Below are positions 1 through 64,000 of a stretch of 64,000 nucleotides of DNA, one piece after another. The translations under genes and the position numbers were made by a program. Source of the DNA: Sordaria brevicollis (Eukaryota > Ascomycota > Sordariomycetes > Sordariales > Sordariaceae); the NCBI GenBank assembly GCA_033439795.1, contig JAUTDP010000006.1, positions 1,674,001 through 1,738,000 of the forward strand. The letters are read 5' to 3'. Within the stretch, counting starts at the first letter, position 1. The number at the start of each line of letters is the position of its first letter. The notes under the pieces were generated by a model. The model was not told the DNA's origin and searched no databases. It worked only from the letters and a program-made list of their open reading frames with translations.

Positions 1-185
1 TAGCCGTACAATGGCTCCCATGGAATCGACATGGCTAACGATGCGCCAGAATAACGACGGACAGTCAAGTGTTGTAGATGGTTGAGACTGTCGGGTGGGT
101 TGTCGCGATTTCAATTTGGGATAAAGAGAGTTGAAGCGTACCTCTTGATCAAGGTGACCAAGTTGTGCATGTTGTTGGTCGCCAT
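1..185 (-). CDS. Adenylyl cyclase-associated protein (CAP/Srv2), first exon and start of intron 1 (partial)
   Basis: On the minus strand an ATG at 185-183 opens a 44-nt exon (185-142) reading MATNNMHNLVTLIK plus two bases (AG) of a split codon. It ends at a clean GTACGC donor (141-136), and the rest of the gene lies left of the window. The peptide, rich in Asn, His and Leu and ending in TLIK followed by a split codon that can give Arg, resembles what I recall of the N-terminus of fungal CAP proteins. CAP binds adenylyl cyclase and recycles cofilin-bound actin monomers in the cytosol. No convincing acceptor for this intron is visible in 1-141, so intron 1 may extend past the edge. The gene is divergent from the Mak32-type gene at 1528. 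Only 14 residues support the name, so the family call is moderate; the start and donor are better supported. Confidence 0.55.
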
Positions 186-1527
186 TGTGGTTAGAATGGT
201 CCCTTTGGCGGGATTTTGGAGACGTGGAGTTCGGATTCGATTAATAGGAAAGGTTGGAAGGAGCAAGCTGGACTCTCTTCTTATTACAACTGAACTGTTG
301 TGCCAACTTGCGGTATTAGCGATCCTGTTTCGACGTGAAGAGAGAGTGGGCAAGCCCGGATGCCTCCGGTGGAAGAGAACTGGAGTAACAGACGGGAGTA
401 TCGCCCCAAGACTATGGGTGGGAAACATTCACCTTTTGCGCTGTGACGTATAATCAGGAAAACACAAAATATCGCTGAACTAAGGAAGGGGAAGAAAAGG
501 GTCCCGAAATTGGAGAGGGGAAAGAGGAAGAGGTCGGGGAAGGTGTAGTTGAAGATCTACCGGGCTGGAACATGGCCGGGGATGTCTGGAGGTTGACAGG
601 CTGACAAGCTGACGAGACGGCCTCGATTGGAACCCCTCGTCACACAGTCCATCCCCCTGGCGTCCCTGCCCCTGGCGCCTGCCATGCTTGTAGCTGCCCG
701 GCGGCCACACCTTCTGTAGACGCACGTTGATGAGCTGCTAGCCTGCTTCCCCACGATCAAGCCTCATAGTGGGGTCATAGTGGGTCGTCTCATCCAATCT
801 CTAAAATTACGCGTTTCGGGCAACCCTCCAAGAACACCTTGCTGGCCACTCTCACGACTCTTCAGCGCACGGTCACTAACAAGCACTATCCAAGTTCGAT
901 ATATGAATAGATTGAGGTAACCATCCCACCAGACATCAAATCAAGACGTCTTGACTGTTACTTCAAGTGGACTACCAGCACGGGTTTCATCCTTCAGAAT
1001 CTCGATAGCTTTTCACCTTTGGATAGACATTAGGGACAGTAAGTTTGTTGCCTGAAGACTGACGTAGGTCTCTACGCAAGCCGTCGTTCAAGGTATAGAA
1101 AGTCCATATAGCAGGATCAAGCAGATAAACCCAGCCATTTTCTCCATCCATATGTCAATGGTGTTTGATGAATCTACCCCAGATAGGCTATTCATCTAAT
1201 AAGATGTCGAGTTATCAAGATATCAGCCTCATCGTAGGTAGGTTCTGCCGCCTGATGGTCGGGCAGGAACAGGTAGCAGACTTGCAAGAGTCTAGCAGCA
1301 CCTCTAGCCACCAGTAGCCACATCACTCACTTTCTCCTGTTCATCTTTCTATCTTAATCCCTACCATCGGTGTCTCAGTCCCACATCCCGTCTTGGTGTC
1401 ACTTGCTTTAAACCAACTTCTAACTCACACATCACTGGCCTGTTCTTCTGCTGGGCTGACTTTCAAATATTACCTCCACGGCTACTCACCGTCAGTTTAT
1501 TATTTCCCGATCACCACATAGAGAAGG
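186..1527. promoter_or_regulatory. Divergent intergenic region between CAP and the Mak32-type gene
   Basis: About 1.3 kb of ordinary composition separates two divergently transcribed genes and must hold both promoters and 5' UTRs. A purine-rich stretch (481-545) and pyrimidine-rich stretches upstream of the plus-strand gene (about 1320-1450) are visible. Short open frames here lack introns, domains or coding bias and look random. I see no tRNA, repeat or further gene. Confidence 0.5.
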
Positions 1528-3035
1528 ATGGCAGACAACGACAACCCGGAAATGCCCGGTCAAGACACAAACGGTGTTGACAGAGCTTCCGATGATAGCT
1601 CAGAATGGCAAGATATCAACGACACACCTCCTTCAACTTCCATAGACTTTGTCACTCTTGGCATGTTCATCATTGGTAAGTCTTCAACCCAACCCAATAC
1701 CCACGGCCAGGCACCACCAGCTAACCCGACCCGCCAGATGAAATCGAATACCCCCCACCCCGTCCACCATCCACCAACGTCCTCGGAGGCGCCGGCACTT
1801 ACTCCGCCCTCGGCGCCCGCCTCTTCTCACCGGCCCCGGACCTCTCCCGGACCGTAGGCTGGATCGTCGACCAAGGCTCCGATTTCCCCAGTGCCATCAC
1901 CGACCTCATCAACGGCTGGTCCACCTCGGCCGTATTCCGGCACGACCCTTCCCGGCTGACCACCAGGGGGTGGAACGGCTACGTCGACTCGTCCGAGCGG
2001 CGCGAGTTCAAGTACACCACGCCCAAGAAGCGGCTAACGGCCGCCGACCTTTCCGGAACTCCCCTCTTGAAAGCAAAAGCGGTGCACATGGTTTGCAGTC
2101 CCAACCGGTGCAGAGAGTTGGTAGAAGAAATCATTTCCTTGCGGAAGAAGGAAGCGAAGCTGGCAGCTGCTTCTCGTCCCACCAGGCCCACCAACGGTGA
2201 AAAAGAAGACGACGATGACTCCGAAGATGAAGAAAACGACCCCAACGCCTACACCCGCCCCCTAATAATCTGGGAACCCGTCCCCGACCTCTGCACCCCC
2301 TTCGAGCTGCTCAACTGCACCAACACCTTACCGTTAGTAGACATCTGCAGCCCCAACCACGCCGAGCTGGCCGGGTTCATGGGCACCGACGGACTCGACC
2401 CAGAAACGGGGCAGATCAGCACCGAGCAAGTGGAGAGAAACTGCGAGCAGCTGCTGGCTAGTATGCCACTGACTACGTACACGCTTGTGGTCAGGGCGGG
2501 CGAAAGGGGGTGTTATGTTGCTAGGAATGGTGGTGGACGTCCACGAAAACGGAAACAGGGGAAGGATGGAAAGAGTGGGAAGAAGAAAAAGAAGGTTGGT
2601 TTGGACGCAAGGAACTTTCATGGTGGATTACAGCCGGATACGGATATGGAAGCTTTGTTTGCTGGTCTGCTGCAGGATATGGAAGATCGGGATAACGAGG
2701 ACGACCCATTTGGTCGCTTTGATGACGATGAGGATGGGGTAGAGGTCGATCCGGGGATAGAGAGGTGGTTACCTGCATATCATACGGATGCCGAAATGGT
2801 GGTTGATCCGACGGGAGGTGGAAACACGTTTTTGGGAGGACTGGCGGTGGCGTTGGCGAGGGGGAAGACTATTGAAGAGGCGTGTGCATGGGGCAGCGTG
2901 GCGGCGAGTTTTGCGATTGAGCAAGTTGGTGTGCCGGAAATTGGGAACGATGAAGAGGGGAGGGAGACGTGGAATGGGGAGAGGGTGGAGGATAGGTTGA
3001 GGGGGTATGTGGAGAGGGTTGGGTTGATGTTTTGA
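1528..3035 (+). CDS. PfkB-fold (ribokinase-like) protein, Mak32 family
   Basis: Two exons, 1528-1675 and 1738-3035, joined across a 62-nt intron (GTAAGT donor, CCGCCAG acceptor; a phase-1 codon gives Asp50), encode 481 residues. After an acidic N-terminus, residues about 41-80 form the first strand and glycine-rich loop of a PfkB fold, with a GGAGTYSALGARLF stretch. The C-terminal substrate/ATP signature is DPTGGGNTFLGG from Asp406. Sugar kinases of this fold normally have GAGD there, with Asp as catalytic base; here the position is Asn412. To my knowledge this is a feature of the fungal Mak32 group, whose yeast member is needed for maintenance of L-A virus particles. A Lys/Glu-rich insert (about residues 188-215) and an acidic low-complexity insert (about 370-395) interrupt the fold. 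The TTG-initiated frame at 2067 is merely the interior of exon 2. Catalytic activity is doubtful. Confidence 0.85.
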
Positions 3036-3493
3036 GCGGCTTGCTTGCGTTATTGAGGTTGAAGTGGTGATAGCTGTTTTTTTTTGGGGGTGGTGGGGAA
3101 CAGCAGTTATGCGATAGAGGTTTTCAACAGCGGTAATGAGGATGAGGACGGAAAGACTTGATGATCATGATACAAAATACATATAGACATAGAGCGTGTA
3201 TTCGAATTGTAACTTTCACGACTTTTATGCCCACAATAAGTCACAGAATCTGCCAACTTGCAGTTGATACACATTCGATCAGACTTTTGTAACAGTGATA
3301 TCATGCCCTCGAAATCGAAACCAAGCCTTTTAACTCCGAACCTGCTCAACAGCCCATAAATACGACCAAGTCTCTCTCAAGAAATCCGTTCATCAGACAT
3401 TATTCCAACATCATTCATTTCCATATCCCATCACAACCAAATACACCTCCTCTGAATCCAAGTTAGGCATCCAAACTTACTTACTCATGCCCA
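3036..3493. other. Convergent 3' intergenic region
   Basis: The Mak32-type gene (plus) and the membrane protein gene (minus) end tail to tail across 458 bp. The stretch becomes moderately AT-rich and should contain both 3' UTRs and polyadenylation sites. I see no additional gene, repeat or RNA. Confidence 0.5.
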
Positions 3494-5669
3494 CTAAGCA
3501 TTCGTAACCGTCAGCCTCTTTCTTCCTTGGTTCCCACCCTCGCTTATATCCTCCGAAAATCCAGCCATACCCTCCTCCGCCACTTTTCCACTGACATGTC
3601 TCTGCCTTCCTCCACCACCCATCATCGCCGCTCCGGCTCCACCATACGAAAAGTCATGGTCGAATCCAGATGAGACCACCCGGTTATTAGCGGGATGGCC
3701 TGCCAGCAGAGTGGGAGGTGTATCGAGGTTGTTACTGCTAGGGTCGTAGGGCTTGTTGTCTCCTCCGGTAGCAGAAGAGGAAAAGAAAGTCTCTGGTTGG
3801 ATAGACGATTCACGGTTTCGCATCGGTTCCTGGCTGTCCGGCTTTAGATGACTTTGAGGTTGAGACTGGCGGACTTTCTTGATATTCAACGGGTTGAGGT
3901 TCAGCGGTCGCAAGATCGACTCGCGCAGACGGCTGAAGGGGGTGATGGATCGCTCTGGCTCGAGCTCGGCGTCGATCATCAAGGTCGGCGAGGAAGGGTT
4001 GGAGCGTAAGGGGTTGGGATGCAAGTCCGCGAGTCCAATGTCATCGGTCTCGTCGTTGTGGCTGTTTCGGTAGCCCTTTTTGTGGTTGTCCCGTGCCTGA
4101 GAAGCAGGAGGGGAGTAGGGTTGCTTGTAGTCGTCGTCGGAATCGTGGGTGTCGTAGTAATCGGTTATGGCTTCGTAGGCGCGGTTGCTGCGCTTGTTGT
4201 TGCTGTCGTCCTTCTGGGCGGCTTCCTTCATAGCGCGGTTGCGCTCATGTGTGCGGTTGAAGAGTGATTCGGTGGCATACCAGGTTTCTTGGAATTTGCC
4301 ACCGCGTGGCTGTTGTGGTTTGGTCGGAGACATGGAAGTAGGGGAGGCGGTCAACTGCTCGCCGTTGTTGTACGAGGTACTGGGTCTGCCGGAAGCAAAG
4401 CTGTTGCGAGGATTAGCAGCACCGCGGTTGGCGAACGGAACCTGGTCGGAGTAAGAGCCATGGTATGAGGATTGAGGCGGCATAGAGCTGCGTGGTGAGT
4501 TGCCAGGCGAGATCTGATACTGGCGGTCGGGAAGGTCAACGGTAACTCGAGATTCGCGCTTGCCGAAAGACCGCTCGGAGAGATCAGAACTCTGTCTGGT
4601 ATGCATGAAGGGAACGGCTCGAGGGCGAGGAAGGTCACCAACGTCGTGTATGCTGAAGTCCCGGTGGCTGCCAGCCATGGTACCGGGCCGGTTGTCATCG
4701 TCGGCGTATGTCGAGATGGAAACGACCGAAGACTTGTTCCTCTTATGGGCGCGCGAAGTGAGATTATCCTCCAAGGGGTTCATATCCGGAGGCATCTTGC
4801 AGATACGCCAAAACTGGATGGCGAGGAAGACCGAGATGCCAATGGAAATAACATGGAGTCCGCCGGCGCCGATGAGTCCATACTGGACAGCCGGAATGAA
4901 GTACTGAAGCACCGACTTGTCGGGAAGAAGAGTGCCCCATGTAGAGCCATCCTTGCGGGTCGTATAAACACCGTATGCATAAACCAGACAAGCAGCAATG
5001 TCGACAATAATGACGCCGAAATGGTAAGCAGTGGAGGACATGGGTGTCCGGGCACCGGCAGGTCGCCATAGGTGGTACATGCCATAAGATGTATGAAGTA
5101 TGGCGACGCCAAGCTACGTGAAAACCATGGTTAGTACCCCCTCGTTGGAAACTAGCAGAGTCCCATTTAACATACCGCAATCCTGGTGACCAAACCAGGC
5201 ACTTCTTTGATGTTGTTTATCATGATCATAATCACCAGTAGGCCAGCAGCTCCAACAAACTGAAGTAGCCTAAAAGCGAACTGAACTTTCCTCATTCGAA
5301 TGATCCATCTTTTGGACCTAGGGCCCATGGGCGTAAAACTGTTGATGGTACGCTCTGGAGGTGGGAAGGCACTAAATCAATCGCAAGTCATGGTCAGTCA
5401 TCATCGTCAAAGCATCTCATGATCGACACCTAACCCATCCCTTGCAGTAGGGACCATGTATGGAACACCGCGTGGAATTTTCTGGTTACATACTCTGGAT
5501 GGACATTGAATGAGACAAGCGGGCCATCGGGCTTGGGTTTTGGCTTTGGCTTATCGAAGCTTGCTCTTGTGATGGCCTTTGGATCGAACAGCTTTGGTGG
5601 AAGACGATCGTCGGTGCTGAACCTGACGGGGTCGTAATCGTACAGGAAGGGTTGGCTGTTGCCTCCCAT
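3494..5669 (-). CDS. Predicted four-TM membrane protein with long polar C-terminal tail, function unknown
   Basis: Three minus-strand exons are supported by splice sites and frame: 5669-5494, 5371-5176 and 5113-3494, encoding 663 residues. Intron 1 starts GTATGT and rejoins in phase 2. Intron 2 is textbook, with GTATGT, branch site TACTAAC and acceptor CACGTAG. Residues about 1-85 are soluble and contain a Lys-Pro repeat. Four hydrophobic segments follow, centred near residues 95, 130, 155 and 195. The remaining two thirds is a Ser/Asn/Gln/Pro-rich, presumably cytoplasmic tail with many Arg/Ser motifs that suit phosphorylation. I do not recognise a named family; a tetraspan plasma-membrane or septal protein is possible but is inference. 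Its promoter faces that of the ferredoxin reductase gene across the transposon nest. Extending exon 1 past 5494 would run into TAG, which supports the GTATGT donor. Confidence 0.8.
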
Positions 5670-6061
5670 TTTGGCGACGGCGCTGCTGTTGCGCTAACGG
5701 CGGTTTGGTGTTGAGAAGTGTGCCGGATATTCGCTTGTCACCCGCAATGTTGAAAAGAAGGATGTGGTTTCAGCAATGGAAGGACGAATTATTGAAGAAA
5801 CATTCCAGTTCCATGTGACGACATGTCTCTGGAAGAATTTGGCCTAAACTCAATTGGCCTCAAGGTTCTCACTCGAGTGAATTCCCATCCTATCCATGGT
5901 GGCTCACCCGCTGCGGGTAGAAGGTTGACGGAACTTGGCTCTCGTTTTTAGAGGGGAGGCTGGAAGCTGAGTGAAGCTTATCGGCGCGTTGTTGGCTCGG
6001 CAACCGCGCAGGTACGCGCTCTCGGGCCAAACAATCCCTGTCATGGCCTGGTACAAACCCA
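5670..6061. promoter_or_regulatory. Upstream region of the membrane protein gene, left flank of the transposon nest
   Basis: This 392-bp stretch of ordinary composition ends abruptly at the left inverted repeat of element Z. It presumably holds the core promoter and 5' UTR of the minus-strand gene. RIP-type base composition does not spread into it. No other gene or motif is recognised. Confidence 0.5.
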
Positions 6062-6116
6062 CTGTGCCTTGTAAACACCATGTCAGTCCCCACTCTGGTC
6101 TGACCGCCACGCAATA
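6062..6116 (+). repeat. Left terminal inverted repeat of Z
   Basis: Begins CTGTGCCTTG and ends CGCAATA. It is the reverse complement of 49210-49264 with 3 transition differences over 55 bp. It marks the sharp change from ordinary to AT-rich DNA. Confidence 0.85.
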
Positions 6117-7140
6117 TATACACAACGTAAAAACTTCGTAATTTAACGACCAAAAACCTTCAAACCACTATATCATTACCAAACTTAAGGGTATTTACAT
6201 TCTAATTACTATTCTACAACCGTATAAATCCCCCGTATTAAATAAAGCTTATATTAAAAGGTAGAAATAATTAGACACCTCTTAATCCCTATCGAGTACG
6301 ATTTACGCCCGGTACCGCTACTCTAACTCCCGCTATACTTTTTAAACGCTCCTATCCCGATAATAATAGCGACCGCTAATATTCGAAATAGATATTATAA
6401 TTTAATGCCTACGTAAAAAGGATTAATACCGGTTTAAATAACGGCGACGACGATAAAGAGAAGGCTTTTACGTAATTATAATATTCTTAGACCTAATCCT
6501 AATAATCTTAGACCCAATCCTAATAATTATAATTAAACCGATTACGACTAAACCTTCTTCGTATTATTCTAAAAAATAATAATCCGATTACTATTCAAAC
6601 CTCCTCTTTACCGTTTATTTCTATTAATTTAAAGATTACGTTTAAAATTCCCATTACCTCCTCCCTTATTAACTACCTAATATAATACTCGTAATCGGTC
6701 CCCCCCAAGCCCCCCCTCCTTAATAATAATAATAATAATAATTAACCGCTATTATTACGCAATTATTTCGACGATCTATTATATTTCGAATTCTATCGAA
6801 ATTACGCTAAAAGAGGAGGTCGGCTAGTTAGTCCGTAGCTTAATAGCCTACTATCCTACCTAATATCGAAGGTACTAATTACGCTTTATTAAACCTAACC
6901 GAAGATAGTGGTAATAAATCCCCTATAATATAAAAAAATAAGTAAGCGGTTAAAAAATAGCGTATATTAATTAATAAATAGCGTATAGAAGAATAGATTA
7001 GGGAATTTGCCGCTAGAGAGGTAACCGCCCAATAGGCTCCTATTATAAAATCCCACACTTCGAAGAAGGTTTAAAGTCCGCCGCCGATTTTTAATTTTAT
7101 AACCATTTATATTATATACTTTAGAATATAGCTATAAGAT

Positions 7141-7345
7141 CGTTATTTTAATAAGTTTAAGGTTAAATTCGGTAAATTACCTACTAACCTTACGGTCGAA
7201 CGGGTTATTATCGAAAAAGAATTCGATAATATTATTAATTAGGCTAATTATAATTACTTTAATTTTAATTTTAAATATAAAATTTAATAATATTAACGTT
7301 TATTTAAAGACGCTATTATTAACGAATTCGATATTGTAGGGATAG
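7141..7345 (+). pseudogene. 5' part of an open frame of Z interrupted by element A
   Basis: The frame ending GTA GGG ATA G at 7345 continues exactly in phase at 45830 (G-AA CGT AAA TTC) once A and one copy of its GATAG duplication are removed. Only scattered TAA/TAG codons of the kind RIP makes from Gln or Trp codons interrupt it. The left limit is unclear and I do not recognise a domain. Confidence 0.45.
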
Positions 7346-7631
7346 TGTTATGGTACGGCTGGAGGGACCTATAGTAGACCGGTCCATAGGGAGGATTAGC
7401 GCCAGAGATAGGGTATTGGCGATATAGTATATCGGATAGAATGAGGCTTATATTCTTATCGATAAGACTTCCGGATTGGGAAGGTGGAAACGATTGGCAG
7501 AATCTAATTTATATACCAGATTCGTAATGCCTTCGTTTATTTACTTTCCCTTTTCTTCTTTATATTTAATATTACTTTAATTTGTAACTTCTAATTTGGG
7601 CCTTTATATTTTATAAGATTACGCTTTTATA
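7346..7631 (+). repeat. 5' LTR of A
   Basis: 286 bp, starting TGTTATGG. Its first 130 bases keep C/G at positions where the 3' LTR has T/A. It aligns without gaps to 45540-45825. Confidence 0.93.
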
Positions 7632-8592
7632 TAATATTAAATATTATTTATTCTTGTCCGGGAACGGCGTTAAAATATCTTACCTTTATTATTAAGTACG
7701 TTATTGCGACTAACCTTAATATTGATCGCTCGTTTAGAGGATTAGGAAGTTTTACGATTAATATACGCTATTGCGACGTAATGAGTAATTTACCCCTTAA
7801 TTCCCGCTTCGATTATATTTGACGTTAGAAATAATAAATAAAACCTTTTCGATTTTAATTCGAATTTAATTAATTCTAATTTTATTTCGAATTTTAGTCC
7901 GGAAGAGGAAGCGTAATTCTTTAATTAAATTGGAGAGTACGGTAACTTCCGGCTTATTATTAATATTTATAACCCTTTATTTTAGTAGGGAAGCTAAATA
8001 TTTAATATTTCCCCTATTAGGATTATTATAAACCTTTCCCGGTTGGACGTTATATCGATTCTTACGGGCGATATAGATTATAATTTTTAGGGAGAAAGAC
8101 CCGCGATTTTTATTAAACTTCGAGGATATAAAGCGCCTTTTATAGAAGAAATAGATAATTCCTTCTTATTTTTTAAAAATAATAAGAAAAAAAAATCTAG
8201 TATTATATTCCTTTTTAACCCCCGCTTTATTTTTTAGAATGCCTATTATAATTTTAAAGGAAAAGGGAAGGTAATTTAAAGCCCGGGTAATTATAAAATT
8301 CTTACGTTAATTAAATTATTTCTCCTAGCCCTTTTTTGGAGTAATTTTAATTTTAAAGTATTAACTTCCTTATTTTTTATATTATTTTTATGCGTAGTAA
8401 TAAAGTAATTCCGAAAGAGTTTTTACTTCGATTATAATCGTTTTATAGAACCGGACCCGAACTGTTCTTATATTATCCCTAATATTCGAATTGAAACCCT
8501 ATAATATAAATAATTATTGCTTATTAGAGCGGAAATAGAGACGATTATAGTAGATTAGAGGGATTTAATAAATTTAATTAGAGATATTATTA

Positions 8593-8673
8593 TGAGAAAC
8601 GCTATTTGTACGGACTAAAAACGCTATTTATACGGACCCCCACTTTTTTCTCCTATATATAACCCGAACCCTA
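8593..8673 (+). repeat. Left TIR of T
   Basis: 81 bp, the inverted partner of 12166-12246. It retains GC-rich segments such as ACGGACCCCCAC within AT-rich surroundings. Confidence 0.82.
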
Positions 8674-11600
8674 GCGTTCGGTTACATTGGGACGTAATCG
8701 CCCATATATTCTTTTATAAATTTTAACCCAGAATTTAGGCATTATATTATTTTAAAGTTTAATTAACCTAGACTAGTACGTACAACTAAATTAGCGCCCA
8801 AACCCAATTTTATAAAGCGGTTCTATAGCGGTCTTATAGGGTACTTAGCGCTACGGTCGTACTTTTATATATCGTAATTAATTAAAATCGCTCAATTAAA
8901 GTCGCTACTCAATCGAATTTAGTAGAACTTAATATATTAATTTATATTAATCTATATATTATTAATTTTATTTATATAATCGACGTATTTAATTATTAAT
9001 ATACTTTTTATAATCTCCTTTATATTAGCGCAATATTGGGTAATACCATTCCTCTTCCTCTATTACCTCTATTACTTCTATTACCTCTACCCCATATTAA
9101 CGTACTTCCCTTTATTTCTCCTCTTTCTTTAAATTTATTCTTATTATTAAGCGGGCAACTCCGCCTCTTAAATTATATAACGCTAGGTTAAGAATAATTA
9201 ATAGTATTTTCGGTATTTAAATTAATACCCTCCTATATAAACGCGTTACATTAAATTAATAACGCTATATATATCGAAGATATAGGGTTTTAATTTCGGG
9301 TAGGGCTACGGCCCTAAGTAGGCTATAGTCCTCTACAAGTAAGTTGAAGGGGAGGCCTTCCTCAAGGTCGTAATACCGTAATTAGTATAATAGAAGGAAG
9401 AGGAATTTAAATAGTAATTAGTATAATCGATCGGGGAGCTGGAATTTAAATAGGAGTTTGAATATTAATTAGCGTAATAAATTAAGGAGCGTTAGAATTT
9501 CGAATAAAAGGCTATCCGTTATATAATCGATTATATAAATTATTAATATAATTAAAATTATAATACTTAAAATATTTATTATTATTAATACGGCTTTTAG
9601 AAAACTAATAATAGGGATGGAAATTTAATTTACTAAATTTTAATAATAGTGGCCGGGTTTCGAACCTAAGGAGTAATTAATACGAATATAATAAATTAAA
9701 TTATTTAATAAATTTGCCTATATATAATTCAAATTTAATAGGGTTAAGATTCTTCGCCGTTATAATAATACCCTTTATTATATAATATTACCTTATAACC
9801 AATTTAAGAGCGTATTAATAAATAAAGTATAATACGTCTCTTAATTATTATATATAGAGGTAATTTAATTATATAAATTGTATTTCTTTCTCCTCCTTTT
9901 CTTTAATTCTATCCCGTATTATATCGAATAAACGAAAGCTCTATATAACGGCGCTAATAATTAGATTATTACCTATATATAAAAAGATAATTAATTTATT
10001 ATATAATATATAGAATTAAATATTATTAAGGAAATTGGGTAAGGGAAGATAATTATTACTAATAATAAAATTCTTTAAATTTCGATTAGCCGATTCGATT
10101 AGGGATATAGTACGATAATTAAAATTACGCCTCTTATTAATATAATAAATAACCTACTACTCTTTAACTATAATATATATATCCTTCAAATACGTAATAA
10201 TTATAATTTATTACTTAAAGAAGTTATAAAGCTTCTCCTAAACTATATTAAATACTTTTTTAATATATATATAATATATATACTTTTAAAGATTATAAAA
10301 TTTAAATCGAGAATATTTAATAATATTAAGGAGAATTCCTAATTAGGTTATATTAGTAGCCAATTTATTTATACAAGTAATAATATTATAATCTTCTTTA
10401 TTAAATTCATTAAAAGTAGTAATATTATTTAATAAGGTTGGTTAAGGTTATACTTTTATCGATACTAATATATTTTATTATATTTATATAATTATAATTA
10501 TAGAGTAAATTTAGGTAATTTATTCGGTTACTTTCTTATCCTATTTGCGTTTAATATTTAATATTACATTTTTATTAATATAGAAGATATAAATTTAGGG
10601 TTTTATATTTAAATAAATTCATTAAATTGCGTTCTTTATTATTAAGTCGTAATTTATTATTATAACGTTTAGTTTAAAGGCGCTAATAATTTTATAACGA
10701 ACGTTAATTTAATCTATTAATTAATTAAACCTTTTTTACTTTTCGTTATTAATAAGGCTAAAACCGTAATTAAAAATATACTTAATACTAATTATATTAA
10801 TAATTTAAAAGAATACTAAACCTTTATTATTAGTTTTATACGTATTATTATACATTTATACATTAGAATATTAACGTTATATTTCCTCTCCCTATAAATT
10901 ATTCTAAAATAGGGTAATCGGTTTACTTTTTTCGTCGTTAAAGTTCTCCTAATTAATTTTATAATAGACCTCCTTCTTTTTAAGGAACTTTATTATAAAT
11001 TAAAACGTATTATATCCTTAATTAGCCTCTCTCTTAAATTTATACCGAAGGTTTTTAAATTATTTAGTAGTAAAATAAAACTTTAAAAATTAATAATATA
11101 ATTAATTTCGAATTTAGCGGTTCTTAACGTTGGGTCGATATAAATATTAGGCAACGAAGGTTCTATATTCTAGTTTAAAAATTCCCTAAATCTATACTCT
11201 TTTATTAGGAGTATAAGTATAATAATTATATCCTTCTTTTATTTTAAAAGTTTATTTTATATCGTTTATTATTAACGCTTTAATAATCCCTCTCTAAGGG
11301 TATTTTATTCTTAATATTGCTATTTTACGATTAATTACTTTACTTTTGCGGATTTTACTACAATTATATTCAAAGTCGATTCTAATTAGATTAAACTTTA
11401 AGTCTTTAATATTATTGGATTTTATTTTAATAAACTACCAACTAAACTCTTTACCCCAATCCTTTACCGCTTTAATTATTTTATTAAAAATATTATATTA
11501 AATAATAAAAATTTTATAGAGGGGAAGGTTTTATATTTTTACGTCGAAATATTCGTCGTTATTATCGGGCGGGGTAATATTTATTAGTTACGTTAAAATA

Positions 11601-12165
11601 GGTTCGATTAGGGTAGGTTATAATAAAATAGGTTATATTAACGTAAGTTCGATGGTAGAAGGTATTTAAGTATTAGGAATAGCGGTATTAGTATTCGAAA
11701 TATTAAGTATAACGGAGTCGAAAAGATTAGGATCGATAAGGCTATTAGGAATATAGGCGGGCGCGCTACGGTCGTAACTAGCCGACGGCTATTAGGACGC
11801 TATATCTATTATCTATATCGCGATTAATAAATAAATATATAGAAAAAAATAGTAGACCGTTATATATTATTAATAGATACTAAACCTCTATTTATTTTAT
11901 AATATTTAACGATACGTAGCGTAGTATTGATAAATTTAATTATAATATAGTAATATACAATAGTAGTTTTATAGGGAATTTAATAAGGCATTAAAAAACG
12001 GTTAAATTAAATTGGCTAATATAATTTAGTCTAGGGTACTAATTTAGGCGCTTAGAGGTGGCTAGTATAGTATAATTATAGGGGTTTGAACGTATAATGG
12101 ATTGAAATTTAGGAGTTTAGCGGGCGCGGTACAACCTAGAAGTAGTCGCGATTATAATAGGTTAT

Positions 12166-12246
12166 TAGGGTTCGGGTTATATATGGGAGAAAAAAGTGGG
12201 GGTCCGTATAAATAGCGTTTTTAGTCCGTATAAATAGCGTTTCTCA
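12166..12246 (-). repeat. Right TIR of T
   Basis: 81 bp, the inverted partner of 8593-8673. The few differences are transitions. Confidence 0.82.
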
Positions 12247-12289
12247 TTATTATAGTATTAAATTACTATAACGAATATATTTGTAAACT

Positions 12290-13170
12290 GTATTTAAATG
12301 CGAAATTTCTATATTAGAAGGTAATTAACGAAAATATTATAATAGAAATCGAGAAACGCGCCGAGGTTATTAATTGCAATTAGGTAAATTATTATAGGGA
12401 TATTATATTCTTTAAATTTATTTCGGAGGTAATTTCTAAGAGTCGGAGATTCGATAAGATATACGGTATAAATATTATCGATAATTTTATCGATTAAAAT
12501 ACTTTTTATTAAATTTATAAAGAGGACCTAGTTATTATTTAGGAAGAATTTCGTATTTAGGGAATTATTACCGAAGTTTATGCCGATATTATATATACCT
12601 TTCCTAAAGTAATTAATAAAACTAGCGAAAACGTAGTCCGATTGGATTCGTAAGTTTTCTATTTTATTAATTAAATATATTAATTTTTATTCGATAATTA
12701 TTAATTAAATTGCGAAATTATTAAAATAGATACTTATTAATACGTAGAGAAGGTTAATATTCCCGAAGAATTTGAATAATAATTTTAGGCCTTAGAGAAA
12801 TAAAACCGGATTTTTATTTAAACGGTCGCTATATTAACGGAAATATTACCCCTATCGGGTAAACGCACCGTTATATTTATTCCCGATATTAAATACAATA
12901 TAAAAATAAAGTAGGACGTTAAAATTAGAAGCGATATTGCCCGACGGATATACGGAGGTATTAATTTTCTTAATAGTAATGATTCTAATAATAATAGTAA
13001 TTCGTTAATTAATTAAGGATTAGATCCTTAATTGCCGTTGGGTTTAAGAGGATTTACGTTTATAGGACTTATGAAGGTAGTCCCCCGGTAAAAACGGTTT
13101 ACTAAAATCGCCGATTTATATATATTTAGTAATAACCCTTTTAACGATAAGGTGTCGTTTAATACTAATG
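12290..13170 (+). pseudogene. gag of A, N-terminal part
   Basis: A plus-strand frame with scattered RIP-type stops runs up to the B insertion and continues after it at 40138. The joined frame gives a typical gypsy capsid region (FNTNA followed by an IF-x-IKYKLK stretch). The exact start is not resolvable because T lies just upstream. Confidence 0.55.
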
Positions 13171-13636
13171 TGGGGTGAAATTATTATCTACCTAGATATA
13201 TAAGTAATTATTTAAATAATAGATAATAAGGTAGGTATAGATCTATACCTCCCTCCCTCTAGAAGATTCGGAGCCTATATTTAAAAAAAAGATAAAAGGG
13301 GGAGGCTTCTCCCTCCTTCGATTAAGGGAAGTAAGAGGGAAAATTAAAGAAGATAATAACTTTATTTTTCACCTAAAGAACCTTTTCTACGAAGCTACTA
13401 AATAACCCCCTTAAGGACTTCTAAAAGAATTAACTAATAGATTTACTCCTACTTGAAAAAGATAATAAGAGTAAAGCTTTGCTTTACTTTTACTCTTCTT
13501 CCTATAATAGTAAGGTTGAGAATTATTAACCCTATTTACGTTTTTTAAGTAAAAACCCCCTAGATTAGTTTAATCTTTTGCTATAAATTTATAATATAGG
13601 CTTTATTTCCTTTATAGTATAATTTTTAATTTAAAT
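13171..13636 (+). repeat. 5' LTR of B
   Basis: 466 bp, starting TGGGGTGAAA. It aligns without gaps to 39667-40132. Its outer half is less mutated than the matching half of the 3' LTR. Confidence 0.92.
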
Positions 13637-13699
13637 TAAATTTGGTAATAAAAATGAAATAAGTTTTAAATTCCTAATTAAATTGGTTAATATGGATGT

Positions 13700-15800
13700 A
13701 AGAGACCTTCGGCCGGGGTTTTTTATAAACGCGAAAGTTATTTTTGTAACCCTTAGGATATTATTTTAAATACCGATAATCGAGTAGCGAGGTGCTAATT
13801 GGTATTAATAATAAAGGAATCTTTCGATAAACTTATAGGAAATTTTAATTTCGGATATATACGAATTTCCGTTTCCCTAATATTATAAGATTTTAATTAA
13901 TAGAGAATAGATTAAAAAATAAGAGAAAATATAGAAGATTGAAAATTATAAGAAAATCGGAATAATAGAGGTAAAAAACCTAAAAATTAAAGATTTTATT
14001 AATAAATTTGAATAGGAATTACCGGAAAAATATTAAAGGGATTAAATCCGCTCTTTATTATAAATTGTCCGTTCGTTAAATATTTGTATTTTATACGCGG
14101 AATTCGTTTTCCGGTTGGTTAAAATTATTATAGGATTTTTCTTTCTAATAATTCGAGGATTTTTTAGTATTTCGAAGGAATTTTTAATTTTATTAAAAAA
14201 AGTAAAATTTATTAGCGAAGGTATTATTAAATAGATTTACTTTTCGGGTAGTTTAGAAATAAAATTATTACGAAATTTTAGGAATAGTAAAAATTTATTA
14301 GCGGTATTATAGTATTTAAATCGAAAGCCTATTAATAAAGAAGTATAGATTTATATCTCCTTCGAAAAAAATACAAATAATAATTAATATTCTAATTATA
14401 TATATAATACCCCTCTTTCCCTTTATTTATTATTTACTACTTATAAACCCGTATCGTTTATTATATTTAATAAGGATATTATTATTATATTTAAAGATAT
14501 TCCCCTTATTTTTTCCTCTTTTTTATCGACTTTATCGTTTATCCCTTTTTATTCCCTCTTTACCGAGCGAATTTTTCCTATTAAAATAATTTTCGATATT
14601 ATTATCGCTATTTTAATTAATAGTATTATTCGTAATATTACCCCCGCTAATTTTTTTAATAGGAATAAAGTTATTAAATATTTTAAATTATTTAAAGAAA
14701 AGGTTAGGATTTACGAATTCGATAATAATAAATAGAAGATTTCTACCTAATTTTAATAATATAAAAGGGAGCCTAAAAATATTAATAAAAGTATTATTCG
14801 TAAATTTAAATTCCGGAAGATTTATATTTAATTTAAATTTATAAAGCGGTTTAAAATAGCTTATAAAGCTAAGGACTTTAAGTAAATTAAGAGTACGGTT
14901 ATTACTTTAAAATATTTTTATTCTAAGCGGGTTTTTAATAATCGTAATACTATTATAGACGCTATTTTTATTTATACGGTTCTATTAATTCGCTAAACCG
15001 CTATTAATTAATCCTTCGCCTATATTAACGCTATTAAGAATTTTTACCGAAAATTTAATTTCGAAATTAAACGGATTATAACCTCTTTCTTTAATAAATA
15101 TAAAGAAGAATTCTACTATATAGATTGGGTAGAATTTTTAATTAAATTAAACGGCTTAATTATCGAATAGTTCGACAATATTAAATTTAACGATTATTTT
15201 AATAATAAGGAGGAGATTAATACTTACCGTCCTATACGTAAAGTAATCCGTTTTTCCGATAAGGAATTTATTTAAAGCGCTAATAAAAAGCTTATTAAGA
15301 AGTCTATCCTCAAATTTATTTTTAAAGCCGCCGAAATTCCTATTATAATTAAAGATAATTAAATAGAGAAGTTAACTAAATCCTTCGAATAATTAATTAT
15401 CGTTTATAAATCCCTAATAAGTAATTAGATTATTAATATTTCTATCCTACTTCTTTTTATACCTTTTTAATTTTAACCGATTTAAATTTACTATCTTTAA
15501 ATTAATTTAATCTAAACCCGCCCCTATAATAAAGATTATATTAGTAATAAAGGAAGGAGGGAGCCTTATCGTTAAACGTATTACTATTATAATAAAATAA
15601 ATTATTATTTATTTAATTATAAAAAGAAGGATAAGGACGATTCTTATAATATTATATAGTAGATTGCCTTTAATAAGTAGAGATTTATAAGTATTATTAT
15701 TTATATAGGTAGTACTATAAATGTTTTTAATCTACTCTTTAATAAAATATATATTCGTATTATTAATTAAAGTACTTTAAAAAAAATAATCTATTTATTA
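13700..15800 (+). pseudogene. gag of B
   Basis: A plus-strand reading of this region gives a long charged protein with RIP-type stops. Near 15580-15630 it has a tract with Asn, His and aromatic residues spaced like a zinc knuckle with the cysteines lost. Limits are approximate. It directly follows the LTR and primer site, as gag should. Confidence 0.5.
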
Positions 15801-16599
15801 CTTACTTTAAACCTAGACTATTTTAATTATAATAATTTTAAAAGATGGGAGAGAGATGTTTAATAAAAAAGCGTCGTTATAAATCTTCGTTTTACCCTTT
15901 ATTTTAAATTCTTTAAGTACCCCGATATAGCGAGGAAATAATAGGATACGGTTTTTATTCGGAGAGCTAATATTAGGGCTATTAATTATATTACTATTAA
16001 TATCTTTAATAAATTTTATAAGCTTTTAATTAAGCTTTATCGAGGGACCGGTATTTTTGGTTTATAAACTTAAGTATTTATAATCTTTAGAATTGAGGAT
16101 ATTACTAATTTTACTAAGGAGTAGATTGGTTCCCTTCTTAATACGGCTATAATTATTATTAGGGAATTAAAGAGGTTTAGAACGGAGGAAATTATATTCG
16201 GTTATATTACGACGCTCCCCTTTATTTAACCTTTTAACGTTAAAATCAATAAATTTATACCTAAATAACTTAATTAAATTCTTAAAGATAAAAGCCGTAT
16301 TAATAAAATAATATTTATAATAATAATAATACCTTCGATAAAAATAATAATTAAGAAGGCGCCCGTAATCGAAAAGGACGGAGGTATTAATTAACCAATC
16401 TTCTAGGATATTATTTCTAAATTCCGAGAATAATACCCTATAGCCGCTAAATTTATAAACGCTAAAGTTACCATTACTATTAAAGATATTATTCGGGATA
16501 ACCTAATTATTATTAAAATTATTTATAATTAAGTTAAATAGTTTTTTAATATACTTTATATAAAGGACGGGGTTTTTAAAATCTAATTTAAATATTATA

Positions 16600-18187
16600 A
16601 TAGTATTACCCTTAATAATAACTTTGAAATTAACCGTTTTATTCCTATTTAATAAGGAATTTAAATATATTTTATTATAACTATTAATCCGGTTTATAAT
16701 CCTTTTATTAATTTTATAGAGGCCTCTTTTGGGGATGAATTTTTCTTTTTATTCGATTAATAAAATATTACCGATTAGCGGAGGGTTAAATTTCCTCCTA
16801 CCCGAATTTTATTAATTTGTAATATCCTAGCCTTAGCGATTAATTAAATAAAGTAAATTAATAAATCCTCTTTTATTAAGAATAAAATTATACGCTTAAT
16901 ACCGTTATTAATCCTTTACGTTTTTATTAGCGTAAAAGGAGGTAAGAAAATATTTATTCTATTAAATAGTAACGTCGAATATAATATTATTAATAAGGCG
17001 TTAATTAATAATTTTAGGTTATAAAGTATTTTTATTAAAATTACTAATATTAATAGTAATAGCGGGAAGAAGGGTTTCCTTAGAGAGATTTATAAGAAGG
17101 TATATTTATTTAATAAAGGAAGGGAAATTTATTTCTTCGTTACCGAATAACCCTTACTTAATTATAATATTATTTTAGGCTTACCGTTTTTCTATAATAT
17201 AAATGTCTATTTAATTTATAAAGATAGTAAGGTTTTCGCTATTATAACGATTAAAGGGGTAATAATCCGCGCTGCGTTAATTAAAATTTATAATTTAATA
17301 AAAGGGGTTTTTAAAGGCGGGTAAAAGGTTTAACTCCTTTATAATTATAATAATAATAATAGAGAGAAAGGCGGTAATAAAGGAAAAAAAGGAAGAGAAG
17401 AAAGAACGGCGGAAGTAAATAAAAGAAGAGGAAAAATAAATACCGAAATAATTAAAGGAGGATAATAAACGAATTGCCCCTATATTAAATTTTACGGTTA
17501 AATAAATTTTAGAATTATTATAGTAGGAAAAGGATAATTTAGAAGAATTAAAAAATATATAGAAAAATATAAATAATTTAGTATGGATTTCTAAATAATT
17601 TTTATAGCGGATATAAAGGGGGGTAATTACGTTAATTTAAAAGTTCGGTTTAAAAAAGAGATTTTTATTAGAGGAAGAATTTAATTTTAAAGGAAAATTA
17701 GAAGTAATATTCTAAACGTATACTATATATAAGTAAATAATTTAAAAGGTTAATCCGGTTAATAATATAATTTTTAATAATTTTAAGCCTAAAAGGGACT
17801 TTAATTAAAAGGCGAAGCGATTAAAAGTAATTAAAGAGCGGATTACTATTTTATTTAAAAATTTTGGTTTTAAATAAGATTAATACGTTATTCTACGCTT
17901 TATAAAATTAATTAAAAGGTTTTATTTTATTAAAGAACGCTTTTAAATTATTTTAAAAACGGTTTAAAATACTTTAAACGAAGCCGAAATCGAATTATTT
18001 ATTTATATTTTCTATAATAGGGAATAAATTCTTATATAGGATTTTAATAAATATAGAAGATTTAACCCGGATATTATTCTCCCTTAATAAATCCGTATTA
18101 TATTTTATTTTATTTAATAGATAAAATTTATTCTAATATTTAAAGCCCTCTATAATTAAATATACGATTTATTAAAGGATAGAATAC
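16600..18187 (+). pseudogene. pol of B, first part (protease and start of reverse transcriptase)
   Basis: An aspartic protease-like stretch (LLNSNVEYNIINKALI near 16960-17010) is followed by linker. The N-terminal reverse transcriptase region (about 17860-18187) ends in LLKDRI, where C is inserted. The frame resumes at 31714. Stops fit RIP. Confidence 0.7.
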
Positions 18188-18810
18188 TGAAATGGGGAAG
18201 AAAAACAACCCTAAATAACCACTACCACTACAATAATTGGGAAAGGAGCTATATCAAAAACTTCTAATAAGATTAAAAGAGTAGAGAGAGGAGCAGATCT
18301 GTAGGGGAGAAAGGAGCAATCTAACAATAGGAATATCTTTTTCGACTTAATTGTATCTTTTCTTTTACCTATTATAGAGGTAGGGTTAGGAAGTTTTAAA
18401 GATTTGATTAAGGAGCTAATTTTTACTAAATTGAAGAAGATTTTTATCTCAAAGATTAAATAAAGTCTAATTGTTATTCTAATAAAAATTGCCTGACCTT
18501 CTTTCTTTATTTTTAATTACCCTTCTCTCTTTTTATTTCCTTTAGAGCTTTCCTTCTTTCTATATAAAAGTCCGAAATTCATTCTACAGCCTTCTTTTTT
18601 AATCTATTTAATATACCACTATTATACTTCCTTCAAATTAGCTTATTATAATGCATCCTTATCCTATACCTCTTCTCTTAAATTATAACTAGGGAAAATC
18701 CTTAGAAGAATTCCTTTAGAATAAAAAACTACGAAAAATTTTCGAAAAAATATAGAAAAAATTTGCTATCTAGCCGTATACCTTTATACTTATTTATCCG
18801 CCCTATTTCA
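18188..18810 (-). repeat. 3' LTR of C (left copy)
   Basis: 623 bp, gap-free match to 31087-31709. The left (outer) part keeps bases such as TGAAATGGGG, which read TAAAATAGGG in the other copy. Confidence 0.93.
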
Positions 18811-18899
18811 AACTTCCCTTTAAATTTATTTACTAATCCTATAAAACTAAATTTATTAATAACTACTTCAATCCTTCCTAGCCGACCTCTTCTTTTTTT

Positions 18900-21400
18900 A
18901 CCTTTCTAATCTTTTAAACTCTCTTTCTCTTCTCTTTCTCTCTTTCTAAATTAGTTTACGCTTTATCTTCTACCTATTTTCTTCTTAACCGATCTTCTTC
19001 TTATTTTAGGCTACTAATATAATAATATATCCCACATCCTAAATACAATTTGTAAATATAATATATCGGGATAATATTAGAGTATATTTAATATTGAAGA
19101 TTATATTACTAAGTTTTCGAAGTTTATTAGCAAGTGGGAGCTAATTATCTACGTTGAGCTTATTAGGCAAAATAAAATTATTAATTATAACGATTTCTCT
19201 TCCCCTATAATTATTAATATTAATTACCAATATTTATTATTCCTCTATACGCTTCCTCTTCGCTTTAAAAATTAGCGGCAATAATTACTTTTTTTTAGTA
19301 GGAGACGTTAAAATACTATTGCAATTTCCTTTTAATTATATACTAATAATTATTAAAAAAATGCTATTAGTAAAACTATTATTGGGTAAAGCAATTTTAA
19401 TTTTGGGGAGGGATTGGACAATAGGTTTTTATTTAAAAAAACGGGGAAAATAAGGGAAATTAGCAAATTTTTATACTAATTAATACCTAATTATTTTAAT
19501 AGGGCGATATTCGTTTAAATAACCTCTCTAATATACTAAACTCGTAAAGAATTTAGGCTAGGGATTAAAGTCTTCTTTTCCGCTTTTCCTCTTTACGACC
19601 GTATAGATTAATTATTTCTAATTTTTCGAAAGTAGATTCTTTCTTATTTACTACGTTAAAAGGGCGTTATATATTACTTTTATCTATTACTGAACTATAG
19701 CATTTTTAAATTATTTTATATTAGGGATTTAATTATATTCCTATTAATATTTACTTTATTCCTAAAATTCAATTATCGTAAACCCTTGAAGTAATTTGTT
19801 AATAAGTTTTCTTCGACGTTTTATCTCGATAAAAAAAATTCGGGCTATTTTTAAAACTTAAAGGCTATAAATTTAAATTCTCTATTATATTAGGAATACT
19901 ATATTGAATTATTTTTAATTATTAGAAATATTAGGGATTCGATCTCCTATTGGTATTAAAAAAATATAATTCTCAATTACGAATACTTTATAAGCTTTTA
20001 TAATTTTCTATTCGTATTACTAATTATAGAAATTATTATAGAAAAACTAAAACGTTTCTCCTTAATTAAAGATTATAAGAACGAAGTAATTATTAACTAC
20101 AATAGGGAAATACCAATATCGGACTAATTTTAAACTATTTCGAATATTAATATCTTTAATATAAAATTCACTACGTCTAATAATAGTAATTAGGTTTATT
20201 AAAGTATAGATCTAATCGCTATACTTTCGCAATATTTAATACAAATTAATATAAATTATTTCTCCTTCCTACTAATTCTTAATATTCGCTAAATACTATA
20301 TATTAATTAATCCTAATATTATTATATCCCAAAATATAATCGGGGTTAATTACTTATTAAACTATCCTAAAACGGGAGGAATAATTATATAGCGGAATAT
20401 AATTCTAATTGTCTATTTATCGTTATCGGGCTCTCTAGTAATTAAATAGGTCGAATTCTTATCGAGGATAATATTTTATTACTAATTAACTCTAAGGTAT
20501 TTCTAATTTTAAAATTTATTATAATAGATTAAATTATTTCTAATACGAAGGGGACAAATTTTTCCAATAATTATATTACCGAATTAGGGCCAAATTTTAT
20601 TCTTTTAATTCTAGCGCCGAATAGTCTTAAAGACCACGGGAGGGCAATTATTCGGTATTCCTATAATAGAAATTAAAGGTAAATTATTATAACTAAAATT
20701 GGAGGAGTTTATATTAATTAATATTTTAATTAATAATAAAGTTCTAAGGGATAGAAAATTTAATATAAAAGGGTTTTTAATAGGCAATAATAGTATAAAT
20801 TTATAAAAGGGTTTATTAATATATAAAAGGAAGAAAAAGAAGGAAAGGAAGGGTTATAAATAAAGGGTTTTTATACCTATTTTGTAAATTATCCACAAGG
20901 TCGAAAAATCGTAAATTCTTCCCTTTCTCTTAATCTCCTCTCGTAAATTATTTATAACACTTTAAACTCATTCCTTCTAATTTCTATTCATCTTATTTAT
21001 ATTTAAAATTTCAAATAGTAAAGTAAATAAACTTTATCTAACTTCCCTTAATATAATCTCTTAGCCTTTTAATATAATCGAAAGTCTTAATCTATAGTTG
21101 AATTTTAAAATTAAAGTACCTTTCCTATTATTTTTAATAAGAAAGTACTTTAAAATAGCGTTTATAACCCTTTTTATAATTAATTAAGATTTTAAAGCCT
21201 TACGAAATTGCTTTAAATAAATAGATATTATTTTTCTTATTTAATTTAAAGGTTTTTCGTAATCGTAGAGTATACGGTGCAAATAATTTTAAAAAGATGG
21301 TTTCTATCGGCTTTTTCCTTCGAAGATCATTTACTAAAAAAGTATAAAAAAAGTATATTTCTATTTATAATTATTCTTTATTTTTCCTCCTAATAACCTT
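18900..21400 (-). pseudogene. Ulp1/C48-like ORF of C
   Basis: On the minus strand one frame carries NNYFVLIIF, with Tyr at 20088-20086 where a catalytic His is expected. Seventeen codons on comes FFYNNF (Asn at 20037-20035 for Asp). Seventy-three codons after the His position is Tyr at 19869-19867 for Cys, in a stretch ending ARIFFIEIKRRR. The codon six before it is TAA (from CAA, Gln). The corresponding spacings in B are 17, 72 and 6, and B has TRIFFIKI at the same place. Limits of the ORF are uncertain. A competing plus-strand frame with few stops overlaps this region, but it lacks the shared motifs. Confidence 0.55.
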
Positions 21401-21483
21401 CTCTTTTTAAATATAATAAAGTATTAATAATAATAATAAAAATAAAACTATTAAGCAAAAATTCTTCGTAATAAATTAATATA

Positions 21484-22980
21484 ATGTCTTCTTCTAATTT
21501 TAACGCCGGTTTCTTTCCCTTTGCGAATAACCCTCTATTTCGCCTCCTTTAAAGGGAAATCCCTATTAAGGAACCTACTATACTTAATTAGTTTAATTTA
21601 AATATTAATGCCTTTACTTTATTTACCAAAAAACGTATTGCTATTATTAATCGCAATTCTCTTCGGCCGTATTTTAGCCTTAATACTTCGGAAATAGTAT
21701 ATTAAACCAATTTTCGTCCTAATAGTAAAAAGTAAATCTTCTTTAAAGTTTATATTAACCTTCTATATTGACCTTTATTTCCTCCTAATGCCCTTTAAAG
21801 TACTATTTAAAATAGTTGCTTTCGGCTATTTAATACTATTATAAATATTTATCCGATCGATAAACCCGTTATTACTAATTAATTATATATAAAGTAGCGT
21901 ATTAATAATAACGAATTATTAATAATTATAGCTACGTCTTTTAATTTACCTACTATATATCGATTAACTTTAGAGCGGATATTTAATTCGCTTCGCAACC
22001 TATTTAATCGCTATATCCTTATTAAGAAAAAAGGAATTTGGCTATAGGGTTATTACCTTACTTATATAAAGGCAAAGAAAGAACGGATCTTTAGGCTAAT
22101 AATTTAATTATTTAGTAACGAATAAGTATTTTTTTATTCTCTATTAATATTCTTCTACTAATTATTATTTTTTCTTTTAAAAATGGGATTATTTATTCGT
22201 ATTGCGTTAACCGATTCCGAAAAACGTATATATCGGTATATATTATTAATTAATAATAGGAGTGCGTTCCTATTTAGGCTCCTTTCGTCGGCTATAAGTC
22301 TTTAAGTAAGGATATTAAGAAGGGGATTTATAGTAATTATATTTAGTATAATAAAACGGTTTTAGATTATTCGGCATTTATTAAATTTTTAGGTAGTTTC
22401 AAATTTATTAAAAAATACCCGATTAAAAGTTTTAATCCCGAGCTTATTAAGATTTTAAAGTCCGATTAGGTTAAATATTTTATTTAGAGCTATAATATTA
22501 ATCGCGCCCGTTCGATATTAATCGATAATATTCTTCTTTACCGTTAGGTTATTAATAAAGAACCCGTCCCTATTAATTATAAATAATAGTTAGAATATAT
22601 ACGTTAGGAATTTAAAACTTTAAAGTTAAAAAGAAAAGGTATTATAATCCGTAGTAATTGTAATATATCTAAACGGTTATTAATAATAATAAAGATTAAT
22701 AATAAGGATAAGGAAATAATCGATACTAATAATAACGATTTAAATTCCTTTAGCGAGGAATCTATTACCGGCGAAAATAATGATAGCGAAAACGAGGATA
22801 ATAATAAAGAAAATAAAGAAAATAATAAAAACGATAACGGGGATAATAACGAGGATAATAAAAATAATAAGGAGGAGGATAATAAAAATAATAAGGAAGA
22901 TTCTAATTAAGAGCGTAAAATTTTAATTAATTTCGAGGGTTTTTCTAATAATAAATAGGGGTTTTATTAAAGATTATTAT
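21484..22980 (+). pseudogene. Antisense ORF of C with probable intron and acidic tail
   Basis: Opposite to gag-pol, a frame starts at ATG 21484 (MSSSNFNAGFFPF) and runs to about 22125. A likely intron follows (GT at 22126, TACTAAT branch near 22156, acceptor at 22180-22181 now AA, a RIP change of AG). The frame then continues from 22182 to about 22980. The C-terminus is a long Asp/Glu/Asn/Lys-rich tract. Exon 2 shares the block ARSILIDNILLYRQ with the antisense ORF of B. It ends about 350-400 bp from the end of pol, tail to tail. I recognise no family. Stops are of the RIP type. Confidence 0.55.
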
Positions 22981-23299
22981 TAACACCTGTACTATAAAAA
23001 AATAAATCTATATCTTACAGTTTTTTAAAACTTCTTGTATTCTTATCTATATAAGTATTAATTTCCGAAAAAAATTACGAAAAACTTTATTAAATAAAGG
23101 GGGTTAATAAGGTTTTTAAAAATATAATTAGAAGGAATAAGGAAAATAAATATAAAATATAAAATTCTATATATTATATATACTTCCCTTCGAAATTAAT
23201 AAAAGTTCCTACAAATTAATTTCGTATAAAAATAAAATAATAACGAATAATAGTAAAAAATAACGAAGTAAATGCTAAGGAATATATTTATCTTAATTT

Positions 23300-26200
23300 C
23301 GGAAGTTAGTTTGAACTTAAATTTGGGCGCGATATTAATTTCGTTTTTAATTCGGGTTTTAGTTTAGACTTTAGTTCGACTTCGTCTTTATTAAAATAAT
23401 ATTAAGGGCCTTCGGGCTTAATAAATTCCAATTCGATAATAAATTCCTAATTTTATTCGCATTCTCTTTTAGTATTTTAGCGGGTTTAAATCTACTTTAC
23501 TTCTAATCTTCGCGCTTATTCCCGTATAAAGAGTAAATGCTCGTTAATTTAGACTTCTTTAGGGACCTATAAACCGTTAATAGTATTAAGATTATTGAAT
23601 TCTTTATATTCTTTATTAGGATTAAGGAGTATACTATTTCGGCGAATAAATTTCTTAATATTTCTAGAAGAAATTAGCCTTTTAAAACGAAATCCGTCTA
23701 ATTACGTATAGTAATAAATATTTTTATTAATAATATTAACGATTTTATAAGGACTTTTCCACTTATAATTTAATTTCTTAATAATATTTATATCGATTCC
23801 CCGAATACTATCGTAAATAAAGATAAAATTTCCAATATTAATAATAGCGTTTTTCGGTCTCATTTTATAGAAATTAACGGAATCTCTTCGCGCGGTAGCT
23901 TTTCTCCTAGCATCGGTAACCTTCTCGGCCGCCTATTAAAAGCGGTATTTAATATTATAATATATTTAAGCGACGGCGGCGATTAATTTATTTATTATAT
24001 ATTTCTTTAAATACTTTTCCTATTCGATTAGTTTTTAAGATAAATGGTCGAATTTAATAGGAGTAATAGGATTATAATTATAGGCTAATTAAAAGGGAGT
24101 GAATCCGTAATTATTACGAATAGTAATACGATTAATAAAAAGGATATAAGGGAGTAAATCCTTTTATCCTTTATTAATTCCTTTTATTAATTTGGTTAGT
24201 ATTATAATAATTACCGAATGCCTTTATTCGTTAATTCTATTAGTTCGGTAATTATAAGGCGCTATTCGTATTAACGGGATTTAGAGGTTATTAAATACTT
24301 CGGTAAATTCTCCTTGAAATTCGGAATTATTATCGATAAAAATATTAAAAGGATATCCCTAACGTAAAAATACTTTCCGGAGGAAAATAGTAATATATTT
24401 CGACGTTAGTATTAGAAGAACTTTTATTTCTACGTAATTCGTTAAATTATCTCTAGCTTTAATTAACGTTTATCGTTTTCCTTTTCCGCCCGGTAAATAT
24501 TAAACGTCTAAAATCTACTAGCTAAAAAGTTAAAGAATTAAAAATAATTATCTATACCTATTTTTATAATGTTTAAGAACGTATATTTAATAAATAGTAT
24601 AGCTGCGGATTATATTTTCGACCTAAGTATATATTCTATACTAATAATAGTATTTAGTGATCCGTTTATAAATTCTTTCCCTTCTTCGATAGCCGGCTTC
24701 GTCGTAATAACGTTATATAATTAACTCCTATTACGTCTTATCGTCAATTAAAAGACGAGGGTAAGTACACTTATAAACTATTTGTAATTAAAGCCTTCGA
24801 TAATAAACGAAATATTTAAGGGCGTTTTTCTTAAAAGTTTATTGTATAATAAATATTTTATTATATTGTACGGGAACGCGGAGCGAAAGTAGATAACGAG
24901 TTATATTTTCCGAATAATTAGAATATTCGTTGAATAAAATCCGCTCCCCTTCTATATATTTCTCGGTAAAAAGATAATAAATTTAGACGTCGATAAAGTC
25001 GTTAATATCTTCCTTAAGGCGCTTCTCTTTTAAATTACTTTTTTTAAAGGGTTTTTAGGAAAGGCCGTTAATTATAGTATTTTTAATTCCGGGGATATAC
25101 TTTATATTAAAATCGAAATATTTTATTTAAATAATCTACCGTATAAGAAGGGCATTAAAAATATCGTTTACCGCGCTATTAAATTAATAAATAAAGATTT
25201 GAGTATCTATTTTAATAATAAAATATATTCCGAAAAGTTAATGTCTTAATCGTTTGAAAATATAGAGTAAATTACGAAATTTTCGTTTAATAGTATTATA
25301 ACGAGCTTCGGCCGGTAACTAAATACCGCTCTCAAACTTATAAGGATATCGTTTCTTATCGAAGTTAAATTATTTAATAATTGCTTTCTATCCTTTAATA
25401 TAAATATTGGTAACGAAATAAATAATTATTTCGCTATTATTATAAACGAAGGTTATAAAGATTAGAGTAATAGTAATTTTATATTAAAGATATTCTATAG
25501 TAAATTACTAATTTTCTATTTATATTAATTCAATTCCCTTCTTTATAATAGCGTATAACGGGATAGCAATAATTCTAAAATCTTTAATCTAAATCCGGTA
25601 ATAATTAACGATACCTAGAAAAGCTCGAAGTTTTTTAAACTCTTTTCCTCGGGGTTTGGCTTTTCCAATAATATAATGAGTCTATTCGCGAATTTTTCTA
25701 ACTTTAGTTTCATTTGGAGATTTGCCTTTAGGACTATAAATATAATTAATTAAAATTATTTTTTGTTTATATTATTAGGATTTGGTTACGGCAATTATTC
25801 CGCTAGCAAATTTAACGTTTAGTAGTACTCTATTAATATTAATAAAATATTCGTAAATAAAGCGTCGAATTCCTTTATTATTAATTAATTTATTATTATA
25901 CCGGCTTTTTAGACTTTTAATATAAATATCGTTAAAATAAGGCTAGTATACCTTAGGGATTAAATTGTAAAGGATCCTAATTATTACCCTTATAAATTAA
26001 GCGATTGAATTGGTTCCTCTCTAGGGTAGTGTTATTATATAGAATAGACTAAAAGGTATTAAAAATATCGTTAAATCCCAATTTTCTTCATTAAATTAAA
26101 CTTTATCGTATCCTAAGAATAAATTTAATAAAGAAAAAATCTCGTACCTAGTAAAATCTTCGCTAAAAGGTTCGTACCCTGGGGGTATATTAGTATTACG

Positions 26201-28500
26201 GATAATTATTTTATTAATTTTCTAAGCGTTATTAATTAACCGGAATTTTCTATCCTTTTTCTAAACGAAAAATTAATTATTCCGATAAGAAGTATAATTC
26301 TCTTCCAGAATTTTATATTAAATACGTTCTTTAAGCAAATTATAAACTTTTTTATATAAAGTTTATAAAATAGGAATTACTTTCGTTTACTAAATTAAAT
26401 AGGTAACCGTTTTAATCTTCTATTTTTCTATTACGTTTTTATAAATAAAACTACATTTAAAAAATTCTTAAGCAAGGGCCTTTTCGCGATTGAAAAGTAT
26501 ATAAATAAAAAGTTCGATTTCAACTTCGTTGAATAATTCGTTCTTCTCTAAGATTTATTAAAGTTTTTTAAACGTCAATTAGGAACCTTTAATTAGTTCT
26601 ATAAATCGTAGAATAATATATTTATCCTATTTAAATAGAAAATTGTTTAATTATTTTTAAATTTTATGCCGGATTTCTTCGAGTTTCCGTTTCTTCTAAT
26701 TAAGGTTATTACCGGGTTTAGAACTATCCGAAGGTATATTATCGACTAATTTCATCTTTTAAGCGATTCTTTTATATAAGGTATTAATTTAAATAAATGG
26801 AAAAGAGTTTCGTAATAATATAGAAGAAGATAAATTAGCGAGGGACGGAATATCCTTTATTTTTTTAAATTTCGGGATTTTTTTCCTTTAATCTTTAGCG
26901 TTTTTAATTATTAATCTTCGTAATTCCCGAAAAAAGCTTCTACGGATTTTTTTCCTTATTCGGTCTTATACTATTCTATTTTCCAATTATTATTTTATTA
27001 ATAACTAATTCTCCGGAAGATTATTTATATTCTTCCTCTAATATTTTAAATTAATTTCTCCAATTAATCGAAAGTAATCGGATAATACTTCTTCGTTATA
27101 CCTTTTACTATATAATAAAGTAATAATAGTATCCGCAATTTCCTTTCCCAAAGAAAGGTAATTCTTATTATCCTTATTAATTTTAATACCTTTTATAAAT
27201 CTCTTATTATTTTCTTTAAAATTTATTTTAATAAATTTATAAAGCGATTTATTCGTTAAAATAAATTCTTAGGTATTATTTACAATAATAGGGCAAATAA
27301 TTACAGTAAGGGAATTAAACCCGCTGCCCGAAGGCGTCTATTTACTCCTTAATAGCGAAAAGAATATTAATTCTTATTCCTCCTATAATAAAATAAATAC
27401 GAGCGGTTCCGACGTTAATATAATCTATTATAACGCTAATATTTTTAATAAATAGAAAATTAAATAAAATTTCGTAACGAGGGAGTTAATTCCGAATAAT
27501 TATAAAGTATACCTTCTAACCTTTATTGAATAAAAAAATATCCTCTACTATTTTACCCTCAAATTATACCCTTCTACTATTAAAATTAATATTAATAATC
27601 GTATAATTTATATTATTAAAATTAAATTTATTGATTAAATTAGTAAATATAGTATTAATTTCCGTACTACTATTTAAAAGAGCTATAACCTTTTTACCAC
27701 TTTTAAATTTAATATTGACCATTAACGTAAAAAGGTTTTATATACGCGTAACTTCCTTATTAAGTAATAACTTTTCGCTATAGAATATAGTTTAAAAATC
27801 CTCTTTATAAATTCGAATTAATTCGTCTTTAAATACCGTCTTAAAATCTACGATTTAATAATAAAATTAATACGTTTACGTAGCGAAGATATCGCTAAAC
27901 CTCTTTTTTTAATCCTTATATAATAATTCCTTAAGTATTGTAATAATGGTATTAATTTATAAATTGTACGGATGGAATTAATTAACTTCTAAGTTATTAT
28001 CCTTAATAGTATTACCGTTATATATTAATTAAAAGGCTTCTTTAAAAGCTTTTTAGTAATATTTAAAGTTAATTAATTTTTTAAATAATTAACCGGACTC
28101 GGGAGTAACCGTAACTATATCTTCGAAAGTAATTTGCAATTTAATACCTATAGTCTTACTAATAATTGGGCAATTCTCTTTAATTTAAATAATTTTATAA
28201 TTTATATAATCCTTAAAGTTATTAAAATCCTTAAATTTAAAAACGGATTTATTAATTAGAAGTTTCTAAATTTTAATTGGAAATTCGTCTATAGGTTTTA
28301 GCGATTTAGCAGTAGCGGTAGGAATTAATTCTAATTAAAGAGCTAGTTTAAATATAATTTTAATTACTATTATTCGTACGTCTTTTTAATCCGTTATATC
28401 TTCTATACGAGGGTTGAAATCTAACCTTTTTATAGGTAGTAATTATAACTTTTCTTTTCGATTTATATTAGAAGGGGGTTTACGAAGAATTATTAATCTT
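23300..28500 (-). pseudogene. pol of C: protease, reverse transcriptase, RNase H, integrase
   Basis: On the minus strand, reverse transcriptase runs from about 26300 to 25500 (ENYTSYRNN, then FNDIYIKS, then KKLRAFLGIVNYYR). RNase H follows to about 25080. Integrase appears around 24450-24000, with VLLILTSKYITIFLRKVFL and FIDNNSEFQGEF blocks carrying catalytic-position Asp residues, and YNYRTNRINERQH. The same domain order and many of the same residues occur in B, so the two are sister families. Heavy RIP makes it non-functional. Confidence 0.85.
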
Positions 28501-28899
28501 CCCTGCATTTAAATAAGCGTAATAATAATTTCCCTCTTTATAATTTACTTTAAAATTTAAAATATTAAGAAAGATTTTTAAGTAAAAGGCAGAAAAGACG
28601 TTAAATATAAACCAATTAAGCTATAATTAATTTAGAGAAATAATTTATTAATTAAAATTATATTATTCTAAGGATTAATTCGGCGATAATTTTAAACCTC
28701 TTATTATTTTTATTAATATTCTAACTCTAAGAGATTAAAGTTAGGAGTAAACCTATTAGAATAAATTTCGGTTTCTTATTCCCGGAATTTATTATACTTA
28801 AAGTACTCATTATAGTAAATTATACGGAATTTAAATATATTTCTAAAGCGGTTTATACAAAAAGTAGTAAAAATTATATCGCTCGGAATATACTATATT

Positions 28900-30080
28900 A
28901 ACCTAATATTACTTCCTAAGTAGAATTACTACTTACGGCTTTATTCTTTATTAATTTTAATTTAATAAATCTATCCTTTATCTATATAATAATCCTTATC
29001 TTTATATTAATATTAAATATAACCAAATTATTTATACTAATAATAAGTTATATTTTCCGTTAATTGAATTTATTTAATCGACTATATTATTATAGTATTA
29101 ACCTAAGGAATATAATTACTCCTAAAGAAATTTCGGAAACGATTCTCAAAATTCTCAATTTACTAATTCGCTACCTTAATATAAATAATCTATATATTTT
29201 AAAGGCTCTTAATTAGAGCGTTTATAATAACGGGTTCCTTAATAATTTCCTATTTAACGGTCGTAATCTTCTTTTTATTAGAATCCTTCTTACTATTAAA
29301 AATCTTAGTTTTAGTAGTAATAGTCTTCTCTATTACTTTATTATCTTCATTGCTATCGTTATCGTTAAAGGAATTAGAAAAGTTATTAGAATTAGAATTG
29401 GAATCGCTATCTTCCCTTCGATAATAAGTAATAATCTAATTAGAAAACTTCGTAGAAAAGTCAATCTACGTTATTTTAGAAAATTTATTTTCATCTTTAT
29501 TGAAATAAATAATAAAATTAATACGGTAACGGTGAAGTAATTTCTTATAGAAGCGTTTAATTACCAACCTCTCGATAATTTCCTAATTAATTTGCTTTTA
29601 CCGAATTAATAACTAATAATATTTGAGAATAGTATTATTAACGGCTTTCTTATTATTTTCGATACGCTTATAGTAAAAGTCCTAGAGCTTATTTACATTA
29701 GAATTTATTTACTCCGGGTCGTAAATACGATAAATAATACGGAATTCATTATAAAACCTTACTTACGTAACGGGCTCGTTCTCTTTCTTAATAGAGCGGA
29801 TAATACCCTTAATAATATTTCGGGATTAGGGCTTATATTATTGGTACTATACGTTGATCTTTTCTTCGTTATTACGCTATTTAATAAAATTCGTTCTATC
29901 TTCGAAATTTAGGAAGAATTTAGTAATATTCTTATTTTTAAACTTCTTTTTAGGATTAAAATCCTTCGAGGAATATATAGGGAACGTTATAATCGTTTAA
30001 TTTAAAGCGGGGTTAAAGTTCTATTGCTAATTCTAACTATTACTATCCTTATTTTCGGGATGAATTTAATAGTTAAAAGC
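28900..30080 (-). pseudogene. gag of C
   Basis: Minus-strand translation gives a capsid-like protein (KNITKFFLNFEDRTNF, later YYKRIENNKKAVNN) followed by an Asp/Asn/Ser-rich and Lys-rich tail. RIP stops are scattered. It lies just inside the 5' LTR, as expected. Confidence 0.6.
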
Positions 30081-31086
30081 TTAATTAGAATTTATTATAT
30101 TTAGGAGGGAAGAGGGTAAAGAATATATAGGAGGTATAAGGGGAGATGAATAAAGAAGCGAAGAAATAAATATAAAAAAGGGATTAGTAAATATAATAAG
30201 TAGATTAATTACTAATTAAGAATTATTATAAGTAGAAATTATTAATTTTAGTATTAATATCGACGAATATTTTATTAATTTATTATTAATAAAGGATATA
30301 AAATGGTAAAAAATATTCGGAGGGAACCTCTTATTAAATAGACGCTAATATAAGGTACCGCTATATCTTTATGCGAAATTTAGCCCTTTACCGGTAGAGG
30401 ATAGATTATACTTCAATTAATATCGGATAATACGATATATATTAGACTTAATTGAGTAAATTACTATATATTAGCGTAAGGGGGTTTAAGGCCGTTAAAT
30501 AAATATATTATATCCTAAAAGTTCCGACGACGCGTATTAAAATAAGGTTCTTAGAGCTATTAAATAAATATTTTATATATTCGAAGCCCCGGCGCCGGTT
30601 ATTATTCGCTTATATATACCCTTCTACCGGACTTACGCAAAGTATTAATTTAATACTAAAATCGGGGCGAGGTTTCTAATTTAATAATATTTACTTTAAT
30701 TATCGGCCTCGGAGCCGGGAATTTATTATTAAATCCTCGGCTAATCGGTTATCGTTTACTTAGTATTGAAAGTTATAAATCTTCTAAATTTATAATCTAT
30801 TCCTAATTTAATTTCTAGGGACGTTTTTATAGCGTATAATAATTAATATTAAGAAGGCTATAATTGTATTCACGCTCATCCTATACATTATTTCATTTCT
30901 ATAACGAATTCCGTAGTATATTTAGGATAGTATATTTCTAGTTCTATTTCGATATTTATTTTCTATTATTTTTTTTTTATAACCGACGGATTACTAAAAT
31001 TCCTAGTCTTATCGTTTTAAAGTATTGAGTCCGCTTTAGCTAATTTGGTTAGAAGTTTGAAATTCAATTTCGTCCTTATTACTATT

Positions 31087-31709
31087 TAAAATAGGGAAGA
31101 AAAATAACCCTAAATAACTACTACCACTACAACAATTGGGAAAGGAGCTATATTAAAAACTTCTAATAAGATTAAAAGAATAGAGAGAGGAACAAATTTA
31201 TAAGGGAGAAAAGAATAATCTAATAATAAGAATATCTTTTTCGATTTAACTATATCTTTTCTTTTACCCATTATAGAAATAGGGTTAGGAAATCTTAAAA
31301 ACTTAATTAAAGAGCTAATTTTCACTAAATTGAAGAAGATTTTTATTTCAAAGATTAAATGAAGTCTAATTATTATTCTAGCAAAAGTTGCCTGACCTTC
31401 TTTCTTTGTTTCTAATTACCCTTCTCTCCTTTTATTTCCTTTAGAGCTTTCCTTCTTTCTATATGAAAGTCCGAAATTCATTCTACAGCCTTCTTTCTTA
31501 ATTTACTCAATGTACCACTATTATACTTCCTTCAAATCAGTTTATTATAATGCATCCTTGTCCTATACCTCTTCTCTCAGATTATGACTAGGGAAAATCC
31601 CTGGAAGAATTCCTCCAGAATGAAAAACTACGAAAAATTTTCGAAAAAATACGGAAAAAATCTGCTGTCTAGCCGTGTACCCTTGTACTTGTTTATCCGC
31701 CCCATCTCA
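31087..31709 (-). repeat. 5' LTR of C (right copy)
   Basis: 623 bp. Its right (outer) 330 bases are clearly less mutated than the matching bases of the left copy. The short open frame inside it (31110-31325) is not a gene. Confidence 0.93.
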
Positions 31710-31713
31710 ATAC

Positions 31714-34700
31714 AAAAAGGGATTTTCGAAAAGAATTATACTACCTACCGAAATAATTAGTTTTTAATTATTAAAAAGAATAGCGGCCTATATCTTATTA
31801 ATAACGCTTAACGGATTAATAAAGTAATTTTAAAAAATATTAACTTATTTCTAAGTTATAAAAAATTTAACGAAGCGTTTAAAGGGTATAAAATATTATT
31901 TTTACTTAACCTTTTCTCTAATTACGATTAAATTCCCTTTAATAAAATTAACCGCGACCTTATTACCTTTTTAATACTTTTAGGCCTTTTTAGGATAATT
32001 ATTTTATTTTAAGGAAGTATTAATTCGATTATTCAATTTATAAGGGCGATAATTAGAATATTTTACGATTTAATTCCTAATATTTACTAACCGTACTTTA
32101 ATAATATTTATATTAAGGGGCTTTAAATAATTTATAATAAGGAATAAATCGGTTCGAAGGGGATTAAGAAATATATTTTAGAATATTTTATAAATATCGA
32201 TAAAGTTTTAGTTAATATTAAATTTACCGGAAGTATTATTATAATAATTAAATTATAATAATATTAGAAGGAGGTAATTCTTATTAAGTATTTTTATATA
32301 TTTAATAGAAGGGTTTTAATTAAAGAGAAAGTCCGAAAAATTAACGAATAGATTTATTATAAAAAAATTCTTAAGAAAAAGGGAAGTAGTATTTAAGAGG
32401 TCCGCTCCTTCTTAAGAATTATAGGTTATTACCGGGTATAAATCTATAGGTTTAATATTATTATAATCCTTTTTTATACTTTAATAAAGAAGGGAATTAC
32501 GTTTAAATAAATTAAAAACGAATAATTCGCAATAGAATACCTTTAATACTTAATTATTACAATTCTAATTTTTATAATTTTTATTTATAATAATAAACGT
32601 TATAGAATTATTATTCTAATAATCGATATTTCTCTTAAAGGTTGGGGAGGTATCTTAGAATAAATCGGCCCTAATAGTAAAAAATATCCGTACAAATTTG
32701 AAAACGGAATTTAGTTAGAGGTTAAAAAGCGCTATAATACTATTAAAAGGGAATTTTAAAAGCTTTTTTATACCTTAAAACGCTTATAAAAATATTTCTT
32801 TAAAATATATTTCGTTATTAAAACCGATATTATAATTCTTATATATTAATTTAATAATATTATTAATAATATCTTAAAGGTTTTATTAATATATTAAATT
32901 ATTTGGATTAAATTTTTCGACTTTAAAATTAAATATATTCTTAATTTAAAGAATTTTATAGCGGATAGACTATCCTATAAACCCTCTAAATTTTTTAATT
33001 TATACGAAAAGGAGTATAAAAAGGATATTAATAATTTCGTAAATACGTAAATTTATATTACCCTTACGGAATTACTTAAATTAATTTTGCGTAGTAATTG
33101 GTTACGGTAATTAGAAAAGATTGTAAGGTTCCTTCTAATTATAAAGATTCTTATTTATTTAAAAAGTATAGTTTTAAGGCGCTAATTCTATAATAACGTA
33201 TTAAAATATATAATTTAAAATAACGTTCTTTAATTACAATTTACTAATTTTATTTAATTCCCTAAGCGGATTATTAATATTTAAGAAGAGCAGTAGTTAA
33301 TTATAACCTAATACTATAATAAAGTAAAATATCGAAGACGTAAGGGAATATATTATTATATTATTAAATATTATTATTAGAAGGGTATATATAATAATAT
33401 CGAAGAATTAATCCGCTCTTACCCTTAATATTAATAATTTAATCCTAAACGCTTCGAAGATAATTATTAATAATCTTATCCTAATTTTTACCCTTTTAAT
33501 AAATAGATTTTGGATATTTAATATCTTTTAAAGGCTAATAAGAAAAAGATTCCCCTCTTAGAAGCTAAGGATAATGCGACTAGTTATATTGAAATTACCG
33601 TTTTATTTAATATTAAATTTATTTAAGTAAAGCATTTCTTTAAATTTATTTTTTTAAAATAGGGATATCCTTTAGCGGTTTTAATTAATAATAGTTTTGA
33701 ATTTTAATTAACCGTTATTAAATATTTAATTTAATTGGGGATTTATAGGGAATATATTATACCCTTTAATTTTAGAATTAATAAGAATAATAAATAAAGG
33801 TATATAACGATCGCCGCTTTATTTATAAAGATAATAGATAATAAAGGGCGTAATTAGAAAAAATTCTTACCCTACGTTTTATTTATTAACCGAATAATAA
33901 TCCGGGGTAATTATAATTATATTCCCTTTTAATTGGCTTATAATTATAATCCTATTATTCTTATTAAATTCGATTTACCCTTATAGCGGGTTATTAATTA
34001 GAAAAATAATAATAAATTAATAACGAGGGAGGAGTTAATTTACGCCATTACTCGAATACGCGAAAAATTAGAATATTAATTTAATTAGACCGTTAAAAAA
34101 GTCGTTATAATAAAGGAAATAATTACCGCCTATCGTAATAAGAGGGATAAACGAAAAATACGCTTTATTAATATTTAAATCGAAGTCGGAAATTTTATTT
34201 TAAAGTATAATAACGTTAGGAAGGTAAATATAAATTCTATACGGAAATTAATTTATTATTAGGAGGGTCCTTATTATATATATTAAATCTCCTCTTCGGG
34301 TAATATTTATTATTTAAATATTTTTAATAAAATCCCTTTAAAAAAGCCGGTAAGTATTAGGAATATTAAAAAATTCGTAATTAAAGATAGAATAATATTG
34401 GATATTAAAAATCCGATAAAAGGTTTATAAGAGCCGATCAATCCCGAAGAAGGATTTATTCGGGGTTTAATTAATAACGGAAAAATCGTGGAAGAAATTC
34501 TTAAAAGATTTTTAAAAACGGAAGAACTTTAATTATTATTTATTAAAAGAATTCGAACGAAGACTTTTAATAAAAGAATGCACTAAAATTTTAAGAAATT
34601 TTTAATTAAAGTAGCTATTTTAATAAAAAGGCCTCCGGGGGAATAGGCTTTAATTGAGGATTAATTTAAGGTATAATTAAGTATTATATAAGGGGAGGAG
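31714..34700 (+). pseudogene. pol of B, second part (reverse transcriptase, RNase H, integrase)
   Basis: Immediately after C the frame continues with a KGIFEKNYTTYRNN stretch and then the catalytic reverse transcriptase blocks. These include an IYIKG block near 32110 at the place expected for the active-site region. RNase H follows at about 32600-32960 (RYNTIKREF near 32730). Integrase covers about 33300-34100, with ANKKKIPLLEAKDNATSYIE-type core sequence and a GYPLAVLINNSFEF block, and a basic C-terminal region follows. The same blocks occur in C. The copy is inactive because of numerous stops. Confidence 0.85.
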
Positions 34701-35419
34701 ATCTAGCCCTAATTTAGAAACGATTTTAATTAATTTTAAATTGTAAATAGAGGATTATAACGCTAAAAGGTATATAATAGGGTTAATAACCGCCAATATT
34801 TATAGGACGCTATAAATATTATCTTTTTTCGAATTATTAAAAGTACCCTTAACCGAATAGCGTCCGAACCGATCCGTACCCGACCGATTCCTCAATTATT
34901 AATTATTTTCGATTAGGAATTCTAATTCCTTTTTCTTTTTTTTCTTACGTCTTTTATTTTTCGTATTAAGTCCTTTATCTTTATTTTTAATTATTTATTT
35001 TTATTTACTCATTTTTACTTTTATTTCTTTTAATCGATTAAGGGAAGTCCCTATTAAATTCCGTAATATAAATAGTTTTTAAAATCCGATTTTAATTTTT
35101 AATTTCTTAGGAAATTATTATTTAAGGTTGGAATAAATTAAAATACCTTTAACGCTAAGAGTTTAATACCCTTTTAACCGTTTTATATTATTTTCTAATA
35201 TTTTATTTTAGGGAGATTTTTTTTGGGTAAAAATAGTCGTTCGGAGCTTTAATTATTTTTAAAAGGAAAATTAAATATTAAAGTAAAAGGGAAATATTAA
35301 AGGGAAATTATTTTTTTTTATTACTTACCTATTTTATACTTATTTTATTTATTAAAAATTTTTCGCCGAAAAAGTTTTATACTCTATATAGGAGGTATTA
35401 ATTTATATTTATAACGCTA

Positions 35420-36130
35420 ATTCATTTTTATTACTCTTTTTAAGAAGAACAATAATACCCTCTCCCTCTTTTTTAATAATAATAATAATACTATCTTTTT
35501 TACTTTTATTACCCTTAGAATTATTATTTTTAATAACCCCTTTACTAAGAACCTATTAATTAATTCCTCCCTTAATTTCGATATCCTTAACGTTAATTTC
35601 GAATTTTATTTTCTTACGAATAGGCTTTTCAACCTCGTTAATTTCTCCGCTACCTTTATTATAAAATTTACTTTCTTCATTTAAATTATTATTATCCTTC
35701 GAAAACCGATTTATATTAATAATATTAAAAGTATCTTCGTTATTATATATAATATTAACTTTAATATAATTATTACGAATATTTAAACTTTTTCCTTTAA
35801 TACCTAATTATTCGTACTCAAATTAAATATATTCGGCCTAATTTTTAAAATTATTAAATACACGCCGATTTACTCTTTATTAATAATTCTTAAGTATATT
35901 ATCGATTATTAGAATAGGGCTATTAATATTGCAATTACTAATTAAAATTTTAATAAAAAGCCGTAATATAACGTTTTTATAAAATTTAAATTGAAATTCC
36001 TTTTTAAAATAATTTAAATAGGTATATTAATTTATTTATTTAATATTCTAAGCGTAATTCCTATATATACCTCCTTTAATATCTCCTAATATAGAAATAT
36101 AGCCTACGAAAGGAAATTAAATATTAAGGG
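35420..36130 (-). pseudogene. Antisense ORF of B (C-terminal part), unknown family
   Basis: On the minus strand, converging on pol, a frame reads through blocks such as SPILIIDNILKNYQQ and, further on, RVFNNFKNQAEYIQFEYEQL (Q marks RIP stops). It ends in an Asn/Asp/Lys-rich low-complexity tail. The same pattern (ARSILIDNILLYRQ, then a QQLEYIRQEF block, then an acidic tail) is found in the antisense ORF of C. Conservation of frame, order and position in two separate elements argues that this is a real gene. No function is recognised. The N-terminus probably lies near 36.7 kb. Confidence 0.55.
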
Positions 36131-36767
36131 ACTCCTATTCGTTATCGCGGGTAAAGATCGAAATATACGATTTCTAAATCTATTCGATATAATTAATATA
36201 AAGGAACCGGTTTTTAAAAAAAAGAAATTAATTAGTAAAGGAAGATAGAAAAAGAAAAAGAGTAAATCCGTATAGAGAATTATATATTTAAATAAATAAA
36301 CCGAAGATACACTCTTTCTTAATATATATATAGGCGCTATAATAATTTAAGGGCTAATTTCTTTTCTTTTTAATAAAAACGCGCCGGTATTCTTTAGTAT
36401 CGAAATCGTATTTATTAAAATATTTAAAAATAATATACTAATATTAATTTATTAAATAAAATTCTTTTATTAAATTTTCAATTTATTTAAAAAATTTTAA
36501 TAAAACCTATTCGAAGTAGAGCGAATTAATAAAGGGAAGATAAATAATAGTAAAGATTTTCACCCTAGAAAAGAAGATTTCGGTATTTATATTTATAAAT
36601 ATTCTTTAGAATTAATTATTAGCGAATTTATAGCCTTAATAAATATAAACCTTATTAAAAAATTGCTTCTTTCCGTTAAAATAAGCGTTTATATAATAAG
36701 GATTATTCCGAATAATTAAAAGGAAATTGAAGATAAAATTATAAGGGGCCGGAGCCGAAAAACGTTT

Positions 36768-39555
36768 ACCTACAATAGTAATATATTCGCCGAAATTTAT
36801 ATTAAAAAAAGGTTTCTTCTATTAATTAATAAATACTTTAAAGCGTTAAATCTCTTCTTAAATAGGATTTTTCGTAATATCCTTAAATTTAATTATAGTA
36901 TTTTAATAAAGGAGGCGAATTTATATAATATTATTTAAAGGAAAAGAAGTTTTTTTTGGGACGAAAAGAAGCGGATAAAATAGAAAAGAGTAATATAAAT
37001 TTATTCGTCGGCTAAAAAGGGAAATTTTAATTCCTTCCCTAATTATTTAAATAAATTACTTAAATAACGAAAATAGAATAGTTAATAAAAATAGAACCCG
37101 GACGTAGGAAGGTATTCGGACGAATAAATATTCGGACCTAAAGGTATTTTTTAAATAATATAGTAGTAAAAAAGTATTTATAATACCAATAATAATTTTA
37201 AAATAATATAAATTTATACGAAAAATAGAAAATTCTTACAATAATAAAAAAATATTAACGCATCGTAGGGTAAGAAATTTTTTTTTCCTTTTACTACGAC
37301 CTTTAATACTTTTTTCGTTAAAAAATAAATTTATATTAGCCTTTTATAACCTTTTTTATTAAATATCTTTATATTTCTAATTTCGATAACGTTATAATCC
37401 TTAAGAAAAACCTTTCTTTTCCCTCCTAAAATCTTTACCCTATTAAACATTTATTTTTTACCTTCGCGTAAATCTATTCCTCTATTAAAAATAATTTCGA
37501 ACGAGGAAATTATCTTTACGGAGGAGGAATAAACCCTTTTCGCTAAAAATATAATATACTACTAAATTAAAAAATTATTTGAAGGAATAGGATTTATTAT
37601 CGAATTTTAAAGACGGTAAATTTACAATTAAAAAGATATTAAAATATATATAGAGTAAGTCTACCCCTTTAAAATAATTAAAGAAGAATAGTAAGGTTTT
37701 ACCCCTTATTTAAATTAGCGCTGTCTAATTATTATAAACGGACGTTTAAACGAAGAAAAATTATTACTATACCTATTTATTATAAAGCTTAAAATTAATA
37801 AAATATTATTAAAATTAATTTACAGGGACGTTCTCCTATTTATTAATTAGCCCGCTATTTTTTAATAATTCGACCGCTTTATTTAAGAGTAGACTTATTT
37901 TAGCTTTATAAACCTTTAATATTTTATAAATATTTAAATTTGGGCGGAAAATACTAATATTTACGCAACCCTTATTTATATATTACGTAATTTCGGGGAT
38001 TGTATTTATATCCTTTCCTAAACTTATAAACTCGATAATAATAATATAGAATTTCCCGGACTAAGAGGAAATCTATCCAATTTCTTTAAAATTACTAAAT
38101 AATAATATATTCTAATATAAATTAACGAATATTTTATTCTAATAATTTATAATAATAAAAATAAATAATAATTCTTTTATAATTCGGTACCTATTTTCGA
38201 TAATTATAAACGTACGAAGAAAGTTTATTTTTCCTTAATTTAATAATATATTATTACTTATAGGTTTAATAATTAATTTATTAATTTAAAGAGGCGGTTT
38301 ACTTAGGTTAAAATACCTTTCCTATATTAAATTTACACTTAGTCTTACGGTTTTTGGTATTTAGAAGCTACGCGAATTTTTTTTATTAAAATTTAACGCC
38401 GAAGATATAATATTAGGAGCCTAGAGTTAATTAATTAGGAGGAAGGAAATTATTAGAGACTATAAATTTAGACTAATTTAATATATTTCTTCGAATCCGC
38501 TATAATCTATATATAAATGCGCGCGGTTTACGATATTTTAAATATTTATTACATTTATATATTAACCTACGTCGGAAATTATTTAAAAATCGAAGTAAAT
38601 TTACTCCAACGAATTAAAATATTCTATAACGAGGATAATAAATTAAATCGGCTTTTTCGGTTAAAAATATTTAAATTTTTCGGCGAATATAATATTATAT
38701 TATTATAAAGAGAAAAGGATATTCCGTATTTCTTTTAAAGAAATTAGAACGCTTTTTATAATATCCTTTAATAGGATAACGAAAGTCGTAATTTTTTTAA
38801 AGGGAAGTTTTCGAAACCTTTCCTCGTAGGAAGGAAGTAATTAATCTTTTCCTTTAATTCCTTATTAATATTAAATTCAAATAATTTTTCTTCTTCCTCC
38901 TCCTTTTTAAAAGAAAAAAATTGTAAATAAGGAAAAATTATTATACTTATATTTAATATTAATTTTAAAGATAATAAATTCTTTAAAACCGTTAACGAAG
39001 GGGAATAAATCTCCTCTACGCCTATTATAAAAATTACCCGCGTTTAAAAAAAGAAATTCCTAGCCTAAATTATAATAGCCAATTTTAATATTACTTTTAA
39101 AAGGGAGATTATAATTAATTAACCCTTATAACCGAAAAAGAAAAGGGTAATAAAAAAGTAATAAAACGATTTTATTATTTCGATATAAACTAATAAAGAG
39201 TATTTTTTAATTAATTATTTTATCCTCCCTAAACCCTTTTCGGTTTTTAAAGATTTTCCTTAGGGCCTAAAATTTTATAATAGGAGTAAATTAATAATTG
39301 AAATTAAATTTATTAAAATATTAAGTAATAGAATAATTTAATTAATCCCTTTTAAAAATAAAGTAAATATAAATATTATTTAAGCGGTAATCGATGTAGG
39401 ATATATAGTTAATAAAGCGGGATTAAATATAGAGGAAAAAATTAAACGTAAAGTTTTAAAAAAACGTTTAATTAAAGAGAGAAAGGAAGAGAAGGTTAAT
39501 AAACGCCGGAAATAATTTATACGTAGAGGATTAATTACTTTTTTTTTTATTTTAT
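36768..39555 (+). pseudogene. Ulp1/C48-like cysteine protease ORF of B
   Basis: A single plus-strand frame can be followed for about 930 codons with only RIP-type stops; 38517-38708 is fully open. At 38130 the codon at the catalytic His position reads TAC/TAT (Tyr) in NEYFILIIY. Seventeen codons on, 38181 (AAT) lies in FFYNSV where the family has Asp. At 38328 TAA stands six codons before 38346 (TAC) in SYGFWYLE, where the family has Gln and Cys. In yeast Ulp1 the residues are His514, Asp531, Gln574 and Cys580, the same 17 and 6 spacings. Each change here is the transition RIP would make. The C-terminus is strongly basic. C48 enzymes cleave ubiquitin-like tags or viral polyproteins; the role here is unknown. 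Confidence 0.62.
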
Positions 39556-39666
39556 TTCGGATATCTTTTCTTTAATTTAATTTTTGTATTTTAGGAAAGA
39601 GGATTTTTATTATACGAATATTTTTATTTAGGACGGTATAAAAAATATTCGAAGGGAAGTATAATA

Positions 39667-40132
39667 TAGGGTAAAATTATTATTTATTTAGATATATAAA
39701 TAATTATTTAAATAATAAATAGTAAGGTAAGTATAGATTTATACCTCCTTCCCTTTAGAAGATTCGGAGCTTATATTTGAAAAAAGGATAAAAGGGGGAG
39801 GTTTCTCCCTCTTTCGATTAAGGGAAGTAAGAGGGAGAATTAAAGAGGATAATAACTTTATTTTTTACTTAAAGAACCTTTTTTATAAAGCTATTAAGTA
39901 ACCCCCTTAAGGATTTCTAAGAAAATTAACTAATAGATTTACTCTTATTTAAAGAAGATAATAAGAGTAAAGCTTTGCTTTATTCTTACTCTTCTTCCTA
40001 TGGTGGTGAGGCTGAGAGTTATTAACCCTATTTACGTTTCCTAAGTAAAGACCCCCCAGATTGGTTTAGTCCTTCGCCATAAATTTGTAGTGTAGGCTCT
40101 ATTTCCTTTGTAGTGTGGTTTTTGGTCCAAAT
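39667..40132 (+). repeat. 3' LTR of B
   Basis: 466 bp. Its last 140 bases (for example TGGTGGTGAGGCTGAGAG) keep TpG/CpA that the 5' LTR has lost. Confidence 0.92.
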
Positions 40133-41000
40133 TAATGCGTAGATATTCTAAATAAAATATAAATTGAAGGTTAATATTAATTATTTTAATAGCGAAGAGG
40201 ATTATATTAGTAAGGTTTATTCCCGGTTTAATAGATAGGTAGTAGAGGGTATCCTCCTATATTTTAATAGCGAGTATCTGGAATATATTAATATAATAGA
40301 CGATTTATTAGAATATTTTTAAAACGATTATTACGATTATATAGTTAAGGAAATTATAATTTCCTAATACGAAAAATTAAAGATAAAACCTTCTAATAGA
40401 TTTTAAAATTTTAAAATTACGTTCGTCTATTTAGTAGGTAGGTATAAAGTTTTATATTTATTATAGAAAAGAGATATACGGAGGAAGGTAATTTAGGAAT
40501 TGGCGGTTCCGGCCGAAACGATTTACTTTAAAGCTTATAAAACCTTCGAAAATTACTACGTACTCTTATAGTTATTAAACCCTATTATCTGAAGGATTGG
40601 GGAGGATTAGAGGTAGAGGAATTATTATTCGTATATAATAATAAAGGTTATAGATTTTAAATTTATTGGATATAATCCGATTGCAATTTTGCGTTTTTAG
40701 AAATTTATTTTCGAGGAGATAAAGAAGTTGAAAGTTAAAAACCGTTATTTTAATTGTAGGAAAGTGGGCTATTAATTATTAGAATATTTAAATAAATTAA
40801 AGAAAATTTCGTCTTTAGAGGCCGAGTTAAATATTATCGCCGATTAGATTTGAGGGCCTTTAGAGGAATTAGATAATTTAAGTAAATAGGAAGACGATTA
40901 AATTACGTAAATATTAGAAAGCGAATCGGAAAATTAAAAACCTTAGGAGAATTAATTTTTAATTTAGGGGAAATATCCATTTAGATTAATAGTATTAATA
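40133..41000 (+). pseudogene. gag of A, C-terminal part with degenerate zinc knuckle
   Basis: The frame resumes directly after B's TAATG duplication. A Cys-x2-Cys-type knuckle can be recognised near 40745-40790, now with several cysteines changed. The Asp/Glu-rich sequence around 40850-40960 fits the gag-pol junction region of fungal gypsy elements. Confidence 0.6.
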
Positions 41001-44000
41001 TAAATTTTATTAGTAATTGAATTTATTTAGATTTTAAATTGCGGGAGTATTTAGGAGGAGGGAAAAGGTTTTTTATTAATTATATTATAATTAATAATAG
41101 ATTATATATTTTAATACGACGTACTTTAGTGGATATAAGAGCCGATAATTCCTTATTAGTAAATTAAGAATTTATTAATAAATTGAGAGAGAAATTGTAG
41201 TTGGAAGAGTGTTTAGATTTCCCCTTAGGATTAGTAATATTATATAAAAAGGTTAAACTGGATGAGATTATTCGTATAATAAAGGGTACGATATATATAA
41301 ATAGGGTAATATACCCGAGGTAATAATTATTAATATTATTTAACTTTAAAATTAATATAATTATCGGGAAAATATAATTAGTTAAAAATAATATATTATT
41401 AAATTATATTCGAAATATCCTTTTATTCCCTTTAAAAGTGGTACCGGTTTATAATTTATAGGATATTAACGTTAAATAGGAAAGTAATCCTATTTAGGAC
41501 CCCGCTTTTTAAAAAAACGTTAAACGCCGCGAAGAATTAATAAGGGAAGAGGATATACGAAAGGAAGTAGGGAGGAGAATTTAAAAAAAGAAAAATTATT
41601 AGAAAATATTAGTACGTATATAGGAATTAGAGAGTATAGTAAAAAGGATAGAAAAAGAGAAAATGAATTTATAGGAAAAAGAAGAGGTAGAAGTAAATTT
41701 AATAAATTAACGACCGATAAAAATAGATTAAATAATGCTGGGAAGGTTATTATTTTTTTATTACTATATAAAGGAATTAAATCGGATAAATAGGGAATTA
41801 ATAAAACGGGAAGAAATAATTAATTAATTACGGAAGGAATTAGTTATAATAGTCTAATTATATTTATTAAAGGACGAAAGGGGCCCGTATAAATTAAAGA
41901 AAAAATAGGGATAGGTAAAAGAACGATTTATCGATTTGGTAATAATCGATAATAATATTTTTAATATATATATAAAGAAGAAAGCGAAATTAGAAATTAT
42001 TAATTTATACGAAATCGAAGGTTTAATCGAAGTAAAATAAGCGTTTTTAGAAGAAGACGAGGAAGATTTATAATAAATAGTATTAAAGAAAGTCTTAGTA
42101 GATTATTACGATCCGGAGAATTTGGGAGTATTTAATAAAATATAATTTAATACCCTATTATTCCTTTAATTAAGTATCGATTACGAGATTAAATTATTAA
42201 AGGGTTATTATCCCGAAGAGTTTAAAGTTAATTTATTATACCGAATAATTTTAAAAGAGTTAAAAAAGTACCGCCGATATATTATAAAGAATTTATAAAA
42301 GGGGTTTATTAAGGTTAGTTCGGCTTTATAAGCGGCGTTGGTATTATTCGTTCCGAAGTTTAATAGCGGAGGATTACGTTTTTATATAAATTATAGAAAA
42401 TTAAACGTTATTTCTTAGAAGGATTGTTATCCTTTACCGTTAATCGACGAAATTCTAATTCGAATTAATAAAGTTAAAATATTTATAAAGATCGATATTA
42501 GGTAGGTATTTTATTATATTCGGATAATAGCCGGTATAAAAGATTTAACGACGTTTAGAATTAGTTTCGGCGTTTATTATTATAAAGTTCTCTTATTCGG
42601 ATTGTACGGCGGGCTTTCTAATTTTTAACGTTTTATTAATTTTAAATTAATAGGTTTTTAAGATTTTTATAACGTATATATTAATAATATTTTAGTATTT
42701 TTAAATAATTTAGTAAAATATAAGATTTATATTAAAATAATATTAAAGAGGCTACGAAAGGCGGGCTTATAAATAGATATTAAGAAATACGAATTCTATA
42801 TAATAAAGATTAAATTCCTAAGCTTTATTATTAGTATTAATGGAATTTCGGTCGACCTTAAGAAAATTGTAGTAATCGAATAATAATTATAATTAACGTC
42901 GTTAAAAAGTTTTTAAATTTTTTTAGGGTTTTATAACTTCTATAGGAAATTTATAAAGGATTATAATCGGATTGCTTACCCTTTAAATACGTTAATAAAA
43001 AAAGATAAGGTTTATAAATAATTTAAAGGATATTAAAGTATATTTAAAACCCTTAAAAAAGTATTAATTAACGTATTAATATTAAATTATTATATATTTA
43101 GAAGAGATATACAATTAGAAATAAATATATTAAACGGGGTATACGTAAGGGTATTATTTCAAAAAGGCTCTAACGGATAGTAATACCCGATTGCTTTTTA
43201 TTTGGAATTTATAGGAGTAATAGAATTGAATTATCTAATTTATAATAAGGAGCTATTTATAGTAGTAAAGGCTATAAAATTATAGAGACTAGAATTTAAG
43301 GGGAATAGTTTCGAGGTAATAATAGATTACTAGGCTTTAAAGTACTTTTCGACTAAGAGATTATTAAATTTACGGTAAGCGGGATAGTCCGAAATATTAT
43401 TAGAATTTAACTTCAAAATAATATATTAACTTAGAAAAGATAATATCGTTATAAATTCTTTATCGAAGAAATTAGAGGAGTTGAAGACGATTTTATAAAA
43501 GAGGGATAATTAACGAATATTAAAATTATTAAAATTAAACGAAGAAGGGAAGTTCGTATATGCGGGAGATAAGGAAGATATATTAATTGCGATTTTATAC
43601 GCTATTTTCGAATTAAAAGAAATAGAGGGAGATGAGAAACCGGTATTATTAATTAATCGAATGCTAGATGGTAATAAAAATTATAAATTTTTATCGGTAT
43701 ATTGCGCGAAGGTTAAAACGAAAAATAAGTACTTTAATATTAAGAACGGATTATTATTATATAATAGATAATTAGTAGTATTAGATTTCGAAGAGGGAAA
43801 AATAAGGATAGCTTTAATTAAATTATATTATAATACGATTATAATCATTTACTCCGGGAGAAATAAAATTAAGAAGTTAGTAGGTAAATAATATTAGTAG
43901 GTTAGGATAATATCGAATATCGACCGGTTTGTAAATAATTATTAGATATATAAATTTATTAAAGTATTAAAAAATAAAATATTAAAATTACTTTACTTAT

Positions 44001-45260
44001 AATTATTAAATCCGGAAACGAGAAGTTGGTAATCGTTAGTAATCGACTTTAAGGTTATATTAAAGGAAAAGGAATACGGATTTAATAATTTATTAATAAT
44101 AATAGACCGATTAATTAAAATTTCTTAGTATTCCCTTTATTACGTTACGATAATAACCGTTTAAGTTGTTAAATTATATTATAAAGGCCCGTATTAGGTT
44201 TTTGGGCTATTTAAGGATATTATTAACGATAGGGGCCCGTAATTCGTTATAGAGTTTACGAAGGAGTTAATTACCGTTTTGGGTATTAAATAGAAATTTA
44301 GCTCTTTTAGGTATTTATAAATAGCGGGGTAAGTAGAGATTATAAATTAATATATTAATTAAAAATTTTACTCGTTCCTAAATTATAATTAAAATAATTG
44401 GTTAAAAGTATTATTAATTTTAAATATTATATAAATTATTTTATTATATAATAGTTTAAGCGGATTATCCCTACGGGAAATATTATTAGGATACTTTATT
44501 AATTTACTTTTTAATTAGGATAAAAGGACTACCGAAATAAAAATGCAAATTTAAAGATAGGAGGTATAAAAAATAATCGAAGCGATTTATAGTTATTACG
44601 TTTAGGTTCGATAAGCGATCGACGTGGCGTAAAATTAATAAGCTAAATTAATTAATAAATATAGGCGGGTCCTAGATTTTAGAGTAGGGGATAAAGTATT
44701 TATTATTAAAAAGGGTTAGTAAATTAATTATAAGAGCGATAAATTCGATTACCCCTTAATACGAATTTTATATAGAATTATTAGTATAAAGGGAGTTTTG
44801 TATAAGTTAAAATTACCGGAGTAATAGAAAGGGAATTGGGTATACTACGTAAATAAATTGAAGAAAGATCCGGGGAACCCTTTATTAAATTAAATAAACG
44901 AAAACCCGAAGGGAATAATAGTTAAAGGGGATAATAATAAAGAGGCGGAAGAATAGGTAGTTAAGGAGGTATTATCGTCGAGAATTACGTACGGTAAATT
45001 AAAGTATTAGGTTATATAGGAAAGTTAGGACTTAGATCCTATATAGTAATTGGCGGAGAATTTTAAGAACGTGGCGAATAAATTAAAGGCTTATTATAAT
45101 AAAAACCCGGAGAAGCTTAATCCTTTTAGAAAATTGGCTATTTAGAGGAGAGTAATAAAAAATAAAGTAATTGCGAGAAGTTACCCGGATAATAATAAAT
45201 TAATTAAAAATTTATTAAAGGGATTAAGAAGGAAAATTAAAAGGAAGTAAAACGGGTATT
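41000..45260 (+). pseudogene. pol of A: protease, reverse transcriptase, RNase H, integrase, chromodomain
   Basis: Reverse transcriptase is unmistakable at about 42330-42860, with blocks around LVLFVPKPNSGGLRF, YPLPLIDEI, FTTFRISFG-like and LLFGLYG. RNase H follows near 43100-43420. Integrase covers about 43900-44560, with a core block near 44040 and an INDRGPQFVIEF block near 44230. A chromodomain-like region (YGKLKYQV, then AENFKNVANKLKAYY) lies at about 44960-45110 and places A among the chromoviruses, which target heterochromatin through this domain. TAA, TAG and TGA replace Gln, Trp and Arg codons throughout, so the copy is dead. Confidence 0.9.
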
Positions 45261-45299
45261 TAAGGAGGTATTGGGGGGTAATAATTAATAGACGTAAAA

Positions 45300-45411
45300 T
45301 AGTATATAGTTTAGTGGCGTAGAGTAATAGCCTATAATATTAATTGTATTAGTTTAGTATATTTATCCGCTATTTAAGATACGTTAGTTCGAACCTAACT
45401 TCGGGCGATTA
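45300..45411 (+). other. tRNA-like remnant between pol and the 3' LTR of A
   Basis: At 45391-45407 the sequence GTTAG-TTCGAAC-CTAAC is a perfect 5-bp stem with a consensus T-loop. It is followed by TTCGGGC, which could be the 3' side of an acceptor stem. A convincing D-arm and 5' acceptor strand are not seen, perhaps through RIP. It may be a tRNA-derived fragment or SINE remnant. Confidence 0.3.
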
Positions 45412-45539
45412 ATTTTTTACTTTTAGGAATGGAATTCGCTTTGCTCTTAACCTATTAATAGAGATAGGATTGCGTTTTTTTTCCTTTCTTTCTTTCTTTT
45501 CGGCTCTGGGGCTGAGCCTTTATTCCGAAGGGGGGGTAA

Positions 45540-45825
45540 TATTATAGTACGGTTGGAGGGATTTATAGTAGACCGGTTTATAGGGAGGATTAGCGTTAGA
45601 GATAGGGTATTAGCGATATAGTATATCGGATAGAATGAGGTTTATATTCTTATCGATAAGACTTCCGGATTGGGAAGGTGGAAACGATTAGTAGAATTTA
45701 GCTTATATGCTAGATTCGTGATACTTTCGTTTATTTACTTTCCCTTTTCTTCTTTATATTTAATATTACTTTGATTTGTGGCTTCTAGTTTGGGCCTTTG
45801 CACCTTGTAGGATTACGCTTTTATA
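45540..45825 (+). repeat. 3' LTR of A
   Basis: 286 bp, starting TATTATAG (a RIP form of TGTTATGG) and followed by GATAG. Its last part (about 45770-45815) keeps TpG/CpA that the 5' LTR has lost. Confidence 0.93.
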
Positions 45826-46417
45826 GATAGAACGTAAATTCGAAATATAATATTCTAATTAGATTATTAACGTATAAAATAATAAGCGGACTACGTTATT
45901 TTAAATTCGTATCCTCTTTAACTGCTATTATATTAATAAAGAGGATTCCTTATTCGGGTATTATAATACTTCGAAGGTAATATATAATTTATTATTACAA
46001 TTAGCCGATATTTATTATATAATAATTATAATTTAATTATACGTTTTTAGTAGTTTTTTTAAAGATTTAGAAGAAGAATTAAAAGAATTGCGTATTTTAT
46101 TTACCTACGGTACGCCTACCCTTCGAATTTCGAATTTTAACGACCGTATTGCGCGCGCCCAATTTCGACCTAGTAGTTCCCTTCGCTATATAAGTATACC
46201 CGGTAATACCGACGTTGCGACGCTTATATTTATACGTAATAAAATAGTAAATAAAGGATTAGAGAAAAAGAGGTCTAAATCGATTATTAATTTAATATTA
46301 GAAGATTATTATAAAAAGAGGGACGTTAAGTGCGAAGTAGAAAAGGAGGGTAAAATAGGGGAGAAGTTAATATATAACGAGCTAATTAAATTATATAAAT
46401 ATACAGATAGGTAATAA
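45826..46417 (+). pseudogene. 3' part of the Z open frame, including a 108-codon stop-free stretch
   Basis: The frame resumes at 45830 in phase with 7141-7345 and runs to the stop after 46411. Codons 46088-46411 are stop-free, which is rare in this block. The product has an Arg/Ser/Phe-rich core and a charged Lys/Glu C-terminus, but no family I can name. It is probably a second gene of Z, or host sequence that Z acquired. TAA/TAG codons upstream of 46088 fit RIP decay. The restored frame is good evidence that A's boundaries are right. Confidence 0.45.
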
Positions 46418-48009
46418 TATAAAAATTACTATAATAGGAACTTATATTACTTTTATTACGTATTCCCTAATTAGAAATACTATTACTTTATTATTAGTAA
46501 ATAAATTAGAAAATAAGCTACTACTATTATAATATAGAAGGTTATATTAATATCGCTACCCGTTAAAATAATATTTATATAATTTAAACTTTATAATTGC
46601 TATAATAATAGTTATTAAATTTAAATTAGTACTATTATATTTAGTTAAAACGGTCTTTAATAATTTTATCCCTTATATATAATAAATAAGCGTAATTATT
46701 AACCCCCTTAGGTATTTAATTTCACGCTCTAAAATAATTATTAATAAGCGAATAATAATGCGTATAATATTATTAGTATTAATAATACCTTAATATAACC
46801 TACCCTACCTACGTAGTTTATTACGTTTCCCTTTACTAATTATAGGGGTATAAAAATAAGGACTATAACGCTTATTTTAATTAATAAACCCTTTTTACTA
46901 TTTTTCCTTATTTAAAGTAATATTAATATTAATATTTTATAGAAGGGGGGTTCTAATTCCCGCGCGAACGACCTTCAACCTTCTTCTTCTCCTCCCTCCT
47001 TATTGCTAAATTGATTAATTAATGCCTTTATTACCGAATTTTTTAAATAATTAATATTTAAATACGCGCTGCGGTTTTATAAAAATAACGGGTTGTACGA
47101 TTCCCTATTCGAAATTTAAAAATCTTTTATAATAAGTCGGCTTACCTTCTATTAAGCGCGTACTCTACCTTTAAATTAATATACTACGTATAGCATCGAT
47201 AAAAGTATTTATAATATAATTAAATAGTCGATTAAAGAATTCTTATACTTTAAAAGGGATTATATTTAGCGGTTATTATTATTAATGTAAGTAGTATTAA
47301 CGTTAGCGTAGGCGGTTCTAGAACCTATATTAATGTAAATATTAACGTAAGTATTAGAAATTATATAAATATAATAATAAGAGTTATAAATTATCGACCC
47401 TAAATTATTTATATTATTTATATAGATTATAAGTAAATAATCTCCTTTCTTTTTATTAGGTACGATATTAACCGCCGTTTTTTTATAAATACTTTTGTTT
47501 AAAATTCCTTATAGCAAGACCTTCGTAACGCAGACTATTACGACCCCCCTAATTATAACGCCGGCGACGATTTATTACGTAGTAATTTTATTAAAGAGTA
47601 TAATAATAACGAAGATAGCGACCCCGACTGTATATAAATTAATATAATTACGAGCGAATACGAATTTATTAAAAAGGATAAGGAGTTTTAAATAAAAGGG
47701 GGATTATATATATTAATATTATTATTATAAATAATAATAAATCTAATTTATTTTTATACTCTTTTAATACTTTTAATATTTTTAATACTTTTTCGATTAT
47801 TATAAATAATAATAGACTTAAAGGATTTTTCGTTACTAAATTATACGATTAGACTACGCAACCAAATTATACGATTAAACTACCTAAATAAGCTATATAT
47901 ATTCGATTATATTTATTACTATATATTTATTATATAATTTAATATCCTTTATTATAATACTATTTCCGTTATTTAAAATTTATAATAATATTTATTATAT
48001 AGAGTATCG

Positions 48010-49010
48010 TAGTCTTTAGGTTCGTATACTTCGTTAAATTCGTTATAAAGTATATTAGCCTTATAGTAGTAGTTTTGTATAATTGGTACCCTTTACCTAA
48101 CTTCTATTACCGCCTTAATAAAGAACTCTTTAAATTTTTCTACCTTTAGCGAATCCCTATTTTCCTATAGATAATAGCGCTTAATATAGGCTTTTAAATT
48201 ATTAAAGTATACTTTTATAAAGTTAAAGTTTAGGGAATATAAGGGTAGGAATTATAATAATATATTATAGTTATTATACGCGTTTTTAATAAATTACGCC
48301 TTATATTACAATGCGTTATCTATTATTAGAATACTATTATAATTAAGGAAAGGATTTATTTTAGGTAATACGTTCTCCTATATTTATATAATAAAGCTAT
48401 CGGTATTAATAACTCTTCTATAATAAAATACGTTAATAAAATTATTAATAAATATAATTAATAATAAGTAGAAGCGTTACCCTCTCGTAAATATATTATC
48501 GGTTTATATAAATATACCTTTTAACGCCTAGTTAATATAATATAAACTATCCCTCTTATCGATATTAAATTCGTTATAAAAAACGTATATCTCCGCTAAA
48601 AATTTCGAAACCTTCTTTAATTAATTTAATTTTAATAGATCGCTACGTTAGGAAGTTTTAAATACTATCCTCTTATTAATTTACTACGCCTTCTTAAAGT
48701 AATAGGAAATTATAGAGGTTAATACGTATATATTATATTAGGTAGTTAATTAATATTAAATTTTATTGAAGTATAAATACGGTTTATTATTTAAAAGTTT
48801 TATAACCTTTTATATATTGCGAATTAAATATTATTATAGCTAATTATACGTATAATACTATTTATATTAACCTCTATTACTTAAAGAATTAATTTAATAG
48901 CGTTTTTAATAATATAAGGCTTCGGGTATAAGTCGCTAGTCTTATTATATATTTATTTGAGGCGTTAGATTTAGCGTTTACTTAAATTAATAATCTACGC
49001 GATTTTTTTA
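48010..49010 (-). pseudogene. Decayed Tc1/mariner-like (DDE) transposase of Z
   Basis: On the minus strand, conceptual translation gives an N-terminal helix-turn-helix-like region (about 48750-49010) and then the blocks of a DDE_3/Tc1 catalytic domain. An FYNEFNIDKRDS block sits near 48560-48600, where the expected catalytic Asp is Asn, a G-to-A change. A LIIDNA block (second Asp) lies near 48320, and an LPLYSLNFN block with the spacing of the family's LPPYSPDFNP motif near 48220-48250. Stops are all of the kind RIP creates. This identifies Z as a cut-and-paste element of the IS630-Tc1-mariner superfamily. The protein is certainly non-functional in this copy; start and end are approximate. 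Confidence 0.7.
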
Positions 49011-49209
49011 GGGTATTCGCTAATAATTAATATAATATATATTATTAGCCTTTGTTAGTAGTTGGATTAGTGCGGTATAATTACGATAATTCTCGATTGT
49101 GAGAGCTTTAAAATCCGATAAAAACTATTAAATTTGGGTGTATTTTGAATAAAAAACAACGGAGATATTGAAGTTCTACGATATGGCATACTGTTTTTCA
49201 TGTAAGTTG

Positions 49210-49264
49210 TATTGCGTGGCGGTCAGACTAGAGTGGGGACTGATATGGTGTTTGCAAGGCACAG
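49210..49264 (-). repeat. Right terminal inverted repeat of Z
   Basis: Inverted partner of 6062-6116, with 52 of 55 bases matching. It still has nearly full GC content, while DNA a few dozen bases inward is heavily mutated. Confidence 0.85.
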
Positions 49265-49776
49265 CAGTTCAGCCCGTATCGTCGGTGGCTGGATGCGCCA
49301 TTGGCAACATCGGATGGGAGTCTCAGCGACCAATGGCTTTTGCCCATTTCCGTTTCGTGGAACATGGTCGAGGAAGAAGGTCTTGAACTGCGGTTGGAAT
49401 TCGAGACATGGAAATCCACAACACATACGTAGTTTGAAAAGGTGACGATGGAACCTCACTGACGGCATAGAAAGCAGCAGGGTGTCATCCCGGATGATGA
49501 TGGCCCTGGGAGCCCTGTTCAATGGAGCTGTCAACGGTGCGTAACTCCGGTCGGTGCCGTTGAAATCCGCTAAAGAACTGGACGTTCCCCGGATTTGGTG
49601 ACCCACAAATCCCGAAAGCTTACGGGCGGTCGAGTCACCTCGTGCTTTCCCGCCGTGCCCGGCTACCCGCCGAGGGATGATCTGCGCTGCAACAAATAAT
49701 GAGCCACTAATGTCCAAACATTTTGCCCTTTCACTTTCAACCCCGTTTACTAGCGAATTTGTTTGGACATTTGAAA
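49265..49776. promoter_or_regulatory. Right flank of the nest; promoter and 5' UTR of the ferredoxin reductase gene
   Basis: This 512-bp stretch has ordinary composition. It lies between the right TIR of Z and the start codon of the reductase. The 222-codon minus-strand frame through here overlaps the reductase exon and shows no domain, so it is not taken as a gene. Confidence 0.5.
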
Positions 49777-51410
49777 ATGGCTTTTGTCGCGCGGGTAAAG
49801 CCCAGGGCAATTGGCTTGCGCGGAAGATGGCCGTTGCAAGTACATGCGCCGTGCCGGATGTACTCTCAGCATCCGGCTCATCATACCACAACTGAACATC
49901 CCTTCCGGGTCGCCGTCATTGGCTCCGGTCCGGCCGGTTTCTACACCACTTACAAGCTTATGGCCAAAATTCAAGGGACAAAGGTGGACATGTACGAGTC
50001 ACTACCGGTTCCCTTCGGCCTAGTGAGATTCGGTGTTGCTCCGGATCATCCTGAAGTCAAGGTACATTTCTTATCACCATCTCGATATAGTTCACTTACA
50101 CGCACTAACACACCATCCAGAACTGCCAAGAAAAGTTCGAAGAGGTCGCCTCGTCCCCCGACTTCAACTTCATCGGCAACGTTTCCGTCGGCACCAAATC
50201 CGACCACCCCGACGGCCTCACCGTGCCCCTCGCCAGTCTCTTCCGACATTACAACGCCATAATCTTCGCCTACGGTGCCGCCCAAGACCGCAAGCTCGGC
50301 ATCCCCGGCGAGGACCAGCTAAAGGGCGTCTACTCCGCCCGCGAGTTCGTAGGGTGGTACAACGGCCTCCCCGAGCACGCCAACCTCAACCCGGATCTCA
50401 CCCAAGGCGATGAAGCCGTCGTCATTGGCCAAGGCAACGTAGCCTTGGACGTAGCCCGCATGCTGCTCGAGGACGTCGACGTCCTCCGCAAGACCGACAT
50501 CGCCGCCCACGCACTCGAAACCCTTTCCCAGAGCCGGGTCAAGCGGGTCCACGTCGTCGGTCGCAGAGGTCCCATGCAAGCGGCTTTCACCATCAAGGAA
50601 GTCCGCGAGCTGATGAAGCTGTCGGATGTATCCTTCCACCCCGTCGACACCGCTTTGCTGCCAACCGACCTCAAGTCCTTGCCCCGTGCTCCTCGACGAC
50701 TGATGGAGATGCTCGCCAAGGGCACAACCGCCACTTCGCAATCACCTTCCGAAACGTCCAAGTCGTGGTCTCTCGATTTTTGCCTCACTCCCAAGGCTTT
50801 CTCTTCTTCCTCTCCTGACTCAAACCAATTAGCTTCAACAACCTTTGAACGCACCACCCTGTCGTCATCCCCCTTCGACCCCAACGCTTACGCCCTTCCC
50901 ACCGGCGAGTCCCTCACCTTGCCTTCTTCAGTAGCCTTCCGATCCATCGGATACAAATCCACACCCCTGCCCGAGTTCCAGGACATCAACATCCCCTTCG
51001 ACGAGCGCCGAGGAATCATTAGCAATGACGGCCACGGACGCGTACAGCACGAGGAACGGACGCGGGGTGCCGAGATGTCGCACGGTAGTTTTCCGGGCCT
51101 GTACTGCGCCGGGTGGGTCAAGACGGGCCCGACGGGGGTGATTGCTTCGACGATGGAGAACGCGTTTGCGACGGCCGATGCCATCATTGAGGATTGGGTG
51201 AGCAGGACGCCGTTCCTGAATGTGGATAGGAAGTGCCATGGTTGGGAAGGGGTGAGGAGCGAAGTGCTGAAGAGTGGAGATGAGAAGAGGGTGGTTGATT
51301 GGTCAGGGTGGAGGAGGATTGATGAGGCCGAGAGGGAAAGGGGGAAGGAAAGGGGCAGGTTGAGAGAGAAGTTTACGAGGACGGGGGAGATGTTGAGCGT
51401 CCTGGGTTGA
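49777..51410 (+). CDS. Mitochondrial NADPH:adrenodoxin (ferredoxin) oxidoreductase, Arh1 family
   Basis: Two exons, 49777-50061 and 50121-51410 (intron GTACAT, branch CACTAAC, acceptor CCAG, phase 0), encode 524 residues. The first 40 are Arg-rich and free of acidic residues until the end, fitting a mitochondrial presequence. An FAD-binding GSGPAG loop is at 49-54, with DHPEVK near 90-95. The NADPH-binding loop GQGNVALD lies near 198-205, GRRGP near 243 and the closing FAD motif GWVKTGPTGVIAST in the last third. The enzyme passes NADPH electrons to mitochondrial ferredoxin for Fe-S cluster and heme A synthesis. ATG 49777 is the first in frame. Two hydrophilic inserts (Ser-rich near 300-345) make it somewhat longer than the yeast protein. 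It converges with ETF alpha and has the Z transposon about 0.5 kb upstream. Confidence 0.93.
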
Positions 51411-51596
51411 GACATCTGGAGATGCTCAGTGGTTTGGGGCGAGATACCCTTCCTTCCTTTGTTTCCGTGAGTGACTTGTAGGATATCCAATGTTTTTGTT
51501 GTATACTATTTAGCCAAAAAAAAAGGGTTTGTACATATTTCTTGTCATTTATACTTCATACAACATACATATCACAGATATGGTTGGTTATGATAA

Positions 51597-52738
51597 TTAC
51601 GCGCTCTTGAGCTTCTCGGTAAGCTCAGGCACCTTCTCGAACAGATCACCGACCAAGCCAACGTCCGCCACCTGGAAGATGGGCGCCTCGGGGTCCTTGT
51701 TGATGGCAGCAATGACCTTGCTGTCCTTCATACCCGCCAAGTGCTGTATGGCACCAGAGATACCGACGGCCATGTAAAGCTGAGGAGCGACGACCTTGCC
51801 AGTCTGGCCGACCTGCAAGCTGTTGTCGGCGTAACCACTGTCGACAGCCGCACGGGAAGCACCGACGGCAGCGCCGAGGGAGTCAGCAAGGGGGAGCATG
51901 ATCTTGTCGAACTCCTCCTTGGACTTGAGACCGCGACCACCAGAGACAACCTTCTCGGCGGTCGAGAGGTCGGGACGGTCAGACTTGGCAAGGTCCTCTG
52001 AAACCCACTCGGTGGTGCTCTCGGCCTTGGGGTCAACACCATCCTCGACGGTAGCAGAGCCGGAGCCGACAGCGGCAGGGGCAAAAGAGGTACCGCGGAC
52101 GGTGATGACCTTGATAAGGTCGGTGGACTCGACGGTCGCAATGGCGTTACCGGCGTAGATGGGGCGCACGAAGGTGTTCTCGGACTCGATAGCAGTGATG
52201 TCGGAGATCTGCTGGCTGTCGAGGAGAGCGGCGACGCGGGGAAGGAGGTTCTTGCCGAAAGCGGTCGCGCTGGCGATGACGTGGGTGTAACCGCCCTTCT
52301 TGATGTTCTCAACCAAGAGAGGAGCGTAGTTCTCGGGGAGGCCCTGTATTCAACACAAACGAATTGCGCCGCGCGTGTAAGTCAACTGCACACACCTAAG
52401 TTTGGGACGAAAGATGCTGGCGCATAACCACCAACCTTGTCGTAAGCACCGTTCTCGACGGCAATGATCTTCTCGACACCCTCAACCTTGGCCGCCTCCT
52501 CGGCGACAGCCTTCACATTGCTAGAGGCAATGAAAGCATGGATAGGACCACCGAGCTTCGCGGCGGCAGTAACGGCGCTGAGGGATCCCTGGTTGAGCTT
52601 GCCATCTCTTTGCTCGAGGACGGCGAGGGCGGACAATAACCTGCGGAGAGCGGCAGGGGATCTGAGGGTAGTGGTGGAGGCGGTAGCGAACCGGGGACGA
52701 GTCAGGGCCGAGAACGCCCGGGCACCGGAGGCCAGCAT
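51597..52738 (-). CDS. Electron transfer flavoprotein subunit alpha, mitochondrial
   Basis: Two minus-strand exons, 52738-52436 and 52343-51597, flank a 92-nt intron (GTTGGT donor, TACAG acceptor, phase 0) and give 349 residues. Residues 1-33 are rich in Arg, Ala, Ser and Thr with no acidic residue, a mitochondrial presequence. Domain I, which contacts ETF beta, follows. The FAD domain has [14 protein letters not shown] near 233-246. The ETF alpha signature runs over about 288-330 ([20 protein letters not shown], then QHLAGM, then [14 protein letters not shown]). With the beta subunit it accepts electrons from acyl-CoA and amino-acid dehydrogenases and passes them to ETF-ubiquinone oxidoreductase. 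The gene ends 186 bp from the ferredoxin reductase stop codon. Confidence 0.95.
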
Positions 52739-53500
52739 TTTGTATGGAATTGGGGTATGGAGGTGGAACGGCGTCCGGAGAGAGGTGATTCGGTGGTCGG
52801 AGGAGCTGGAGATTTCTATCGGAGACGGGATAGAGAACCTGGGTTTGATCTGATCTCGGCGACAGACTGTGGAGGAAGGGACGAAGGAAACGGAGACGGG
52901 AGACGGGAGACGGACGACGGGGCACGGGGAACGGGGATCGATCGGGGACCCGGTGGTGACTGCGACTGGGTGAGCAACAATGCCAATGACGCTTCAATGG
53001 ATCGACGTAGGCGACGGCCTGCGACGGCCCGAGGTAAAGTGCAATGGCGACCCCCAGGTCCGGGGCCGCTAGCACTTCAGCGCTCTAGGTACAGCCCGCA
53101 GGCCAGACCCCCTGTAGCTTCAGCACAGCAACAGCGACTCTCGGCCAAAAGCGGGCGGACCACTTTTTGGCGGGGAACGGTCAAGCTTGTGTGGAGAAAG
53201 CCGAGAAATGTGGCTGAGAGACGGACAGGCTGTGGCTCATGTAAGATGAAACACAGCTGAGGAGTGGCTTGTCTATCAAACCACGTGACCGATCAATTCC
53301 CACTGAGCTCGTACGCCAAGGGACGGAGCGAGGTGAGCTGCGGCGGGCTCGCCTGTCGGTGTCGTATAACGCGCTTATAAAACTTGGCATCTAGGCGGTG
53401 CAAGGCCAGCGAGCCACACTATACACTGCCTAGAGTAGTATAGTCCCTAAGTCCCGTGATCTCCCAGTCTTTGCCCCATTAGGCAGTGTATATATACGTG
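52739..53500. promoter_or_regulatory. Upstream region of ETF alpha
   Basis: A GC-rich stretch (to about 53400) next to the ETF alpha start, then a rapid shift to AT-rich DNA. Purine-rich GGAGACGG-like repeats at about 52870-52940 may be 5' UTR. A 167-codon plus-strand frame at 52757 lacks domains and is probably chance in GC-rich DNA. Confidence 0.45.
53420..53492. repeat. Short inverted repeat at the edge of the second AT-rich block
   Basis: TATACACTGCCTA (53420-53432) recurs inverted at 53480-53492, 47 bp apart. It could be a MITE-like remnant or a stem-loop. No target duplication was recognised. Confidence 0.4.
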
Positions 53501-55895
53501 CTAGAGTTGAGCACGTACTAGTACATACCGTTACCGCTAAATCAACTCAATAAGGTATACGGCCGCGTTATTATAACTTCGTAAAATCGTAAAAGTCGTA
53601 ATATATAAATACATAGTATTATAGTATTGACTAACTACACAATACTACGCAGTATATTATAACTACTATTTTAAGGAATTAATATAAGTTCCCAAATTTT
53701 TTTTCTTAAGCTTTTTAATTTTATCTTCTTTACTATCGATTTATACCTACTTCGAAGTAAGTAAGTAGGGTAATAGTACTAATTATAAAGTGGAAAACAG
53801 TATTATAAATAATATATATATTTATTATTTTTTTAATATAATAACCGTATTTATATAATAAAATATTTAAAACTTCGTGTATAGAGTATGTCGAATACGG
53901 GTAATCGATTAATATAAAAATTGAAAAGGTTTATAATATTGTACAATATCTATATAAAAACGTTAATTAAATATATTTAATAAAAAATGAAATATATTAA
54001 TAAAAAACGTTTTTATAATTATATTTACTACTACTTTTAAATACTCTAGTAAAGTGCTGAATTTATATAATTATAATATTGATTAGCTATATTTAATATT
54101 TTTTTATATATATTTATATAATATTCGAAAAAAATGAAAAAACTGTGTAAATCGAAAAATCTATGAATATTGGTCTAAGTATTAGTTTTTATATATATTT
54201 ATATAATATTCGAAATAAATAAAAAAAACCGTATAAATCGAAAAAATCGTATAAATTGTATAGAGTACTAGTCGGTTAGCTAATAAGATATTTATAACCG
54301 TTGGTTATTATTACGGGTATTTACGCCGTTAAAAAAATTTCGTAATAATACTATATAGTATTTTTAAAAAGCTTTATCAATTTATTAACGCTCCCCCCCC
54401 TCTTTTAACTAAAATTAGGCTTCTTATTATTATTAGGCGTTTCGAAGGTAGTTATACCCCTCCTTTATCCTCTTAATATATTAAGTATTAACCTCTTTTA
54501 TATATAAAAACCTAATACCGTACTATTAAATAGCCTATTTCTAGAAGGCGTAAAACTAATTTATTTCAACCTCTATAATAGTACGTATATTTTATTTAAC
54601 TTCTAGAGTAAAACGTGCCTCTAGAACTACTTTTAACCGTTCACGCTCCCTAATTTTATATAGCTCGTACCCGTAATCTTATTATATAATTACTTACTAT
54701 AATAATTAATCTTTTATTAAAATCTAACGATTAATAAAGAAATAATAATATTAAAGGTATTTATAAAATAATTACTAGCGTTTATAAAATTTATAATTAT
54801 ATTAGGATATACTATTTTAATTTTTAAAAACTTATAATCGTATATACTCTCTATTAAAGATTATATAATACCTTACCTTTACTTTAAATATAATAAACTA
54901 TTATATTAATAATAGGAATCGGCTAAGACCCGGGTACTCTATTATTACCTTTAGTAATTTAGTACGAAAATCGCTCTTTACTTTAATTACTTTAATAAAA
55001 TACCGGCTATTAATATTAAAAATATATTTAAAAATACTAAATAAAGAGAATTATTATATAACGGTCAAATTATTATACTTTAAGGCAAAATAGTTACCTT
55101 CTAGAGGGTTAATCGTTAATATTTTAAAAAAAAAAAAAATTAATTAATAAAGGAAAAAAAAAAAGCTCGAAACCTAAAAGAAATCGGAGGAAACTTAAAG
55201 AAATTCGGAGGTGGCCTAGAATATATCGAAGGAAACGAAAAAAGACGAAAAAAAACGAAAAAAAACGAAAAGAAATAAAGAAAAACGAAAAGGATAATAA
55301 TTATATTTATAATAATAAAAGGGAATATTCACGAATATAATTTGCCTAATAAATTTTCTTCGAAATTTAATTATTATTTAAATACGTAATAAACTCGTCG
55401 TTAGGATATAAATTACCGAACGTAAATTGAATAAATTTATTATACTTTACTTTATTCCGTCGATATTTAATAGCGTAAAATATATATTCGAAATAAGTTT
55501 TATATTTATTACTAATTAATTTATATTATAAAATCCGCTTATAATAAACGTAATAGAGTAAATATTTAACCTTTAATTTTAGAAAGGTTATACGTATAGC
55601 CTTTTATTCGATAATAAAATCGTTGGTTAAAAAGTAGCGAAGTAACTATAAATTTCCAATATACTCTATTACCTACCCTTTTATTATTAATAATATTAAA
55701 TATATAATATTTATATTAGCTTTTTCTATAAAAAAATAGCCGCAAGGGATTTAACAATTATATTCATTACGAATAAATATTATATAGAATAATTAATTAA
55801 ATTAATTAATATTATACGTCGTATTTATAAGAACGAAGTAACTACACCGCTATAACGTATTTAATTAATCTAGAAAGAAGGAGAAAATTAATAAA

Positions 55896-56004
55896 ATTAA
55901 AGTAATTAAAACGATTAAAGCGGTTAAAGCGGTTAAAACGGTTAAAGCGGTTAAAGCGGTTAAAACGGTTAAAGTAATTAAAATAATTAAAATAATTAAA
56001 ATAG
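55896..56004. repeat. 9-bp minisatellite (TTAAAGCGG-like)
   Basis: About twelve tandem 9-bp units. Central units read TTAAAGCGG or TTAAAACGG, and outer units read TTAAAATAA or TTAAAGTAA, the RIP-altered forms. The period is a multiple of three, so it could once have coded for a tripeptide repeat. Confidence 0.75.
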
Positions 56005-56163
56005 GGGGAAAATTTTTTATTTACTAATATTTACTTATATTAAATTAATAGAATTAATACTATCGAAAGTACGTATAACCGTAATTATTTTATAATATAT
56101 ACGGTTAAAATTACTACCGGGACTATTACTATTAATCGTATATATTACGCAATATTATTTAAT

Positions 56164-56562
56164 TTAATTAATTTGCGCGCTAGTAATAAAATCTTTACCT
56201 ATACGACGTAAATCTAAATATATTTTATAATATATTCTACCGAAATTCTAAATATTATACCTTAATAAATAATTTCCCCCGGCCAATTTTAAACGTTTAC
56301 GCGCGCCCTCATTTTGGCTATTATTATTAAATAAAATATAATAAATTATTACCACAAGGAAACCTCGTATTACGTTATATTTAGTTACGCTTTTTACGGC
56401 TATATTTCGCCTAATTCTATTTAATAAATCTATATTATAATTATAAAGTACCCAATTATCTCGGTTATTTAACCGATAAATAACGCGACCGTCAGGGTAG
56501 GTAGCGCATTATATTATACGCGGGTAGGCAATAAATACGCGGGAAGGTCGATTATAAAAGTT
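56164..56562 (-). pseudogene. Decayed coding sequence of unknown family
   Basis: A minus-strand frame of 132 codons has just two in-frame stops (TAA and TAG, both explicable from Gln codons), remarkable in DNA this AT-rich. It contains RPSRVFIAYPRII, then CATYPDGRVIYRLNNRDNW and later NEGARKRLKLAGGNYLL. Composition is protein-like, with Gly, Pro, Arg and Asp in turns. I do not recognise the family. It may be a cargo or host gene of an unrecognised transposon. It has no ATG, so the start lies upstream or is lost. Confidence 0.45.
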
Positions 56563-56959
56563 TTATAATAAATTTTTTTTATTATTTTTTTTTATTTTCT
56601 TCGTATAAAGTAAATACCGATAATTTTATATATAATACTCCTTATATTTAACCAGCGGTTATAATTTACTATTAAAGGAGTAAAAATTATTAACGAATAG
56701 TTAATACCTATCCGCTTCTACCTAATTGGTAAATTCGATAAGCGCCTCCAATTTGAAAAATCTTTCCCGTATTTATTTAAAGTCGGTTAGTATAAATAAA
56801 TTCTCGACCGTAGGAAATTGGAAAGGGGGAATTAAAGTTTCTTAGGGAGCGGAAACTTTTTAGGGAGTAGGAGCCTCTTAGGGAATTAGAGCTACAATTA
56901 TTTAAGTAACCTTTTCGAAAGCCCCCGCTAGGATTTCGTATAATAATATTATATAAATT

Positions 56960-56977
56960 ATATTAATAATAATAATG

Positions 56978-57007
<30 letters not shown>
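56960..57007. repeat. TAA/AAT microsatellite
   Basis: Roughly 15 trinucleotide units (TAATAATAA) with one TGA variant near 56976. Confidence 0.85.
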
Positions 57008-57008
<1 letters not shown>

Positions 57009-57700
57009 GAAACGTATTACGTAAAATATTATAAGTATTTTCCAATTTAATATCGATAATTCGTGTAAAATTTACCGCGGCTTCGAACGTAGCGGGGATT
57101 ATATTATTTAAATTAAAATATATTAGTCCGATAAGGGCGCCCGGAATAATAACGTTAACGGAATCGATTTCTTAATATTAGGGATTATCGAAACCCTATT
57201 TTTGAATACCTTTATTGAAAAATTAATTTTATTAATTTATAGTCGCAGGTTTGGCGGCGATTTTGAATTAAGGAGAAAGAAATTAAAACGTTAATTAGGG
57301 AAATTAAAGGTATTATAACGAATTAATTTGAAGTGGAAAAGGACGGTGAAAGTAAGGGTATTACAATTTAAAAAGTATATTATTTAGGGAAAAGAGGAAA
57401 AGTAAATAAAAAAAACGCGTACTAGTATAAAATATTAGTTATTTAAATTATTTTTTAAGGGTAATTAGGCGCGCGGTAAAATAGGTATATTATATTAAAA
57501 ATTTTTTGTAATTATAATAATTTTACCAAAATACTATCAAAATCGTCGCGGATAATAGTAATTATATTATTTGAATACTTTTAATTAATTACCTAAATTG
57601 TACGAAGTTTTATAGTGGAATAGTAATGTTATTGTAGAGTATTGTACGCGGTCGTATATTTTGGTAGTGTATTGCGTTTTGGTGGGCGTCGTTAATAAAG

Positions 57701-58150
57701 TATATGTTACATGAAATATTTATCGATATTTTATTATTTTCTGGGAGAGATGGGGGCGGTGTACGCTAAGTTCTATAAGCGCGGTAGGCAATTCCCGCCT
57801 GTCTGGCAACTGAGAAGGCCCATTCAGTTCATCGGCGTGGCCAGGCGCGAAATTCATTTGTTGCATTTTCTCCAACGCGACGACATCACGAACAATCCCC
57901 CTCCCCGGACCAGACCCATCGCAGGTACACCACTTTTGCGCCGCGAACCATCGACTTCGACCACCACCTTGTAATACGGCATTGGTCCTTTGCAGATTAT
58001 TTAGCACACACGACGCTCTTGGAGCCCATATCAAATCAATAGCATCCGTATTCATCCACACTCTCTCCCTCGCCATCCAAAGCCCATAGCAGCCGCCGCG
58101 TGTTTGTTCGCCAGTCTCATCCTCCTACCACATTAATCGCGGTCGCTGCC
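57701..58150. promoter_or_regulatory. Promoter and 5' UTR of the SWI3-type gene
   Basis: Composition returns to normal at about 57740. Frames here on both strands lack coding features. Sequence close to the start codon is C-rich, as usual for a fungal 5' leader. Confidence 0.45.
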
Positions 58151-60376
58151 ATGGAGGAGGGATCCGTCAATTACGGCACGCCCAACAACGGCGCGTCTCC
58201 AAGCGCGAATCCTATTCTAGCACAACCACCTTTGCCAGACAGCAACGCTGGTAACGAGAGCGAAGGTAAAGCTTGTTCATACCCGTTACTCACTATTATC
58301 CCTGGCTACGGCATGTCCATCTTTAAAAACTTGGCGCTCGTTCTAACACTGCTGTTGTCGTGCGTTCAGATGTACAGATGGGCGAAGGCCCCGAACCAAC
58401 CATCAAACAAGATGACAGCACACCGGCGCCCGGCGCTGCATCCGCCACTCCCCTAGATGCCTCCGAAGGCGCCGCCGGCGCGGTACCAGCCACCGAAGAC
58501 GAAGAGATGGGTGATGCGCCCAAGGACGAGACAGCTCAGAACGGCGATGGCGCCAGTGCCAACGAAGGATCCGGTGATGTTGCCAAAACAAAAGAGCAAA
58601 TTGGCAATGCCGCGCGAGAGCATGTCATCTCGCAGACGCACGCCATCATTCTTCCCAGCTACAGCACCTGGTTTGATAGGAACACCATCCACAACATTGA
58701 GAGGAAAGCGCTGCCAGAGTTCTTCAACAACAGGAATCGCAGCAAAACGCCTGCCGTATACAAGGACTATCGCGACTTCATGATCGACACCTACCGACTG
58801 GTCCCCTACGAGTACCTAACTGTCACAGCCTGCAGACGTAACTTGGCTGGTGATGTTTGCGCTATCATGCGCGTACATGCTTTCCTTGAACAGTGGGGTC
58901 TTATCAACTACCAGGTAAGCCTTTACCCACCCCCTATCAGTCTTGAATTCATACTAACTCCTTGAACAGGTTGATGCCGATCAGCGGCCGTCGCATGTTG
59001 GACCTCCCTATACCGGCCACTTCAAGATTATTGTCGATACTCCTCGCGGTCTTCAGCCATGGCAGCCCGCTGCGGACCCTGCCCTCGTCGAAGGAAAGCC
59101 CAGCAAGGACACGGAAGCAAAGGCTACCGCCACACCTGTACCCAAGAGCGAGCAGACCATCGAGTTGGGACGCAACATCTACGAGGCCAATGCCAAGAAC
59201 AACAAGTTGAACAAGACCAACGGAGAGACCCCGGCCACCAATGGCGCGTCAGAAACCGATGCGCTTACCAAGGCGCCCATCGCCAAGGTCATCTGCTGCA
59301 ACTGCGGCATCGACTGCACCCGGATCTACTACCACAGCTCACAGGCCGATGTTAACTCGAAGACGAAGTACGACATGTGCCCCAGCTGCTACCTTGAAGG
59401 CCGCCTTCCCGCCAATCAGACCAACGCTAGCTACACCAGGATGGAGAACCCAACATACACGTCGATTCTTGATCGCGATGCGCCCTGGAGCGATGCCGAG
59501 ACTCTCAGGCTTCTGGAGGCGCTCGAGAGGTACGACGATGACTGGGGTGAGATCGCTGAGTACGTCGGCACCAGGACGCGCGAGGAGTGTGTTCTGCAGT
59601 TTTTGCAGCTGGATATTGAGGACAAGTACCTGGAATCGGAGAAGTTGGATGCTCCTGTTGGGTTACAAATGCTGGGAAGCCACGGAGGGCAGCTTCCGTT
59701 CAGCCAGGTTGACAATCCGGTCATGTCAGTTGTCGGATTCCTTGCCAGTCTTGCGGATCCGGCCAGCACAGCAGCTGCCGCTGGAAAGTCAGCAGAGCTT
59801 CTCAAGCAAGGACTGCGCAACAAGCTTGAGGGTGGAGCCGAGAGTACAGAGGCGGAGGATAAGGGCAAAGAGAAGGAGAAGAGCGGTGACTCAATGGAGC
59901 TGGATATCAGACAAGAGACTACGACGACTACAACGACCACTACCACCACAACGACCAAGACAACGGCATTGGCCAACATCCCGCTTGCGACCATGGGCGC
60001 CAGAGCCGGCGGTCTGGCCTCCCATGAAGAGAGAGAGATGACCCGTCTCGTATCGGCGGCGGTGAATGTGACGCTGGAGAAGATGGAGTTGAAGCTCAAG
60101 TACTTTAACGAGATGGAGGCGATCCTGCAGGCTGAGAGGCGAGAACTCGAGCGTGCTCGCCAGCAGCTGTTCCTGGACCGCCTATCATTCAAGAAGAGGG
60201 TACGCGAAGTCCAAGACGGGCTCAAGGCCGCCGCTGCAGTGGGTGGAGAGCAAGGTGTTAAGCTCGCCCAAGAAGCATTGACGGACGGGCAGCGGATGAG
60301 CTTCAACGCGCCGCCGGCGGTTGGTTCTGTTCAACCCCTGAGCGCAGAAGGCCAGGTGAAGACATACGAGGCATAG
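58151..60376 (+). CDS. SWI3/RSC8-type chromatin remodelling subunit (SWIRM, ZZ, SANT)
   Basis: Three exons, 58151-58265, 58370-58914 and 58970-60376, with GTAAAG..TCAG and GTAAGC..ACAG introns (the second has branch ACTAAC), encode 688 residues. After an acidic, Ala/Pro-rich N-terminus, the SWIRM domain occupies about 120-240 ([20 protein letters not shown], then [14 protein letters not shown]). A ZZ-type zinc finger (Cys-x2-Cys, later Cys-x2-Cys) lies at about 327-365. A SANT domain at about 391-440 contains [14 protein letters not shown] and [12 protein letters not shown] Thr run of about a dozen residues precedes a long coiled coil (about 595-650), by which family members dimerise. Such proteins are core scaffolds of SWI/SNF and RSC. 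ATG 58151 is the first in frame. The length matches RSC8/Ssr-type proteins better than the larger Swi3. Confidence 0.93.
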
Positions 60377-62961
60377 GATGCCACCAAATGGGTGGCTACC
60401 TAAGAAGCCACCAAGGAAAAGGCTGCCAAAAATGCTCGACGGTTTACCAGCGGAATTGGCACAATACAAGTGTTGTATAATGTTACTACTAGAAGTATTA
60501 CTTGCTCCTACCGCTTCTTGTGTGTAGCCTGCTAGGTGTGTGTTTGTTGGTGGCCTACTCGACCATTCCTGATTTCAATGTTAAAAGAGGACGGGACAAT
60601 CAACGTCCAAATGGTACTTATTTCTCTCATGTTGCACAAGGGCCCTTGTTGTTATCACAGGCGTCTCTATGGGCTGTCGGGCTTGTGGCTTTTGCTAGAT
60701 AGAATTTGCTAGCTGTAAAAAGATTGATATGATTGTCTAGTTTGACTTGTAACAAGCTCCTTGTACAGGTGTTGCCTATCCGTGAATGGACGTTCGATGC
60801 GAACATTGAATTTCCCAAATGTTCAACCTTCCGAGACCACATTTCTTCAAAAATCCGCGATATTCACAGATCAACATCAGGGATTCTCCAATGATAACTG
60901 TTCAACACGTGCATCTCAACGTACGCAATAAGCGCGGCATGACAGGAGTTCCTAAATGTGCATACAGCACGCTTCTGCACCGCCAAAACGTTACGTTGAC
61001 ATCCGTAAATCCGTCAAGGAGTTCTGAAATTCCGGAGCCTTCTGTGACATCTTTGTGGTGTTGACCCTGCAGCCATTCTCAATGCTCGCTGTTGCCAAGC
61101 TGAATGACATGTGAAAGCCTCCCAATGTCTCAAAGCGTGGAACCTCATCTGGACCAATCAGGTGTTGCTAACAGAGCGCTTCTTCTCATCTCCGTCGGGC
61201 GTCGTCCCCAGACATGAACAAAAGCCGTTCAATAAAACCTCCAAATCCTCAACCCCACGTTTTGCGGTTGGGTGGTGACCAAATAATTTGTTCAATCCCA
61301 AATCCCAATGAATGCGACTGCAACTCTCTTTCGTCCCTTCATCGGGATCGAAGGCTGTGATCTTCATCGGATTGGCGCGCATCACGCACCTAAACCGCTA
61401 AACGTCAGAAAGGGCTCATCTCATCCTTATGTCCGGCTCGTCCTTTTTATGCACATTTACTCTACACCTCCATCAATCACAGAGACAGGACAAGAGGTGT
61501 GCATCATCTGTGTTCTGCTGACTTCTCACAAGAAAAGCGAAAAGTCACACGCACGTTGGACTTCAACCTGCGTGCGCCCTTTCGACTGCCGATGATACCT
61601 AAACTTTGCTTCCACTTGCTGCTGACAGAGACGGGACATGTTGTCCTACCATCCACCTCTATTAACCATCTCTTTCCGTGTCCAGCGTCGCTGGCTGTTT
61701 TCCCAGAATCTCACTATCAACAAACTTTCCAGTGGTTGTGATATGGAACTGAAGAAGAAACCCCAACAAGTCACGTCACCTTTGTCCACTTCCCTCTCTG
61801 TCCAACTCCGGGGTTTTGGCGGGTCTCTGCGGGTTAGCGGATTCTGTGTCTTGGCCCTGGGGGGTGAAGGTGAGTTTTTCTTGGCAAAATCGTCGCAATG
61901 CCGTTCGGCTACTTTGAGCCTCGGCTCGAGGGGTCAACGGGGGCCCCAGTCAGTTCGGTCACTCGGACATCCACTTTTTTGTGACTTGTACCTCTCTGTC
62001 TGTCTGTCAGCTTTGTACAGTAGCCTCTACGGCGTATGCTCGGCCTTTCATATCATTGCTTCCCCACGTTTCTTTTGTTGACTTCCAATCGAAACTGATC
62101 CCAGTCGAATGGGGAGTTGGAGAACAACAAGAAAAAAAGAGACGGAAAATGGGGGGAAATGGGGAACGAGAAAGAAAACGTGCTGCAGGCGGAAAGATCC
62201 CCGCGGTTGGGTACACAGACACAGGTACCGACATAGGATGGAATCTGGAGAACAGACAGGTACCACGACTGCGGAATCAACAAGCATCATGGACCAAAAC
62301 TATCCATCATGGGACCTGACCTGAACCGAAACAGATGGCTATGGAATCGACGACGACATGGTGAGTAGAGAATACCGTAGACTTGTAAGCGGTCCGCCGT
62401 GGGGGGTAGCATTGGGTGAGATTTTATATCTTTCTAGTTTTGGAGAAGACAAAAGAACAAGCCTCGGCCTGCGAAAGTATACCCTCAAGGTACCCTCTCG
62501 TCACTATAATTCGGCCGGCCAAGGTTTCATGTCGGTGGTGAAAAGTCTCCCGTGCCCCGGTCCCCCCGTCTTCATATCGTTGCCCCGTCTCCATTGAACA
62601 ACCGCCATTTCCCCATGGGATGGGCCAGCTCCGGGCGAGTAAATAATATCCACGAGACAAAGTGCCAAAAGTGTCCACTTGTTCCGAGCTACCGAGTCGT
62701 AGTCGGCAGCACCCCTCAAGGTGTACATCATACCCACCCAGTCTAGTCTGGTCTGGTCTGCCCCGTCTGCCCCGTCTTGCGACTTGCCTCGCCTCCCGCG
62801 TCTGCTGCCTCCATCTGCCCAGCTTTCTCTGTCTCTGAATATCTTTTTCCGCCTCCCGGTTCCCAGTTCCCGTCTCTCTTCACTACTTGTTACTTTTTCC
62901 TTTTTCTTTCCTCCTCCTCCTCCTCTTCCCCAGCTCCACCGTCGTCTGTGGTTCTTGAGTA
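60377..62961. other. Long intergenic region upstream of carnitine acetyltransferase
   Basis: About 2.6 kb of ordinary composition. The first few hundred bases should be the 3' UTR of the SWI3-type gene. The last 250 are strongly pyrimidine-rich (GTCTGGTCTGGTCTG near 62745, long CTTTTTCC tracts near 62880-62930), typical of an active fungal promoter or leader. Many short open frames occur on both strands, the longest 147 codons at 61638, but none shows introns, domains or codon bias. No tRNA or repeat is recognised. Confidence 0.45.
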
Positions 62962-64000
62962 ATGTTGGCTTCCATTGTGCGATCTGAGGCTCGGTCTACT
63001 ACGCTTAGACACCTCTTCAGAACACCAGCTTCTGCCGCTTCTATTACCCCTCTTGTAAGTCTCTCCCTTCTCTAGCTACGCGCGCAACGCGACTGACTGA
63101 CTCTCTTTCTCCCTCCTCTTCAGAGAATCTCCGCCATGGCGCAAACAAGGAAGAACAGCTCCCTCCCCGCCGGCTATGTCGAGGACAAGTCCAAGGGCCC
63201 CATGCTCCGCTTCCAGGACTCCCTCCCTCGTCTTCCCGTCCCTACCCTCGAGGAGACGGCTGCCCGCTACTACCAGTCCCTGAAGCCCCTTCTCAGCCCC
63301 CAGGAGCTTGAGAACAGCAAGAAGGCCATTGACGCCTTCATTGCCCCCAACGGTCCTGGCCGCAAGCTCCAGGAGAAGCTCGTCGCTCGTCGCGAGGACC
63401 CCAAGCACAAGAACTGGATCTACGAGTGGTGGAACGACGCAGCCTACCTCACCTACCGCGACCCCGTCGTCCCCTACGTCAGCTACTTCTACTCCCACCG
63501 CGATGACCGCCGCCGCCGCGACCCCGCCAAGCGCGCCGCTGCCATCACCACCGCCGCCCTCGAGTTCAAGAAGATGGTCGACCAGGGCACTCTCGAGCCC
63601 GAGTACATGAAGAAGCTCCCCATCTGCATGGACTCTTACAAGTGGATGTTCAACGCCAGCCGCGTTGCCGCCAAGCCCGCCGACTACCCCGTCAAGTTCA
63701 GCGCCGACGAGCACAAGTACATCCTCGTCATCCGCAAGAACCAGTTCTACAAGGTCTACCACGAGGTTGGTGGCAAGCAGCTCAACACCGCCGAGCTCGA
63801 GCAGGCCTTCAAGCGCGTCTACGAGCTCGCCGCCTCGCGCGCCCCCGCCGTTGGCGCTCTCACCTCCGAGAACCGCGACGTCTGGACCGACGCCCGCGCC
63901 ACCCTCCTCTCCGCCGACCCCAAGAACGCCAAGGCTCTCGAGGCCATTGAGGCTTCATCCTTCGTCGTCTGCCTGGACGACGCCGCCCCCGTCACCCTCG
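62962..64000 (+). CDS. Carnitine O-acetyltransferase, N-terminal half (partial at right edge)
   Basis: Exon 1 (62962-63054) encodes 31 residues of Arg/Ser/Thr-rich mitochondrial presequence. An intron (GTAAGT, then CTCTTCAG) leads to exon 2 at 63124, which is open to the window end, giving 323 residues. The mature protein starts with the family's N-terminal block (RLPVPTLEETAARYYQSLKP near 70-90). It continues with WIYEWWNDAAYLTYRDPVVP near 130, LPICMDSYKWMFNASRVAAK near 210-230 and a region ending in an FVVCLDD-like stretch. The catalytic His lies beyond the edge. The enzyme moves acetyl units between CoA and carnitine so that acetyl groups from peroxisomes and cytosol reach mitochondria, and is needed for growth on acetate and fatty acids. 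Met36 just after the intron could start a form without presequence. Confidence 0.93.

What the first reader, a model, noticed from the sequence alone, without database searches (positions are those of the whole stretch)
36768..39555. Giant gypsy element B carries an Ulp1/C48-like protease gene after pol
A sense ORF of roughly 930 codons lies between pol and the 3' LTR. Codons at 38130, 38181, 38328 and 38346 have the spacing of the His-Asp-Gln-Cys site of C48 proteases (17 codons His to Asp, 6 Gln to Cys, as in yeast Ulp1). They read Tyr, Asn, stop and Tyr, exactly the products of C-to-T or G-to-A changes at His, Asp, Gln and Cys codons. I know of C48-type domains in some plant Mutator-like elements and of adenain-like proteases in Maverick elements, but not of one as a separate gene in a fungal Ty3 element. 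A desumoylating or polyprotein-cleaving role could help an element in heterochromatin.
Basis: partly seen in the sequence, partly recalled or inferred. Interest (0 to 1): 0.87.

Follow-up and report, generated by a model that had tools for sequence, protein, structure and literature searches.

The report
Protease-like gene in fungal retrotransposons
Two related families of long, mutation-riddled retrotransposons in a fungal genome (Sordaria brevicollis) carry the same extra gene after their replication genes, and that gene likely once encoded a cysteine protease of the kind that removes SUMO tags from proteins.

Summary
Copies and relatives carry the case. Found from its pol, each of 22 family B copies has the stretch downstream, 18 within 3 kb; it belongs to the element. 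Among 18 near-full copies one keeps His (CAT) and one Asp (GAT). Scanning those 18 against 24,736 Pfam families gave one hit: Peptidase_C48 in one copy (E 0.01, below the cut-off). Un-RIPped relatives in the same genome read His-17-Asp (L059) and Gln-6-Cys (L060) at the aligned codons. The nested element at 18190-31710 (minus strand) carries a homologous ORF with the same spacing; of 11 copies read, 3 keep Asp and one Cys. I call it a C48-like cysteine peptidase gene shared by two Ty3/gypsy families. Against this: no molecule shows all four residues, structure prediction failed, hhalign gives 0.5% probability, two profile scans of mine saw nothing, and no intact full-length relative was found. 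SUMO removal is inferred. The 930-codon frame is continuous only because this copy has 4 extra bases that 17 of 18 copies lack.

The parts
13166..13618 (+). 5' LTR of element B
   Evidence: pairs with 39662-40114, 87.6% over 453 nt
31722..34637 (+). pol of element B (RIP-damaged)
   Evidence: 43.9% over 977 aligned columns with the pol of the nested element; RT_RNaseH PF17917 E 6.5e-6 at 32610-32852
35112..36224 (+). further stretch between pol and the C48-like ORF, collinear with the nested element; coding strand and function unknown
   Evidence: 28.4% over 454 columns against 22170-23510 minus, 87 bits; an antisense reading of an overlapping collinear stretch scores higher, 97.8 bits
36959..39566 (+). 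C48-like ORF of element B (RIP-damaged); start not determined, homology to family C begins at 37302
   Evidence: 18 near-full copies; frame break at 36955-36958 in 17 of 18; homologous to 18832-20907 minus, 26.6% over 800 columns, E 1.7e-27; downstream of pol in 22 of 22 B copies
37749..38480 (+). predicted C48-like catalytic region
   Evidence: 732 nt in 18 of 18 copies; PF02902 E 0.01 in 1 of 18 copies
38130..38132 (+). predicted catalytic His codon (TAT here)
   Evidence: 18 copies: TAT 13, TAC 4, CAT 1; un-RIPped relative L059 CAT
38181..38183 (+). predicted catalytic Asp codon (AAT here)
   Evidence: 18 copies: AAT 17, GAT 1; L059 GAT
38328..38330 (+). predicted oxyanion-hole Gln codon (TAA here)
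   Evidence: 18 copies: TAA 18; un-RIPped relative L060 CAG, with a 4-nt indel close upstream
38346..38348 (+). predicted nucleophile Cys codon (TAC here)
   Evidence: 18 copies: TAC 14, TAT 4; L060 TGC
39662..40114 (+). 3' LTR of element B
18190..18811 (-). 3' LTR of nested element C (element reads on the minus strand)
   Evidence: pairs with 31089-31710, 89.6% over 622 nt
18832..20907 (-). homologous C48-like ORF of nested element C (RIP-damaged)
   Evidence: at least 40 matching places in the genome
20086..20088 (-). His-column codon of family C
   Evidence: 11 copies: TAC 7, TAT 4
20035..20037 (-). Asp-column codon of family C
   Evidence: 11 copies: AAT 8, GAT 2, GAC 1
19885..19887 (-). 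Gln-column codon of family C
   Evidence: 11 copies: TAA 11
19867..19869 (-). Cys-column codon of family C
   Evidence: 11 copies: TAT 10, TGT 1
23405..26311 (-). pol of nested element C
   Evidence: RT_RNaseH E 0.00099 at 25175-25384 and Integrase_H2C2 E 0.0011 at 24599-24739; homology to B pol
31089..31710 (-). 5' LTR of nested element C

Best explanation
Two related Ty3/gypsy families in this window share a gene between pol and the 3' LTR that likely encoded a C48-like (Ulp1-type, clan CE) cysteine peptidase, predicted to strip SUMO or another ubiquitin-like tag from host or element proteins. Shown: both families have homologous ORFs at the same place, and B copies found from their pol have it downstream, 22 of 22. 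Single copies or un-RIPped relatives hold His, Asp, Gln and Cys at the aligned positions, with the spacing of Ulp1. Inferred: the enzyme's fold and activity, because every copy read is destroyed by RIP. Inferred: SUMO or a relative as substrate rather than the element's own polyprotein. Inferred: the benefit, which would be to weaken SUMO-dependent silencing or to protect the integration complex in the nucleus.
For: (1) Family B: the His column keeps CAT in 1 of 18 copies and the Asp column GAT in 1 of 18; the other cells are compatible with RIP of His, Asp, Gln and Cys codons. (2) Family C, 11 copies read of at least 40: Asp kept in 3, Cys in 1, with the same 17- and 6-codon spacing. (3) Un-RIPped relatives: L059 reads LPIWISNHFTLATFDPGEKIWWYYDSD (His-17-Asp, CAT/GAT); L060 reads RQGLAWSCGFWCLEAARLFF (Gln-6-Cys, CAG/TGC). 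(4) Pfam at E up to 10: PF02902 is the only family matched by any of 18 catalytic pieces, E 0.01 (L008, residues 111-178, across His and Asp). (5) A profile built from cellular Ulp1, SENP, Ulp2 and NEP sequences puts its His and Asp columns on those of L059 and L008; 1 of 20,000 shuffles reaches each score. (6) hhalign pairs the same columns; 1 of 396 shuffles reaches the score. (7) Differences from the un-RIPped relatives that are not in the RIP direction fall 40, 27 and 71 at codon positions 1, 2 and 3 (138 in all, p 1.5e-5 against equal shares; single fragments p 0.001, 0.04 and 0.08), as expected of a gene kept by selection in this frame. (8) B and C share the ORF: 26.6% over 800 columns, E 1.7e-27. 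(9) B pol copies: 18 of 22 have the ORF within 3 kb downstream on the same strand, 4 have it 11-53 kb downstream.
Against: No single molecule shows all four residues. Pfam's curated cut-off is not reached (16.1 of 20.7 bits, 1 of 18 copies); the longer window copy gives only DUF5831, E 0.063. The three un-RIPped fragments give no Pfam hit and no PDB protease of this type (L059 and L060). L060, which carries Gln and Cys, scores -2.5 bits on my C48 profile. Profiles of the copies find nothing in PDB. A purine/pyrimidine scan and a joint-likelihood scan with a Ulp1-heavy profile found no signal at the domain. hhalign gives E 0.11 and a probability of 0.5%. AlphaFold models have mean pLDDT 24.7 and 40.4; Foldseek on the second finds no protease of this type among 24 matches. 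The residue after His is Phe, not Trp, and the Asn and Asp of QxNxxDC are absent. Gln rests on L060, which has a 4-nt indel just upstream and 4 transversions in the 15 bases between Gln and Cys. The antisense reading of the shared ORF stretch scores 92 bits against 114 for the sense reading. For C, 6 of 40 listed pol copies have no listed ORF within 80 kb; both lists were capped. No intact full-length relative was found (one search is void).
Confidence: 0.66

Rival explanations
1. The gene is a clan CE peptidase, but its job is to cut the element's own Gag-Pol polyprotein, as adenain does for adenoviruses, rather than to act on SUMO.
For: Clan CE peptidases serve as polyprotein proteases in adenoviruses (recalled). 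The residues around the Cys (S-C-G-F-W) are not the QxNxxDCG of the cellular Ulp1 sequences. No aspartic protease was detected at E 0.1 in the B frames scanned.
Against: Damage by RIP hides most domains in the same scan, so a missing aspartic protease means little. The only profile hit of the catalytic piece is PF02902, not an adenain-type family. The shared stretch is over 750 codons long, more than a processing enzyme needs.
Confidence: 0.2
2. The ORF is a real accessory gene, but not a peptidase: for instance an env-like or nucleic-acid-binding ORF3 whose codons happen to fit.
For: The motif occurs 155 times in this AT-rich DNA. The curated Pfam cut-off is missed, L060 scores below zero on my C48 profile, hhalign gives 0.5% probability, two scans are negative and no model is usable.
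Against: His, Asp and Cys are seen at the predicted columns in independent copies and relatives. The only Pfam family hit of 18 pieces is C48. L059 reads a complete His-to-YYDS block.
Confidence: 0.17
3. The stretch is a host Ulp1 gene fragment captured once, or a separate insertion, with no function for the element.
For: Host C48 genes exist in the genome, and gene capture by transposons is known (PMC13317346, passages).
Against: It lies downstream of pol in 22 of 22 B copies and is shared with family C. Non-RIP differences are biased to third codon positions. The C48 profile with host proteins in it scores only weakly on it.
Confidence: 0.05

Closest known systems
Ginger1 DNA transposons with a C-terminal Ulp1 domain (PMC2836005, passages read)
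   Same: Gypsy-type integrase and a Ulp1/C48 domain in one mobile element
   Different: Ginger1 is a cut-and-paste DNA transposon of animals with the domain at the C-terminus of the transposase; here the ORF lies after pol in LTR elements of a fungus
CryptonF-2_PS and CryptonS elements of oomycetes (PMC3212892, passages read)
   Same: C48 peptidase carried beside the mobility enzyme, in some CryptonS elements as an additional protein
   Different: tyrosine-recombinase elements, no reverse transcriptase
Utopia-1_TSP and NeSL non-LTR retrotransposons of nematodes (PMC4640811, passages read)
   Same: Ulp1-like cysteine protease in a retrotransposon
   Different: N-terminal domain of a non-LTR element protein, not an ORF between pol and 3' LTR
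Plant Mutator-like elements with KIU/Ulp1 genes (PMC13317346, passages read)
   Same: gene with a Ulp1 domain in a transposon, linked there to escape from silencing
   Different: DNA transposons of plants
Polinton/Maverick elements (PMC11071308, passages read)
   Same: cysteine protease of the Ulp1 family together with a retrovirus-like integrase
   Different: self-synthesizing DNA elements with a DNA polymerase and capsid genes
LTR retrotransposons with enzymatic ORF3 in bdelloid rotifers (PMC5408684, passages read)
   Same: extra ORF encoding an enzyme beside gag and pol
   Different: GDSL esterase or DEDDy exonuclease; animals

Membership tests
Peptidase C48 (PF02902, Ulp1/SENP) | catalytic His and Asp, 17 residues apart in yeast Ulp1 | tested here: met
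   L059 His-17-Asp; B copies 1 of 18 with CAT and 1 of 18 with GAT, in different copies; C copies 3 of 11 with Asp, 0 of 11 with His
Peptidase C48 (PF02902, Ulp1/SENP) | Gln six residues before the nucleophile Cys, Cys followed by Gly | tested here: met
   L060 Gln-6-Cys-Gly; Cys in 1 of 11 C copies; Gln kept in 0 of 18 B and 0 of 11 C copies, and a 4-nt indel lies just upstream of it in L060, so Gln is the weaker half
Peptidase C48 (PF02902, Ulp1/SENP) | all four residues in one molecule | not testable with these tools
   the 18 B and 11 C copies read are RIP-damaged, and the un-RIPped relatives cover only one half each
Peptidase C48 (PF02902, Ulp1/SENP) | score above Pfam's curated cut-off | tested here: not met
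   16.1 bits against 20.7 in 1 of 18 copies, no match in 17; 0 of 3 un-RIPped fragments
Peptidase C48 (PF02902, Ulp1/SENP) | Trp after the catalytic His and QxNxxDCG around the Cys, as in the cellular members aligned | tested here: not met
   Phe after His in B, C and L059; Q-G-L-A-W-S-C-G in L060
Peptidase C48 (PF02902, Ulp1/SENP) | clan CE papain-like fold | tested here: inconclusive
   models of mean pLDDT 24.7 and 40.4; Foldseek uninformative
Peptidase C48 (PF02902, Ulp1/SENP) | hydrolysis of SUMO or a related tag | not testable with these tools
   needs an experiment
Ty3/gypsy LTR retrotransposon | LTR pair enclosing pol with RT-RNase H and integrase | tested here: met
   B: LTRs, RT_RNaseH, pol homologous to that of C over 977 columns; C: LTRs, RT_RNaseH and Integrase_H2C2, both below their cut-offs but E 0.001
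Adenain-type polyprotein protease (C5, Polinton PRO) | profile match to that family | tested here: not met
   no such Pfam family listed for any of 18 copies; damage limits the test

The most novel reading that the evidence does not exclude
A lineage of giant Ty3/gypsy elements in Sordariaceae has carried its own SUMO-protease-like gene since before the B and C families split, and kept it by selection as a weapon against SUMO-dependent silencing, which would make it the first known deSUMOylase gene of an LTR retrotransposon.
Probability: 0.33. Interest if true: 0.78.

Novelty: new variant of a known kind. Interest (0 to 1): 0.62.

Why it matters
C48 domains have been found in DNA transposons, Cryptons, Polintons and non-LTR elements. 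A conserved C48-like gene in two fungal Ty3/gypsy families would add LTR retrotransposons to that list, in a genome where RIP has damaged these elements heavily. It would suggest that control of SUMO is a recurring need of mobile elements. It would also make one old question testable: whether such captured proteases fight silencing, help integration or cut polyproteins.

Tried and rejected
Tried without result. Pfam on the window copy alone: only DUF5831, E 0.063. NCBIfam on 18 copies: none. PDB profile searches with the 14- and 18-copy alignments: none. Protein database search with the 14-copy alignment: 7998 candidates scored, none at E 0.01. My own purine/pyrimidine scan and joint-likelihood scan with a Ulp1-heavy C48 profile: nothing above background at the domain. 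AlphaFold on 18 copies and on L059 with four relatives: unusable. Foldseek: uninformative.

Errors of mine. In some searches I aligned six minus-strand copies without turning them; their codon tallies are wrong and one search replaces them. In one search the query was out of frame with the L060 ORF, so that search is void, and it spent the last of three protein searches. Searches stopped with errors; one search reruns the latter.

Rejected. 'Separate insertion': the ORF lies downstream of pol in 22 of 22 B copies (18 within 3 kb, 4 at 11-53 kb, where the ORF of two is itself broken up). The 18 copies were found with the ORF as query, so their having it is by construction; one search starts from pol and is the independent check. 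'Host Ulp1 copy': the host genes in L031, L032 and L033 are different. 'The motif proves it': 155 matches.

Rows dropped before counts. B codon tallies use the 18 near-full copies of the 38 matching stretches. Alignment A1 uses 14 of 18 copies (4 left out for indels). Family C tallies use 11 copies of at least 40 (40 of 48 candidates scored). Of 47 matches I used the 23 strong rows (21 near-full copies and one split in two); the rest are short or weaker. 396 of 400 hhalign shuffles were answered. hmmsearch listed 11,747, 8,266 and 8,695 of 20,000 shuffles.
Full report
What was checked. The window lies in a 53.08-Mb genome held as G000. A protein listed as Sordaria brevicollis matches the genome's Ulp1 region at 100% and sits on a contig of 2,606,703 bases, the length of G000:C3, so I take the host to be that fungus. 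6-49 kb and 54-57 kb are AT-rich with strong RIP indices. Two LTR pairs matter here: element B (13166-13618 / 39662-40114) and, inside it, element C (18190-18811 / 31089-31710). B's pol reads on the plus strand and C's on the minus strand.

The observation. The four codons read as reported. The pattern by itself is common in such DNA: 155 places with an Asp-Gln gap of 40-60 codons and 6 at the exact gap in the six frames of 6001-57600, candidate sites included. The frame has 73 stops in 929 codons. It is continuous from 36768 only because the window copy has 4 extra bases at 36955-36958, in a T/G run; 17 of 18 copies lack them.

The copies. A DNA search with the stretch gave 38 matches, 18 of them near full length, 80-87% identical to one another. 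Flank from 35268 and ORF align in 18 of 18 rows up to 39767, and in 17 of 18 in the next 500 nt, which hold most of the LTR; beyond that 2 rows remain. Since these copies were found by the ORF, I also searched with B's pol (33000-34600). It has 21 near-full copies and one split copy. 18 of these 22 have the ORF within 3 kb downstream on the same strand, and 4 have it 11-53 kb downstream, presumably pushed apart by insertions. None lacks it. For C, 29 of 40 listed pol copies have the ORF within 5 kb, 5 at 5-24 kb, and 6 have none listed within 80 kb; both lists were capped. At the four columns the 18 B copies read TAT 13, TAC 4, CAT 1; AAT 17, GAT 1; TAA 18; TAC 14, TAT 4. CAT is in L008 and GAT in L002. 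The last two columns are compatible with Gln and Cys but do not prove them.

Pfam. Of 18 catalytic pieces read with X at stops, scanned against 24,736 families, one (L008) matches one family: Peptidase_C48, E 0.01, 16.1 bits, below the cut-off of 20.7, over residues that span the His and Asp columns. A longer reading of 14 copies gave the same single family, E 0.017. A still longer reading of the window copy alone gave only DUF5831, E 0.063, elsewhere in the ORF.

Un-RIPped relatives. A protein search of the genome with L008 found relatives without stops. L057 aligns to 37585-38049 and L060 to 38253-38745. Of their 195 and 200 differences, 152 and 157 are C-to-T or G-to-A in the damaged copy. 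L059 is more distant (314 aligned bases in 12 blocks, score 109 against a maximum of 48 in 30 shuffles) and covers the His and Asp codons. L059 reads NHFTLATFDPGEKIWWYYDSD (codons CAT and GAT, 17 apart), and L060 reads RQGLAWSCGFWCLEAARLFF (CAG and TGC, 6 apart). The alignment puts these codons on 38130, 38181, 38328 and 38346. The Cys side is firm: 52 of 78 bases identical and 19 in the RIP direction from Cys onward. The Gln side is weaker, with a 4-nt indel just upstream and 4 transversions in the 15 bases between. Differences not in the RIP direction number 40, 27 and 71 at codon positions 1, 2 and 3 (p 1.5e-5 against equal shares; single fragments 0.001, 0.04, 0.08), which indicates that this frame was under selection.

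A second family. The nested element C holds a homologous ORF on the minus strand at 18832-20907, 26.6% over 800 columns, E 1.7e-27, 114 bits. Pairs that are not collinear reach 58 bits in that search. Antisense readings of collinear stretches reach 92 bits over this ORF and 98 over the stretch before it, so composition and RIP lift all scores. Family C has at least 40 places. In 11 copies read, the columns are TAC 7, TAT 4; AAT 8, GAT 2, GAC 1; TAA 11; TAT 10, TGT 1, with His-to-Cys distances of 73 codons in C and 72 in B. L058 is another copy of C. L063 is a further relative, with HFTLGILD...HYDSN, 19 apart.

Statistics for the family. A profile made from 23 fungal Ulp1 domains, five fragments of solved chains and two further host proteins scores 9.3 bits on L059 and 7.4 on L008, with His on His and Asp on Asp; 1.7 on the window copy; and -2.5 on L060. 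1 of 20,000 shuffles reaches the score of L059 and of L008; for the window copy 74 of 20,000 do. hhalign of 33 element rows against that alignment scores 17.38, reached by 1 of 396 shuffles, but with E 0.11 and a probability of 0.5%; the reversed alignment scores 13.84. Against: the scans showed no signal at the domain, PDB searches found no such protease, and the un-RIPped fragments have no Pfam hit.

Reading. I conclude that B and C carry a C48-like cysteine peptidase gene between pol and the 3' LTR. I do not file it as a member of PF02902, because the curated cut-off was tested and not met, and because cellular hallmarks (Trp after His, QxNxxDCG) are absent. It works like, and is probably a distant relative of, that family. 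SUMO or a similar tag is the likely substrate by analogy; polyprotein cleavage is the main rival. The benefit to the element is inference. Plant KIU genes, where a Ulp1 domain sits in an anti-silencing gene (PMC13317346, passages), are the nearest precedent for the silencing idea.

Literature. C48 or Ulp1 domains are described in Ginger1 (PMC2836005), CryptonF and CryptonS (PMC3212892), Utopia and NeSL (PMC4640811), plant Mutator-like elements (PMC13317346) and Polintons (PMC11071308); I read passages of each. The main texts of a survey of fungal LTR elements (PMC3248453) and of a review of giant transposons (PMC6431247) hold no 'Ulp1' (counts, where I also read passages). Passages of PMC10779208 concern Ulp1 genes on Colletotrichum minichromosomes, not in a transposon. 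Judged by titles and starts of abstracts, searches of the open library listed no fungal Ty3/gypsy element with a C48 gene (in 31, 34 and 82 only the best 25 of 59, 30 of 81 and 15 of 31 were listed); subscription journals and Repbase are not covered.

Noticed in passing
window 7339-7631 and 45533-45825: A third, outer pair of direct repeats (293 nt, 88.7%), probably the LTRs of an element A into which the B and C nest inserted.
   Followed up: no
window 6062-6116 and 49210-49264: Inverted copies of 55 nt (94.5%) near the two edges of the AT-rich block; meaning unknown.
   Followed up: no
window 8585-8673 and 12166-12254: Inverted repeat of 89 nt, 96% complementary, 3.5 kb apart, in the outer element.
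   Followed up: no
window 35112-36224 (+) and 22170-23510 (-): A further collinear stretch between pol and the C48-like ORF in both families, possibly another ORF; an antisense reading scores higher, so its coding strand is open.
   Followed up: partly
L057 1462-1797, L059 1474-1857, L060 1078-1665 (all minus): Un-RIPped relatives of 0.3-0.5 kb in DNA of 44-56% GC; they may have escaped RIP because they are short, and could serve to read other parts of these elements.
   Followed up: partly
L063 1441-1665: A partly degenerate relative in a locus of 49% GC with HFTLGILD...HYDSN, spacing 19 instead of 17.
   Followed up: no
C pol copies on C4, C5, C22, C2, C12 and C24: Six of 40 listed family C pol copies have no listed ORF within 80 kb downstream; the lists were capped, so these may be truncated copies or simply unlisted.
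   Followed up: no
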